Shown here: positions 1-64,000 of the stretch, one piece after another
Position numbering within the stretch: position 1 is the stretch's first letter
Layout of the letters: every line of letters starts with the position of its first letter
NCBI GenBank assembly: GCA_903813345.2
Contig: CAIIXF020000008.1
Location: 35,550,867 to 35,614,866 of the forward strand
Direction: 5' to 3'
Source of the DNA: Owenia fusiformis
Taxonomy: Eukaryota; Annelida; Polychaeta; Sabellida; Oweniidae
DNA: 64,000 bases
Position numbers and translations under genes: made by a program
The notes under the pieces: model-generated
The model's input: only the letters and a program-made list of their open reading frames with translations
Told to the model about the DNA's origin: nothing
Databases searched by the model: none

Positions 1-184
1 ATGCCCTGGAGCGGGAGATATGAAGGTTCAGGATATGGAAACCTCAAAATCAGGATACGGGATATATATTACCAACTTATCTCCTTAAAACTCTACTTGG
101 CATAGGATAAAGTAACATACACATTTACTATTACAATAACGTACACATTTACAACAATTTACTCATTTACAATAACATACACAT

Positions 185-1761
185 TTAAGTTGGTGGTCTA
201 CAAAGTAAGATTCTTTTCAACTCTCTCCTGAATGTTTTCCCAAAAATGAAGTAGAAAATAAAATTACAAGATGAATTACAAATGTAAAGGAACTCACGTA
301 ATCTGATAATGTAAGGGAAAGAGATGTAGATTTCCATCATTTGATACTCTTGAAGGATAAAAAGAATGACGTGTACCAGGCACACCACAGATAGGAGCAT
401 AAATACAGACACTATAGCTATCATTGTTAGTGTTTGTTTTCTGTCTTCCAGCTCATTATTGGTCATTTCATTGATTTGTTGAACACTGCGTCGTGATTTC
501 AGAATTGATTGGACCAGTTTCATGTTCAGTACTGACACTATTATCACTGGTCCAGCATAGGTAAATATGACATAGTAACTAACATGTCCCCAAAATAATG
601 AATTAAGTAGATCCAAGTCAATAGTGTCAGAATAAGTAATGACAATCATTGGTATATTATATACAATCGACACAGTTGTTAAAATTACTACAGCCATTTT
701 CATTCTTTTGATAGTAGAAATATTCTGGGCTTCTAGTGGTTTTGTGATGTAAATATATCTGTCCACTGTCACTAAGACAACCATCCAGATAGACAATATT
801 TTAGGTATATCCTTGAATGTAGCCAGATGCATGCATGTCATACCACTGTAGAAGTTGAACTGTCTCATGCAAGGAAGATGTAACGCAATGGTTATTAAAA
901 AAGTTAAATCCGTAACTGCTAAACTTTTTAATAAAAACACACGGGTGCTTTTTGTTTTTTCTTTTGATAGAACAATCAGAGCTAGAATGTTCCCCGTCAT
1001 TCCAAATACAGCTACAGTGATACTAAGTGCAAACATCACATCTCTAAAGTGTATTAAAGAATAATACCCCTGAAATTATAAGATAAAACTGCTTAATTGC
1101 TTTGTCATATACATGTAGGTATGTTAAAAAATTGCAAATAAGAATTGAATGAATGTGTGGAATGAGTAGAATTACAAACATGTGTAATTTTAATCAAATC
1201 CTGAAATTATAATTTATTTCTTAATATCATATATTTTAAAATCCCAAGAATGGGTAATATTAGGGCTCCTCGGGGATTACTATCCTCTTGTCAATTGGGT
1301 TTTCGGGGAATTTTAGATTACAACCCTTTCCTTATACTTTTATACTCAGTGGGTTAAGTAAATTTTAGGAAGTGGAGAACTTGTCGCTGGACAAAGGAAC
1401 ATGATTCTTCACATTTACAAACAAGTTCTCTTAAAATGCGTAGTTTAAAAATGGACTTGTGATTTGGAATTCTAAATCATTATATCAATTGCAGGTATAA
1501 ATACATAGTCATTGAATTTTGATGATTTGTCGTTACATTACTAAAATAAAACCATATGTATCAGACGTGAATTTTTCAAATTGTATTGCTGTTACTCACA
1601 TATAGACTTACATGGTTTATAGGTGGATAGTTGACGCTTACATTTAGACTTGCATTGTCACTTGCATTGTAGAGAAGTGTATCGTCAACACTCATTGATG
1701 TCGTAAAATTCTCAAAGCTGACCACCTTGCTTCTATTCTTATCATGTGGCAGAAGTTCCAT
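185..1761 (-). CDS. Class A (rhodopsin-family) neuropeptide-like GPCR, two exons, 344 aa
   Basis: Exon 1 is 1612-1761 and exon 2 is 185-1069. The donor is CAT|GTAAGT and the acceptor TTTCAG, both phase 0, so Asn-His joins Gly-Tyr-Tyr. Exon 1 encodes an extracellular N-terminus of 50 residues with four Asn-X-Ser/Thr sites and no signal peptide. Exon 2 carries all seven membrane segments: TM1 with the GN motif, TM2 with SLAVTDL, a TM3 cysteine and the DRY-type motif (VDRYIYI), and TM7 with NSSCNFIFY where NPxxY is expected, followed by a basic helix 8 (GKTFRRELKR). TM6 lacks the usual CWxP. The NSS..NF..Y TM7 and GKTFRREL helix resemble FMRFamide/myosuppressin-type peptide receptors of invertebrates, so a peptide ligand at the plasma membrane is inferred. 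The ligand cannot be named. Stop is TAA at 185-187. Confidence 0.82.
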
Positions 1762-2093
1762 TTTCTTTTTGTCGATTTAGATGTTAAAATGAAACTAAAA
1801 CTCCTTTCCTCCAAGTCTAGTTGTAGATTGATGAGCATCAAATTCACTTGTGAATAGTTAAAATATTGCGCCAATCTATTATGGATGAAATGTAAGGCTC
1901 TGCTGGCTAGGGGACACCCATGGGATAATGGGCAACCATAGCCACATGACTAAAGACAAATATTTGTTATGAGAAAGGAAACCATTGTTTTAATTTGTTT
2001 TTGTGACACATAAAGTATTTATATTATAATTCAAAGTGGGAAGCACTCAGGGTAAAGGTTAGAAATTTAACATATATTCCCTTAAAATACCAG
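1762..2093. other. Intergenic, upstream of the GPCR
   Basis: No supported gene. It should hold the promoter and 5' UTR of the minus-strand GPCR, but no convincing core element can be picked out by eye. Confidence 0.4.
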
Positions 2094-2862
2094 GGCTTTG
2101 TATAAAAAACCTCCTACCCACGTACCCTCGTACCCACGTACGTGGGTCCTGACCCAGTCTTTAAAGAGTTAAATTTTTAAATGTTTAAAACATTATTCAA
2201 TCTCAATGTATGCTTAATTATGGATGAATTTATGTACCCATATGCCTTTATTTCTAGATCGGACATCTGTCTCGTCATAAAATAAAGCCGGCATTGCATA
2301 ATGTTCATTTGAGCTATTTGAGTGTTGTTTTTGATATATCGAAGCGATTTTTTGTTGATCGGGCAGTCTTACAGTGTACAACCAATCTATTGCTTGGCGC
2401 AAATTCGACCAAGCGCATATATTTAGTATTTTTGTCAGTCATACTTTTAATAGTCCTATACCTTTTAATTTACCATAATGTATATAGAATTTTGTATAAA
2501 TGAAGTGTAATTATATCTATGACAATCTAAATAACGTTACAAAGATCGATGCGCAGATCCACGTTTTATTGAGTTTGAATCTCACGCGTCATGCACGTGT
2601 AGTTATTAGCCGCCTAAACTTCCCGGAAGAAGTCTGAATATTCACATTGGAAATTTGTTATACTCCTAGATTGCCTTTATATACGTTATATTGAACAGGA
2701 TATAGGTCCATGCCTAAGGTAAGTCCATATGTAATTTAGATGTAATTTGAGTTAGGTCTGCAGTAGATGTAAAAGGCCAATAATTAACTCTTTAAAGACT
2801 GGGTCAGGACCCACGTACGTGGGTACGAGGGTACGTGGGTAGGAGGTTTTTTATACAAAGCC
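2094..2862. mobile_element. Non-autonomous DNA transposon, Mutator-like by TSD and TIR length
   Basis: The 79-bp termini at 2094-2172 and 2784-2862 are exact reverse complements, beginning GGCTTTGTATAAAAAACC. The element is flanked by an exact 9-bp duplication AAATACCAG (2085-2093 and 2863-2871). A 9-bp TSD with long TIRs is characteristic of Mutator-like (MULE) elements. The 769-bp element has no transposase frame, so it must move in trans. Each TIR contains the perfect palindrome CCCACGTACGTGGG. TIR identity implies a recent insertion. Confidence 0.85.
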
Positions 2863-3210
2863 AAATACCAGATCACTTTACGGAAATGAATTTTTCCTTT
2901 TTGGAATATAGGGTGTTCAACTAGATAACAGCAACGCCATGGGCTAGCAAATCCCACCGAACATCTAATACTTATCAGTGTCAGACAACACGGCTTTAAG
3001 TAGTCATGTCCCTAAATGGCCACAACATATCTCTTGCCAAAATATATTGAACAAAAAGATGATTCTTGTATGTTTTGGGATTTTGATGATCTAAAAACTG
3101 CTACTTAAATGGCAGAAAATGCAAATATTTGAAAAGACCAACATTTTTTTAATTTTTTGGAAAATGGCTCAAACAATTTCATTAAGTTATGAAAAATAAC
3201 ATTTAGATGA

Positions 3211-3760
3211 TTCAGCAATATTAAACTTGGATGGGGCCTTTAAGATATTTTCAGCAATATTAAACTTGGATGGGACCTTTAAGATATTTTCAGCAATATT
3301 AAACTTGGATGGGACCTTTAAGATATTTTCAGCAATATTAAACTTGGATGGGACCTTTAAGATATTTTCAGCAATATTAAACTTGGATGGGACCTTTAAG
3401 ATATTTTCAGCAATATTAAACTTGGATGGGACCTTTAAGATATTTTCAGCAATATTAAACTTGGATGGGACCTTTAAGATATTTTCAGCAATATTAAACT
3501 TGGATGGGACCTTTAAGATATTTTCAGCAATATTAAACTTGGATGGGACCTTTAAGATATTTTCAGCAATATTAAACTTGGATGGGACCTTTAAGATATT
3601 TTCAGCAATATTAAACTTGGATGGGACCTTTAATATATTTTCAGCAATATTAAACTTGGATGGGACCTTTAAGATATTTTCAGCAATATTAAACTTGGAT
3701 GGGACCTTTAAGATATTTTCAGCAATATTGAACTTGGATGGGACCTTTAAGATATTTTCA
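3211..3760 (+). repeat. 39-bp minisatellite, about 14 copies
   Basis: The unit runs from TTCAGCAATATTAAACTTGG through GGGACCTTTAAGATAT and is almost invariant (one A-to-T change near 3632, one A-to-G near 3729). Because 39 is a multiple of three, a frame of 180 codons with a 13-residue repeat (FSAILNLDG core) stays open. There is no splice context or non-repeat coding sequence, so I treat it as a non-coding tandem repeat. Confidence 0.9.
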
Positions 3761-3769
3761 ATAAACTGA

Positions 3770-4565
3770 TTCTATTTTACTAAAAAGGCATTCACAATAT
3801 ATACCTGTATTGTCGACTAGTGAAATGTTTGTAGTCATATCTTAGTATTTACATATGAATTAGAGACTAGGCATATTTAGATAACATTAAATATAATACT
3901 TTAATCAAGGTAAAACTCCTGTTCAGTGTTTAAAGTTATTTGTATGCAGATGATACAAAAACAGTTTATGAAAATGTTGACATTATGTCAACTCATTTGA
4001 TTCCCTATTGGGAAGATGACAAAATGCCAAACAATTATGATTTCAATATCTCAACAAAATAATGTTGTTCATAAGCAATTGGTTCAATCAACCTTTTCTT
4101 TTATTATATTTTAACATGAATTGTTCAGTATTCCACAAAGCAATTCCACAAAGCAATTTCCCAATAACTCCTAATTTTAAGATTTAATGGATCACCAGCA
4201 GTCACGCTTATAAATTCTCATTGTAGGGCATTCCATGAAGTTTCTATGGAAAGATCCAGTGAACTGATGTTCATCTTACTTAATTGTGACAAAGTTTAGA
4301 GATATGATACATTTACTTTAAAAATACTAAAAGCATTTTGTTTTGTCCACTAAGTCAATATGGAATCATTCTTAAATTATCAAGGTGAAGTCAACTTCAT
4401 CAACTTCGAACCTGTCCTAAAAAAAACATAATGATTGAGCGTGGGAACCTATGATGGGTGAAGTTTGAAACCTTGTGAACCAAGAGTTCTTTACAGAATA
4501 TGATTTCAATACCAAATTATGAATAAATTTAAACCTGTTTTAATTTGGACATTGTTGACATCATT
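3770..4565. other. Downstream region of GFM2 (3' UTR and intergenic)
   Basis: No gene seen. It contains the minus-strand 3' UTR of GFM2 and a candidate polyadenylation signal at 4100-4105. Confidence 0.5.
4100..4105 (-). terminator. Candidate GFM2 polyadenylation signal AATAAA
   Basis: TTTATT on the plus strand reads AATAAA on the minus strand, about 460 nt beyond the GFM2 stop. It is a candidate by position only. Confidence 0.3.
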
Positions 4566-4832
4566 TCAATGTCTTCCAACGCCACTCATTTTTTCAATCA
4601 CATTTTGCTGTTCATGAGCGTCCAGTTGTTCATAATTTGCAAGCTCTAATGAGAATGTTGCAGTTCCAGATGTAATTGTTCTAAGATCAGTGGAGTAGCC
4701 CAATAGATTGCTCAGAGGTGCCTTGCATAGAACAACTCTCGTATCACCACGTGCTTGGATCTCACCTATTTGGCCGTTACGTCTTGAGAGATCACCTAAT
4801 ATAGAGCTCAATCTTTGTTCATCAGTATTTAT
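4566..4832 (-). CDS. GFM2: GFM2 exon 7: domain V and stop
   Basis: Acceptor TTTTTCCAG|ATA. Encodes the C-terminal EF-G domain with GEIQARGD and the [13 protein letters not shown] signature. TGA stop at 4566-4568. Confidence 0.95.
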   Translation of the reverse strand: MNTDEQRLSSILGDLSRRNGQIGEIQARGDTRVVLCKAPLSNLLGYSTDLRTITSGTATFSLELANYEQLDAHEQQNVIEKMSGVGRH

Positions 4833-7800
4833 CTGGAAAAACATTTCAATTACATTTCAATGAATAAATCTCCATCAAAATGCATGTTGTTACAATACCA
4901 GAGACTTGGCTGATGGAATGGGCTGGAGTGTCCTGCTTACAAACCTTTGATGGACTGATGTAAAAGCTCGGACATATGTTTGATTTGATTTGAAAACTAT
5001 ACTGATTCTCGGTAGCTCTATCAAATAATCAATACAAAAAACTGATCTTCCCAGAGGCCCAGTGATACATTCCTGAATACAAGTCACAAAATGGTGCCTA
5101 ACCACTTCTAAATTGTCACAGGACCATATGTCAATTTAGTGCAAGGCTTAATTGGACTGGTTTTTAAGATTAATGACCTGGTTTTTAAGATTAATGACCC
5201 CATGGAAAGTTTATAAATATATTTCTCAAGTCTATCAAAATACAAATGTACATCAATTAATCTTCCATGGGGCCTCTTGGTGAAAAACTTTACCTCGATG
5301 GCCATCATTGGCTGTAGCAGCACACTAGAGCCACGGCCCAGGGCTTTCTGTACGCACTGAGAGGCGCAAGCTGACACCATAGGAAGTGACGTACCATGAC
5401 CAATGCTAAATCTATGCAGCTCCACTTCTACGTCTGTCACCTGATACCCAAGGATAGGTCCTGAAATATTGAATAAAATACTTCATTTTATTGACATTGA
5501 CATACAGTTCATGATCATTTCTAGATAGCTCATAGCATAATTAAAGAGACATTGTCCATTGACATTGGAATTCCATATATTTTAACAAAATATATGTCAC
5601 ATATAAAATCTGATGTGTAACTAAGGACAATCTGACAGCACATGAAAGTCCACCCGTATAGTTCAGCGGTAGCAAAGGTACCTCTAACGCAATAGGTCCC
5701 GGATTCGATTCGGGATATACCCAAGAGGTATTGCTCGTTGGTGGTAAACAAAATACAATACAATAAAAGATAATGAAAGTCTATAATGACCTCTTCAGTT
5801 CCTGTTACCACTTAGGTAATTGTTTACCCAGAGACCTAAAAATTACTTTATCAAACAATAAAGTTGTTTTAATTAATTAAAACTAGAAACAATGTTGATC
5901 TTTTTTTTAAAATATCACACAAATCACGTATTTTGATATTTTTAAAAATTGTTCTTTATAAAATGCCAATACGGTATACCGAACAGCTAAAAAAGTGAAC
6001 ACATTCCCTTCAGTCTTTTCATGTGATTGCCGTTCATGTCACGCATATGTCCAAAATATGTGTATATATCACGCATTTGTTTCGAAAATATTTGCACCTA
6101 CCCCCTCTTTCTCTTGCATGAATGTGTTTATTTCATTGAATATACAATATTCCATAACCCTGGTTTGGAGTCAAAAAATTCAAATTATCCAGGTCATTCC
6201 TAGAAAGTATTCAATACTGGTACAACTTGTGCTATTTACCTTGTGCCAGAGCAGACTGTACCCCATTTTCAATGGCCTTCAAGTGATGACGTTTGATTCG
6301 TTCTAACTGATTATCCTGACTGGGAACAACAATGACATGTTTCGGCACCCCTTGGTTTTCAGCTGGATATATAGTTAGGGTCATCTCAACTAGGTGTCTC
6401 TTATCACCCAAGGTCACATCCAAGATGGCCGACTCTTCAACCGATTCCAGAATTGTTTCTCTGTATGCAATTTGCATTGGACCAAGATAAGCATCCACTT
6501 TATATTCCTTGCGGAGACGATCATGTATAATTTCAAGATGCAGCTCTCCCATTCCAGATAATATAGTTTGTCCAGAATCGGGGTTTATTGAGACGTGAAA
6601 GCTTGGATCTTCACGCTGCAAACACTCAAGAGCAAAATCCAAGTCTTTTTGTTTAGATAAGGATGGTGGTTCTATTGAACAAAAAAAGACTGGATCTGGG
6701 ATGGCTACTGCAGTCAGGAGAGGTGATTCATCGTTATCATGAGATTTGTCTTTTGCAAAAAGTTTTTTGGCACGATTAGCAGCAGTGAGATTTGTCGTAA
6801 TTGTATCACCCGTTTTAGTCTGAAAAAACAGTACAAAATCATATTATATCTAGAGCTTGAAAGTAATTGGCACAAGCAACTAGGGCTGAACATTTCAACA
6901 TCTTTATTAGATCAATATTGCAATTATCATTGAAAGCCCATGCAATTATCAACTAGATACAGTTATTAAGAATAAACCTTAAATATGAGCAGTGCCTGTA
7001 TAATTATGTTTATAAATGTTTTTTTTCAAATCATATATAACAATCTTGTACAGCGACAATTAACATTATAATGATTTTAATTTTGCTATAGTGCAACTAC
7101 CCAATGGGCCTCTGGTATTTCAGTTAGAATGTAAGTTATTATATTTTGTAAAATGTTATTTTGGGTAGAGTAGTTAGAATGTAATTTATAACATTTTGGG
7201 TATAGGTAGAATGTAAGTTATTATATTTTGGGTAGAATGGGTAAAATGTTATTTTGGGTAGAGGAGTTAGAATGTAATTTATAACATTTTGGGTAGGTAG
7301 ACATAAGTTATTATATTTTGTTAAATGTTATTTTGGGTAGACATGGTAAAATTTCCGAGTTATAAGTTTCTTAGTTATATGTAAGTTATTATATTTTGGG
7401 TAGAGTAGTCAAAATGTAATTTGCTGATATTGGGTAGAGTAGTTAGAATGCATTACACTTTTTTTATAAGTAGAATGTAAGTTATTATATTTTGGGTAGA
7501 GTAAGTAAAATGTAATGTTAAATTTTTTGGGTCGAGTAGTTAAAGTGCAATCTATTATATTTTGGGTAGAGTGGGTACAATTTTATTTTGGGTAGAGTAG
7601 TTAGAATGTAATTTAAAACATTTAGGGTATAGGTAGAATGTAAGTTATTATATTTTGTAAAATGTTATTTTGGGTAGAGTAGTTAGAATGTAATTTAAAA
7701 CATTTTGGGTATAGGTAGAATGTAAGTTATTATATTTTGGGTAGAATGGGTAAAATGTTATTTTGGGTAGAGTAGTTAAAATGTAATTTTGGGTAGGTAG

Positions 7801-10800
7801 AATGTAAGTTATTATATTTTGTTAAATGTTATTTTGGGTAGACATGGTAAAATTTCCTAGTTATAAGTTTCTTAGTTATATGTAAGTTATTATATTTTGG
7901 GTAGAGTAGTTAAAATGTAATTTGATGACATATTGGGTAGAGTAGTTAGAATGCATTACACTTTTTTTATAAGTAGAATGTAAGTTATTATATTTAGGGT
8001 AGAGTAGGTAAAATGTAATGTTCAATTTTTTAGGTAGAGTAGTTAGAGTGCAATCTATTATATTTTGGGAAAAGGTAGAATGTAAGTCATTATATTTTGA
8101 GTAAAGCATGTGAGTCAAAACTTATAGTTTGGGTAGAGAAGGTAAAATTATCCATTTCCTAGTCCACAACATCCCATCTGTTACATTGCCTATTAAAACC
8201 TGAGACAATTGCAGATAACGATGTAATAATTCCATACTGCACAGTATTGATCGTAAATAGTGCATGTCATCTGCATACATATTAATCAGATTTTATTAAT
8301 CAACGAAGCATTTTGTTTTGTAAGCTTGGGAAGATGGCAGATAATCTATATCTGAACACACATGCATATTTTTTTAGTTTTAGTCTAGGTCAGCGGTCCT
8401 CCATTTGTATTTACTTCAAGAGCGTCAGAAGGATTTGCCAAGGGGAGGGGCGATTTTCGGGTATGGATGGGTCGCGCATGAAGTGCGGCGTTTTGCGGAT
8501 CGGGAAGCATGGCCCCAGAAAATTTTCAAATTTAGACCCTCTGGTGCATTCTGAGTATATCTCAGAACAAGATTTCAAATAATAACAAATAGTACCGTGG
8601 GTACTGGGCTCACATAGTGCATTCAAAAGTGAATGATGGCTAAAATGACAGAAAATGTAAAAAACGAATATAATTTTTTGCCGATTTTTTGTAACAAAAT
8701 TATTTCATACGACTACTCTTTACAAAGACATGGCTTTTTACAATGCAGGGCACCTGAATTTATTTGTAAAGCTAGGAAATGGGCCAAAAGTGAATTTCGC
8801 TTGATTTTTCAAGACAAAAATTGTAGCCATTTTGAAAATAGGCGAGCTTTTGAAGCAGGAGTCACAGGTTTTTTTTCTTTATTGATGTTGAACAAAAACA
8901 TTTTAAATGGGAATCCTATCTATAGAGGATTTAAAAAGAGACAAGTGTTGACAGACAGAGGTTTTAAAACTTGCCACTATTTTGGACTGACTGATAGACA
9001 GATGGACAAATCAATGTTAACTAAACTGGCTGAAAGTAAAAAACAGATATAATTTTTTGCCAATTATTTGTAACAAAATTATTTCATACATCTTCTCTTT
9101 ACAATTACATGGCTTTTTACAATGCAGGACACCTGAAATTATTTGTAAAGCTAGGAAATGGGCCAAAATTGAATTTTGCAGGACAAAAATGGCGACCTGA
9201 TTTTAAAAATAGGCGAGCTTTTGAACCAGGAGTCATAGGGGAGATTTCTGTATTAATGTTGGACAAAAATAACTTAAAACAGGAATCTTTTCAACGGAGG
9301 TTTTAAAACGTGCCACTATTGTTGACGGACAGACGGCAACGGACAGACGGACAAGTGAGTGATTGCAAAAGCTCACCATAATTGTGAGCTAATAAAATCA
9401 AGAAAAATGTGTTTTTAGAAAATCTTTTTAATCTTTGATGTGTCACCTCCTTTTTATTTCTTTTTATTTTTAATTGTCAATGGCACAACTGTATTTACTT
9501 TTAAATGTTTAAAGTTAGAAACCAGAAAGTATAATGACAAAATGAATTATATACTTATGTTTTTACTTCTTAACGGCACATTACAAAAAAATATTTTAAC
9601 CTTGACTTTTAACTTGTAGAACCAATATGCCTAAGGATCATTTCAGCAAATCTCCCACCATGACCATGAAGTTAGTAGATTGAAATCAATAAATACCAAA
9701 CATGGAAAAAGCAATATCAAACATTTGAATCAGCCATACTTTACGTTCTAACAACTTTAACTTTATGTTCATAAATAACTGTATTCTGTAGTAATATCAG
9801 AGCAACTATATGATCAGCAAAAATATGCAACAACACAGAAACTGATGCATGCAATTAAGTCCCTTACAAATCAATTTACTGTTTTATCTACAATTCTCCT
9901 AGTCCCTAGGCTAAGGTAGTTGTATGTCCAGAGGCCTAAAGATAACTTTATTACAAAGTGTATATATTTCTACATTTCTGTATCTTATACTTGAGTGGAT
10001 TTGGGGTAGACATTACCCGGGAATATGTATCATATCTGAGGAGTGGGCAGGATATATTTTATATGTCCCGCTCCAGGCCAAATGCGGGCAGATATAATAT
10101 ATCCATCCCGCACAAAAATGACACTAATTTGAGTGATTAAGAATGAGCTACCAACCTAAGATTTGAAAACCGAATCAATGTTGAGGATTTTCTATCAAGC
10201 ATGAGATACACCAGCTATATAGGGTATATCCCTCGGGAAATATGTATATCTCCCAATGGTCCCTTTGGTCCCTCAAGGAGATATAGAGATTATCCTATAT
10301 GAGGTTCAGGATATTGGGATTATCCCGAGGCCAATATAATATATCTGCCCGAGGGCCGTGGTTGCAACCAACCGTGGAATATTCTTTAAATATTCATGTC
10401 CAGTTTTGTATTCCTGTTTCTTTCCTATTCAAATCTTTGATTATTAACGCCGGTACACTGCTCCTTCCCTTCTTTAAAGCATCAAACAGGTCGAGATTGT
10501 CTGCGTTTTTCTCCATTGTCGTTTACAGTATGCGAACGTTACAAAAAAGAACCAATACGGGAACAGCGATTATGACGTAGCGGGCAGATATAATATATCT
10601 GCCCGCTCGGAGCGGGACGTAAAGCTATATCTGCCCGCTGATGAAAATATAAGTTTTTACAAACCGGCTTTATGTACCCGTAACACGTCCAAGTATGGGA
10701 TAAATAAATATATCCCTCGGGATAAACCCTATATCCAGAACCTCCCAGTACATAACCCTTATATATTAGAATGACCATGACATAATTATGCTTCATGATT

Positions 10801-13800
10801 TAACAAATTTTGGTGTCACAACTTTATTTTCTCCATGTGTTTCCTATGTTATGGAATAGGAAAAGTCTCCAAAACCAAATGACAAGATTTTTGAATTTTT
10901 GTGCACCCGTAAGTTTTATAACTAGATTTAGTATAAAGAAATTAAAATAATAGATCACCAGCTTTGTTTTTCTATCATTGATCAATTTTCAATTATATAT
11001 TCTTTCTAATACATATTTTGCTATTATTAGTGCAACAAAGACACATTAGAAAATGTCATTACCAGGTATAGTTCATGAAAACAAAATGATGTCTCATAAT
11101 ATTAAAATGAAGTAAAAACATATCTTTCAAAAGTGTGATATCACAAAATTCTTATGTCTTCAAGCTGAACACTTATCAACTCATTGCTCCTGTGCTAGTA
11201 TTTGAGGGTTTGATGTCATTTGACTTGATTTAATGCATTTTAGGGCGTTAAATAAAAAAGAACATTCAGAAACTGTTTTTTATAAAAATTTATATAAAAC
11301 AGAAGATTAATTTGAAGGGGCCTTAATTTACCATAACAATGTATCGTATTTATGATGTAAATCATAATAGGAATAAAAAAACAAAATGCTGCACGGTTTT
11401 TACAGTTGCCATTGACCGTGAAAGTCTCTAGTAACATGTTAATTATTACTTGACTATTGATTGTCATTATTATTAAAAACAGATAATTATTTGTATTTCC
11501 AACTAAACTACCATGAAGACAGCTTTTATAAAAGGAGTTATAATCATAATTATCGTATGGACAGCCATACTGCTACTCGTTTATCAGCTGAAGATTCTAA
11601 ATCTCCAACACTTAACTATACCATTTACTGGAAAAATTAATATAAGGAATATAGAAAGCAGAGAAACCGTTTGGAACAATCAAACTTTTAAGGCTGAAGA
11701 AACATCAAAATCAAGGGTAATTATAGATCAAAAACTAAACCTTGAAAAATCAGTGACAGCAAAATCAATTGGAAAAAATGAGGTGAGAAATCGAACTATT
11801 GGAACGGAAAAAAATTTCATTAGTTTAAAATCAAGCAAGAAAAATGAAGATGGGGAACAAATTAGAAGCATTAATTCATCATTAAAGCATGAAACATATG
11901 GAACTGAAGTACAACTGACTTTTAGAAGTAAAAATCAAAACATTTTTGACAATGCCTATCAATTGGATATCACTAATCTTAGAGTTTATGTCTATGAATT
12001 AGACCCAGGGTTTAACCTAGATGCAATAGACTGCCTTAATAAAAGACCAAAAAACTATACACATGGTGCTGGTTGTCACTATGATGAAAATCGTGGCTAT
12101 GGACGAGCTGATGGAGAATTTGGTAGAGGGGTGAAGATCTTTAAACAGTGTCAGCATGGTATAGAAGTGATATTTCATAACAAACTTTTGAAGAGTCCAT
12201 ATATGACAGAAAATCCTGATGATGCCGATTTATTTTTTGTGCCATATTATGCCTCTTTGATCTGTTTCTGCCAAGAGAATGTGAAACATTCAGACACGGC
12301 GATATGGGAAGTTCTCAAAGCATCTAAGCCTTACATACAGAAGAAACCACATTTCTTTGCAATAGGAGTTCCACAAAGGGATTTATTCTCAAATCCAAAA
12401 TGGACCCCCCACTGTCATTTTTTGAGAAACAGAACACAGTTGGATTTTGTAAAGTATGCACACATTGAATCAAATCCTCTGTTAAAAGATGGCATTGATA
12501 TACCAAGAGAATCGTATATTCATTTCATCAGCCCTGATGTAGCGTTTCCACGCATCAAAAAGGACATTTTAGTTTTCATGGCAGGAAAACCACTTGGAAA
12601 ATCCCTTCGGAAAATACTGATCAGACAAATAACTGATAAAACGGGCAATAATTCATGGAAAATCGGGACTTATTTTGATTTGACTCCAGGAAAAAAGTCA
12701 TGCTGGGATTCTGCTTCATTAAAACTATCTAAGATTAAGTGCTTACTTAAGTCGGCACAAAGGAGTATATTTTGCCTTCAGCCCCCCGGTGACACCCCAA
12801 CAAGGAAATCATTCTATGATATGATGCTAACAGGATGTATACCAGTGATATTTACCTATCACCCGACATATTTCTACCCATTCCAAAATCTCATTAAGTA
12901 TAACTATCCTTTCAATTATGACAACTTTACTGTTTATATCAAAGAGGAACGTATTACTAAGCAAGGAGAGAACATCATTGATATCTTGTCAAAAATCCCT
13001 AGGGATAAGATCATGAGTATGCAGGAACATTTGAAGATGATTGCCAAATATTTCCAATATGGTACATATGGAAATGGGGAGGATTTTTCAAAACAGATTT
13101 GTAATAATAATGGAGTGTTCAAAGATCCAAATTAGAGAAAAAGATATGGTTGCAATATTTTATTAAGAAAATTTGATATAAATTATTAGAATTGACATTT
13201 CATCAAAAAACTTCAAGTTGAAATTATGAGTGGCTTCTTATTTTTTTCTCTTTGAAAAAATGCATTAAAATATAGCCAGATTTATCCACAATGTAATGTA
13301 TTGTGAAGAAATATCCATGTACATGTACCGTTAATAGAAGTCAAGTTTAATTATAACAATTTTCCTGTTTCCTATTACAGAATTATGACAGTTTATACTA
13401 CAGCTTGGACCATAAATAAATGGGAAGTCGATATTCTATCACCATTTCCAAACCATGCTGGTTCAAAAGCCCATACTGTAGTTTCCAATATTGTCAAGAT
13501 ACTTATCCCCAAAAATGAAAATTTTACATTTTGTACATTCTTATTCCCTGATGTATGGCCTCTTGAAAAATCTCTCATTTTTAACATAGGAAATCCTCAC
13601 TTCAGCAAATCCACACTTATTTATTTATGGTCCAAACTTCATATCTAGAATACAAAAGGTAATATGATAATATAAAGGTCACATAAGTGACTTCACATGT
13701 TTGCAACATAACTGATAGAACATATTGTTTATTTCCTTAAATATACTTTCTGAGAAATAGCAATATTCTTAAGTGAGTAAAATGATACTTGGGTATCAAT

Positions 13801-16800
13801 TTATGTTATTTTGTCAAGAGACAAATACAGGGTGACACAAAAAATGCCTCCCACTAATTTTGGAATAACTTTCTAAATAATGAAGGAATCTTAGTGATTT
13901 TTTGTGTAAATAGAGTGTTCAGTGGAAGAAAGATTTTTGAGATTTAGAGATACCACTTTTTCTGTTCAGGTACACTATCTGTTATCACCCTGACAGATGG
14001 AGGAATGAATAGACAGACAAACGGACGGACAAACGAATGTATGGACACTCAGAGTGTCTCCCTCTTAAAATTTGTTCAGTAGATAGTCTGTTTAATCATT
14101 ACAATAGGTCTTACAATTTTAAAGAAATCTTAATTTGAAAGGTGTTTTTGATTGACAGGTAAGCAGGAATTTATTCAGTCTTTATAATGATAATGTTTTG
14201 AATCATTGAGAAATTTGTAACGATTTGTACTTGATAGCCCTGCAATGTGACATCAGTTCTTTGGAAAGATGTAAGGCCAACAAAATTTGATTTTTGTTTT
14301 AATATTTTTAATTATGGTAACACAGTCTAGTATATGTATTTAAAACAATTTCTTTTACTGTATTTGTAATTATAATTTTTCAGTGCTCTTTCCAATGGAA
14401 TTTTTGAATGTGAAACTAATGTATTTTTTCTTTTGTTTAGCCTTAGTTTGCACGTTGCTACCTCCCACCTCATGGTATATCATCTCGTTACATGACTGCA
14501 AAATGTTGGCAAAAATAAAAACATTACAGAGGTTGATAACTTTGTCTTAAATTGTTAATTGTGGTAAATAGAATCTACTAAAGAGATTCTTACTCCCATT
14601 TTAGTACTCCTTTAAGTTTAACCACACTGAATTAAGGCAAGACATATCGTTGACAGGTTTATTCATGCAATAAGGAGTCTTTTTAGGTGGATTCATCATT
14701 GCAATATAAAAAGAAAATGTTCAACATAAAAACAGTTAATGTGTACTTGTTTTCTAAAATTCAAATATTAGTGAATGGAAATATCATCAGGCTTCAACAA
14801 AAAAGAGAATATGAGAAAAAATGAGAATAAGAGATAAATGCTGGAAAGAATGTTCATGACCTCAAGGTGCTTAGATGCATTCTTCAACTTGAACATTTCC
14901 TTTATTCATTATTCTATATATCTATATCTATAATTCTGGAAGAAGGATAGTCCTGTATAATCCAGATCTTTTTATGTATTATTTTCATATCATGTAAAGG
15001 GGGGCGTTGTTTATTTGCTCACTGGACATTATTGATTGTTTTTAGATAATATAAGTTCAGTATGGTGTGGAAAGCACCCAATTATAGATATTTATCAGGA
15101 GGATGCAGCGAATTACAAAACGTGTCACTTTTACCACAGTTTAGTTTAAGTAATGATGAAGTTCTTCATTATCATCCACTTGATTTCTTTTGAGATTCTA
15201 TTTTTTCTGATATATTTCTGATATAATACCTGGTCATTCCTCGATATTTCTTGAACTATGTCCAGTGGGGTGGGCGCTTATTAGGTGCGTATATGGCGAT
15301 TACGGTATAGAGAAAACGATGAAACAACAGACAAATTAATTTTTGCCTTAAATATATACAGGATGCACCATTTTTAGATATATATATCACCCACTCATCA
15401 ACAATCCCCGGGAATTTCTTCGTTGCTTTTTGGATCTATTGGAGAGATATTAATTCCATATACTGATAAATATTAAAGTTGTTGAGTTTAAAAAACAATA
15501 AATGTTAAGAACTTCAAATTGAGATAAAATATTCATGTTTTGATTGTGATTATCATTTACAATTATTACTTTAGTGTTTCATAACATTCAATGTATACTT
15601 AATCCTCATAATCTACTTAGTATTGGATAAATCAGTTATTAAATGCTCGATTTTTGATAAGGATATATCCCTCGGTAAATACAAAACATCCACCGTCGGT
15701 CCCTATTAGCCTATATGGTCCCTCGGGTAGAAATATTGTATTTCCTTCAGATATACTCTGTATCAAAAACCGCCCATTAAATTTTAGCTAAAATTTATTA
15801 AAAGACAATATAATAATTGAGATTTTGTGTATAATTACTTAAAGGAATATTCCTTGCCAGACCCTTTCTCTCTTGATATGGTAGCTATAATCATATATAT
15901 AGTTTCCATATTTAGCAAAACATGGGAAAATGTTTTAATATGGTCAATATTGATCATTTAAAAATCTAGTGCTTATTTCCAGCGAGCTGCCATCTTTTAA
16001 GATTTCTTGCAGGAAATGATGTCATCAACTCTCAACTTCTATAACCTTGCCAATAACAGTATAAGAAAGTAGCACAAAATCACTTCTAGACATTTAGTGA
16101 TCATTACTTTCTGTGCAAAAATATTTTCAGGGCTTGTCAACTTAGAATAAAAGAAGAGATTTTCAGAAGGATTAAATAAGATACAAAGTTGAAAAAGAAT
16201 ATTTAGCTGGTTTTGTAATTCTTAATAGCTCCTCACCTAATGCTATATGCAAAGTTGAGAGTCGATGACATCACTTCCTGTGTGAAATTTTAAAAGATGG
16301 CAGCTTACTGGAATTGAGCATCACATTTCTAAGTGATCAAATTTGACCATATCAAAACATTTTTGCGTGTTTTGCTAAACATGGCAAGCATATATATGGT
16401 TATAGCTACCATATGAGGAGAGAGATGGTTTGGCAAGGAATATTCCTTTAACTTTTACTAATTTTATTGTCTTTATAGCACCGGGTGCCTTTAATTATTG
16501 TGTTTCCAAATACATTACTTTTCGTCTATGCAGGCCCGTAGCCAGGGGGGGTTCGGGCGAACCCCCCCTGGCCAAAAATTCTTTCAAAGTCATGCAGTTT
16601 TTCACCATTTTAAGCACTTCTCTTGTGATTTTAGCCATATTTGGGCCAAAATTGTCAAATGTGAACCCCCCTGGAAATTTCTGAAAACTGAACCCCCCCT
16701 TGGCAAATCCTGGCTACGGGCCTGCTATGGAATATGTATGTCTGTACTTTGGGAATGATCTTAGCGAATAAAGGTCATGGACTATCCAGATATTCATCAA

Positions 16801-19800
16801 AATACACTCCATCAACATTCAGGTTCCTCTATATGGAACTCTTTATACATCTTAGGATGTGTCTATTGATTCATGTTTGTTTCTTTAGAAATTTTCCTTC
16901 AATATTGAATTCAGTCAGAATTGTCCTTAGGCTCATAGTGAATGCATCCTCCCCATTTCCATATGTGCCATATTGGAAATATTTGGCAATCACCTTCAAA
17001 TGTTCCTGCATACTCCTGATCTTATCCCTAGGGATTTTGGACAAGATATCAATGATGTTCTCTCCTTGCTTAGTAATACGCTCCTCTTTGATATAAACAG
17101 TAAAGTTGTCATAATTGAAAGGATAGTTATACTTAATGAGATTTTGGAATGGGTAGAAATATGTCGGATGATGGGTAAATATCACTGGTATACACCCTGT
17201 TAGCATTGTATCGAAGAATGATTTCCTGGTAGCCGTGTCCCCGGGAGGCTGAAGGCAAAATACACTCCTCTGTGCTGACTTAAGTAGGCACCTAATCTGA
17301 GACAGTTCCTTAGCTGCAGAATCCTTACAAAACTTTTTTGCTTGGTTCCAATCAAAATATGTCCCATTTTTCTTTGAATTCTTGCCCCGCTTATCATTTA
17401 ATTGTCTGATCAGTATTTTCCGAAGGGAGTTTTTAAGTGGTTTTCCTGCCATGAAGACTAAAATATCCTTATTGATGCGTGGAAACTTCACACCGGTTGT
17501 GTTGAAATGAATGTATGATTCTCTTGGTACATTAATGCCATCTTTAAACAGAGGACTGAACTCAATATGTGCATACTTCACAAAATTTGACTGTAGCCTT
17601 TTTTTCAAAAAATGACAGTTAGGGGTCCAGTGTGGATTTGAGAATAAATCCACCTGTGGAACTCCTATGGCAAAGAAATGTGGTTTCTTCTGTATGTAAG
17701 GTCTAGATGCTTTGAGAACTTCCCATATCGCCGTGTCTGAATGTTTCACATTCTCTTGGCAGAAACAGATCAAAGAGGCGTAATATGGCACAAAAAATAA
17801 ATCTGCTTCATCAGGATTTTCTGTCATATATGGACTCTTCAAAAGTTTGTTGTGAAATACCACTTCTATACCATGCTGACACTGTTTAAAGATCTTCACC
17901 CCTCTACCAAATTCTCCATCAGCTCGTCCATAGCCACGATTTTCATCATAATGACACCCAGCACCATGTGTATAGTTTTTTGGTCTTTTATTAAGACAGT
18001 CTAATGCATCTAGGTTAAACTTTGGGTCCAACTCATAAACATAAACTCTAAGGTTAGTAATATCCAAAACATGCGTTAAATATTTTATAGCTTTTGTACC
18101 TTCACGCGATTTTAATGTTTCTCGTAGTTCAGTCTTAAAAGTTTGATTGTTCCAAAAGGTTCCTCTTTCTATAATCCTTTTATTGATTTTCCCTTCTGGT
18201 GGTACATTATAATGTTGTAGTTTGAGAATCTTCAGTTGATAAATGAGTATCAGTATGACCATCCATACAATAATTATGATAATAGCTCGTTTTATAAAAG
18301 TCGGCCTCATGGTAGTATCTTGGTTAGAAATACAAATTATAACCTGTTTATGTTATCGTGACAATCAACAGTCAACGTTAGAGACTCGTAAAGGCAACTA
18401 TAAAGATCATGAAGCGTTGCGTTGTTAAAAACAACCTTTGATTGGAGGTATTATGTGCAGTAAGTCATGTCAAAATAAAATTTAATGCCCCAATCCCTGA
18501 AAGGGTAAAATATTATTAAAGTGGTAATGAAATGGGTTCACTTGATTTAGATTCTACTTATGCTATCGTCATTAAAATAAGTTAAAAAGTTAAAATGGAA
18601 AAACAATCATTCTGAGAGAAGACCCACCTTCCAAAATTAGTTCTAATTAGTGTGAAAGTGATTTGAGTTTACATGCTCTAAATAACTTTATAACCAGTAA
18701 ATACATTCCCTTAACCTTTGACTCCTTCATAAGTTTCAGAGTAGTCACAAAACATTTCAATTTGCCCAACAATTGGTTTAATTTTTTTTAGATACAGGTT
18801 CACTCAAAATTGTGTGCACCCTGGACGCCCTGTATTAATAATTTTACTCACCTTCTTTAAGCCAGTTACTGCAACAATATTTCCTTCTGTAACACTGGTT
18901 ACATCTTTATACGAATCAGCATAGACTTGAATAAGTCTGCTAAACTTTTCTGAACATTCCTGATTCACATTGTATATAGAAGATCCCGTGCTTACAGCTC
19001 CAGAGTAAATCCTTAAGAATGTTAATGCACCCCTTTGTTTATCATGGATAATTTTAAAAGCTAGGGCGCAGAGTTCATCCTTGTAGTATTCCACAAAATC
19101 ATATTTTCTTTCATTGGGAGAAGGAAGGTACATGACTATGGCATCTAATAGCATTTGAACACCTTTGTTTTTCAAAGAGCTACCGCATAAAACAGGCACG
19201 CCTGATTTTGCAATTGTGACTCTGCGAAGAGCCTCGTGGAGTTCTCTGGGTGATATTTCATTAAAGTCAATATCACTAAGGACTAGATCAGCTATTACAT
19301 TATCAATATCTGCCAATGCCTCAATCAAATCACTTCTGGCTTTTAAAGCGATATCCCAATGTTCTAACTCAGATGTTAATTTGTGCCTTTTAAATGTAAA
19401 CCCAGCAGAATCATTGCCCATTTCCCACACTATCTGGTCCATATTAACGACGTCAATTATTCCATAAAAAGATCTCTCAATGCCGAGGGGAAGATGTAGC
19501 ACAAGAGGATTAACCTTTAGTTTATTTTGAACTGATCGAAGAGAAAGGGCTAAATCAGCGCCAGTTTTGTCAAGTTTGTTGATGTAGATGATTCGAGGAA
19601 TGTTGTATCGATCTGCCTGCCTCCAAACTGTGAGAGTCTGGGCTTCTACACCTGCAATTTGAAATCGAATAAGATATGAAGCAATTGTATTCCTCGATTA
19701 CCATTTAAAAATTCTTAATAGTGCACATGTTAGTTTTTATGTAGGTGTCTGTATCTACTGTTGCATCAAGTTGTTTTCTATGGTAAGGTATTGTAAATGG

Positions 19801-22800
19801 TTTTACATTGGTAAATGTTTTCAATGGTTGCTGGTTGTCCTGGGCCAGAAAGTTCATTCTAGTCACATAATTTATTTTAAACTATTGAGAAAATACATAA
19901 AACTTCATGCGTAAAAATAATGAATAGAAAGATAAATTCTATTTGAAATCCCATTTTGATTAAGCTGACAGATAATATTCAGCATCTCATAGAACATTGA
20001 ACATTACAATCTCTGAGTCTGAAGGTCTCTCAAATATATTTTAAAAAAGGTAATCTTGCTGACCGGCTGCTCTTGCTCTAATCCCTCATATACTCCACTA
20101 AACAAAACAAGCTAGTCTCGTCTCAAGCCCTTGTGTGCCCCTCTCACCAACACATAGTACAAGATAGCCTTGCAGCAAGCAAGCCCTTATGTACTCCACC
20201 CTCAAAAAGATTTCAACTAAACAAGGAAGTCTTGCACCAATCCCTGTATACTCCACAAGCTAGCCACTCTCAAGCCCTTGTGTACCCCTCTCACAAACAC
20301 ATTATACTCTTATATACTCCACTATCAAATATATTCTAAACAAGGAAGTCTTGCTTCAATCCTTACTAAAATGCACACATTCTTTATCAAAAACATAGTC
20401 TCCTAACAAGCCCTTATGTATCCCTCTCACAAACACATAATACAAGATAGTCTTGCATCAAGCCCTTATGTATCCCTCTCACAGACACATTATACAAAAT
20501 AGTCTCCCATCAAGCCCTTATGTACCCCTCTCACAAACACTTTATACAAGATAGTCTCCCATCAAGCCCTTGTGTATCCTTCTCACAAACACATAATTCA
20601 AGATAGTCTCCCATGAAGCCCTTATGTATCCCTCTCACAGACACATTATACAAGATAGTCTTGCATCAAGCCCTTGTGTATCCCTCTCATGACACATTAT
20701 ACAAGATAGTCTCCCATCAAGCCCTTATGTACCCCTCTCACAGACACATTATACAAGATAGTCCTGCATCAAGCCCTTGTGTACTCCACTCCCAAATATA
20801 TTCTAAACAAGGAAGTTTTGCTTCAATGACACTTTAATTAATAATTAGAAATTTCATGAGCTCAATTGTAACTTTCTGACTCATAAATGTCATGGACTTT
20901 TAAGAGAAAGCCCATGTAAATATCTATGCCATTATTTACAGAGATCACTAGAACAAAACAAATTTCACACAAATTATAGCATGCAGTAAACTTAAAATAT
21001 GATTGAAACTTAGCAACCCAATAGACTAATATGCGGTAAACGAAAACATAAACATCTCCCACAATGCATCACTCCAAGTGGGACAAATTTTAATTGTCTG
21101 TTGATTAAACTGAATTGTCCCAACCTTAAAACCATGTTTTTGCATATTGTCGGGACGATAAAGGTCATACTAATATCAAGTTAAAACCCTCACAATTGAT
21201 ATAAGTCAACATATATAAATATGAAATCAAGCTCACGTTATGTACATGAGAAATTGCTTCTTGTTTTATATTGAGTCATCGGGTCTAAGCTGCGGGAACT
21301 AAGTCAGTGACGTCACAGTAGAAAATTTCATGATTATTGTCAATTTCGAAAAATATTCGTGAAAACGCTTTGCAGATTGTCATAGGAACCAATATTTTTA
21401 TCAATTGTGCAAATATGCGTGAAGAGGAATGTCAAATAAAGCTGAAATGATGCGTTCAAAATTGGACCCTGTATATTTCAATGGCGAAAAAATCTGTTTC
21501 CGGAATTTCAGCTCTTCACAATCTAGAATCTCCAACATGGGAGGTGAGAATATTATTGTCATTCTGGATCATCCCGTATAAATCTACGAAATAACTTTTA
21601 GAAAAAGATGGCAATGGTTATTCAATCTGTGTTTATTTATAATTCTAAAGATTAATAGGATTTCTTGTGCTGCCATCTTTATATCGACCAAACACCTATG
21701 GTTTGAAGTGAGCTATATCTGAAATATCTCAAAAGTATTTCACAATATGCATGGCAATGGGAGAAACATTCTCTGTGATGGGTGAAAAATTCAAGGGAAT
21801 GCCGAATGATGAAACATTCTTGGGGATATATGTTACAATGGGCTCTGTGAAATCATTGTTTTAGATCAATAATAGTTTTCCTGTTGCCCAAATAAAGAAA
21901 GTAATACTATTACCAGCAGAGCCATCTATAACTGCCACAGCTCCATCTAATACTCTGAGAGCTCTTTCAACCTCAACTGTGAAATCAACATGCCCTGAAA
22001 TATAAAAACGTGATTTTAATTCAAGAAAACGTCACATAATAAACCTAAATGCAACCACATGTCTGGTTTGGCAAGCCATACTTGTCTCCTATCTGTTATT
22101 TCAAGATTAATATTTGACACTGATTAATTATAGGCATTTCGACATCAGTCCATCCCATCAATTTGCAGGATATGTGATCATATGAACAATCACAAGCACA
22201 GATGTTTGCTAAAAGTTGTGCAGGTGCAAAGTATAATTTGAAATTGTGGACAGATGACTCTGTTTATTTCATTGAACATCATCATTTCTAAACTTCGGTG
22301 ATTCTATTTCAGTGACACTATCCAAACTTTATGAGAATATTCAGAAATCAGCAGAAAACATTCTAAGATCAATCTTTATGGCAATTGATTCCAGTTTATA
22401 AAATTGTTCATCGAAGATGAGAGTTTTATCTCTCAAATTCGGGAAATCTCGTTCTCTGTTCCATATTGAATCTCTGGCAATTATAAAAAAATTCCTTCTG
22501 ACAGTGACCATGACCTTCCCCCTATATGAGACTTACCAGGTGTATCAATCAGATTTATCTTGTGTTTTTTCCAGAATAATGTAATGGCAGCTGATGTGAT
22601 TGTGATTCCTCTGTCCCTCTCCTGTTCCATATAATCCATGACAGTATCTCCATCATCTACGTCACCTGGAACATTAAAGGTATTAGAATGAGAAATTTGC
22701 ATCCAATTTGGTAGAGAATGGGCATAGCGAGGAGGTTTGTGGGACTCCTGCAAATCTCCCCCACCCCGCCTTCACCACGAACCCCTATTTCATTATAAAA

Positions 22801-25800
22801 CGAACTCCTGGCCAGGGAAAAATAGAACCCCCTTGGTAAATCCTGGTTATGCCCCTGAAGAGTGACAAAATTGTTTCTATGGTACATGATGGTATCGCCG
22901 CCATTTATATTACCTGGATCATTTTAAAAACACATCAGAATTTCAGAAATGACATCAGTCTATTTATACAAAAGACATGTGGAAAAGTAAACGAATGACA
23001 CATGGTGGGGCACAGCAACCTTACTGAATATGCTTGTGCTACTGTGTGTCAGATATTTTCCATGTGATCTACGTCATGTATGGTTATGTATTGTTAGAAG
23101 AATGTAATTATTCATAAAGAAGGCGGAGCTTATATGTGTCAAAGTTCAAGATTTTGGAAATCTCATCAATATCTTGTGAGCACAAAATATAATTGACATT
23201 AATAAACGATGCATATTTTTCTTACACAAGGCAAGTTCAAACATCTTATTGTTTCATATCAAATTGTACATGTTCTATACAAATATCTCTTAACGTTCAA
23301 CAGTTTGCATTGTTGAAAAATAATTTTTAAATGAAAAAATTGTTTACAAAACATTTCTCTGAGAAAACCACAGTAAGAACATCAACGACAGACCAAATTT
23401 TGATTTGAGCTGTTGGAGGGGCCCAGGTGGAGCCAAAAAGGAGAGTTCTATAAGATAAACTTCTGAATCAAAGGTTTTACCACATACCCACACGTGGATC
23501 CAGGATTCTGCGCTAGAGGGGGCACTTATACACTTACTTTTAGCTATTATTCAGTCACATTTTAAGAGGGCTGAAAAGTTATTTCATCATTTTAAGGGTC
23601 ATTCGGACCATGTACATTCTGATCCTGGTCCTGTAAATGATATGTGGAACTAGTTGAATTGACTGGAGGTCAAAACAGAACTCTGTTATCTTTGTTCAAA
23701 AAATGTCTAAAAATGCAGTATGTTTTGTCACTTCCAGTTTTGTCATTTCCTGGACCAAGTACCATGGCACCTTAATTCGTAGTTTAACAAGTTAAACTTA
23801 ATCCGGCTTATTTATTTATCTGATCTTACTTGGGGCCATAAGACGTGTCAGATAAGAAACGAGGCCCCTGACGAGGTCTAATGTTGTTGGACTACTTAAC
23901 TCGATATTTTAAACGTGTCCTCGAGCCTGTGTAAAAAACATCCTCTGATTATTGAGAATTTTCTTGCTAACTGAATATTGTAGTTTAATGAATGAGATTA
24001 GATTCAGGAGACAGGCCAGGGGAAGAGTACTATTTACAGCCCTGTCAACCCTCACGCATTAGGCGTGATTGTCACGCATTTGCTGGAAAATAGAAATCAT
24101 GCATCAATTTAGCGTGTATGATCAAATCACGAATTTTGTTGATATTATTAAAAATCGTTTTTTATAAAATGTCGTTACGGTAAAATACCGAACGGCGAAA
24201 AAAAGCGAATGCTTTTCATTCAGTTTTTGCACGCGATTACAGTATATGTCACGCATTTGGTCCAAAACATGTGTGTACATCACGCATTTGTTTCGAAAAT
24301 GTTTGCACAGCCCTGTTTTTACATGTAGCTAAATCAGGCCCGTAGCCAGAATTTTCCAAGGGGGATTCACTTTTCCAAAAAATTCTAGGGGGGGTTCACT
24401 TTGGCAAATTTGGCCAAAAAATAGTCAGAATGGTGAAAAACTGCATGATTTTGAAAGAAATTTTGGCCAGGGGGGAGTTCGCCCGAACCCCCCAAACCCC
24501 CCCTGGCTACGGGCCTGCTTATACAGAAGTCTTCTATCACACCCGGTGATCGTGAAAATGGGACGGAGGGGGGAGCAAGCAATTTCTGGTAGAAAAATGA
24601 ACAAATCTGCAAAAATTATTTTTTCAAGAAAAGGTTTATAATTAAATTGCTAAACGAATAGGCGCACGTATTGGTAAAATATGTCACGTATTCTACGAAT
24701 TTTTTTTAGCTGATTCTCTTCTTAGGTATAAGATCTATTAAAAAAGGCGCAACACCACCAACGTGCAAAAGTCAATGTTTTTGCTTTAAATCAAGCATCA
24801 ACGGTCTACACAACCTGCAATAAATATTTGTAAGTGACATTATCATCATAAAATTAATGACCTTAATGACTTTACAAAATATGTTTCCATACGTTGTATA
24901 AAAAATAATAGAAAATAACTAGCATGGGACGGAGGGGGAGGGGACGGAGGGGGGGAGCAATATGTCTATAAGATATGATATGGAAACATCACCAGCCGGT
25001 GTCGACTTATGAGACACATTATACATTTATATCTGAGTGTCACCCATTTGGTCAAATATTACAATAAATACATATATTGCACTAAATGTGAATTGCAAAA
25101 TGCATATGGTCGAAGACAAGTGTTACAATAAATACATATATTGCACTAAATGTGAATTGCAAAATGCATATGGTCGAGGACAAATGTTACAATAAATACA
25201 TATATTGCACTAAATGTGAGATGCATATTGCATAATGAATACATATATTACACTTAATGTGAGTAACATGTTGCATGGTCAAATATTACAATAAATACAT
25301 ATATTGCACTAAATGTGAATTGCAAAATGCATATGGTCGATGACAAATGTTACAATAAATACATATATTGCACTAAATGTGAGATGCATATTGCATAATA
25401 AATACATATATTACACTTAATGTGAGAAAATATATGCAAAGTACAGTACAGTATTTGGCGTAATAGGCGATGTGCCCATGGTATGATTGGGTACACCAAT
25501 TCTCGAAATCGTTGTTCCCTCTTCAAAAGAGGAGACGCTTAAATCTTTCCTTATAAGGTCAAAATATTTCCCATGATGCAGTTCGCGGAGGAACAAATTT
25601 ATACTTCCTTGTTTTCCCTCATAGGTTTAACATGGGGATTTTCACACCTATTTTTCAAACGATATATTCGTTCATATTCCCGTACAAGAGTACAGAAAAA
25701 ATTATTAGAAACGATTGATCTCTTATTAGTCTTAATATAGCAGCTATTTTTTTTTCATTGTATTGATTCACAGCGTGGTGAAAACGATGATTGAAAAGTG

Positions 25801-28800
25801 AGAAAATATTCCGGAAGAGAAGGTCACGTGATCAGTTGAGTAGTCGCCATTTTGGAAAAAACAATTCCATTCGACTTTCAATACTTTCCTGCCAATCTTA
25901 CCGCACAACAAACTGCAACATCGATGCAACAACTGAATAAAAGTATTCATCTTCAAATTACATTATAGAGTTACATTGAAAACCCACAAACAACTGAGCA
26001 GTAGACCAAAGAAGACGCATCGCTATTATCTAGGTCAATCTGTTCAGTGGTCCAAAAGCAAATCTATAATACCCGTTTCCTAATTTGTTGGTCTTGTACA
26101 ATCTTTTATTGATTAAACTCGGTATACTGACTATTAAAGCAATGACAACGAAGAATACTTCCGATGGTGTCATTGTTTTATTTAGCGGGGGGGGTGTATA
26201 GAGATATTGTATATCGTATAAGAGGCTGAAAATTTATTGTATATTGTATAAGAGGGGGCAAAATTTATCGTATATGGTATAAGAGGTGTAAAAAATATGG
26301 TATATGGTATTTAAGAAAATATGGTATATGGTATCTAGAATTAAAGAAGGCTAATTATGAAGAAATTGTACCCTAAAGTTCCCTTATTGTGCCAACTCTC
26401 TTACTGTAACCGTGTTGGAAAAACATGGAAAAGTAGTCTCTATAATTGTTTTCAAATTCCAGGTCAATCGATACTGTTAGTTTAGAGAAAATCCCTCTCA
26501 AACTAAGAGTTTTGTGCCCTTTTCATTCAAATTTTCACAGGAGGTGTTAAATACAGTCTCAAATAAGAATCACGCTCGGTGATCAGAAGAAATGAACGGA
26601 GGGGGGAGTAGATCTAGCTGATTTTCGGTAGAAAATTCAACAAATCTTGAAGATTTATTTTTTCAAGAGAAAGTTTACAATTGAATGGCTAAATGAATAG
26701 ACGCAGTGGACGGGGGAATATGTTAGGTCTTTTTGGATTTTTTTTAACTGTGGAGTTCTAAAATAAAAGATCTATTAAAGGCATTAAAAAAGTGCAGCGT
26801 TGCCAACATGCAAATGCCAATGTTTTTGCTATAAATCAACCAACAGGGGTCTCCACGACCTGTAATAAATACTTGTAGGTGAAGTAATTATCACAAAACT
26901 ATTGGGTTTTGTAAAACATGTTACCATACGTTATATAAAAAGTTCCAATAAATCCATATGTCCCCATTTTTCACTTTTCAGAGTTGTAACATCAAGTAAC
27001 TGAGTAAGTGAATTCATTTTTCAAGTACACGAATTTGTGGAAATTTCTTCCACCTTAAAGACATTTTACTCCCCCCCTCCGTTCACTCCCCCCCCCCTCC
27101 GTTCAATTTTAATTATTTTCGATTATTTTTTATCTATCATTTGGAAAATTATTTTAAAAAACCGGCAATGAATTTTGTGATATAAAAATGTCGCTTATAT
27201 ATTTATTACATGTCGTGCAGACCATTGTTGCTTGATTTATAGCAAAAACATTGGCATTTGCACGTTGGTGACGCTGCGCCTTTTTTAATAGACCTTTTAT
27301 CTTAGAACTCCATCAGTTCAAAAAAATCCAAGAAGACCTAACATATTTCCCTGTGCACTGCACCTATTCATGTAGCCATTCAATTGTAAACTTTTGCTTG
27401 AAAAAATAAATCTTCAACATTTGTTGAATTTACCGAAAATCAGCTACTCCCCCTCCGTTCATTTCATCAAATCACCGGGCGTGAGACTGCCAAATGGCTA
27501 CTCGTGTTTCGGGGTATGTGGGATAAATCATGAAAATATTTGAGTATAAAGTGTTCATACAGCGCATGTTTTAATACAAGCATCACAATGCTAATATAGC
27601 ATAATATAGCAAAAAGTGTTTATTTGGTCTTCAAACCGTCATGTGTTGGATTTCGGCTATTTATTGGGGATTTGAACAGGTGCATATGTTAGCTAGGCCA
27701 ATGCATTAACTCCAGATCAAGCACTCATAGAGGTACTAAAATAATTTGAACTTTGAGACAGGGAAGGTTTTTCTGAAATGTTGTCCTTATTTTCAGCCCT
27801 TTCCACATATGTTTTTTCAATGTTTGATGCACCAATATGTTGCACTTTGAGACACAGTTAACCTCTAAAATATGATTTATTTGGGATAAAGTGGAAAACA
27901 GTACATGTATTTCCCATGTTATTTTCCCATAGGGAAAACTCATGTGATCCATTGTTTTCAGCTTAATTTTGGTCATCCAAAATTGATATCTTTAAAACCC
28001 CTGCATGAATCATATTTTCATTTAAAGATCTTAACCATGTCTCAAAACGCAACAGAGTGATCGATGCAACAAACATTGAAAAACAGGTGTGGAAAGGGCT
28101 GGAAATCAGGACAACATTACAGAAAAACATGTTGATGGGGTGTTTGCACCTTCCCTGTCTTAAAGTCCAAATTATTTTATAATCTCTATGACTGCTTGTC
28201 CTGGAGTTAATGCATTGGCCTAACATATGCACCTGTTCAAATCCTCAGAAAATAGCCAAAATCCAATATATGACTGAAATCTGTTGCGATACCGTCCGTG
28301 GTCATTTAAAAGAAAGTTATTTCTAGTTACATAGAGTAGTTTTCTTTCTCATCAATACATCTTTGCCTTGAAATCATTTGTGAAACATGTGGTTTGACCT
28401 TCATGGAAATTTGCTTAATTTTGACACACCTTTGTTTAACTTATACAGTAAAACCTGTCTTAGTGAACACCTCTCTCTAGTGAACACCTGTCCCTAGTGG
28501 ACACCCTTCCTACGCACATAGTCCACTGACTTTTGTATAAATTACCCTCTCTCTAGTGAACACCTACCTACAGTGAACGTTTTTCTTGGCAAAAAAATGT
28601 TCACTATACACAAGTTTTACTGTACTGTCTTTGAGGCTGCCTTATCTGAAACCCCGAAGTGTCTCATGTTTCAAATGTTTAAACAATCAAGTCTCATCTT
28701 GCCTTTATTTCAAACTCTAGTTTCCAGACTCGAGTCCAATCAAAAATGAATTATCTACATGGAAGTTTGTGAAGTCCTTTATTTCTGAAACTGTTTTAAA

Positions 28801-31800
28801 TACTTAATATATTCCAGGTAACTGCTTTACAAAATTATTGTGCATTGTGAATCTTCATTTTCTATCTGATAAATATTTTCCTCCGCAAACTTTATTTTCA
28901 TAGAACACATGATGAATCTTTTATTCAACATTCTCAATTTTGCATCAAATATGTTTCAAGAATTTTTATCCCTGGCTCACTATGAAGGACATTTAAATAA
29001 GTCATGGGAAAGTAGGTCATAAGAAAGAGGAGCACTGGGTTCCACCCATTCCAATGATGCAGGTTTTGTGCTAATTTTGAATATCTTTATGGTACTTTTA
29101 CAGGTAATGGGTTAATGGCTTTAGCAAATTGCAGCAATGTCATAGTTAGTGTTTTTGGTCAAAGTAGGTTGCTAAATCACTAAAGAGAAATCATGAATCT
29201 TATATCATAAATGTGTTTTAAATCAACTTGTTTACCTGAAAATAAAATGTTGTCACAGCTTTTCTGATGCTGATGTACCCGAATGGTGTCTAATTCATAA
29301 TGAAATAAATGAAATCATTGTGGTATGTATGTGGAGTCTAGTTGCCTTATAATAATACATTTACTTTAGTACATGGATTCTCTCCTAATATAATATTATT
29401 CCCTTATAAATATCCAAACTTTAATCAAAAGCAGTTTCAAAATTATCGTATATTGTATTTCACCTAAAATATCGTATATGGTATAAGAGCTGTGAAAAAT
29501 ATTGTATATGGTGAAAAAATATTGTATATGGTATAAGAGAGCTGAAAAATATTGTATATGCATTTCCAAGACCCTCTATACACCCCCCCCTTTAGCGTGC
29601 GGGTGTAAAAACAAAATTTCGTAATTAGTTTGATTCAGAATTTTCGGGTCACGCAAATAGCTACGCGAAATGCATAGTGGGAAAATATTGACCAATCAAA
29701 TGTTGTCCTTTTTGATTGCTTTTTCAGTATATATTTGCGAACGTTCTGATTCAAAGAGCGAACCGCGAAAGGGAGAATTGGGAAACTTCCTGGCAGATTA
29801 TTTAGTCTAAATTCTACATCTGCTGAAGACCAACATAATCAAAAATATCAACATATACTAGATATCTGGTAGCGAGGTTAATAATGAAACAACTTTAGTA
29901 ACTGCTTACTCGAAAACTTGCATGTCCAAATAGAAATATGATGCGATGTCTACATTTTTATGATATTAAGTCTTCAAAAAATAAAAACTATTATACACAT
30001 AAAAAGATAAACGCTCTTCTCCAAGATTTTGATAATCCTAAATAAATCTAACTACGAATACAACTTGTTATCAGTTCCTAACCCATTGTAATTGAGGAGA
30101 AAATGGGAAAATTTGGATATAAAGTGAAGTAGCATCTCTCATCATGTTGTAAAGACATTTTGCGCCCCCCCCCTCCATCCCCCCTCCCCCTCCGTCCCAT
30201 TTTAATTATTTCCGATTATTTTTTATACAACGTATGGAAACGTATTTTGTAAAGTCATTAAGGTCATTAATTTTATGATGATAATGTCACTTACAAATAT
30301 TTATTGCAGGTTGTGTAGACCGTTGATGCTTGATTTAAAGCAAAAACATTGACTTTTGCACGTTGGTGGCGTTGCGCCTTTTTTAATAGATCTTATACCT
30401 AAGAAGAGAATCGGCTAAAAAAAATCGTAGAATACGTGACATATTTTACCATACCGTGCGCCTATTTGTTTAGCAATTAAATCATAAACCTTTTCTTGAA
30501 AAAATAATTTTTGCAGATTTGTTCATTTTTCTACCAGAAATTGCTTGCTCCCCCCCTCCGTCCCATTTTCACGATCACCGGGTGTGTCTATATTGAGCTG
30601 AATAGTACACAGGAACCTGTATCAGCACCTGACATCTATTGATTGATCGCCAAACCTGTAATAATGAGCTTTTATTCTTTATTCTTCTATTATTTAGTCT
30701 AGTCTAGGGTATTATTCTTCCAGGTTGGGCCACCAATAGATGTCAGGTGTTGATACAAGTTCCTGTGAAAGTAGAATCTAGTAGTAGATCTACATAGATC
30801 TATCCTTGGCCCTAGTTCAACGTCGTTAAACTCAATAACGGCGTTCTTTATTATTAGGAATTTTCTTGGGGCCATTATTGAGTTTAACCTCCATGCTATT
30901 CTTTCCTTTGATGCAAGTTGTGGATCTATCGAACCCACTTTTCCTCGCTAATATGACACTGATACTTAACAATAATATAAAACCACATTTCATCAGGCGA
31001 TTTCACATAATATTATTGTGTTAAATGTTCATTTTTAATCGTAAAATGAGTCTTATTCTTACCAATTTATGAGACGAATATTTCAACCGGCAATGTCTGT
31101 CTGTGCGTCGCCAAAGTAAACTTGGTCAGCGAAACGAAATTGTTCTTCAATATTGATATTTATTATAACCATCCAGTATGACACGAATCTTTGCTTTATT
31201 CAAACAGCGCGTGTATTCACCCAAGTTTACTCTATTGTTATTTATAAAAACTTTAAAAAGCAATACTCGCAACATTATTGATGCATTTGATTACTGGTAA
31301 TTTCAGCTCAAAGAAATATAGATGTCATTGATTGTGCTAGATTGTGATTGTGTTGAATAATTGTGCCTAAATATTAAATTATGGTAATTGTTCATGGTTT
31401 TCTGCTTGCAAAAACGTACCTAGGAATACACTCAATTGTTTATAACTGGGATCATGTATTTTACTCAGCATACATGCTTTGTAACAATTGTTACATTTTA
31501 ATAACTTCAATGTGGTGATGTATTGTGATAAGATTACATGTACAGTGATCTCCCCATGTCACTTTTACCGGGGGGTCCCCCTACTTGAAACCAAAGGCCC
31601 CCCAGTTGGCACCCAGTTGGCATCTGCACTTCAACTTCTGATTTAAAGAATGAGTGAAGTAAGCACCTACACTGAGATATTGTGAGCGTAGCGAGTGCTG
31701 ATTTTTTTAGACTTGAAATCTTGCACCCAGTTGAAAAATTTTTTTGGGGAGAACACTGATGTATAAGCATGGTTGTTTTATTCCTAGCTCTTAAATGTAT

Positions 31801-33259
31801 GATGTTCTTAATAAAATCAAACAGAAGTTTTGTTTATGCTATTTTATAAAACATATTTTTCTACAATGATATTTCATTTACTCAATGAGAGAAAAGTTAA
31901 ACACATGTGTTTTATCACGATATTGGAGCAAGTAAATGTACTTTTAACCTATACTTCACACCTGATTTATCTCGATACCTCCAAATCTGATTTTTTCAAA
32001 TCAACACTTTTCAGCTTTTTTCGATCTCATTACTCTAATGTTAAAAAACCTTACTTGATCGTCATTAAACATTCAGTCAAAATGATGTCATACTATCTAG
32101 TATTTGAAATGTACATGTAAAAGTACATCAAGAAATATTGCTTCAAATATTGTTGATCAATTTTGAAAAATTTTTGTTTTGGAAAATGTAAATGCTACTA
32201 CGGGGAGATTCAACATATAAACTCACAAAAAGTGAAATATGTTTTCTTGTATTGGACAGATAATATTTTCTTTTACATTATTTTAATTTGCATAACTATG
32301 TCATGCTATGTGACCTGAATGAGCCACCTGGTGGTGAAACTGGTAACTACCTACTCGCATCTGAGTTATTACAATGGGAAATCACTGACTTTCTGGGAGA
32401 GAAAACTTTGGCACAATATATATTTAAACATGTTAAGAAAAATATCTAATTATTCAGTATCACATGCTTGGGTCTGTCCAAAGATGTTGAAAGCTTTAGC
32501 ATTTTAGCCAGAAATTTACCATAATTCTGAAAATAAAACAGGAAAAAAAGTAGGAAACTTAATCATGTTTATCGCAAGCCTCCTACAGTATTACAATATT
32601 TTGTACTTATATATAGGATAACCGGGGTTCGTTTCGTTTTATGAACTTGTTTCGTTCAGTGTTGCTAACGGCGGTTTATTCCTGAAAGGATTTGCCATTT
32701 CGATGTTACCGGAACCAGAACAGAGTTTTCTAAACTAAGAAAAAGCCTTCTCCCAACATTTTCATAATTATACATCGATGAGGTTACAGGGGGGTATGTG
32801 ATGATTTGTATTTATTCATAAGGTATGTATGCATGCGTTGATCACATTATTTCTGTAACGATACCATCTTATTACGGTTTAATTAGTTCCGCATGTCGAA
32901 ACCTGCTGAACGATTAAATGATCGCATCAAGGGCAAAATCATCATGGAAGTTAGACCTAGCCGGGGCCATAAGACATGTCAGATAAGAAACGAGGCCCAG
33001 GCTAGGTCTAATGTTGTTGGACTATCCTTTGCCCATGTACTGAATGCAACTTACCCAAGTGTTTAGTGAATCCTGAATAATACAGCATTCTCTCAGTGGT
33101 TGTCGTTTTTCCAGCATCTATGTGAGCTATTATCCCAATGTTACGAATTTTAGTGATGTCCATGGAGTTCTCTCCACTTTTTTCTGGTGTTTTGAATTTT
33201 GAAATCCATCTTCTTGTGTTTTGAATGCATTTTCTCAATAATAAACTTCTAAAATACAT
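4566..33259 (-). CDS. GFM2: Mitochondrial elongation factor G2 / ribosome-releasing factor 2, complete 7-exon gene, 742 aa
   Basis: A translational GTPase of the mitochondrial matrix; family members work with mitochondrial RRF to split post-termination 55S ribosomes. Exons (minus): 33055-33259, 22537-22665, 21914-21994, 18852-19651, 6240-6819, 5294-5460, 4566-4832. All introns are GT-AG and all phases match, giving 2229 nt. Residues 1-22 are Arg/Lys-rich and acid-free, a typical targeting peptide. G1 is AHIDAGKT (45-52), G2 RGIT (87-90), G3 DTPGH (109-113), G4 NKLD (163-166), G5 near GSSLKN. Domain II is in exon 4, domain III ([12 protein letters not shown]) in exon 5, domain IV in exons 5-6, domain V ([18 protein letters not shown]) in exon 7. 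Human GFM2 is about 780 aa, so length is normal. Start chosen at the first ATG upstream of the targeting sequence. GFM1 is less likely: the long [12 protein letters not shown] linker and exon order match GFM2. Confidence 0.95.
5294..5460 (-). CDS. GFM2: GFM2 exon 6: domain IV
   Basis: 167 bp, acceptor TTTCAG and donor GAG|GTAAAG. Reads [19 protein letters not shown] and ends LLQPMMAIE, the end of domain IV. Confidence 0.93.
5645..5772 (-). mobile_element. tRNA-derived SINE-like element in GFM2 intron 5
   Basis: The plus strand contains an A-box-like TAGTTCAGCGGTAG (about 5656-5669) and a B-box-like GGATTCGATTC in a 5-bp TCCCG/CGGGA stem near 5695-5715, with a CTAACGC segment resembling a tRNA-Val anticodon arm. 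About 50 bp further is an A-rich tail (AAATACAATACAATAAAA). The acceptor ends do not pair, so it is not a working tRNA. The order A box, B box, A-rich tail puts the element in the plus orientation; no TSD was resolved, and the strand field should be read as the host intron's strand. Confidence 0.45.
5830..6231. other. GFM2 intron 5, remainder
   Basis: AT-rich intron sequence. Part (about 5940-6110) repeats a motif found again near 24140-24310 (AAAATGCC..TACGGTA.ACCGAAC, then TCACGCAT..GTCC-type words), so it is a degraded dispersed repeat. Confidence 0.4.
6240..6819 (-). CDS. GFM2: GFM2 exon 5: end of domain II, domain III, start of domain IV
   Basis: Acceptor TTTTTTCAG|ACT, donor CAAG|GTAAAT. 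Encodes TKTGDT, the GFM2-type basic linker, [40 protein letters not shown] and AYRETI. Confidence 0.96.
7125..8135. repeat. Degenerate tandem repeat block in GFM2 intron 4
   Basis: Short words (GGGTAGAGTAGTTAGAATGTA, here 21 b written as GGGTAGAGTAGTT then AGAATGTA, and AAGTTATTATATTTTGGG) alternate throughout. A higher-order unit of about 500 bp is visible: the segment with TAGACATGGTAAAATTTCC occurs near 7338 and again near 7837, followed by the same words. Confidence 0.8.
8633..9385. repeat. Tandem duplication of about 380 bp of a dispersed repeat
   Basis: The words TATAATTTTTTGCC, ACAAAATTATTTCATAC, CATGGCTTTTTACAATGCAGG and AATAGGCGAGCTTTTGAA occur in the same order at about 8669-8850 and 9048-9230. 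Each copy ends in a GACAGACGGAC-type stretch and the second in TGTGAGCTAATAAA. These are features of an interspersed repeat common in bivalve-like genomes (recollection, not checked). Open frames inside are not conserved between the copies. Confidence 0.65.
9990..10770. repeat. Palindrome-rich dispersed repeat family
   Basis: Many copies of GCAGATATAATATATC and of CCCTCGGGA words in both orientations, including the hairpin AGATATAATATATCT at 10588-10602. Related pieces lie at 1-60 and 15655-15775. They look like fragments of one structured repeat; I could not fix its ends. Confidence 0.45.
10771..11512. other. Intron sequence upstream of exostosin-like gene 1
   Basis: AT-rich, no supported exon. 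The last 45 bp before the ATG (TTGTATTTCCAAC..ACTACCATGA) matches the sequence preceding the ATG of the inverted paralog at 18310, so the duplication includes some 5' sequence. Confidence 0.5.
11513..13135 (+). CDS. Exostosin-like (GT47) type II membrane glycosyltransferase, copy 1, 540 aa
   Basis: Single-exon gene within GFM2 intron 4, antisense to GFM2. A short cytosolic tail (MKTAFIKG) is followed by a membrane anchor (about residues 9-27, rich in Ile/Leu/Val) and a long polar stem (28-155), the layout of Golgi enzymes. The exostosin domain begins at [13 protein letters not shown] (about 162) and includes [45 protein letters not shown] and, near 419-446, the family signature [15 protein letters not shown] with GCIPVIF. 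GT47 enzymes use UDP-sugars to build glycans; the exact sugar is unknown. Compared with copy 2 the stem is about 60 residues longer and the last 20 residues are unrelated after GNGED, so the C-terminus may be altered. Confidence 0.9.
   Translation: MKTAFIKGVIIIIIVWTAILLLVYQLKILNLQHLTIPFTGKINIRNIESRETVWNNQTFKAEETSKSRVIIDQKLNLEKSVTAKSIGKNEVRNRTIGTEKNFISLKSSKKNEDGEQIRSINSSLKHETYGTEVQLTFRSKNQNIFDNAYQLDITNLRVYVYELDPGFNLDAIDCLNKRPKNYTHGAGCHYDENRGYGRADGEFGRGVKIFKQCQHGIEVIFHNKLLKSPYMTENPDDADLFFVPYYASLICFCQENVKHSDTAIWEVLKASKPYIQKKPHFFAIGVPQRDLFSNPKWTPHCHFLRNRTQLDFVKYAHIESNPLLKDGIDIPRESYIHFISPDVAFPRIKKDILVFMAGKPLGKSLRKILIRQITDKTGNNSWKIGTYFDLTPGKKSCWDSASLKLSKIKCLLKSAQRSIFCLQPPGDTPTRKSFYDMMLTGCIPVIFTYHPTYFYPFQNLIKYNYPFNYDNFTVYIKEERITKQGENIIDILSKIPRDKIMSMQEHLKMIAKYFQYGTYGNGEDFSKQICNNNGVFKDPN
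13415..13420 (+). terminator. Candidate polyadenylation signal for exostosin-like gene 1
   Basis: AATAAA 280 nt past the stop codon, the first clear hexamer on the plus strand. Confidence 0.35.
13421..15838. other. Gene-free intron sequence between the two exostosin-like genes
   Basis: No supported exon. It contains a fragment of the CAGGGTG-type repeat near 13829 (compare the complete element at 51287), a GACAGACGGAC-type stretch at about 14010, and a CCCTCGG-palindrome repeat at 15655-15775. Confidence 0.5.
15843..16447. mobile_element. Foldback/MITE with TTAA target duplication
   Basis: TTAA at 15839-15842 and 16448-16451 flank termini AGGAATATTCCTTGCCA and its complement. Arms of roughly 215 bp pair imperfectly (GCTGCCATCTTTTAAGAT and AACTCTCAAC are matched on the right arm). 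TTAA duplications are the piggyBac signature, although the termini are not the usual piggyBac ends. No coding capacity. Confidence 0.65.
16531..16726. mobile_element. Short MITE with CAGGCCCGTAGCCAG termini
   Basis: Starts CAGGCCCGTAGCCAG and ends CTGGCTACGGGCCTG, with CTATG repeated on both sides. The interior has C/G runs (CCCCCCTGG). Relatives occur at 24336-24517 and 60190-60368 and, more degraded, at 22716-22860. Confidence 0.75.
16871..18310 (-). CDS. Exostosin-like (GT47) type II membrane glycosyltransferase, copy 2, 479 aa
   Basis: Intronless paralog of the gene at 11513, in the same GFM2 intron but on the other strand (same strand as GFM2), the two 3' ends facing each other. It has a cytosolic MRPTFIKR tail, a hydrophobic anchor (about 9-28), a short stem to about residue 84, then the exostosin domain from [13 protein letters not shown], with [31 protein letters not shown], the [15 protein letters not shown] signature and GCIPVIF. 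It keeps a longer conventional C-terminus ([12 protein letters not shown]). Identity to copy 1 is very high in two blocks and much lower between them. Start ATG at 18308-18310 aligns with the start of copy 1. Donor sugar unknown; Golgi location inferred. Confidence 0.9.
   Translation of the reverse strand: MRPTFIKRAIIIIIVWMVILILIYQLKILKLQHYNVPPEGKINKRIIERGTFWNNQTFKTELRETLKSREGTKAIKYLTHVLDITNLRVYVYELDPKFNLDALDCLNKRPKNYTHGAGCHYDENRGYGRADGEFGRGVKIFKQCQHGIEVVFHNKLLKSPYMTENPDEADLFFVPYYASLICFCQENVKHSDTAIWEVLKASRPYIQKKPHFFAIGVPQVDLFSNPHWTPNCHFLKKRLQSNFVKYAHIEFSPLFKDGINVPRESYIHFNTTGVKFPRINKDILVFMAGKPLKNSLRKILIRQLNDKRGKNSKKNGTYFDWNQAKKFCKDSAAKELSQIRCLLKSAQRSVFCLQPPGDTATRKSFFDTMLTGCIPVIFTHHPTYFYPFQNLIKYNYPFNYDNFTVYIKEERITKQGENIIDILSKIPRDKIRSMQEHLKVIAKYFQYGTYGNGEDAFTMSLRTILTEFNIEGKFLKKQT
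18311..18851. other. GFM2 intron 4, 5' part
   Basis: Upstream region of exostosin-like copy 2. No gene or clear regulatory element seen. Confidence 0.4.
18852..19651 (-). CDS. GFM2: GFM2 exon 4: NKxD motif, G' region and domain II
   Basis: 800 bp, the largest exon. It starts [19 protein letters not shown], then NKLD (G4), the G' insertion, [13 protein letters not shown], and the domain II barrel ([21 protein letters not shown]). Donor AAGAAG|GTGAGT, phase 0. Confidence 0.96.
20110..20830. repeat. Degenerate 50-60 bp tandem repeat in GFM2 intron 3
   Basis: The unit combines CAAGCCCTTATGTACCCCTC, TCACAAACACATTATACAAG and ATAGTCTCCCAT. About ten or more imperfect copies; point changes and short deletions break any frame. 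Confidence 0.85.
20840..21913. other. GFM2 intron 3, remainder
   Basis: AT-rich intron sequence with no supported exon or recognisable element. Confidence 0.4.
21914..21994 (-). CDS. GFM2: GFM2 exon 3: switch II region
   Basis: An 81-bp exon, phase 1-1, acceptor TTTCAG and donor GCTG|GTAATA. It reads [20 protein letters not shown] and ends in the conserved DGSAG. Confidence 0.95.
22537..22665 (-). CDS. GFM2: GFM2 exon 2: switch I / G2 and start of G3
   Basis: Acceptor TTCCAG|GTGAC, donor CCTG|GTAAGT. It encodes GDVDDGDTV through QERDRGIT to the DTPG motif, which is split over the junction with exon 3. Confidence 0.95.
22716..22860. mobile_element. Degraded MITE related to the CAGGCCCGTAGCCAG family
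   Basis: Begins near GGGCATAGCGAGG and ends CCTGGTTATGCCCCTG, with C-rich interior including GAACCCCTATTT. It lies 51 bp upstream of GFM2 exon 2 in intron 1. Confidence 0.5.
22867..23560. other. GFM2 intron 1, 3' part
   Basis: No exon seen. About 23485-23530 resembles the edge of a CCAGG..GGGGGC type dispersed repeat. Confidence 0.35.
23530..23790. mobile_element. Single arm of the foldback family seen complete at 53591-54349
   Basis: TTTTAGCTATTATTCAGTCAC, GAACTAGTTGAATTGACTGG (a 20-b word) and TTTGTCATTTCCTG occur in the same order as in the right arm at 54100-54345. The opposite arm is absent. Confidence 0.7.
23827..23896. repeat. Hairpin-forming 70-bp dispersed sequence, copy 1
   Basis: Contains GGGGCCATAAGACGTGTCAG, ATAAGAAACGAGGCCCC and GTCTAATGTTGTTGGACTA. 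A second copy lies at 32955-33025, 30 bp from the GFM2 exon 1 donor. In both, the flanks of the conserved core can pair. Confidence 0.6.
24336..24517. mobile_element. CAGGCCCGTAGCCAG MITE, second copy
   Basis: Same terminal sequences as 16531-16726, with a different relative orientation of the interior (GGGGGGTTCACTTTGGCAAA). No clear target duplication. Confidence 0.7.
25042..25440. repeat. Tandem repeat of about 62 bp, 6 copies
   Basis: The unit contains TTACAATAAATACATATATT, GCACTAAATGTGAATTGCAA and ATGCATATGGTCGA; some copies lack the second half. Confidence 0.85.
26570..27482. mobile_element. 0.9-kb hairpin relative of the 6-kb element
   Basis: Two arms of about 410 bp in inverted orientation begin CACGCTCGGTGATC and end ATCACCGGGCGTG, each homologous to the TIRs of the 24538-30586 element (TGCAAATGCCAATGTTTTTG word). 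Flanks AGAAT and AGACT are a near 5-bp duplication. It lies within the 3.4-kb element. Confidence 0.7.
27630..28275. mobile_element. Hairpin element with arms of about 300 bp
   Basis: GTCATGTGTTGGATTTCGGC at the left pairs with the right end (CCAATATATGAC). GATTTGAACAGGTGCATATG, CCAATGCATTAACTCCAG and AGACAGGGAAGG are matched in the opposite arm. Open frames here are products of the hairpin. Exact ends not fixed. Confidence 0.65.
28446..28622. mobile_element. 177-bp MITE, CAGTAAAACC termini, TA duplication
   Basis: Starts CAGTAAAACCTGTCTTAGTG and ends CAAGTTTTACTG, flanked by TA on both sides (28444-28445, 28623-28624). The interior has repeats of TAGTGAACACCT. TA duplication suggests Tc1/mariner. 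A 3'-truncated relative begins at 52611. Confidence 0.75.
30600..31530. other. GFM2 intron 1 between transposons
   Basis: No exon. A small imperfect inverted repeat pairs CAGGAACCTGTATCAGCACC (30610) with sequence at 30729-30773. Confidence 0.4.
31542..31758. mobile_element. MITE with CAGTG(A/T)TCTCCCCA termini
   Basis: Starts CAGTGATCTCCCCATG and ends with the complement of CAGTGTTCTCCCCA. ATGTA abuts both ends. Contains GAGCGTAGCGAGTG. hAT-like ends but an apparent 5-bp duplication. Confidence 0.55.
31760..32954. other. GFM2 intron 1, 5' part
   Basis: AT-rich; no supported exon or element. Confidence 0.4.
32955..33025. repeat. Hairpin-forming 70-bp dispersed sequence, copy 2
   Basis: TTAGACCTAGCC pairs perfectly with GGCTAGGTCTAA around the core GGGGCCATAAGACATGTCAG; the core is shared with 23827-23896 while the stem ends differ. 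Located 30 bp downstream of the GFM2 exon 1 donor. Confidence 0.6.
33055..33259 (-). CDS. GFM2: GFM2 exon 1: targeting peptide and P-loop
   Basis: Codes for residues 1-68 plus one base. It contains the mitochondrial presequence and G1. The donor is TTGG|GTAAGT. The upstream codon TTG at 33263-33265 is in frame, but the ATG at 33257-33259 is the natural start. Confidence 0.93.
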
Positions 33260-33660
33260 GATCAAATGCGAGTTAATACCTTAATCACTTGTATAAGTGA
33301 AATGTTCTTCACACAAGGACTCTAGTTTATCCGATAACTCTGGAAAGAGTGCAACTATCTAAAAAATTAAATTTTTCACGGGCGCAGACATATTGAATCA
33401 CTCAATATTTCAAACTCAATCGACTTTCGTTAAAACAAAAAAATGATTAATTATATTCCATATATTTTCAAAATTGCAAGAAAGTACATTCCAACTAGTC
33501 TTTATGAAAACTTATTCCAAGAAATTCAAAATGAATTGAATCCTTCCATTATTTTAAATAAATTTAATGTTTTCGTTTTTGTGTCCAGTTTGCAGTAGAA
33601 AAATATTGTTCCCCGCGAAAATCGCAAGTATCTTCAATCCGATTTACTCTTCTTTCAGGT
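33260..33660. promoter_or_regulatory. Probable promoter interval between divergent GFM2 and the large plus-strand gene
   Basis: GFM2 starts at 33259 (minus) and the large gene runs the other way. The stretch has locally more CpG (CCCCGCGAAAATCGCAAG near 33611). A possible plus-strand donor, TTTCAG|GTAATA at 33658-33660, could end a non-coding first exon of the large gene. Position only; weak. Confidence 0.25.
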
Positions 33661-33784
33661 AATATATATCGTTCTTCATCTCATAATATCGGTTTCAAAT
33701 ACACTGTAATATTGGTAAGGCTTATAAATTAGCTTATTTGACGTTATTTTATCTGTCTTCTAAAAACTTTGAGTTTCATATTTG

Positions 33785-34115
33785 GGCAAATGGGGGGGGG
33801 GGTAGTCTAGCTAAAGATTGAGATTGTTAGGCTACTATACTTATAGATCTTTCTTAGATCTACCTTCAAGAACTTAGTACACATTCATGAATATATATTT
33901 CTCATGGGCCTAGCCAGGAGTGTAAGATCGATGGGTGTGATTGCAGTGATCAAACCACACTGGCGGATCGGGAGGGGGGGGTAGTATGTATCCAACAGAC
34001 CGAATATAATATTCGGTCTGAATTTATTCAGACGAAGGATACAGTCTAAGGGGGGGGGGGGGGGGTACAGGGGTTGGGGGGGTACAGGGGTTGGGGGGGG
34101 AGGGGCTTCCACTCA
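33785..34115. repeat. Low-complexity G-rich stretches
   Basis: Runs of 9-14 G at about 33791, 33972, 34051 and 34075-34105, with GTACAGGGGTTGGGGGG repeated. Potential G-quadruplex sequence on the plus strand. Confidence 0.7.
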
Positions 34116-34275
34116 AGATTGAAGGTTTTCCTGTCAGGCAACTGATTCTTCTCAACTTCATAGATCTGTCCATGTAGAAATTCCTAGGAATTTGCTGAGA
34201 CTAAATTTCCAGCGGCCTACTTTGCATATTTTCAATGTTTTGGGGGGTTTGTAGAAAAAACCGGGTACTGGGTAG

Positions 34276-34725
34276 TAGTGTTGTCGCGATTAATCGATAC
34301 AACGCGATATACATCGCCAAAGCTGGTTCTGGCGATGCATCGATGTCTGAAACAAAACATCGATGTTTTTAAAAAATTTAATTTGCTAAAAATCGCCCTT
34401 TCTTATTTTGACGCAAATTGCTTACCTTTTTTCATGTCTTATTTCATTTTCAAATGTTTTCTGATATTCTTTCGTTTTAAAACTGTTTTAGCTAGTCGAA
34501 ATGAACCATTAATCTAAAAAAATTACTTTACTTTCATTTCACCGTTACTATGTTCCCGGATGTACCAGCGTACTCTTATTAATTTGTTCTGTTCGATATT
34601 TTAGTGCATTAGCGTTCGATATTTCAGTGCATTTTTCTCGTACTTTTTCTCGATGTGCATCGATGTTTACTCCTGAAAATTGCCGATGCATCGATGTACG
34701 ATTATGGCACATCGCGACAACACTA
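34276..34725. mobile_element. hAT-type MITE, 450 bp, exact 8-bp TSD
   Basis: Termini TAGTGTTGTCGCGAT and ATCGCGACAACACTA are exact complements, flanked by CTGGGTAG at 34268-34275 and 34726-34733. The 8-bp duplication and the TIR type match hAT elements. The interior repeats GCATCGATGT in both orientations. No transposase frame. Confidence 0.88.
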
Positions 34726-34739
34726 CTGGGTAGTAAATC

Positions 34740-36336
34740 CTCCATGCTGGGTTCAAACTTGGTACCCCCTGGCACCCCGTCATAAAAAAACGGGTACCCA
34801 AAAAAACGAAAAATTCGAATATATAACATAATTAGATCATTAGAAAACGTGTATAAGTTTTGTTTGTTGAGAATGAGAATTGGAGGTTTAGATCAATGAA
34901 ATAACCAAACTTCCTGTTATTTTCGCTGTAATACATGTACATAGATCCTGGAAGCAGATTGAATAGAGCAGGGTTTATAATGAAATAATGAACATTCATT
35001 ATTGGCTATGCTGCATTCTGATTGGTTTAGAAATTCAAATAGAGCACGGTCATGTTTGAATACTATTTATCAGTCAGCAGTAATCCAATCTAGCGTCGCT
35101 TTGAAAAACGTCAGTTGTGCGTCGCATTCTTTTGCAAAAATTCTTATTTTCGTTGTATTTTATCCGAATTAGAAACAAAATGATCAATCCCTTCCACTCT
35201 CTCATTTCTACATTATAACTGCTCATGCTCGCTTAGCACAACAAAATAAGTAAATGGCTCCAGACAGCGAATATGTCAACCCGTGAGTTTTCCAGCTCAT
35301 TTCCACATTTTTCAAAATGAATTTTGTAATATGCATAGTGTCCAGTGGAAGAATGATGTTTTAAGATACTTAACTAACTGAAGGTGTTATGCAGGAGCTT
35401 GAATCTGAAGGAAAGACACCAGGTCGTTACATCCTAAAAGATGAATATAAAACTGGCTTACATCTGTGAAAACAACGTACAAGTGTTGCTGTTTTCCCTG
35501 TGCAAAAGTCTCACTGAGATGACCTTGAGATGAGGCGGCACTTGTTTGTTGTGTTGACATGCTAAACATATCGGCTCATCTGTGTACATCATTTTTTGGG
35601 ACACTTACAGTTTGCATACCAGGCGACACTTGAGTGGATTACCACCGACGGTTTATTGTAGAAAAACTGAATTTTGACCTTGATTTTCTAAGGCAATTTT
35701 GTTTTTTTCTCAGATTTGCCAGTTTCCATCGTTTATGCCCAAAAGCCAAAAGTTGCTGGGCTGCACATACTTAACCAAATTATTTAGAGTGAACGACTGG
35801 GGATGGAACCTAAAAATGTGCACCCCCTTGACATTTGCTGGCTACGCCCCTGGACTTTGTTGTGTCAACCATTGAGCATAAGCATAATCTCCAAGAGATA
35901 AAAAAGAAAATGTAAAATGGACTTACTTCTTCATGAATTCCGGAAGTTTTGATACGCTTTATTTTAAGCATTCACACAATGTGCAAGCATTAGTAACTTT
36001 AAACTATATTTTCACATTTATTTCACATTTAGATGGCGATGCGATCTTTGAATGAAGCCTTTTTCATTTGCGCATACATGCACATGTGGCAATGCAATCT
36101 TAGAATGAAGTCCTTTTTAAATGCTTGAAAATCTGAACAAAAAACGAACCTTGGGTAGATTGCCTCTACTCGAAAAATAGGAAATTAAAAATAAGTAACG
36201 TTTATTTCTATCAGATACTGTGCTTATTCTTCTTGATCAACAGCTGATAGAGCTACATCCATGAATGTTTACTAGCTTCTCGTAGGTATGTGGCAGTCCC
36301 ATTCTTTAGCTAAGTCTTATTTTTGTATGTTTTCAG
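34740..36336. other. Upstream region or 5' intron of the large plus-strand gene
   Basis: No coding exon recognised. A short piece at 35820-35855 (CTGGCTACGCCCCTGG) is a fragment of the GTAGCCAG repeat family. The interval probably holds a 5' intron ending at TTTTCAG, 36336. Confidence 0.4.
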
Positions 36337-36343
36337 ATCATTC

Positions 36344-36367
36344 TGAAACAGATTTAATGGCGTAATA
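36344..36367 (+). promoter_or_regulatory. 5' UTR with two-codon upstream ORF
   Basis: The UTR exon starts at 36337 after TGTTTTCAG. An in-frame TGA at 36344-36346 supports the downstream start. ATG GCG TAA (36357-36365) is a minimal upstream ORF ending 2 nt before the main ATG, so it could damp initiation or favour leaky scanning. Confidence 0.5.
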
Positions 36368-38377
36368 ATGAGCAAGAAAACTGATATAAAAAAGATATCT
36401 CCGCCTAACAAACGTCGAAGCCTTGATGAGATTGTGCAAGATATATATGAAGGGAAGCGCTATACTCCTCTAACATTGACAGGCCATAATAAATTATCTG
36501 AATCAATTGAAAAACCCATATCTAATGAAAATGAAGCAAAAATAACATCAAAGAAACATTCAGGAAACAAATGGATAAAGAGCACTGAAGAAGATAACCC
36601 TGAATCTGAATTTGAGCCGAAGCTAAATATCTCCGGAACAATGAACTCCCATGTACCCGAAAGCTCCAATATAAAACCATTGGAGAAATATATTGGTACA
36701 ATGCCATATACAATTGACAGGGATAGTGAATCCTGCATGTTTTTATGTGACTCTTCTAGCCAGAATAAAATGGACACTTTAGAGTCCCCTCCCACAAGTC
36801 TATTGCTCCCAGTCTCTTCAATCAATTTCAGCGACGTCAAAATGCACGAAGAGCTCAAAGAAGATGAATATTCATGTTATTCTCCAGAAACTATATCAAT
36901 TGATGGCGAAGGATATAGAAGCGAAATTGATGTGGATATAGAACCAGCCATTCATGATGACATTCAACAGCTGAATGATGCCAATGATTATGAACAGTCA
37001 AATGAATCTAAAGATAATGACATTAAATTAGCTGAATCTCCTAATAGCTGTGATGCTTTGTACAACATTGGAGATGTATTTGGAAAACTGAGTACATTAC
37101 ATCCAGATGTTGATAACAAAGGAGAAGATGACTTTAGAAATGGAGCTCTGAAAAGTCCAGATAAAACATACCAATGCCTTGACAGTAAGATAGAAGATCT
37201 ATCTCATTCTGGAAGTAGTGAACTTGAAGGGAAAGACACTATAGTAATAAATAAAGAAACAACTAAAACAAAGTCTGTAAAGGAAAGTACACTTACTCAT
37301 ACAAGATTGACTACACCTAACCATATGGCCTTGACAGAGAAAATTACATGTTCAGACTTCAAGAGAGACATTACAGTGAAGAAAGATCAGTTAATGAATT
37401 CAGAATCACTAACTGTAAATACTGCAACCTTTTCAGCACCACCTCAATTAAGGCGTTCTAGAAAAATGAAAATAACAAAAGAATTGGTAAATATTGTCAA
37501 AGAGAATAAAGTCTCAAGGCCACAGAGTGTTCCGCCAGCTATTGAAAGGACAAGGTCTTCCTCTCGGTACATGAAACCTTTGTCAAATGTCGTAACTTCA
37601 TCATCATTTGGTGCATCCAGGACAATTTCATATGACGACATCAGAGTGCGGTCAAAATCAGTTCCTCCAAGTCCAAGACTCATACTAAAGATTCCTGATA
37701 TAAGTAAAGGCCTTGGGCATACAACAATCAATGCCAGTATAGAAGGGGTCCAGTTTACTCCATCAACACCAAAGACAACTTATAACGATTTGGTCAATTG
37801 TTTACAAAAGCAGAGACATGAACTAGACCATACCTCAAACGCGAACACTAACTATGAGGTGAAAGATGATGATGTGGCTGATGATCATACAGAACACACA
37901 AATGATGATGATGAACACAATGAGAATGATAATGATGAGGAACTTGAGGAAATCATGAAAAACATAGAAGAACAAAACAAAGACGATAGTATCATTGATG
38001 AGGAAAACATTGTTTTAAGAGATGACACTACTCTGAGCATCTTTGATGAAGACACCATCAGTGTATCAAGTGATATTGACATAGACACAACAGTTGATAT
38101 TGATATAGAAGATGACTCAAGAGATCAAATCCATTTTCTCTCATCAGGACTTGACCTTGACGAAAACACTAATCAGAGTATAGATATGGGGATCAAAGCC
38201 AACATGAAGGAAGGAGATTTGCAAATTTCTCATGATCAAGATGAACAAAATGTAGAATTAACTCAAGACTCGGGATTCGACTCCATCTTCCAGTCTTTTA
38301 ATGAATCTCATTCCCAGATGGTGTCAGATGGTGTCAGAAGCTTTGAGGAGAATATGACCATTAACACACCAGAGCAG
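36368..38377 (+). CDS. Large gene, first coding exon: acidic Ser-rich region
   Basis: 670 codons, donor CAG|GTAAGA, phase 0. Basic head (SKKTDIKKISPPNKRRSLDE), then long acidic/Ser/Thr stretches, a basic patch with SRPQSVPP and RSKSVPPSPRL (SP/TP sites), and an Asp/Glu-rich run near residues 490-590. No folded domain recognised. Confidence 0.88.
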
Positions 38378-41300
38378 GTAAGAGATTAATTTCATGTTTC
38401 AATATTTTACTGACATAAATTATATTGACTCATAAGCTCTCCACGTTTGTCGAGTTTTCAGAAATATTATAAATTAAAAGTCAAGAAGAATTAAATAGAT
38501 ACTTACAGTATTAGTGATATTTCATTATATTTAATTCTCTCAAATGATTTGTAGGGGTTGTTTTTTTCATTTGGATTTTATATGATAGGGGGCCAGGGGG
38601 AGACAGGAATATGATTTGAAATATCATACAATTAAATTTCTCATTGACTTGTGCTGATAAAAATGATACCCCATATCACTAGTAATCCATACATTAAAAT
38701 GACATCACTTTTTGACATCACAATTGCCATTACATCAACACAATCAAGATTAACAATAGAGATGTTAATTAAGAAATATTACACGCTCACAGGTTCTCTT
38801 AAAAACATGTGACTTAACCTCCCTAATATTTTGACAGTGGTTGGTATTCTACTTTTGACATGAGATTTTATCAGTCTCATAGTCATTTCTTTTCTTTCCT
38901 ACCAGGTAGAATATGATGAAAACAATAATATAGAAGATGATTGGCAAGAGCCTCTTGGTGATGATATTAATGCAAACAGCACACCAAGTGGCAAATCCAA
39001 AGAGGAGAATCAAGAAGATGATGTTGCTCAATCAGCATGTAGCAATCAAGATAAACCTCCAAAAATAGAGAGAAAAAGTATGGTCATATCACCGTTTTCG
39101 ATCATGTCCCCGATAGACCCATATTCTTTGAGTGACTCAATGCGGCTATCACCATCCATGTTCATGTTTGATCCAACAAAAGCTGTAGCCCTAGATAGGC
39201 TATCCCCTACAGCATTGTTACTTGGGATTGAAGACAGCCAAGATGGTCAACAATGTCGACGATTATCAAGTTCACCTCCAGTGATTTTGGATGCAAGGTC
39301 TCTGAGGAGTGTATGTTCATCACTCTCTGGAAACTCATCACCTCTTGTGTCTTCATCCCCTCTATCAGGGCTATCACCTCAAATTACAGTGAACCATAAT
39401 ATCCACATTACAAACTCTTGTCCAAATGATAACAAGGAGAATGCAACACAAGCTCCAACAAGTATCCATACTACAGTTAACATCCCTCAAGCTGCACAAA
39501 CAAATTCCCAAAACACTGGAGTTCATTTTCAGAATCCGGTCGGTGCAACATCTTATAACCTTCAACAGTCTTCTGTATTACAGCCTCCAATTGGCTCATC
39601 TCAAATGTACATAATTGGGGCACCAGAGGGTGTCCCAACAGTTCCAGGGATATACTTAGATGCCCCACCCAAAGTCCCTACCTACTGTGCTATACCATGC
39701 GCCTGGAATCACATTGGAGTTCCTGTATCATATAGGGTGTGCTATATGCCATATAACCCCTCCATGGTAGGGTTCAGTCCAAAGCAAGCTTGTAATCCTC
39801 TTCTCCTAAACCTAAGTACTTCCAAACAGCCAAGTAGGGATCCTAGTTTCTCTGGAAAACAACCAAACCAGGAGCATTCTGTAAGTGCCGACCAAAACCA
39901 TGTGGAAGGAAATGGTATGGACGTAAAGCATGAGAAAGATGAACAGAACTGCCAAGTTAAACATCTTCAACCTAAAGATGATGAAATTATAGAAATAGCA
40001 AGTGGGGAAGCTAATGCTGTTGATATTCACAACTGGATTGAGACGCATGGTGAAAGGAAAATCTCTAGTCAACAGAAAAGAAAAGATTTAATCAAAGAAA
40101 CTTATGAAGTGAAGAAGGTACATGAAGGGAAAGATACAGGGAGAATGACACCAGCTCTTGGTAAAGCTTCACCTTATGATTCTGACACCAGTCAGGCAAA
40201 TACACTCAATGGCAGGATGACTCCAATTAACGACACAAGGAATAAATCAATGTATGGTAGGGTGACACCAGATGGTGTCAGGACCAAATCTGTGAGTAAC
40301 ATGATGACATCGCCTGATGTCACAATGAGCAATACATCAACTGGTAGAGCAACACCTTTTGGTTCTGGCTCTGATCCTATAAATGATAGAGTGACGCAAA
40401 TTGACACCTCAAAGAACCATTCTGTAAATGGTAAGCTGACACCAGTTGACATCGAAAGAAGTCAGCCCATAAATGGTAGAGCAACACCACTCAACATCGC
40501 AGCAAGCAGTTCGGATAGTGGGAGATCGACTCCTATCTCAATGAGTACAGACAATTTTATTGTGCCTACTATTAGAAAATCTAAGACTGTCCGGCAAATG
40601 ATTAAACTAAATAAGCGCAACTTGGAAGATTCAGAGTCGCCAACATCCAGAAAGAGGCCAAATTTAAATCGAAGTGTTTCAGCGCCACCTAATGCCCCAA
40701 AATGTATTGTTCCGTCCAGGGGAACCTCAGCGCCCCCTTGTGCACCAAGAAATACAAATCCCTCCCCAGGAATATCACCAATTCCTTCCACACAATCCCC
40801 CAGCATATTTCTATCACCAATTGGGTTCACTGGAGCTCTATCAACTGCTAGACATATGCAACAGCCATGTCCTATAATCCTTGCCCCATTCCCTAAAACA
40901 AATACCCAAAGCTCTTTCAAAGCTTCATCAAAAGCCCCAAGCCCTAGCACTAATTCAAATCCCCACCAGTCATCAAAATGTATCAAAATGGACAGTTCAC
41001 ATAGATTTGGAAATCAGACAACAGATATTGTCAACTCTATGCACAAGCTGATTCAGAAAATACCAAATATGGGGCCATACGAGGAATTCAACAACTCAGA
41101 TTTCACTCCAAATCTCGGCAATCTCAGAGATTTGGAAAACAGGGAATCGGTGAAGAATATGACTGAAGTGTTGATCGATGATAAGAAAGAGCCTGTTCTA
41201 ATGAGCACGACACAACCACACTTTCAATGCGAAAAGAACATCTTAGATGATGGTGCTTGTGATCTTCCTCCTGCATATACACTTGAAGGTATGGTATTAA

Positions 41301-44300
41301 GCTCATGATTTTTGTATATGAAAAACCATGAAGTCCTTATCTGAAACTTTCTTTTGTCTGTTTTACAATAAGGACGAACTGTGATTCAAACATACCTAGA
41401 CTAACTGCAGTTATTATGAATAAATTTGTTTCACCTTATGCTTAAATATTTACATTTCTTGAAATTTTGTGAAGTATGACTCACTGATATCTAATTATCT
41501 TTAACCGCCTATTTTAAATGACAAGATTATTTTTCTTCAATTCAAGATATCTTTAAAAACAGCCTCCCCAAGTCATGTGGTAACCTTTTTTATGAATTTG
41601 TTAAAATATTTTTCAGGAAGCTCCAAAGATGCCATGGCAACGAAACAATGGGGATTTTCAATGAGTAACCATAGCAACTCGCCAGCTTTTACATCCAGAA
41701 TTGCTCAAAAGCCAGTTGCAACAATCAAACCTAAGACAAAGACTCCAAACAAGCAACGATCACATTCTGCACCAATAACCATAGAAACAAACTCTTTGAT
41801 GTCACACCAATCTGGCGCATCAGTGGCTCAACTTGGTGTGTCAACATTGACTGAGTCTGGTGTGTCTTCCAACAAGCCCCCTAGGGGTTTGTTACATAGT
41901 CCAAGGAACCTGTCTCAAGTTACCTATGGTCAGCCATCAGCACTCCCATTTCCAAGAAACACATATTCCTTTGTCATAGATCAATTGTACACAAGCCAAC
42001 AAGGATCTAATCAACAAAGCTTGAACCAACAAGGCCTAAGCCAACAAGAACAAAGTCAACAAGGTCTTAACAAACATGGCTTGAGCCAACAAGGTCAATG
42101 TCAACAAGGGTTAAACCAACAAGGACAAAGTCAACAACGCTTGAACCAATACGGCTTTGACCAACAAGGACATAATCAGCAAGTTCTCAACCAGCAAGGA
42201 CAAAGTCAACAAGGACAACATAAACAAGGCTTTAGTGAACAAGAACAAAGTCAGCAACTTCTGAACCAACAAGGACAAATTCAACAAGCCTTGCACCAAC
42301 AAGGACTAAGTCAGCAACTTCTGAACCAACAAGGACAAAATCAGCAAGGCTTGAACCAACAAGGACAAAGTCAACGAGGCTTAAACCTACAAGGACAAGA
42401 TCAACAAAATCTAAATAAACAAGGCCAAGGTCCACAGGGTTTAAACCAACAAGGACAAAATCAGCAAGTCTTGACCCAACAAGGACAAAGTCAGCAAGGC
42501 TTGAACCAACAAAGACAAAGCCAGCAAAAATTGAATCAGCAGAAACTTAATCAGAGCATGAGCCAACAAGGCTTTAACCTTCATGGTTTTAACCTACAAA
42601 GTCAAACACTAAATTACTTAGCTTTGACTGCCTTATCTCAACAAAGCCCACAAGGCCTGCACCCTCAAGGGCTTACATTACAACATGTAAATCCAACAGC
42701 CCTGAATATTCCTCAAAAGTCACCAGGAATAAACTGCTTAATCCAACAGTCTTGTAATCTGCAAGACCAAAACAACAAAAGACATCAGGGTCTTCCTCAC
42801 CAACCTGTTGATCCAAAGGCATTTTCCCAAAATTGTGTGAACGTACAAACGCTCAACCAACAATGTCTCCCCCATCAAGCTATCAACCCACAGGACCTTG
42901 ATCATCCAGGCCTCTCAACACATACATTAAATTCACAGGCCTTCAACCAACAGGACCTTTCCCAGCACACTCTTAACCCACAGAAATTCAACCCTCAAGG
43001 GCTTTATCAACATACTTCTAATCCACAAGGCCTTTCTCAACATGCTCTTAACACAATGAGCTTCAACCATCAATGTCTTTCCAGGAACCCTGTAAATCCA
43101 ATGGGCAATATGGATCTTAACCATATAGACATGAACACTGAGGCCATTAACAACCAAGGCCTCACCAAAGAAGCTCTGAACTTACATAGCTTCATTCCTC
43201 AAGGGATTACCCCGCAAGGTCTTTCTCAAATCCCTACCCCACAGGGTCATACCCCACAAGGCATTACCTCTCAAGTCCCTACCCCTCAGGGTCTTAACCC
43301 ACAAGGCATTACCTCTCAGATCCCTTCCTCTGAGGGTCTTACCCCACAAGGCATTACCCCTCAAATCCCTACCCCTCGGGGTCTTACCCCACAAGGCCCT
43401 GCCCCACAGGGACTAACTCCACAAAGCATTACCTCTCAAGTCCCTACCCCACAGAGTCTTGCCCTACAGGGCCTTACACCACAAAACCTCTGTAGCCCTA
43501 CTCTACAAGGTCCCACCACACCAAGAATTTCCCTGCAAGGTCTGACCCCACAGGGCCCTATCCCACAAGGCCTGACCCAACAGGCCCCTTCCTTACAAAG
43601 CCTTCCCCAACAGGCCCCTTCCCTACAAAACCTTACCCAGCAGGTCCCTACCCCACAAGGCCTGACCTCACATGGCACTGTCCCACAAAGTCTTAACCAA
43701 CAGGTCCCTACTCCACAAGGCCTAACCCCACAGGGCCCTATCCAACAAAGTCTTACCCAACAGGTCCCTCTCCCTCAAGGCCTAACCCCACATGTCCTTG
43801 ACCTCAGTATGACAGGCCTGACACAGAGATCACTCAGCCAAAAAGATCTGGTTACCCAAGAACTGACTGAAAGACTTGCAGCTGCTGAGCGCACCCACAT
43901 CTCTGACCTGGCAGAAAGGGTCCAATTATTAGGTAAGTATCATTTGTAGTATACATTTTACATGTAGATTTGGTTAAGTTTAGCTTTTGGCAAACACTTA
44001 TTAAAGGCCATTTCATTGAAAAATAGTCATTAATTAGGAAAATGCAGTTTTTAAACCAATAAAATTTTGAATTTTCCAAAAAATAAGTTTACCAAAATCA
44101 GTTTTTCTTTTGAGAAATATTGCAAGTGTTATAAATCATATTATAATTTCCAGTGGTTATATAATATACCTGTTTATCATGTTATCAGAAAATTATATTT
44201 CTAAAACTCCTTGGAATTTGTCATACCCCTCCCTACTTCACATTAAAAAAAACTCTTCACAAATCATCTCTCCACTCTCCTTTGTCTTTATCCACCATTG

Positions 44301-47300
44301 ATTCTATACAATATTACAGAGCATTATGATCCCCAAGAGACCCCAGTGCGACATTCTACAGGCATTGTGCTACCCAGATTCAGGTCTGGTAAGGTGCCTT
44401 TGTCTTTATCCACCATTAATTTTATCCAATATTACAGAGCATTATGATCCCCAAGAGACCCCAGTTATACATTCTACAGGCATTGTGCTACCCAGATTCA
44501 GGTCTGGTAAGGTGCCTTTGTCTTTATCTACCATTGATTCTATACAATATTACAGAGCATTATGATCCCCAAGAGAGCCCAGTTATACATTCTACAGGCA
44601 TTGTGCTACCCAGATTCAGGTCTGGTAAGGTGCCTTTGTCTTTATCTACCATTGATTCTATACAATATTACAGAGCATTATGATCCCCAAGAGAGCACAG
44701 TTAGACATTCTACAGGCATTGTGCTACCCAGATTCAGGTCTGGTAAGGTGCCTTTGTCTTTATCTACCATTGATTCTATACAATATTACAGTGCATTATG
44801 ATCCCCAAGAGAGCACAGTTAGACATTCTACAGGCATTGTGCTACCCAGATTCAGGTCTGGTAAGGTGCCTTTGTCTTTATCCACCATTGATTTTATCCA
44901 ATATTACAGAGCATTATGATCCCCAAGAGAGCCCAGTTATACATTCTACAGGCATTGTGCTACCCAGATTCAGGTCTGGTAAGGTGGACTGCAAGACTTT
45001 CAAACCCAAACATTTTGATCTACAAAGTCTGCAGATTGGAACATACAGGGTAAGTTTCAGACCATGGGTGTAGATTTTGCCAAATGGAGACAATGGTACT
45101 ACCTGGTTAGTTCTCTCATATGTTTAGAATTACGGGTGATTTGATAAAGTACATGTTGTTTGATGGGATCTCTACCCCATTGAAATGAGAAAGCAAGTTA
45201 CCCAATTGAAATGTGAAAGCAAAGGTATCGCATTGAAATGTGAAGGTAAATCACCCACTTGAAATGTGAAAGCAAAGTACCCAATTGAAGTATGAATTTA
45301 AAAAGTACCCAATTGAAATGGGAAAGCAAAGTATCAAATTGAAATGTGAAAGCAAGTACCTAATTGAAATGTGATAGCAAGTACCCAATTGAAATGTGAA
45401 AGCAAGTACCCAATTGAAATGGGAAAGCAAAGTATCCAATTGAAATGTGATAGCAAGTATCCAATTTAAAATGTGATAGCAAGTACCCAATTGAAATGTG
45501 AAAACAAAGTGTCCAATTGAAATTTGAAAACAAAGTGTCCAATTAAAATATGAAAGCAAGGTACCGAATTAAAACAACTTTCACTTGAAAATAAGGAAAC
45601 ACAGAAACACATTTTAAATGTTAAATCATGATACTTAGTTAATTTACTTTACAACTTAACCTGAAACTTTTCAGATGGATTATGATCCTTGTGACAAGAA
45701 CAGGATTGCAAAGTTGAAGGTCATTTTTAGTAAAAGGCAAGTGTCATTTTTTATGTTAGTAAACAAAATAATTATTGCCCCCCCCCCATTTGGGACATTG
45801 GGACAAGAATCATTTCCTAAGTGACAAGCATAGTTTGTGATAAGAGGAGTAATAAATTGACGAGGAAATTTCCAAAGTGATAGAAGTAAATTTCATAACT
45901 AGACTCAAATTGTTTATTTAAATATAGTTTGACAAAAATTGTCTACAGACTTTATCAATAAAGTAATAGTAAGTTTATTTGTTATATGGGAACTATCATT
46001 TTACTTATCATTCACTACAAAATAGAAATGTATTAACTATTTACATCTAACTGTATTATGTTTTTTCTTTTGATAGGCGAATACACTACGATTTTCAGAT
46101 GAACTCTTCCAAGGATGCCTTGCAGACCCATACTAGGAATATGGCAAATATCGAAGTAGATTTCGAATCAATTGTAGGCTTTACCATATTTGGAAGGGAG
46201 ATTGTCATTGAAGTAAATCAGCCACCATACATGCGTATAGGTCAAAGAATGAAAGATGGATTTGATAGTGAGAGAAGGAGTGTGAACCAGTTACTTGGAG
46301 TGGATTTGACGAAGGGTCAAATTGAGACTGTTCCTTACCATAGGGTATGTTATATGATTCTCCAACCCCCAAGGAATTTTTTGTGTCTAAAATTCTTATT
46401 TAATACCTTTTTTCAATCGTATTTCAAAATGTATAAAGAATATATAGAGCCAACAAAAAGTACTAAAAATCAAGCCCAATGTCCTCTTTAAGAACCCTGT
46501 TTCTTATCTTACTATATTCACTTGGAATCCATAGAACTAATATCCTTATCACTTTTCTGTTTGTTGAGACCCAATCAATTTGAGTTTTTCTGAGATAATG
46601 AGGATTTCAGCAAGAGTGTATTGACTTAACATGAGGATATCATCATATCATCTTGGAAATACAAAATCCTCATCATCTCATAAAGAGCTCAATTTGATCG
46701 AGTCTCAACAAAAAGTAGTATTGGTGGAATCCAAGATACTGAGGACATTTGGTGTACTACTGTTTGCATTTAGATCAAATGCAGCTTACTTTTTTAACAC
46801 TCATCATACATATATTTGTTTGATTCACAGATAATTTCTACTTCTTTTTTATTATAAGAAAACAATAATTAGTTAAATTCATTATCAATAATTTTGTTTA
46901 TTCTGTGTGTTTTTTAATTGTCACATTAAAATTCAAAAGCTATCAAAGTTTGTCAAAGTTAATTGTTCTTTTATATTGGGCATATCGTCATGTCAACTTT
47001 TTTGAAAGAATAAAAATAGTTGTTTGGTTTGGCAATTGTGTTTGGCCAATGGTACCATGTTACACAATCAGCATAGGAAGGACATACCGGACCGTTGTTA
47101 TAAAGACCAAACAAATTTGAAAAATGGCAAGCTTTATACCACCATGCCCCGTCATATAGTATAGCACAGTTGTCAGTGCTTGTTGTGTCATGATCATTGT
47201 CCTTTGTACTAAATTGCATACCATTGTGGTGAGCAAGAGAATCCCCAGCATCTCCACTGTATCCACCAATCGTCAGTTTGTAGTTGGATTTTGCGTCGCT

Positions 47301-50300
47301 CACATTGAATGTGGAATATTCGGCATGGCGTGTTTCATTTTGCGGAGGCCACATGGTAAGATTAATTCGGAGTTTGTAGTTCCCCTGTTTTAATAAACCA
47401 TGGAGGTTGTCAAGACCCATGAAATATTCTCCTGCCGGGTTTCCGAATCCTGATTGATAATCAGCCCAGCCCTTGTAGAAGTCAACACGCCCATCAAAGC
47501 GCCTGGCCATGTAGACACATCCCCCATTGCAGTACACTCTGAATGAATTTTGTCCCAGTGGTTGGATTGTTTTTACACCAGTAAAGCTTGTATCATCTCT
47601 ACAGTCTCTTGGATATGTAGCTGGAAAATTATATAAAATTGTGTGAATCACCAAGTTATTTTCTTAGCAACCGGTTAGCATTAGCATATGTAAAACTTGT
47701 AATATTTGTAGAAGATGTCATCTGTCTATCAATATGTGCTGGAAAATTGTATTGTATAAATCGGCAATACAAAGAGAAGTCATCTTTTCATTAATTTGTC
47801 TAGCCTTTTGTTCATCTGTCTGGGTGATATCTCAAATACAGTAGTTGATGGATTAGGTTCAAATTTTAAAGGCATTTTCACACTTGAAACATTTTTCATG
47901 TGGCTTATGCTTTATGGACAGAGGACCTCTGTTCAAGAAGGAATTTGCAATATGGCCACCATTTTCATGAAAATTAAGTCTTTGATAATCCGAATACAAT
48001 TTTAGGGATTTGGTTCAAATTTTATTATTAGCTGGTGACTTACATGTACATGTCGGTTCCTAGGAATATGTATGCACAAATGCCAAAGGGAAAGGACAAA
48101 AAATTGTTACAGAACACATAAAGAAAAAGAAAACATCTAAGAGTAAACCAATCATGGCCTCTTCTCAAGATGAAATTTTCAAGATGACTTTTTCAAGATA
48201 GGATATTGTTTTGTAAAAACCTACAACCTATAACCTTATCAATCTAACCGATACATCATCATCTTTGATGTAGAAAATCGCGATTGGAGGGAGTAGAGGG
48301 TTGTTCGACATTATTTCTTTTCACGTTAGATCATGGTTTTTGGAAATACGGGGTCTTTTTTCTTATTAGAGGTTTACACTTAGAGTTTGTTATTCTTGCT
48401 AGGTTTATTTACGGTTTTGTTCATTTTCCTTTTTCCTTTGGCACTTGTGCTCTACTGACTGTTATTATATCATTACCCCATTGAAAACATTACGCTGTGA
48501 TTACTTACCCGTTGGTTCACACTTTGAATCCTGCATCTTTTCCAAGAGATCTTTTACTGAGGCTATGTCACTTTTCATCTGATTGACATCATTTTTGATT
48601 TCTTCATCATTTTTTATCTCTTCAATGTCATTTTTGATTTCCTCGACATCAGCTTTGGTTTCTTCAATGGTTCTCCTAGCCATTGTTACATTGTTTTGTA
48701 TCTCGACCAGGTTGACCTGAAGGGCGTCATCCTCCTTTCTGATGCAGCAACTCTTGGTTTCAGTTTTCAGATCATTCAATTGTGTGACAAGGTTTTCAAT
48801 ATCTTTTTTCTTGCATGTAGCAGTGTTCTTTCTTTTCTTCTTTGCTTCTGCATTGTCGCCAAGCGTGATGAAAAGTACTATCAGGAGTACTTTAAGATGC
48901 ATGGCTTTTTCAAAATGTGACTTGACTTGTTGTTAACGCAGCTAGGTTCTGTTGCATTGATTGCTTTGAGTTAACATTTGTGGTAAAATGCCTTTTGCCT
49001 AATTACCATCAAAAACATATAATCACAATATGTCTTCATAATGTTTTCTCTGGCATTCTTGTATTTGTTTAAATCATGAATATGTAAAATAATTGTCCCA
49101 ACTAACAAAGTTTTGTAGGATCATGGGGTTCTCTCGAAAACCCATGGTAAGATATAGTGAAGTCATCTTACCAATTATGACTTAAATATTAAAACAGTAT
49201 GGGTAATAACCTTTAATTAATATAATACTGGATATGACAATTGAAATAAAAATCAATCTGTAATCTTCCTTTTTGGTGTAGATGTTCCACATGTTAATCA
49301 AAATTGATTTTTGTGTAAAGATTGTATGGTTCTGATGCTCTTGAATGACACATATGAGCATATTCATACAAATATTTGAGCGCTTAAAGTGGCAAAAGGG
49401 GAAGTGTTCAAAAAACAGTTAGAAAAGAACATTAAGAGAATCATTTGTCATAAGGAGAACCCCTCTTACCCCCCCCCCAACATTCAGAAACAACTAACAT
49501 AAAATAGGTGGAAGAGTTACTGAGGAAAAAGTTTCAGCTGGTGATAGCTAACCAGTCTTATTCTAATTGTTTAGTTGGCTATGATGACAACATGTTGCAA
49601 TTTTCTAATGGTTTTGTTTACATTTCAAAGACAATCCTTCATATTTTAGTATTAATTTATGCTTCATCAGGTAATGGTACTCATATCAATATTTTTGCTT
49701 TCTTTGTTGAATAACTTTAAATCCCCACATGTGGGAAGATTTATACTTCTGTTTATCTCTCAGAGAGAAAGCTTTTGGATTTTTATGTTTTCATCAATAA
49801 GTTTTAATAGGCACTCATCGCACATGTTTTGGTAAGTGTTTTAAATTTTGTTCTAAGGTTGTGTTTAACTTGTTCAAGATTCTGTATACATGATCTGTTG
49901 CTCGCATGGCCAATTCAAAATAAGGTTGAAATTGAAGAATACATACATGGTGTCCCAAAAGTATTTTACCTAAATGAAAAGGATTACTGTCTTTTCTTCA
50001 TTATTTTTTCTTCAGTGTCACCTTTGAAACTTACCTTACTTACCAGTATAATCGTTATAGTGAAGTCTGACAATTTGGAATGCGTTCCAACCAGAAATGG
50101 ATATATTGAACAAAAAAGGGGTTTCTCGGGAAATTTTTTTTCCTGTTTACCTTGGTGACAACTTGAATTGGTGAAATTGGGGTCCTCACTAAATTTGCCA
50201 AGTTAAAATAGGCCGTGGGTGCCTTTAGTCGAAGTGGTCATTATAGGTATTACTTTAAACAACTTGAATCTACCTTTACGCAAGAGTGTAATAGACTTGA

Positions 50301-53300
50301 AATAAATGTAATTTTAGCTGACATTGAAATCGGATGTTGGGATACTGTTGCGTCGCAGCTTGGAACTGTTTGATCTACGATTCTGCCTCATGCTGCGTCT
50401 GCCTATCTTCGAAGATGAAAAGAAAATATTGAAGGTAAGAAGATCTATATGTGGGGTAATAATTATAAAGACAATGATCTCCCATACATTAAGGCAAGTG
50501 ATGCTGTGAAACTTGAAATTATGTGTGTACTTACCGTATCTAAAGACCCATTTGCAAAATCGGGAAATATTGCGAGGGAACTTCCTTACCCACCTTGGTC
50601 AGTTACTCGATCAATTACTTGCTCGGCCTCCTCATTAACATTTTACCACCCATACTAGTCTGTTAGTCCCCTCCACTCATATTGATGAATTAGTTACCTT
50701 CCCTTGCCCATCTTGGTCAATCATCCCCCCCCCCCAGCTTACCCATCTTGATTGATCAGTCACCTTTCCCTCATATTAGTCTGTAGTCACCTCTAGCCAT
50801 ATTGGTCAATTAGTTACCTTCCCTCGCCCATCTTGGTCAATCATCCCCCCAGCTCACCCATCTTGGTCAGTCACTCAAATACTGTGATCAATGAGTAAAA
50901 ACCTCTATATATGATGAAAACTTCTGTAGTTTACAAACACATGTAATTGGTTGACATTTATAGCCTGTGAACAAGCCAACATTTGCTTTCAACATTCCTG
51001 CAGAATATGGCATGCAGAATACGAGTGTAGCAGATATGCCTAAGCATTTACTTAGCTATGGAGGTGGGTATATTATTTAGTATTGGGAACTCATAAAATA
51101 CACTTGAGATTAAATAAATTCAAAATATACTATAATAACCCAGATGCGAATAGATAGTTACAAGTTTCATCACCAAGTGGCTAATTTGGTAGATACCATG
51201 ACATATATAGTATATACTAGAAATCACATTTTCAAATAAGATCAAATTTTCAAAGTTGATCAATGCTTTTTGAAACCACATATCTACAGGGTGTCAAAAA
51301 ATATGTTCTCTCCTTAATTTCAAAAGTATAAACTTTTATGCATAGAAGTGCATCTTGAGCGAGTCATCTGAAACTTGTGGAGTTGCTCCATGAAGCCTAG
51401 TTTTATTGAATTTTGCCAATTCATATATCATGCGGACAAAAAGTTAAGCAACATTATGTGGATGCTAAAGCTAAGGGGGAGAACATATTTATTTGACACC
51501 CTGTAGATGTTAATTTACATGTAGATTTTAAATATGATATCTCTTTGACTGAATTTTTAATGACGTTAATCAAGATCAATCGCAAGTGATAGACTTTGAT
51601 ACAATCCTTCATTTGTGTAAATATTGTAGTTTGAGAAAGTTGAATGCTTCAGTATGGTCTGCAGATCCCAGTCGAAAATGGTTATCAAACAATATGTAAA
51701 TCATTAAGTAATAGGGGGCACCATACACCTTTCAGTGGTGTCTCGCTCCCTTCATCATCTTTGTATTGTTGTATGCATATTTAATAAATTGAAATTGAAA
51801 TTGAAAAAAACAAAAAGATTGTTATCAATTTATGTAAAAATCCCAAAAAGCCATTAAATTTAAAAAGCAAAATGCTTGCTAGTTAAATACCAAAAGAGTA
51901 AGCCATGACAGGTACAAATATTCTTCAGATACCCCCATCAATTTACCACGCAAGGATGTCCCCACCTGCAAATGCATTATGGGATGCGATCTAAACTGTC
52001 AATGCACGCAAGATCAGAACCTATGTAGCATAGCATGTGGCTGCCACCAACAGTGTGCCAATCCATTGAATATTTTACAATCTGAAGGGATAGTGGTCTC
52101 CAAGGCAACACTTGACAGTTGCCTGATGGGAAATATTTACAAGGTTAGTAGTTGAAAAAATACTAAGGCAAGGCTTCGTTAATATTCTGGTTCTATTTTA
52201 GGCCCAAGTTCGGATGCTTTGATTTTCTTTAAGTAATTTTTGCTTAGCAGATTGATAGCATTATATTTGGGAAGATTTCCAATTCTTCAATTCAATTAAT
52301 CCTGGGATATTGATTTGTATGTCATCACCAGAAATGGGAACATTATAGTCTCCAACGTTTTTGTGGATGGTGTTCGATGGTTTGTGTCTGTAACAAATGG
52401 CAGGTTGTGACATTTTGCATGTAAATGCCTTGTATATTTCCTGGGATATTTTCCTTTTTACCTGCATAACCAGGGCAAATATCACACTTCTCGTCTGTCA
52501 TGCATCTTTTTTTCTCAATGTTTTGCACTTGTTGTTCAGCAAATGAGGGTCAATGTATTTGTACCTGGATTTGAACATACCATTAGGGGGAGTGTTGAAA
52601 TAAGGATATACAGTAAAAACCTGTCTTTGTGAACACTGAACACCTCTCTCTAGTGAACACCTGTTCCTCGTGGACACCTTCCTCCACACATACTCTTCTT
52701 CTGTATAGATTACCCTCTCTCAATGTAAAATAATTAGATATGGCTTGAAATGAAATTTTACTGCAAAAAAAGAATTGTCTCAAAGAAGTTTCAAGATACA
52801 CCTCCCAAAATGACTTTTATATCAGTTTTTGCCAACATCGATAGCTGCATGAGCCAAAAAATATTTTTATTGCCAGAAATGTTTTTGTTTTTCAGACTCC
52901 TCGTATACTGCAAAAACTCTGGTCTTCGCTGAAATTTCCGTGCTGCAATAAGGTGTCCATCTTGAAATTCTGCATCCCAGGAATTATCACATGCGTCAAA
53001 TGTCGAGTCCAGTATGTGTATTCCTGGTGTAAAGGTAATCACAAATGTACATATCCTGCATCCGATGCCTCGGTCATATTTGATCTACGATGGCCGTGAC
53101 TTCCCGAAATCGAGAGAAAGTGGCATAAAATATAGCGATAAGCAGTACAATCATAACGTAGATTTTCTATATTGAATTTTTGAAGCTACAGCTGCCTTAG
53201 AGCAAATGTGACGGAGGCTTTATGGAGCTGTCTCACTTACGCTGTGTGGACTCGCAATTCGCCAGTGTGGATACTTTGGGGCAGATGGTGGGGCATTACA

Positions 53301-56300
53301 TGGATACACTGTTGGCAAAACAAATGATTTTACAGCAGAATATCCCCCATCACCAAATGCAAAAATTAATGCCAAAAATTAGCCACCGATAGCGAACTGT
53401 GAACACACACAGCCAATGACAGCTACTTAATATTTAAATATTCAAAAATTAGATAGAGTTCAATTATTTATTTGTTTCACAGAATAAATAAAGACTGTTG
53501 CAAGTTATTGCATAATTTAAAAAAAATTCTTATTTTATTAATTTCTCAAAATCGTGTTGATATTGTATGCCAAGTTTGTTATATTAGCTTTAGGTCTCAT
53601 GGAAGTTAACAGGAAATGACAAAACAGGAAGTGACAATTTTTTGGGCATTTTTAGACATTTTTTGAACAAAGATAACAGAGTTCTGGTTTGACCTCCAGT
53701 CAATTTAACTGTTTCCACATATCATCTACATGACCAGGATCACAATGTGCATGGTCAGAATGACCCTAAACATGATGAAATAACCTTTTTAGTCCCTTGA
53801 AAGTGTGACTGAAAAAAAGCTAAAAGTAGGAGCTAGGGAAGGTCACTGAACAGAATCTTTTGAATTTTTCAGAAAATGTGCCCAATATAATGCTCTAACT
53901 GATACAATCTTTGAAATTTTAGAAAATTGTCGTAAACAAAAATGGCGGTCATAAAAAGGAAAATAGATCGCTTTTCAAGTCAGTTTTTTCATTTTTTTTC
54001 TCTTTCTATGAATGGTATCAAATGTTCAAAGATTGTACCATTTAGAGCAATATATTGGGCACATTTTCTGAAAAATTCAAAAGATTCTGTTCAGTGACCT
54101 TTCCTACCTCCTTCTTTTAGCTATTTTTCAGTCACATTTTCATAGGGCTGAAAAGGTTATTTCATGATATTTAGGGTCATTCTGACCATAAACATTGTGA
54201 TCCTGGACCTGTAAATGGTATCTGGAACTAGTTGAATTGACTGGAGGTCAAAAGTGAACTCTGTTATCTTTGTTCAAAAAATGTCTAAAAATGCCCAAAA
54301 AATTGTCACTTCCTGTTTTGTCATTTCCTGTTAACTTCCATGAGACCTTAACATAGTTTAAATTTAATAATAAAATTAGATAATTATTGTTTAATACTTA
54401 GATAAGAACACATTATTTAGAATAATTGTAAGCCATTTTGTCATTGTATAATTTAAAAAAGTCTTTTTATTTTATTAATTTCTCCGAATCATATTGATTT
54501 TATTTTGTGTATTGTATGCAAAGCTTGTTACATTAGCTTAACATAGTTAAACATTTAATAATGAAATTAGATAATTGTTTAATACCTAGATAAGAACACA
54601 TTATTGGTAAACCATTAATTTGACTAAAGTTAATTTATTGTATTCTAATTCACGCAGGTTTTCACTCGACAATGTGCATGCTTTTGTAAGTATCTGAATC
54701 TTAGTTTTCAAATATCTTGAGGGAAAGAAATGAGATTTATGTTTTCTGAGATTCTGGATATAGGATTTATCCAAGGGAAATATTGATATGAAGGATCCAA
54801 GGGACCGATGGAATATAATGACATTTTCTAGTATTCTATATCCAATAAATATTTACATGTTATGCAATTGGTATCCAATCCAGCCTAAGGAATTTTATGC
54901 CATTTTTAACAGCCATGTAGATGATAAGCCTAAAATCTGTAACATGTGTAGTTTTCACCTCTGTCTGTCCATCTGTGTCTCCAACCGTCCATGTGTCCAT
55001 CTGTTTTGCAAATCATGTACTAATATATCATTGCTCTTCTCTTTTAGGCTCCTACTATTTAATTGTCTGCTAAGCAGGTTTTATTCTGGAAAAATTGAGT
55101 GGATAACTATTTACCTTGTTTATTTTAGCTAGAATACATGTAGAATAAGACATATATAACAATGACAATTACAACAGACAATTAATTTGTAAGGCACTTA
55201 AGTACTGCGTCTGCGTGTATGGATGGAATTTGCTCTCTGTTTTGATGCATGCCCTAGAATCTTTTTACATGTGCCTGTTTAAACACTTTTCTACAGCTTA
55301 TGATTGTGTGTACATGTAGTTATAAATCCTCGAAAATTATTCTTTTAAATTGAAATATAGAGCATCATTTTCTGGCTACTGCGTTTCACAAGTTATTCTG
55401 TGATTGACTTTTTGATTATTTGAGCAATTTTTCAATAATTCTTTACTGATAAGCTACATTTATAAAAGTATCGTGCAGATTAAGTTATCATTTTTTGTAG
55501 AATTTTCGGCCAATTTTCAAAGTATATATGCAATAATTATAACTATAAGTTTCATAATATGTTTTGTTATATAATATATTATGCCTACTTCAACTTTATA
55601 GGTGAGTTACTCACATATCAAGGCCAGCCAATCCACTGTGCTGCATGTGGTAGATGTAAGAGGAATGATGGGTCAGATAGCGACAACCAATGCCAGGTTA
55701 GATTTGTTTCTTCTGTACTGTACACTTATTCTACTTCTCTAAGAGGTCATCTGTACATTTCTCTAATAGGTCATCTGTACATTTCTCTAAGAGGTTGTCT
55801 GTACATTTCTCCAAGAGACCATCTGTACATTTCTCTAAGAGGTCATCTGTACATTTCTCTAAGAGGTCATCTGTACGTTTCTCTAAGAGATTATCTGTAC
55901 ATTTCTCTAAGAAGCCATCTGTATATTTATTCTAAGAGACAATCTGTACATTTCTCTAAGAGGTCATCTGTACATTTCTCTAGGTCATATGTACATTTCT
56001 ACTTCTCTAAGAGGTCAATTGTACATTTCTCTAACAGGTCATCTGTACATTTCTCTAGGTCATATGTACATTTCTACTTCTCTAAGAGGTCATCTGTACA
56101 TTTCTCTAACAGGTCATCTGTACATTTCTCTAGGTCATATGTACATTTCGATTTCTCTAAGAGGTCATCTGTACATTTCAACCTCTCTAAAATGTTATCA
56201 GAAACTATAAAAACTAATGGCTCTTTTTCTTGTAGAAATGCCAGTCCATAAAGCATGTAGAAGATGTTACAAGTCCAACCATACCAACTCCACCTCCTCT

Positions 56301-56334
56301 GGTACTTGGAGACATCTTAAACCCATTGTCCTAA
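36368..56334 (+). CDS. Large unnamed protein: low-complexity N-terminus, PH-like (HOY1/TRF2-type) and CXC cysteine domains, up to 2725 aa
   Basis: Exons: 36368-38377, 38906-41288, 41617-43932, 44320-44388, 44438-44506, 44556-44624, 44674-44742, 44792-44860, 44910-45049, 45675-45736, 46077-46344, 50318-50434, 50964-51063, 51929-52143, 54658-54685, 55602-55696, 56236-56334; 8178 nt, every junction in phase, TAA at 56332. Residues 1-2237 are disordered-looking: acidic Ser-rich, then GR.TP repeats, then Gln-rich repeats. Residues about 2385-2550 (LQIGTYRMDYD, IFSKRRIHYDF, IEVDFESIVGF, VIEVNQPPYM) match, as I recall it, a PH-like domain of plant HOY1/TRF2-type and fungal proteins. Then comes a CXC cluster (CKC..C..CQC..C..CGC) and a second cluster (CACFC..CAACGRC..CQKC). 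I do not recognise a named gene; nuclear or DNA-linked function is inferred only from CXC. Confidence 0.8.
38906..41288 (+). CDS. Large gene, second coding exon: GR-x-TP repeat region
   Basis: Acceptor CTACCAG|GTA, donor GAAG|GTATGG, phase 1. Carries about ten spaced copies of a G-R/K-x-T-P motif (GRMTPALG, GRMTPIND, GRVTPDGV, GRATPFGS, GKLTPVDI, GRATPLNI, GRSTPISM) and SVSAPP motifs. These look like phosphorylation-type or short linear motifs. No catalytic domain. Confidence 0.88.
41617..43932 (+). CDS. Large gene, third coding exon: Gln-rich repeats
   Basis: Acceptor TTTTTCAG, donor TTAG|GTAAGT. About 41990-42560 encodes a 7-15 residue repeat around LNQQGQSQQG; about 43190-43800 encodes a second repeat around TPQGLTPQGITSQ. 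The end (LTERLAAAERTHISDLAERV) is a predicted amphipathic helix. Repeats are diverged at the DNA level, so selection on Gln/Gly content is plausible. Confidence 0.87.
44279..45049 (+). repeat. Six-copy 118-bp array of mini-intron plus 69-bp exon
   Basis: Units begin at 44279, 44397, 44515, 44633, 44751 and 44869, each starting CCTTTGTCTTTAT. Exons 44320-44388, 44438-44506, 44556-44624, 44674-44742 and 44792-44860 are 69 bp, phase 1-1, bounded by ATTACAG and CTG|GTAAGG. Introns between them are 49 bp with a TTGAT/TTAAT branch-like word. The sixth copy (44910-45049) reads through the GTAAGG as Gly-Lys-Val and continues to CAGG|GTAAGT. Each extra exon adds 23 residues (HYDPQE..PV.HSTGIVLPRF, then RSG). 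Without splicing the frame meets TGA, so the array must be spliced or skipped. Confidence 0.85.
44910..45049 (+). CDS. Large gene, terminal copy of the duplicated exon, leading into the PH-like domain
   Basis: 140 bp; continues past the duplicated part with KVDCKTFKPKHFDLQSLQIG and ends TYR, phase 0. FDLQSLQIG matches the first strand of the PH-like domain. Confidence 0.85.
45167..45577. repeat. Degenerate 25-bp tandem repeat within an intron
   Basis: About 16 imperfect copies of CCCAATTGAAATGTGAAAGCA-type sequence (21 b: CCCAATTGAAATGTG then AAAGCA) in the intron 45050-45674. Frames on the minus strand are repeat products. Confidence 0.85.
45675..46344 (+). CDS. Large gene, PH-like core exons (45675-45736 and 46077-46344)
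   Basis: The first exon (62 bp) ends AAAAG|GCAAGT, a GC-AG intron of consensus type; the GC donor is the only one that restores phase with GATAG|GCGAAT. The second exon encodes RIHYDFQMNSS, the strand pair IEVDFESIVGFTIFGREIVI, EVNQPPYM and LTKGQIETVPYHR, donor AGG|GTATGT. Confidence 0.82.
46897..46902 (-). terminator. Polyadenylation signal of the fibrinogen-domain gene
   Basis: TTTATT on plus is AATAAA on minus, about 70 nt past the stop codon. Confidence 0.5.
46971..48902 (-). CDS. Secreted coiled-coil protein with C-terminal fibrinogen-related domain (FReD), 347 aa
   Basis: Exon 1 is 48509-48902 and exon 2 is 46971-47620 (donor ACGG|GTAAGT, acceptor TTTTCCAG|CTAC, phase 1). Residues 1-20 are a signal peptide (HLKVLLIVLFITLG core). 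Residues about 30-125 form a Lys/Glu coiled coil with a CC pair, suited to oligomerisation. The FReD spans about 132-347: TYPRDC, ARRFDGRVDFYKGWADYQSG, GLDNLH, LTIGGYSGDAGD, HHNGMQFSTKDNDHD (Ca-site acidic residues), NCA, AWWYKACHFSNLFGLY, WYHW. The usual GWTV.QRR is replaced by CVYMARR. FReDs bind glycans or acetylated groups and act in invertebrate immunity or clotting; the ligand is unknown. It lies antisense inside the intron 46345-50317 of the large gene. Confidence 0.93.
48910..50317. other. Remaining part of the intron containing the FReD gene
   Basis: Upstream of the FReD gene; no further exon supported. Open frames at 49508-49714 and 49829-50158 lack matching splice phases or recognisable domains. 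Confidence 0.45.
50318..50434 (+). CDS. Large gene, end of PH-like domain
   Basis: 39 codons, phase 0-0, acceptor TTTTAG|CTG, donor AAG|GTAAGA. Reads LTLKSDVGILLRRSLELFDL, then RFCLMLRLPIFEDEKKILK, a helix-rich end as expected for a PH-like fold. Confidence 0.78.
50640..50880. repeat. Two-copy C-rich tandem repeat in an intron
   Basis: TTACCTTCCCT(T/C)GCCCATCTTGG..CAATCATCCCCCC appears near 50691 and 50813 along with GTCACCT and CATATTGGTCAATTAG words. Confidence 0.6.
50964..51063 (+). CDS. Large gene, linker exon
   Basis: Acceptor TTTATAG|CCT, donor GGAG|GTGGGT, phase 0-1. Encodes PVNKPTFAFNIPAEYGMQNT, then SVADMPKHLLSYG; Pro-rich and without a known domain. Fits phase with both neighbours. 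Confidence 0.72.
51287..51503. mobile_element. 217-bp MITE, CAGGGTGTCAAA termini, TA duplication
   Basis: CAGGGTGTCAAAAAATATG at the left matches the complement of the right end, with TA at 51285-51286 and 51504-51505. Tc1/mariner-like. A related fragment starts at about 13830. Confidence 0.75.
51929..52143 (+). CDS. Large gene, CXC-domain exon
   Basis: Acceptor TTCTTCAG, donor AAG|GTTAGT, phase 1-0. Cysteine spacing C-x-C-x3-C-x3-C-x-C-x5-C-x3-C-x-C-x3-C-x-N (CKCIMGCDLNCQC then CSIACGCHQQCAN) matches the zinc-binding CXC module of tesmin/TSO1/LIN54 and MSL2, which contacts DNA. Only one module is seen, whereas tesmin-type proteins usually have two. Confidence 0.78.
52340..52440. repeat. Dispersed repeat with TGTAACAAATGGCAGGTTGT word
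   Basis: Related sequence at 59505-59725, 60572-60735 and 63388-63500 (TATGTCACCACC, TTTTTTGTGGAC, TGTGACATTTTGCATGTTAA). Copies are diverged and have no coding capacity. Confidence 0.6.
53505..54605. repeat. Direct duplication, first copy interrupted by a foldback transposon
   Basis: The unit at about 54440-54605 (ATTTTATTAATTTCTC, GTATGCAAAGCTTGTTACAT, AATGAAATTAGATAATTG, AGATAAGAACACATTATT) is present also as two halves: 53505-53590 and 54350-54420. The break is exactly where the inverted-repeat element sits. Confidence 0.8.
53591..54349. mobile_element. Foldback transposon, arms of about 330 bp
   Basis: GGTCTCATGGAAGTTAACAGG (21 b; GGTCTCATGGAAGTTAAC core) at the left pairs with the right end GTTAACTTCCATGAGACC, and the arms pair nearly throughout (for example GACAAAACAGGAAGTGACAA, AAAGATAACAGAGTTC). 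The loop is about 100 bp at 53930-54020. TTA flanks both ends, a PIF/Harbinger-like target. No frame. Confidence 0.82.
54658..54685 (+). CDS. Large gene, 28-nt microexon
   Basis: Acceptor CACGCAG|GTT, donor TTTT|GTAAGT. Encodes VFTRQCACF plus one base; joins the CXC exon in phase 0 and the next exon as TGT (Cys). Needed to keep the frame. Confidence 0.68.
55602..56334 (+). CDS. Large gene, last two exons with second cysteine cluster and stop
   Basis: Exons 55602-55696 and 56236-56334. They read ELLTYQGQPIHCAACGRCKR, then NQCQ|KCQSIKHVED and a Pro-rich tail ending LGDILNPLS. With the microexon the cluster is C-x-C-x-C..C-x2-C-x2-C..C-x2-C, a probable zinc site. Confidence 0.8.
55729..56190. 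repeat. 24-bp minisatellite in the last intron
   Basis: About 19 copies of TCTCTAAGAGGTCATCTGTA-type units (CATT completes it). The long open frame with an ISLRGHLY repeat is a by-product of the 24-bp period. Confidence 0.9.
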
Positions 56335-56361
56335 AGACTCCTTCATCAAGAGATGAATGGT

Positions 56362-58790
56362 TGTAAAGATTAGGAAACCCTTAATGTAAAGAGATCAGCA
56401 GCCAAGAAGCTTTAGTTTCTAGAAAAATGAACATTTCTATTGATTTAGAGAGAGCAATTGTAAAGATTGAGAAACCCTTAATGTAAAGAGATGCAGCCAT
56501 GAAGCTTTAGTCTCTAGAAAAATGAACATTTCTATTGGTTTAGAGAGAGCAATTGTAAAGATTGAGAAAGCCTTAATGTAAAGAGATGCATCCATGAAGC
56601 TTTAGTCTCTAGAAAAATGAACATTTCTATTGATTTAGAGAGAGCAATTGTGAAGATTGAGAAACCCTTAATGTAAAGAGATCAGCAGCCATGAAGCTTA
56701 AGTCTTGAGAAAAATGAACATTTCTATTGGTTTAGAGAGAGCAATTGTAAAGATTAAGAAACCCTTAATGTAAAGAGATCAGCAGCCATGAAGCTTAAGT
56801 CTCGAGAAAAATGAACATTTCTATTGGTTTAGAGAGAGCAATTGTAAAGATTAAGAAACCCTTAATGTAAAGAGATCAGCAGCCATGAAGCTTTAGTCTC
56901 AAGAAAAATGAACATTTCTATTGGTTTAGAGAGAGCAATTGTAAAGATTAAGAAACCCTTAATGTAAAGAGATCAGCAGCCATGAAGCTTTAGTCTCAAG
57001 AAAAATGAACATTTCTATTGGTTTAGAGAGAGCAATTGTAAAGATTAAGAAACCCTTAATGTAAAGAGATCAGCAGCCATGAAGCTTAAGTCTTGAGAAA
57101 AATGAACATTTCTATTGGTTTAGAGAGAGCAATTGTAAAGATTAAGAAACCCTTAATGTAAAGAGATCAGCAGCCATGAAGCTTTAGTCTCAAGAAAAAT
57201 GAACATTTCTATTGGTTTAGAGAGAGCAATTGTAAAGATTGAGAAACCCTTAATGTAAAGAGATCAGCAGCCATGAAGCTTAAGTCTCGAGAAAAATGAA
57301 CATTTCTATTGGTTTAGAGAGAGCAATTGTAAAGATTAAGAAACCCTTAATGTAAAGAGATCAGCAGCCATGAAGCTTAAGTCTCTAGAAAAATGAACAT
57401 TTCTATTGGTTTAGAGAGAGCAATTGTAAAGATTAAGAAACCCTTAATGTAAAGAGATCAGCAGCCATGAAGCTTAAGTCTCTAGAAAAATGAACATTTC
57501 TATTGGTTTAGAGAGAGCAATTGTAAAGATTGAGAAACCCTTAATGTAAAGAGATCAGCAGCCATGAAGTTTAAGTCTCTAGAAAAATGAACATTTCTAT
57601 TGGTTTAGAGAGAGCAATTGTAAAGATTAAGAAACCCTTAATGTAAAGAGATCAGCAGCCATGAAGCTTTAGTCTCAAGAAAAATGAACATTTCTATTGG
57701 TTTAGAGAGAGCAATTGTAAAGATTAAGAAACCCTTAATGTAAAGAGATCAGCAGCCATGAAGCTTTAGTCTCAAGAAAAATGAACATTTCTATTGGTTT
57801 AGAGAGAGCAATTGTAAAGATTAAGAAACCCTTAATGTAAAGAGATCAGCAGCCATGAAGCTTAAGTCTCGAGAAAAATGAACATTTCTATTGGTTTAGA
57901 GAGAGCAATTGTAAAGATTAAGAAACCCTTAATGTAAAGAGATCAGCAGCCATGAAGCTTAAGTCTCTAGAAAAATGAACATTTCTATTGGTTTAGAGAG
58001 AGCAATTGTAAAGATTAAGAAACCCTTAATGTAAAGAGATCAGCAGCCATGAAGCTTTAGTCTCAAGAAAAATGAACATTTCTATTGGTTTAGAGAGAGC
58101 AATTGTAAAGATTAAGAAACCCTTAATGTAAAGAGATCAGCAGCCATGAAGCTTTAGTCTCAAGAAAAATGAACATTTCTATTGGTTTAGAGAGAGCAAT
58201 TGTAAAGATTAAGAAACCCTTAATGTAAAGAGATCAGCAGCCATGAAGCTTTAGTCTCAAGAAAAATGAACATTTCTATTGGTTTAGAGAGAGCAATTGT
58301 AAAGATTAAGAAACCCTTAATGTAAAGAGATCAGCAGCCATGAAGCTTTAGTCTCAAGAAAAATGAACATTTCTATTGGTTTAGAGAGAGCAATTGTAAA
58401 GATTAAGAAACCCTTAATGTAAAGAGATCAGCAGCCATGAAGCTTTAGTCTCAAGAAAAATGAACATTTCTATTGGTTTAGAGAGAGCAATTGTAAAGAT
58501 TAAGAAACCCTTAATGTAAAGAGATCAGCAGCCATGAAGCTTAAGTCTTGAGAAAAATGAACATTTCTATTGGTTTAGAGAGAGCAATTGTAAAGATTAA
58601 GAAACCCTTAATGTAAAGAGATCAGCAGCCATGAAGCTTAAGTCTCTAGAAAAATGAACATTTCTATTGGTTTAGAGAGAGCAATTGTAAAGATTAAGAA
58701 ACCCTTAATGTAAAGAGATCAGCAGCCATGAAGCTTTAGTCTCTAGAAAAATGAACCTTTCTATTGATTTAGAGAGAGCAATTATGAAGA
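56362..58790. repeat. 97-bp satellite, about 25 copies, just after the stop codon of the large gene
   Basis: The unit includes TGTAAAGATTAAGAAACCCT, TAATGTAAAGAGATCAGCAG, CCATGAAGCTT and GAACATTTCTATTGGTTTAG. Copies differ mainly at TTTAGTCTC(A/T/G)AG versus TTAAGTCT. No AATAAA precedes it, so the 3' UTR may run into the array. Confidence 0.92.
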
Positions 58791-58831
58791 TGAGAGAAAC
58801 ACTTTAAAAAAGATGGCAGTAAAACATCAAA

Positions 58832-58837
58832 AATAAA
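58832..58837 (+). terminator. Candidate polyadenylation signal beyond the satellite
   Basis: First AATAAA on the plus strand after the stop codon, about 2.5 kb downstream. Would place the satellite in the 3' UTR. Confidence 0.3.
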
Positions 58838-60189
58838 CATTAGAGAGAGAGAGAGCAAAGAGTGGTAAACATTAGAGGACAATGAGCAGTGGAAACATTA
58901 GAGAGATGAGCAAGCACAGACTTAAAATTACTGTGATAAATACTCATTTTGATAGGTAAGGACTCCTCATCAAACATCAGAGTAGAGTCTTAAAATTAAA
59001 CATCTGCAAGGGTTTCAAACAAAAGAGAAAAATGGCACAAATTAAGTTAAGTTAGGAAAAAAAGTATTGCAAATATTAAGTGAAAATACGTTAAGATTGT
59101 GTATCTTAGATTGGAATGAGAAAATATGTGTAATGTACTTATTGAGAAAATAAGACATTAATTCTTTTTATAAAAAAAGATGTAATCACCAAATAAGAAG
59201 TTATTTTTGTAACCTTTGAAACTTGATTTTTCACATCCAAGTGATTATTTTTTCAAACAAATTAATGTTATAGATGTTAGAAGTATGTTTCGAACATACT
59301 CCTGAATAATGTACAAAGGAGTTCAAGTGATTGTGAATTTGAATGGAAGCACTAATTCATGTACCTTTTCAAGTACTGCAGGGGCGGATCTGGGAATCAA
59401 TAAGGGGGGGGCCCAAATTTCAAGTCAGAGAAAAAAAAATTTTGGGCCCCTTAAACCCAAAAGTGTACTGTAAACCACTAGTCATTCATTTTGCTTTATT
59501 ATGTCACCACCGCAAGGGGTGACATAACAAGGTGATATGTTATAGGCCTAGTTTCCATTTTGGTTACTACATGTTACTACAGCAAGTTGTGACATATTGT
59601 TACAGTCTCCAATTTTTTTGTGGACGGTGTTTGGCAGTCGTTATTTAAGTTCAGTGTCTGGAACAAATGGCACATGGTGACATTTTGCATGTTAATCCCT
59701 CGTTATTTTTGGATTTTTGACATTTTTATTTTGCTGAATTTGTATTTATATTTAAGTTGTTGTCAGGAGTTCAGTGTAAGTTAAAAGGAGTGAGGATTTT
59801 TATAGCTTTATTTAATATAAAAGCAACATTTTAATCAGATGGTTACTTAATTCACCAAATTGCCATAATAAAATGGAGTGGCAAAGAAAGCGCATTTACA
59901 GTAAGTTCTGTTCAATGTACAATGGATGATAACGGATAACATTTATTAATGGAAGTGCATGTGGCGATTTTGTTTGAACTTATTTGGAATAAAGAAGTAA
60001 AGCATATGCTTAACCACTTTACAATATTTACAAAACGTGCAAATATCTTCTCATTTTATCCTAAGCATTAAGTATTTGACAGAGGCATCAATAAGAAATT
60101 GAGTTCCTGGTATAAGTGCTTCTGGGAACTGGCTTTCACTGAAATTAGGTCATTTATCAAAGAAATATGTTAGAATGCTGATGGTTTAG
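58838..60189. other. Gene-free, repeat-containing
   Basis: No gene. Contains a piece of the GGGGCGGAT..GGGGGGGCCC repeat at about 59380-59450 and a TATGTCACCACC repeat copy at 59505-59725. Confidence 0.45.
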
Positions 60190-60368
60190 GGTTTAAGAAT
60201 TTTCCAAGGGGGGTTCACTTTTCCAAAAAATTCCGGGGGGGGGGGTTCACTTTGGCAAATTGGGCCAAAAATCACTCAAATAATAGTCAGAATGGTGAAA
60301 AACTGCATGATTTTGAAAGAAATTTTGGCCAGGGGGAAACCCCAGTCCCCCCCTGGCTATGGGCCTGG
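60190..60368. mobile_element. GTAGCCAG-family MITE, third copy
   Basis: Interior nearly identical to 24345-24480 (GGGGTTCACTTTGGCAAAT, AGTCAGAATGGTGAAAAACT), ending CCTGGCTATGGGCCTG; the 5' terminus is lost. Confidence 0.7.
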
Positions 60369-60929
60369 TCATTTATCATGGAAATAAGGGTTGGGTGTTA
60401 AAACTGAATGTATTAATTCATTTATTTAACCTGTTAAATGATGAAATACTTAAATATAGTTGCAAATGTGTGTTTAGTTGAAGTGTCAGGAATTCTAAAG
60501 CTTAGAAAGTAGATAGTTGTGTAATATTGCACATCATTTTGAAGAAGAAGATTACATAATATTTAAACAAGCTTATTATGTCACCACCAAAAGTTATGTC
60601 ACCACCAAAATTTGTGACATCGATATTTTCTCCAACTTTTTTGTGGACTGACTTCAGTGGTTGGTGTTTGGCAGACGGTGTCTGTAACAAATGGCAGGTT
60701 GTGACATTTTGCATGTTAATGCCTTGTATTCAATTATGCAGTACATGTATAGTATTGTATACTAATGGTTTTGACATTTTCCGACTAAAAAGTAATAATC
60801 AATTCTGTAAAAATCTGAAAATGGTGTAAATAAGTTCTTCAAATAATTAAGTGATCTGGTGATAGCAGTATGTTAATTATTATGTCAAAGTACAACTGTT
60901 TGAGTCCACAATAATGACGTAGTACGCAA

Positions 60930-61580
60930 GTGTTTTTGACAGTAGTTATGTAAACAATTATGTCATAGTATGTCATATGTTATTTTGACAGTAATTAAGT
61001 AAACAATAATGGAATAGTAAAAGTACTTTTGCACTAGATACGTAAACGATACTAGAATAGTACAAGTTTTTTTGCAATAGTTAAGTAAACAATAATGGAA
61101 TAATACAAGTGTTTTTTTGATAGTTAAGTAAACAATTATGTCATAGATGTTTTGACATTAATTAAGTAAACAATAATGGAATAGTACAAGTGGTTTTGCA
61201 GTAGTTAAGTAAACAATAATGGAATAGTACAAGTTTTTTCAAATACGGTAGTTAAATAAACAATAATGGGATAGTACAAGTAGTTTTGCGATAGTTAAGT
61301 AAACAAATTATGTCATAGATGTTTTGACAGTAATTGAGGAAACAATAATGGAATAGTACAATTAGATTTGCAATAGTTAAGTTAACAATTAGGTCATAAT
61401 ACAGGCGGTTTTGACGGTGATTAGTAAACAATAATGGAATAGTACACATGTTTCTTTTCATTAGTAGAGTAAACAATTCTGTTATAGTACAAATTATGTT
61501 GTGACAGTAATTCCATAAGGAAACAACAATGGAATAGCACAAGTAGTTTTGAGAGTAATTAAAACTAAATGGATGATGAA
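60930..61580. repeat. Degenerate tandem repeat, AT-rich
   Basis: Recurring TAAGTAAACAATAATGGAAT and AGTACAAGT with irregular spacing, about ten copies. Confidence 0.75.
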
Positions 61581-61589
61581 AACCCATTG

Positions 61590-62600
61590 TAGTCAGAATT
61601 AGATAGTAAAAAATAATAATGATATGCCCAGCATCCAGAAAGCAGGCATCAATACCTTAAATAGGCAAATGACAATCTGAAGGTCCATTTAGACATCAGT
61701 TTCACGCCTTGGAGGAGCCTTTAATTTATGTAAAGACAAATGACCTGTGTACGCCCATCCTGCTAGCCATATGGACTAAATGTTGACTCTTCCAGTGGCA
61801 TTTTGGATCTATCAAGCTCACATTGCCAGTCTGTGTCCAATTTCAAACCCTTTTTAAACACCTCTCCCAGGACACCTCTTTCCGAAACATTTATTCTTTT
61901 GTATTGATCTGAAATATACATGTTGTTTATTTATAATAAGTGAATTATTATGTAAGTAAATAAGTAATAAAAAATTATAAGTGGTTGTCAAAATGAATAT
62001 ATTATAGTTAAGCAATTTATATGCAAAACTAATGGTTTTTATTGTAATTAAGAAAGTAGTTTCGAGGGGATATATCCAATAGAGGCAAAGTCAATGCAGA
62101 AAAGCTGAATGTGAAATCTGAAATAGAATTTTAAATGGGTATTAAAACCATCATTTCAAGCACTGCATTAGATTAACCATCCATTTGAGCATTTCAGAAT
62201 GGCAAGTTCTTCTGAAACATGAGTACTTGTGTATAGAAAATTGCCTCTATGCAGCTATATGATTCTCATTTTACCAAGGTATTCAATTGTTTGAAATTGT
62301 TTGATTATTTTGCACCATCATGATGTCACAAAGGTGACACAATTCATGGGTCTTATACATATACTTCAGTATGTAGAAGTACATCAGATGGATATACATT
62401 GTACCTAAATTGAAGGTACACAGGTACATGTACCCAAGTGATTTGCAGTAATATACTTTGCAGTATATGTTCAAAGTTTGTTGTTATATTTATTTATGCT
62501 TAATAGTTGTTATGTCATTGTTTTGTAGCAGCCTTACTGAACAAATTAGGCTATTCCAGGTATATTTTGAATTTCTAGAAGCTGATATATTTATTGAGTT
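61590..62600. other. Gene-free AT-rich sequence
   Basis: No supported gene, RNA or mobile element seen. Confidence 0.45.
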
Positions 62601-62614
62601 AATTGTTGTCACAT

Positions 62615-63080
62615 GATCATTAGTGCTATTGAAATGATCATTGGTGCTATTGAAATGATCATTGGTGCTATTGAAATGATCATTAGTGCTATTGAAATGA
62701 TCATTGGTGCTATTGGAATGATCATTAGTGCTATTGAAATTATCATTGGTGCTATTGAAATGATCATGAGTGCTATTGAAATGATCATTGGTGCTATCGG
62801 AATGATCATTAGTGATATTGAAATGACCATTAGTGCTTTTGGATCATTAGTGCTATTGAAATGATCATTGGTGCTATTGAAATGATCATTAGTGCTATTG
62901 AAATGATCATTGGTGCTATTGGAATGATCATTAGTGCTATTGAAATTATCATTGGTGCTATTGAAATGATCACTAGTGCTATTGAAATCATCATTAATAC
63001 CTTTGAAATCATCATTAGTGCTATTGAAATGATTATTAGTGGCATTGATATGATCATTATCAGTGCTATTAACATTATCA
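62615..63080. repeat. 21-bp minisatellite, about 22 copies
   Basis: The unit is AGTGCTATTGAAATGATCAT plus one base. Each contains the palindrome ATGATCAT. As 21 is a multiple of three, frames with a 7-residue repeat (MIISAIE on plus) are open on both strands. Confidence 0.92.
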
Positions 63081-64000
63081 TTAGTGCCATATGAAGTGAA
63101 AATAAGTACCATGTGACATGATCATAAGTGCCATTGATATTATCATTAGTACATATCAGTGCTATTGACATTTGACATTATCATTAGTACCATGTGATGT
63201 GATCATTAGTACCACATGACATGATCAATAGTACCACAATCATAAGTGATTTATTGTTAAATTGAACAACTACTAGACTAAGAGGAAGTTAAAGTGTTAC
63301 TTAATCAGTTTATTCAGAATAAAATCATGTAAACTATTGATATTAAATAAATGTTTTGTTCAATAATACATATAAAACTAGATTTTATGTCACCTCACAG
63401 TTTTGAGACATAAGTTTGGGTGTCTTCTGTAACAAATTGTTACACTTTTGTATTTGCATTTATTAACTTCCCAGATAGTGACATTTTGTCATGTTATGCA
63501 GTTATGCCTCGATAGTTTATTGAGAATATTGAGGATCATTCATAAAACCTTAAATGATGGATATAGAATTCCCAAACTGTCTTGTGTTCTAACTTCCATG
63601 GCCTACCTAAAGATAGCCTAGTCTAGCTACAAGCGCCTGTAATCCCCATCCACCTATTTGAAAAGTCATGTATGAAAAAACACCAACTCTTTATGTTCCT
63701 TATACACAAAGGGCAACATTTGAAAGTAAATTCTTCACAAACTTGAATAGATAGATACGCCTTTTCAAATGTTCAAATACTGAAATGTCATGTGATTCTG
63801 AAATCTTGGGACATTCAGTGGCATAGCTGTAATATTGTACAGCAATACACCACAGTTGAAAATCCTAAGTGAGGATTCTTTACATTGTACCATGGGCATT
63901 CAATACTTATTCACCAAAAAATACATGAGAACATCATAAAGTGCCATACCTTTTCACTAAGACCTTCCAAAAAAATTCTCATACAGTAAACATTTTATCA
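63081..64000. other. Gene-free end of window
   Basis: Starts with diverged edges of the 21-bp repeat (to about 63240), then a diverged TATGTCACC repeat copy at 63388-63500; nothing else supported. Confidence 0.4.

What the first reader, a model, noticed from the sequence alone, without database searches (positions are those of the whole stretch)
44279..45049. Tandem array of six intron-exon units: exon and intron gain by 118-bp duplication
Seen: six copies of a 118-bp unit, each with an ATTACAG acceptor, a 69-bp exon that is phase 1-1, and a CTG|GTAAGG sequence acting as donor for a 49-nt intron. In the terminal copy the same GTAAGG is coding (Gly-Lys-Val) and the exon goes on. So the donors of the upstream copies come from exon sequence brought next to a copied intron 3' end. 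The period is 118 (not a multiple of 3), and reading through meets a stop, yet the exon size keeps frame for any number of copies. Known: intron gain by tandem duplication of AGGT-containing segments has been proposed in animals. Inferred: 1-6 copies of a 23-residue module could be made by alternative splicing just before the PH-like domain, and copy number may vary between individuals.
Basis: partly seen in the sequence, partly recalled or inferred. Interest (0 to 1): 0.88.

Follow-up and report, generated by a model that had tools for sequence, protein, structure and literature searches.

The report
Minisatellite of spliceable intron–exon boundary copies
Six tandem copies of the start of one exon and the intron end before it sit inside an animal gene; this genome holds several such boundary repeats, and here, unusually, every copy carries plausible splice signals in the right reading frame, so the gene could gain or lose small protein modules by changing copy number.

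Summary
In detail: six indel-free 118-bp copies (44279-44986), each intron 3' end + ATTACAG + 69-nt phase 1-1 exon piece + CTG|GTAAGG, the last copy running on as coding exon 44910-45049. My deduced host gene is a complete 11-exon, 2608-aa frame (36368-56334). All 32 inclusion patterns of the five upstream copies stay open; every micro-intron retention hits a stop. The donor outscores 7 of the gene's 10 deduced donors. The interpretation needs changing. This is a 'mirage': a minisatellite across an intron/exon boundary, known in amphioxus, where mRNAs are reported to splice normally (PMC3087553, PMC3902484). I found eight more such arrays in 5 of 18 myosin genes sampled from the same 498-Mb genome, so the phenomenon recurs here. 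Special is the strong, in-phase donor: the three arrays of the same layout have none above 3.12 bits. The 49-nt introns are doubtful: the shortest of 34 estimated introns is 126 nt. Skipping every second copy gives 167-nt introns, also in frame, predicting 1-3 modules. Splicing itself is untested.

The parts
44279..44986 (+). Tandem array, six copies of a 118-bp unit (intron 3' end + exon 5' part; the last 8 nt, GTAAGGTG, are coding in copy 6)
44320..44388 (+). Copy 1 exon-like piece, 69 nt, phase 1-1 (EHYDPQETPVRHSTGIVLPRFRS)
44438..44506 (+). Copy 2 exon-like piece (EHYDPQETPVIHSTGIVLPRFRS)
44556..44624 (+). Copy 3 exon-like piece (EHYDPQESPVIHSTGIVLPRFRS)
44674..44742 (+). Copy 4 exon-like piece (EHYDPQESTVRHSTGIVLPRFRS)
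44792..44860 (+). Copy 5 exon-like piece (VHYDPQESTVRHSTGIVLPRFRS)
44910..45049 (+). Terminal copy = exon 4 of the deduced host gene, 140 nt; GTAAGG at 44979 is coding (GKV)
44389..44437 (+). First of five 49-nt potential micro-introns (GTAAGG...TTACAG); the others at +118 steps up to 44861-44909
   Evidence: splicing not tested
44362..44388 (+). Piece behind a second in-phase acceptor (TTCTACAG|GC), 42 nt into the exon part of each unit (shown for copy 1)
   Evidence: frame tested for the terminal copy
44374..44389 (+). 6-bp hairpin CCAGAU-UCAG-GUCUGG ending on the +1 G of the donor; same sequence in all six copies
41617..43932 (+). Upstream exon 3 (Q-rich), ends in phase 1 at TAG|GTAAGT
36368..56334 (+). 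Deduced host gene, coding part: 11 exons, 2608 aa with the terminal copy only, 2723 aa with all five upstream copies
   Evidence: 2609 and 2724 characters including the stop
45675..46344 (+). Exons 5 (45675-45736, GC donor) and 6 (46077-46344), weakly like PF24818 (PH_TRF2_HOY1)
   Evidence: below cut-off

Best explanation
The array is a minisatellite ('mirage') that grew across the intron 3 / exon 4 boundary of a large animal gene. Seen directly: the last copy is continuous with the exon; the five upstream copies are near-identical, partly shuffled duplicates of the intron end plus the first 77 nt of the exon; each carries the same acceptor and a strong GTAAGG that is coding in the terminal copy, so each is a complete acceptor-exon-donor cassette that keeps frame. 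Inferred: the array is recent and unequal exchange changes its copy number. Also inferred (about 0.45): some upstream cassettes enter part of the mRNAs. Because 49 nt is short for this genome, I expect mostly non-adjacent joins (donor of copy i to acceptor of copy i+2 or later, 167 nt or more), giving 1-3 copies of the 23-residue module rather than a full run of six. The confidence below is for origin and splice competence; rivals 1 and 2 share the origin and differ in use.
For: Array anatomy and mosaic variation: (four-gamete conflicts at 4 of the 45 pairs of variable sites). All six copies differ, which argues against simple assembly duplication. 11-exon frame with matching phases. 32 of 32 inclusion patterns open; 5 of 5 single retentions and 5 of 5 read-through cases meet a stop. 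Donor 9.35 bits (recalled weights): 11 of 998 GTs in the 20-kb transcript reach it (3 deduced donors, 6 array copies, 2 others), none in the other coding sequence (7,717 exon positions scanned). Recurrence in the genome: eight further boundary arrays in 5 of 18 myosin genes. The three of them with the same layout have no donor above 3.12 bits, against 9.35 here. Possible branch A in TTGAT/TTAAT with 30 nt before it and 18 nt after it (sequence); a 56-nt human intron with 27 nt between donor and branch site is spliced (PMC8363638, passages). Same layout, shown spliced by RNA-seq, in potato (PMC4974935).
Against: No transcript data. In amphioxus, mirages, many of whose units carry AG/GT, were reported not to disturb regular splicing. 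In this genome arrays with good donors also sit in myosin genes, where the conserved motor should allow only one copy (125-bp unit AAA|GTAAGT 9.45 bits; 83-bp unit 7.79 bits). The shortest of 34 estimated myosin introns is 126 nt and of the host gene's ten 328 nt. The array acceptors are middling (4.4-7.5 bits) and the donor lies in a hairpin. Substitutions show no sign of coding constraint: 4 of 5 variable codons include amino-acid changes, while 48 of 207 possible single changes would be silent.
Confidence: 0.78

Rival explanations
1. Silent mirage: the same minisatellite, but the five upstream copies are ignored and exon 3 is always joined to the terminal copy (977-nt intron), as reported for amphioxus mirages.
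For: Amphioxus Adh3, globin and TnC mirages reported without aberrant mRNA (PMC3087553 section 16; PMC3902484 passage). Eight boundary arrays in myosin genes of this genome must mostly be bypassed for a functional motor (inference). In L017 one copy each of the 83- and 91-bp exon pieces, joined, matches the myosin profile without a break (positions 219-287). 49-nt spacing is short here.
Against: Unlike the three arrays of the same layout, each copy has a donor stronger than most deduced ones and a complete in-phase exon; exon definition would be expected to recognise at least some copies.
Confidence: 0.42
2. One reading: all or most copies are spliced as tandem exons through 49-nt introns, giving up to six modules as a regular product.
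For: Complete cassettes; 32 of 32 combinations open; branch geometry comparable to a spliced 56-nt human intron, and human introns of 43 and 49 nt are described as validated.
Against: Smallest introns are 126 nt in 34 myosin pairs and 328 nt in the host gene. The 34-pair sample could hide introns bridged by a profile match.
Confidence: 0.13
3. Assembly artefact (false expansion of one or two copies).
For: None directly; raw reads are not available here.
Against: All six copies carry different combinations of ten variable sites; similar arrays recur elsewhere in the assembly.
Confidence: 0.04
4. An old tandem-exon cassette kept by selection (repeat module or mutually exclusive exons).
For: A 60-nt stretch (second half of the exon piece, donor, first part of the micro-intron) is invariant in all copies (p 0.01 with ten sites, 0.04 if the three adjacent sites count as one).
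Against: Copies differ by 1-8 of 118 sites, as expected for a recent array; 4 of 5 variable codons change the amino acid; variable columns are 6 of 69 in exon pieces and 4 of 49 in intron pieces.
Confidence: 0.03

Closest known systems
[quoted passage not shown]
   Same: In BflGb6: units of 150-160 bp spanning intron 3' end + exon 5' part, 6 and 3 copies in two haplotypes, homogenised copies, many units with AG/GT (PMC3087553 section 16). PGBD5 has 60- and 108-bp repeats over splice sites (PMC3902484 passage)
   Different: There splicing was reported as regular; here every upstream unit has a strong, in-phase donor and a frame-neutral 69-nt exon. This genome has 12 chromosome-sized contigs and seems not to be a lancelet (inference)
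[quoted passage not shown]
   Same: Duplication of intron 3' side + exon 5' side; cryptic GTAAG of the exon becomes the new donor; 10 nt (here 8 nt) of the new intron come from the exon
   Different: One duplication, with outgroups and 106 RNA-seq reads over the junction; here five extra copies, 49-nt spacing, no RNA and no outgroup
Internal tandem repeats at exon-intron boundaries of human segmental-duplication genes (PMC2812944, passages)
   Same: Minisatellite expansion at exon-intron boundaries can create novel introns and alternative transcripts
   Different: On average 30-bp units in recent human paralogues; here a 118-bp unit with a whole cassette in a locus found once
Rogers AGGT duplication model / vertebrate ATP2A1 (Hellsten 2011, known to me through PMC4974935; the paper itself is not held)
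   Same: Tandem duplication creates splice sites
   Different: There the intron comes from exon sequence and the protein is unchanged; here the acceptor is inherited from an intron and the exon piece is duplicated too

Membership tests
Mirage (intron/exon-boundary minisatellite) | Head-to-tail copies that span an exon/intron boundary | tested here: met
   boundary from a deduced gene model, no transcript
Mirage (intron/exon-boundary minisatellite) | Authentic boundary at one end of the array | tested here: met
   Copy 6 continues into exon 4 with open frame
Mirage (intron/exon-boundary minisatellite) | Homogenisation / exchange among copies | tested here: met
   4 of 45 site pairs fail the four-gamete test; repeated mutation not excluded
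Mirage (intron/exon-boundary minisatellite) | Length polymorphism between haplotypes | not testable with these tools
   One assembly only
Mirage (intron/exon-boundary minisatellite) | Regular splicing not disturbed | not testable with these tools
   No RNA data
[quoted passage not shown]
   Acceptor from intron 3, donor from exon 4 codons G-K-V
[quoted passage not shown]
   Protein database off; the tool says this genome has no relatives held
[quoted passage not shown]
   No transcripts
TRF2/HOY1 PH-like domain (PF24818) | Score above curated cut-off | tested here: not met
   12.5 bits against 24

The most novel reading that the evidence does not exclude
In an animal genome, probably not a lancelet, that often throws up boundary minisatellites, this array is one that has crossed from silent mirage to coding: a copy-number-variable, frame-neutral exon cassette in which alternate copies are spliced (167-nt introns between every second copy), so that individuals and tissues differ in how many 23-residue modules precede the C-terminal part. 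It would be intron and exon gain caught in progress, with its silent sister arrays in the same genome as controls.
Probability: 0.35. Interest if true: 0.82.

Novelty: new variant of a known kind. Interest (0 to 1): 0.58.

Why it matters
How new introns and exons arise is an old question with few dated cases. Here the donor, the acceptor and the branch region have visible sources, the duplicates are only 1-8 differences apart, and a small sample of the same genome already offers eight other boundary arrays; the three of the same layout lack a usable donor. Set side by side, they would show which signals turn a silent repeat into spliced exons. It also warns gene annotators that predicted tandem exons in such genomes may be mirages.

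Tried and rejected
Relatives: the protein database was switched off. A scan of viral contigs with a 134-residue piece gave 2 pattern matches, none confirmed. PDB and Pfam gave nothing above threshold for the C-terminal part. So conservation of the terminal exon start could not be tested.

Retrocopy as evidence of splicing: the search found no second copy of exon 4 elsewhere in the genome, so none is available at that similarity.

Selection on the module: 4 of 5 variable codons change the amino acid and exon and intron parts vary alike; the clustering of variable sites is only mildly unusual. RNA structure: the whole array folds worse than all 20 shuffles (z 3.58) and no Rfam family matches 43900-45700. 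The donor hairpin leaves accessibility at 0.25-0.43, inside the 0.20-0.59 of the ten deduced donors.

Enrichment of arrays at exon boundaries is not claimed: arrays of period 25 or more cover 7.1% of 19 myosin loci and 12.8% of the window, so some boundaries would be hit by chance.

Strength of the myosin controls: exon pieces at seven of the eight arrays match Myosin_head: L020 (1.6e-18) and L017 260-bp (5.4e-12), L022 (5.1e-10), L043 (1e-5), L019 (0.0022) and the joined L017 83- and 91-bp pieces (1.5e-6). L043, L019 and the joined piece are below Pfam's curated cut-off, and the 83- and 91-bp pieces alone had no myosin match. The L040 piece (122-bp array) matches no family and rests on frame, splice signals and place in the gene. 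Splice boundaries there are deduced by eye. In L022 only the last few exon bases are in the repeat. Grouping of the 23 loci into 18 genes is by position, and most genes are covered only in part; at least one further matched place (C7:30868657) was not fetched.
Full report
What is there. The window holds six head-to-tail copies of a 118-bp unit at 44279-44986 with no indels. Ten columns vary, four in the intron part and six in the exon part, and all six copies are different. Each unit is an intron 3' end (CCTTTG...ATTACAG), 69 nt of exon sequence, and 8 nt GTAAGGTG. The last copy runs on without a break as exon sequence to AGG|GTAAGT at 45049.

The gene. Joining 11 exons, deduced by eye from frames and splice signals, gives one open frame of 2608 residues, with phases that agree at every joint and GT-AG sites except one GC donor at 45737. 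The array sits between exon 3 (41617-43932, glutamine-rich) and a C-terminal part that has no family above threshold; the best lead is the TRF2/HOY1 PH-like domain at 12.5 bits against a cut-off of 24. A cysteine-rich exon follows at 51929-52143. With the five upstream copies as exons the frame is 2723 residues and still open. All 32 inclusion patterns are open. Retaining any one micro-intron (5 of 5), or reading on from any upstream acceptor (5 of 5), meets a premature TGA soon after the next acceptor.

Splice signals. With recalled human-like weights, CTG|GTAAGG scores 9.35 bits; 7 of the gene's 10 deduced donors score lower. Of 998 GTs in the transcript, 11 reach that score: three deduced donors, the six array copies and two others. 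None of the other coding sequence has one (7,717 exon positions scanned). The six array acceptors score 4.4-7.5 bits, the terminal one 7.5; the gene's other acceptors score 3.7-13.6. A second acceptor 42 nt further in each unit (TTCTACAG|GC) scores higher than the first in 5 of 6 copies and, tested in the terminal copy, keeps frame. The donor lies at the foot of a six-pair hairpin, the same in all copies; its predicted accessibility is within the range of the deduced donors.

The short spacing. 49 nt would be far below the host gene's own introns (328-4619 nt) and below 34 introns estimated between neighbouring myosin exons in the same genome (shortest 126 nt). Introns that short could have been bridged by a profile match and missed. 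A TTGAT/TTAAT has its A with 30 nt before it and 18 nt after it in the 49 nt (sequence). Human introns of 43, 49 and 56 nt are described as spliced (PMC8363638, passages seen). But adjacent splicing is not needed: donor of copy i to acceptor of copy i+2 is 167 nt and in frame. Without adjacent copies there are 8 patterns, with 1-3 modules (my arithmetic).

The array in its genome. The window lies at C8:35550867-35614866 of an assembly of 498 Mb in 525 contigs, and a search with the 140-nt exon found only this locus. Of contigs C1-C15, whose lengths I saw, C1-C12 are 31.9-62.2 Mb (about 477 Mb together) and C13 is 0.66 Mb. That fits the annelid Owenia fusiformis (505.8 Mb, 12 chromosome-scale scaffolds; PMC9977687, passages); this is a guess, not a test. 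To measure introns I fetched myosin genes, and these turned out to hold boundary arrays of the same kind. In one gene (L017/L040): 83 bp x 7 (exon 3' end), 91 bp x 12 and 260 bp x 4 (intron 3' end + exon start), and 122 bp x 15 (a whole 103-nt exon with 19-nt spacers). In four others: L020 61 bp x 4.5, L019 41 bp x 4, L022 34 bp x 4, L043 125 bp x 9. That is eight arrays in 5 of 18 genes, most genes covered in part, 23 loci and 147,635 bp examined. Exon pieces at seven of the eight match Myosin_head, three of them above and four below the curated cut-off; the L040 piece matches nothing. The 83- and 91-bp exon pieces, one copy of each joined, match the profile without a break (219-287), as expected if one copy of each is used. 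A myosin motor should not accept extra copies, so these copies must mostly be bypassed (inference). The three arrays with the same layout as the window's (91, 260, 61 bp) have best donors of 1.96, 1.94 and 3.12 bits against 9.35; the whole-exon array of L040 has 4.74. Two arrays of exon 3' ends do have good donors (125 bp: 9.45; 83 bp: 7.79). So boundary repeats seem to be ordinary here, and the window's one stands out among those at exon starts by its donor and phase.

Age and exchange. Copies differ at 1-8 of 118 sites, and four of the 45 pairs of variable sites show all four combinations, as exchange between copies would give. Changes show no coding constraint: four of five variable codons include amino-acid changes. 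A 60-nt stretch without variation is mildly unusual (p 0.01-0.04).

What is known. Tandem repeats across intron/exon boundaries are called mirages in amphioxus. BflGb6 has 150-160-bp units with 6 and 3 copies in two haplotypes; RT-PCR suggested that splicing is not disturbed; and the authors propose that such units could become real exons (PMC3087553 section 16; PMC3902484 passage). The potato RdRp case shows the same layout with one duplicate and RNA support (PMC4974935 results). Human internal tandem repeats at exon-intron boundaries can yield novel introns (PMC2812944 passages). Two library searches with the word mirage (15 and 3 papers listed) brought up boundary mirages only for amphioxus, judged from the listings and the two papers opened; eight others on intron gain, tandem exons, short introns and the likely species listed, by title and start of abstract, no tandem cassette array like this one besides the papers named here. 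Subscription papers are not covered.

Judgement. I hold the minisatellite origin as near certain and the capacity for in-frame splicing as shown on paper. Whether cells use it is open, about even. The finding is a new variant of a known kind, of more than usual value because sister arrays in the same genome make a ready comparison.

Noticed in passing
L017:2290-2881, 3019-4110, 5427-6523; L040:1-1826; L020:2336-2608; L019:3656-3821; L022:4665-4800; L043:1812-2933: Eight further tandem arrays across exon/intron boundaries in 5 of 18 myosin genes sampled from the same genome, both at exon starts and exon ends; one repeats a whole 103-nt exon 15 times with 19-nt spacers.
   Followed up: partly
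window 46971-47663 and about 48501-48932, minus strand: A fibrinogen-related gene (Fibrinogen_C, E 3.5e-52; the second exon by eye) lies inside the 4.6-kb intron 46345-50963 of the host gene, on the other strand.
   Followed up: no
window 11507-13135 (+) and 16871-18352 (-): Two similar single-exon frames, one matching Exostosin_GT47 (8e-36), the other alike by eye, apparently nested in introns of an elongation-factor-G-like gene on the minus strand (one exon checked; extent 4566-33280 by eye).
   Followed up: no
G000:C9:37986009-37994334 (-): Twelve myosin-head matches to the same profile stretch (positions 18-84) in a row, perhaps a large set of alternative exons of a muscle myosin.
   Followed up: no
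window 56361-58804: 97-bp unit repeated 25 times, starting 26 bases after the host gene's stop codon, probably in its 3' untranslated region.
   Followed up: no
window 45675-45688: Exon 5 begins ATGGATTATGATCC, close to the array exon start AGCATTATGATCC (both read -YDP-); chance or an older duplication.
   Followed up: no
window 41996-43792: Long glutamine-rich coding repeats (units of 15, 30, 45 bp) inside exon 3 of the host gene.
   Followed up: no
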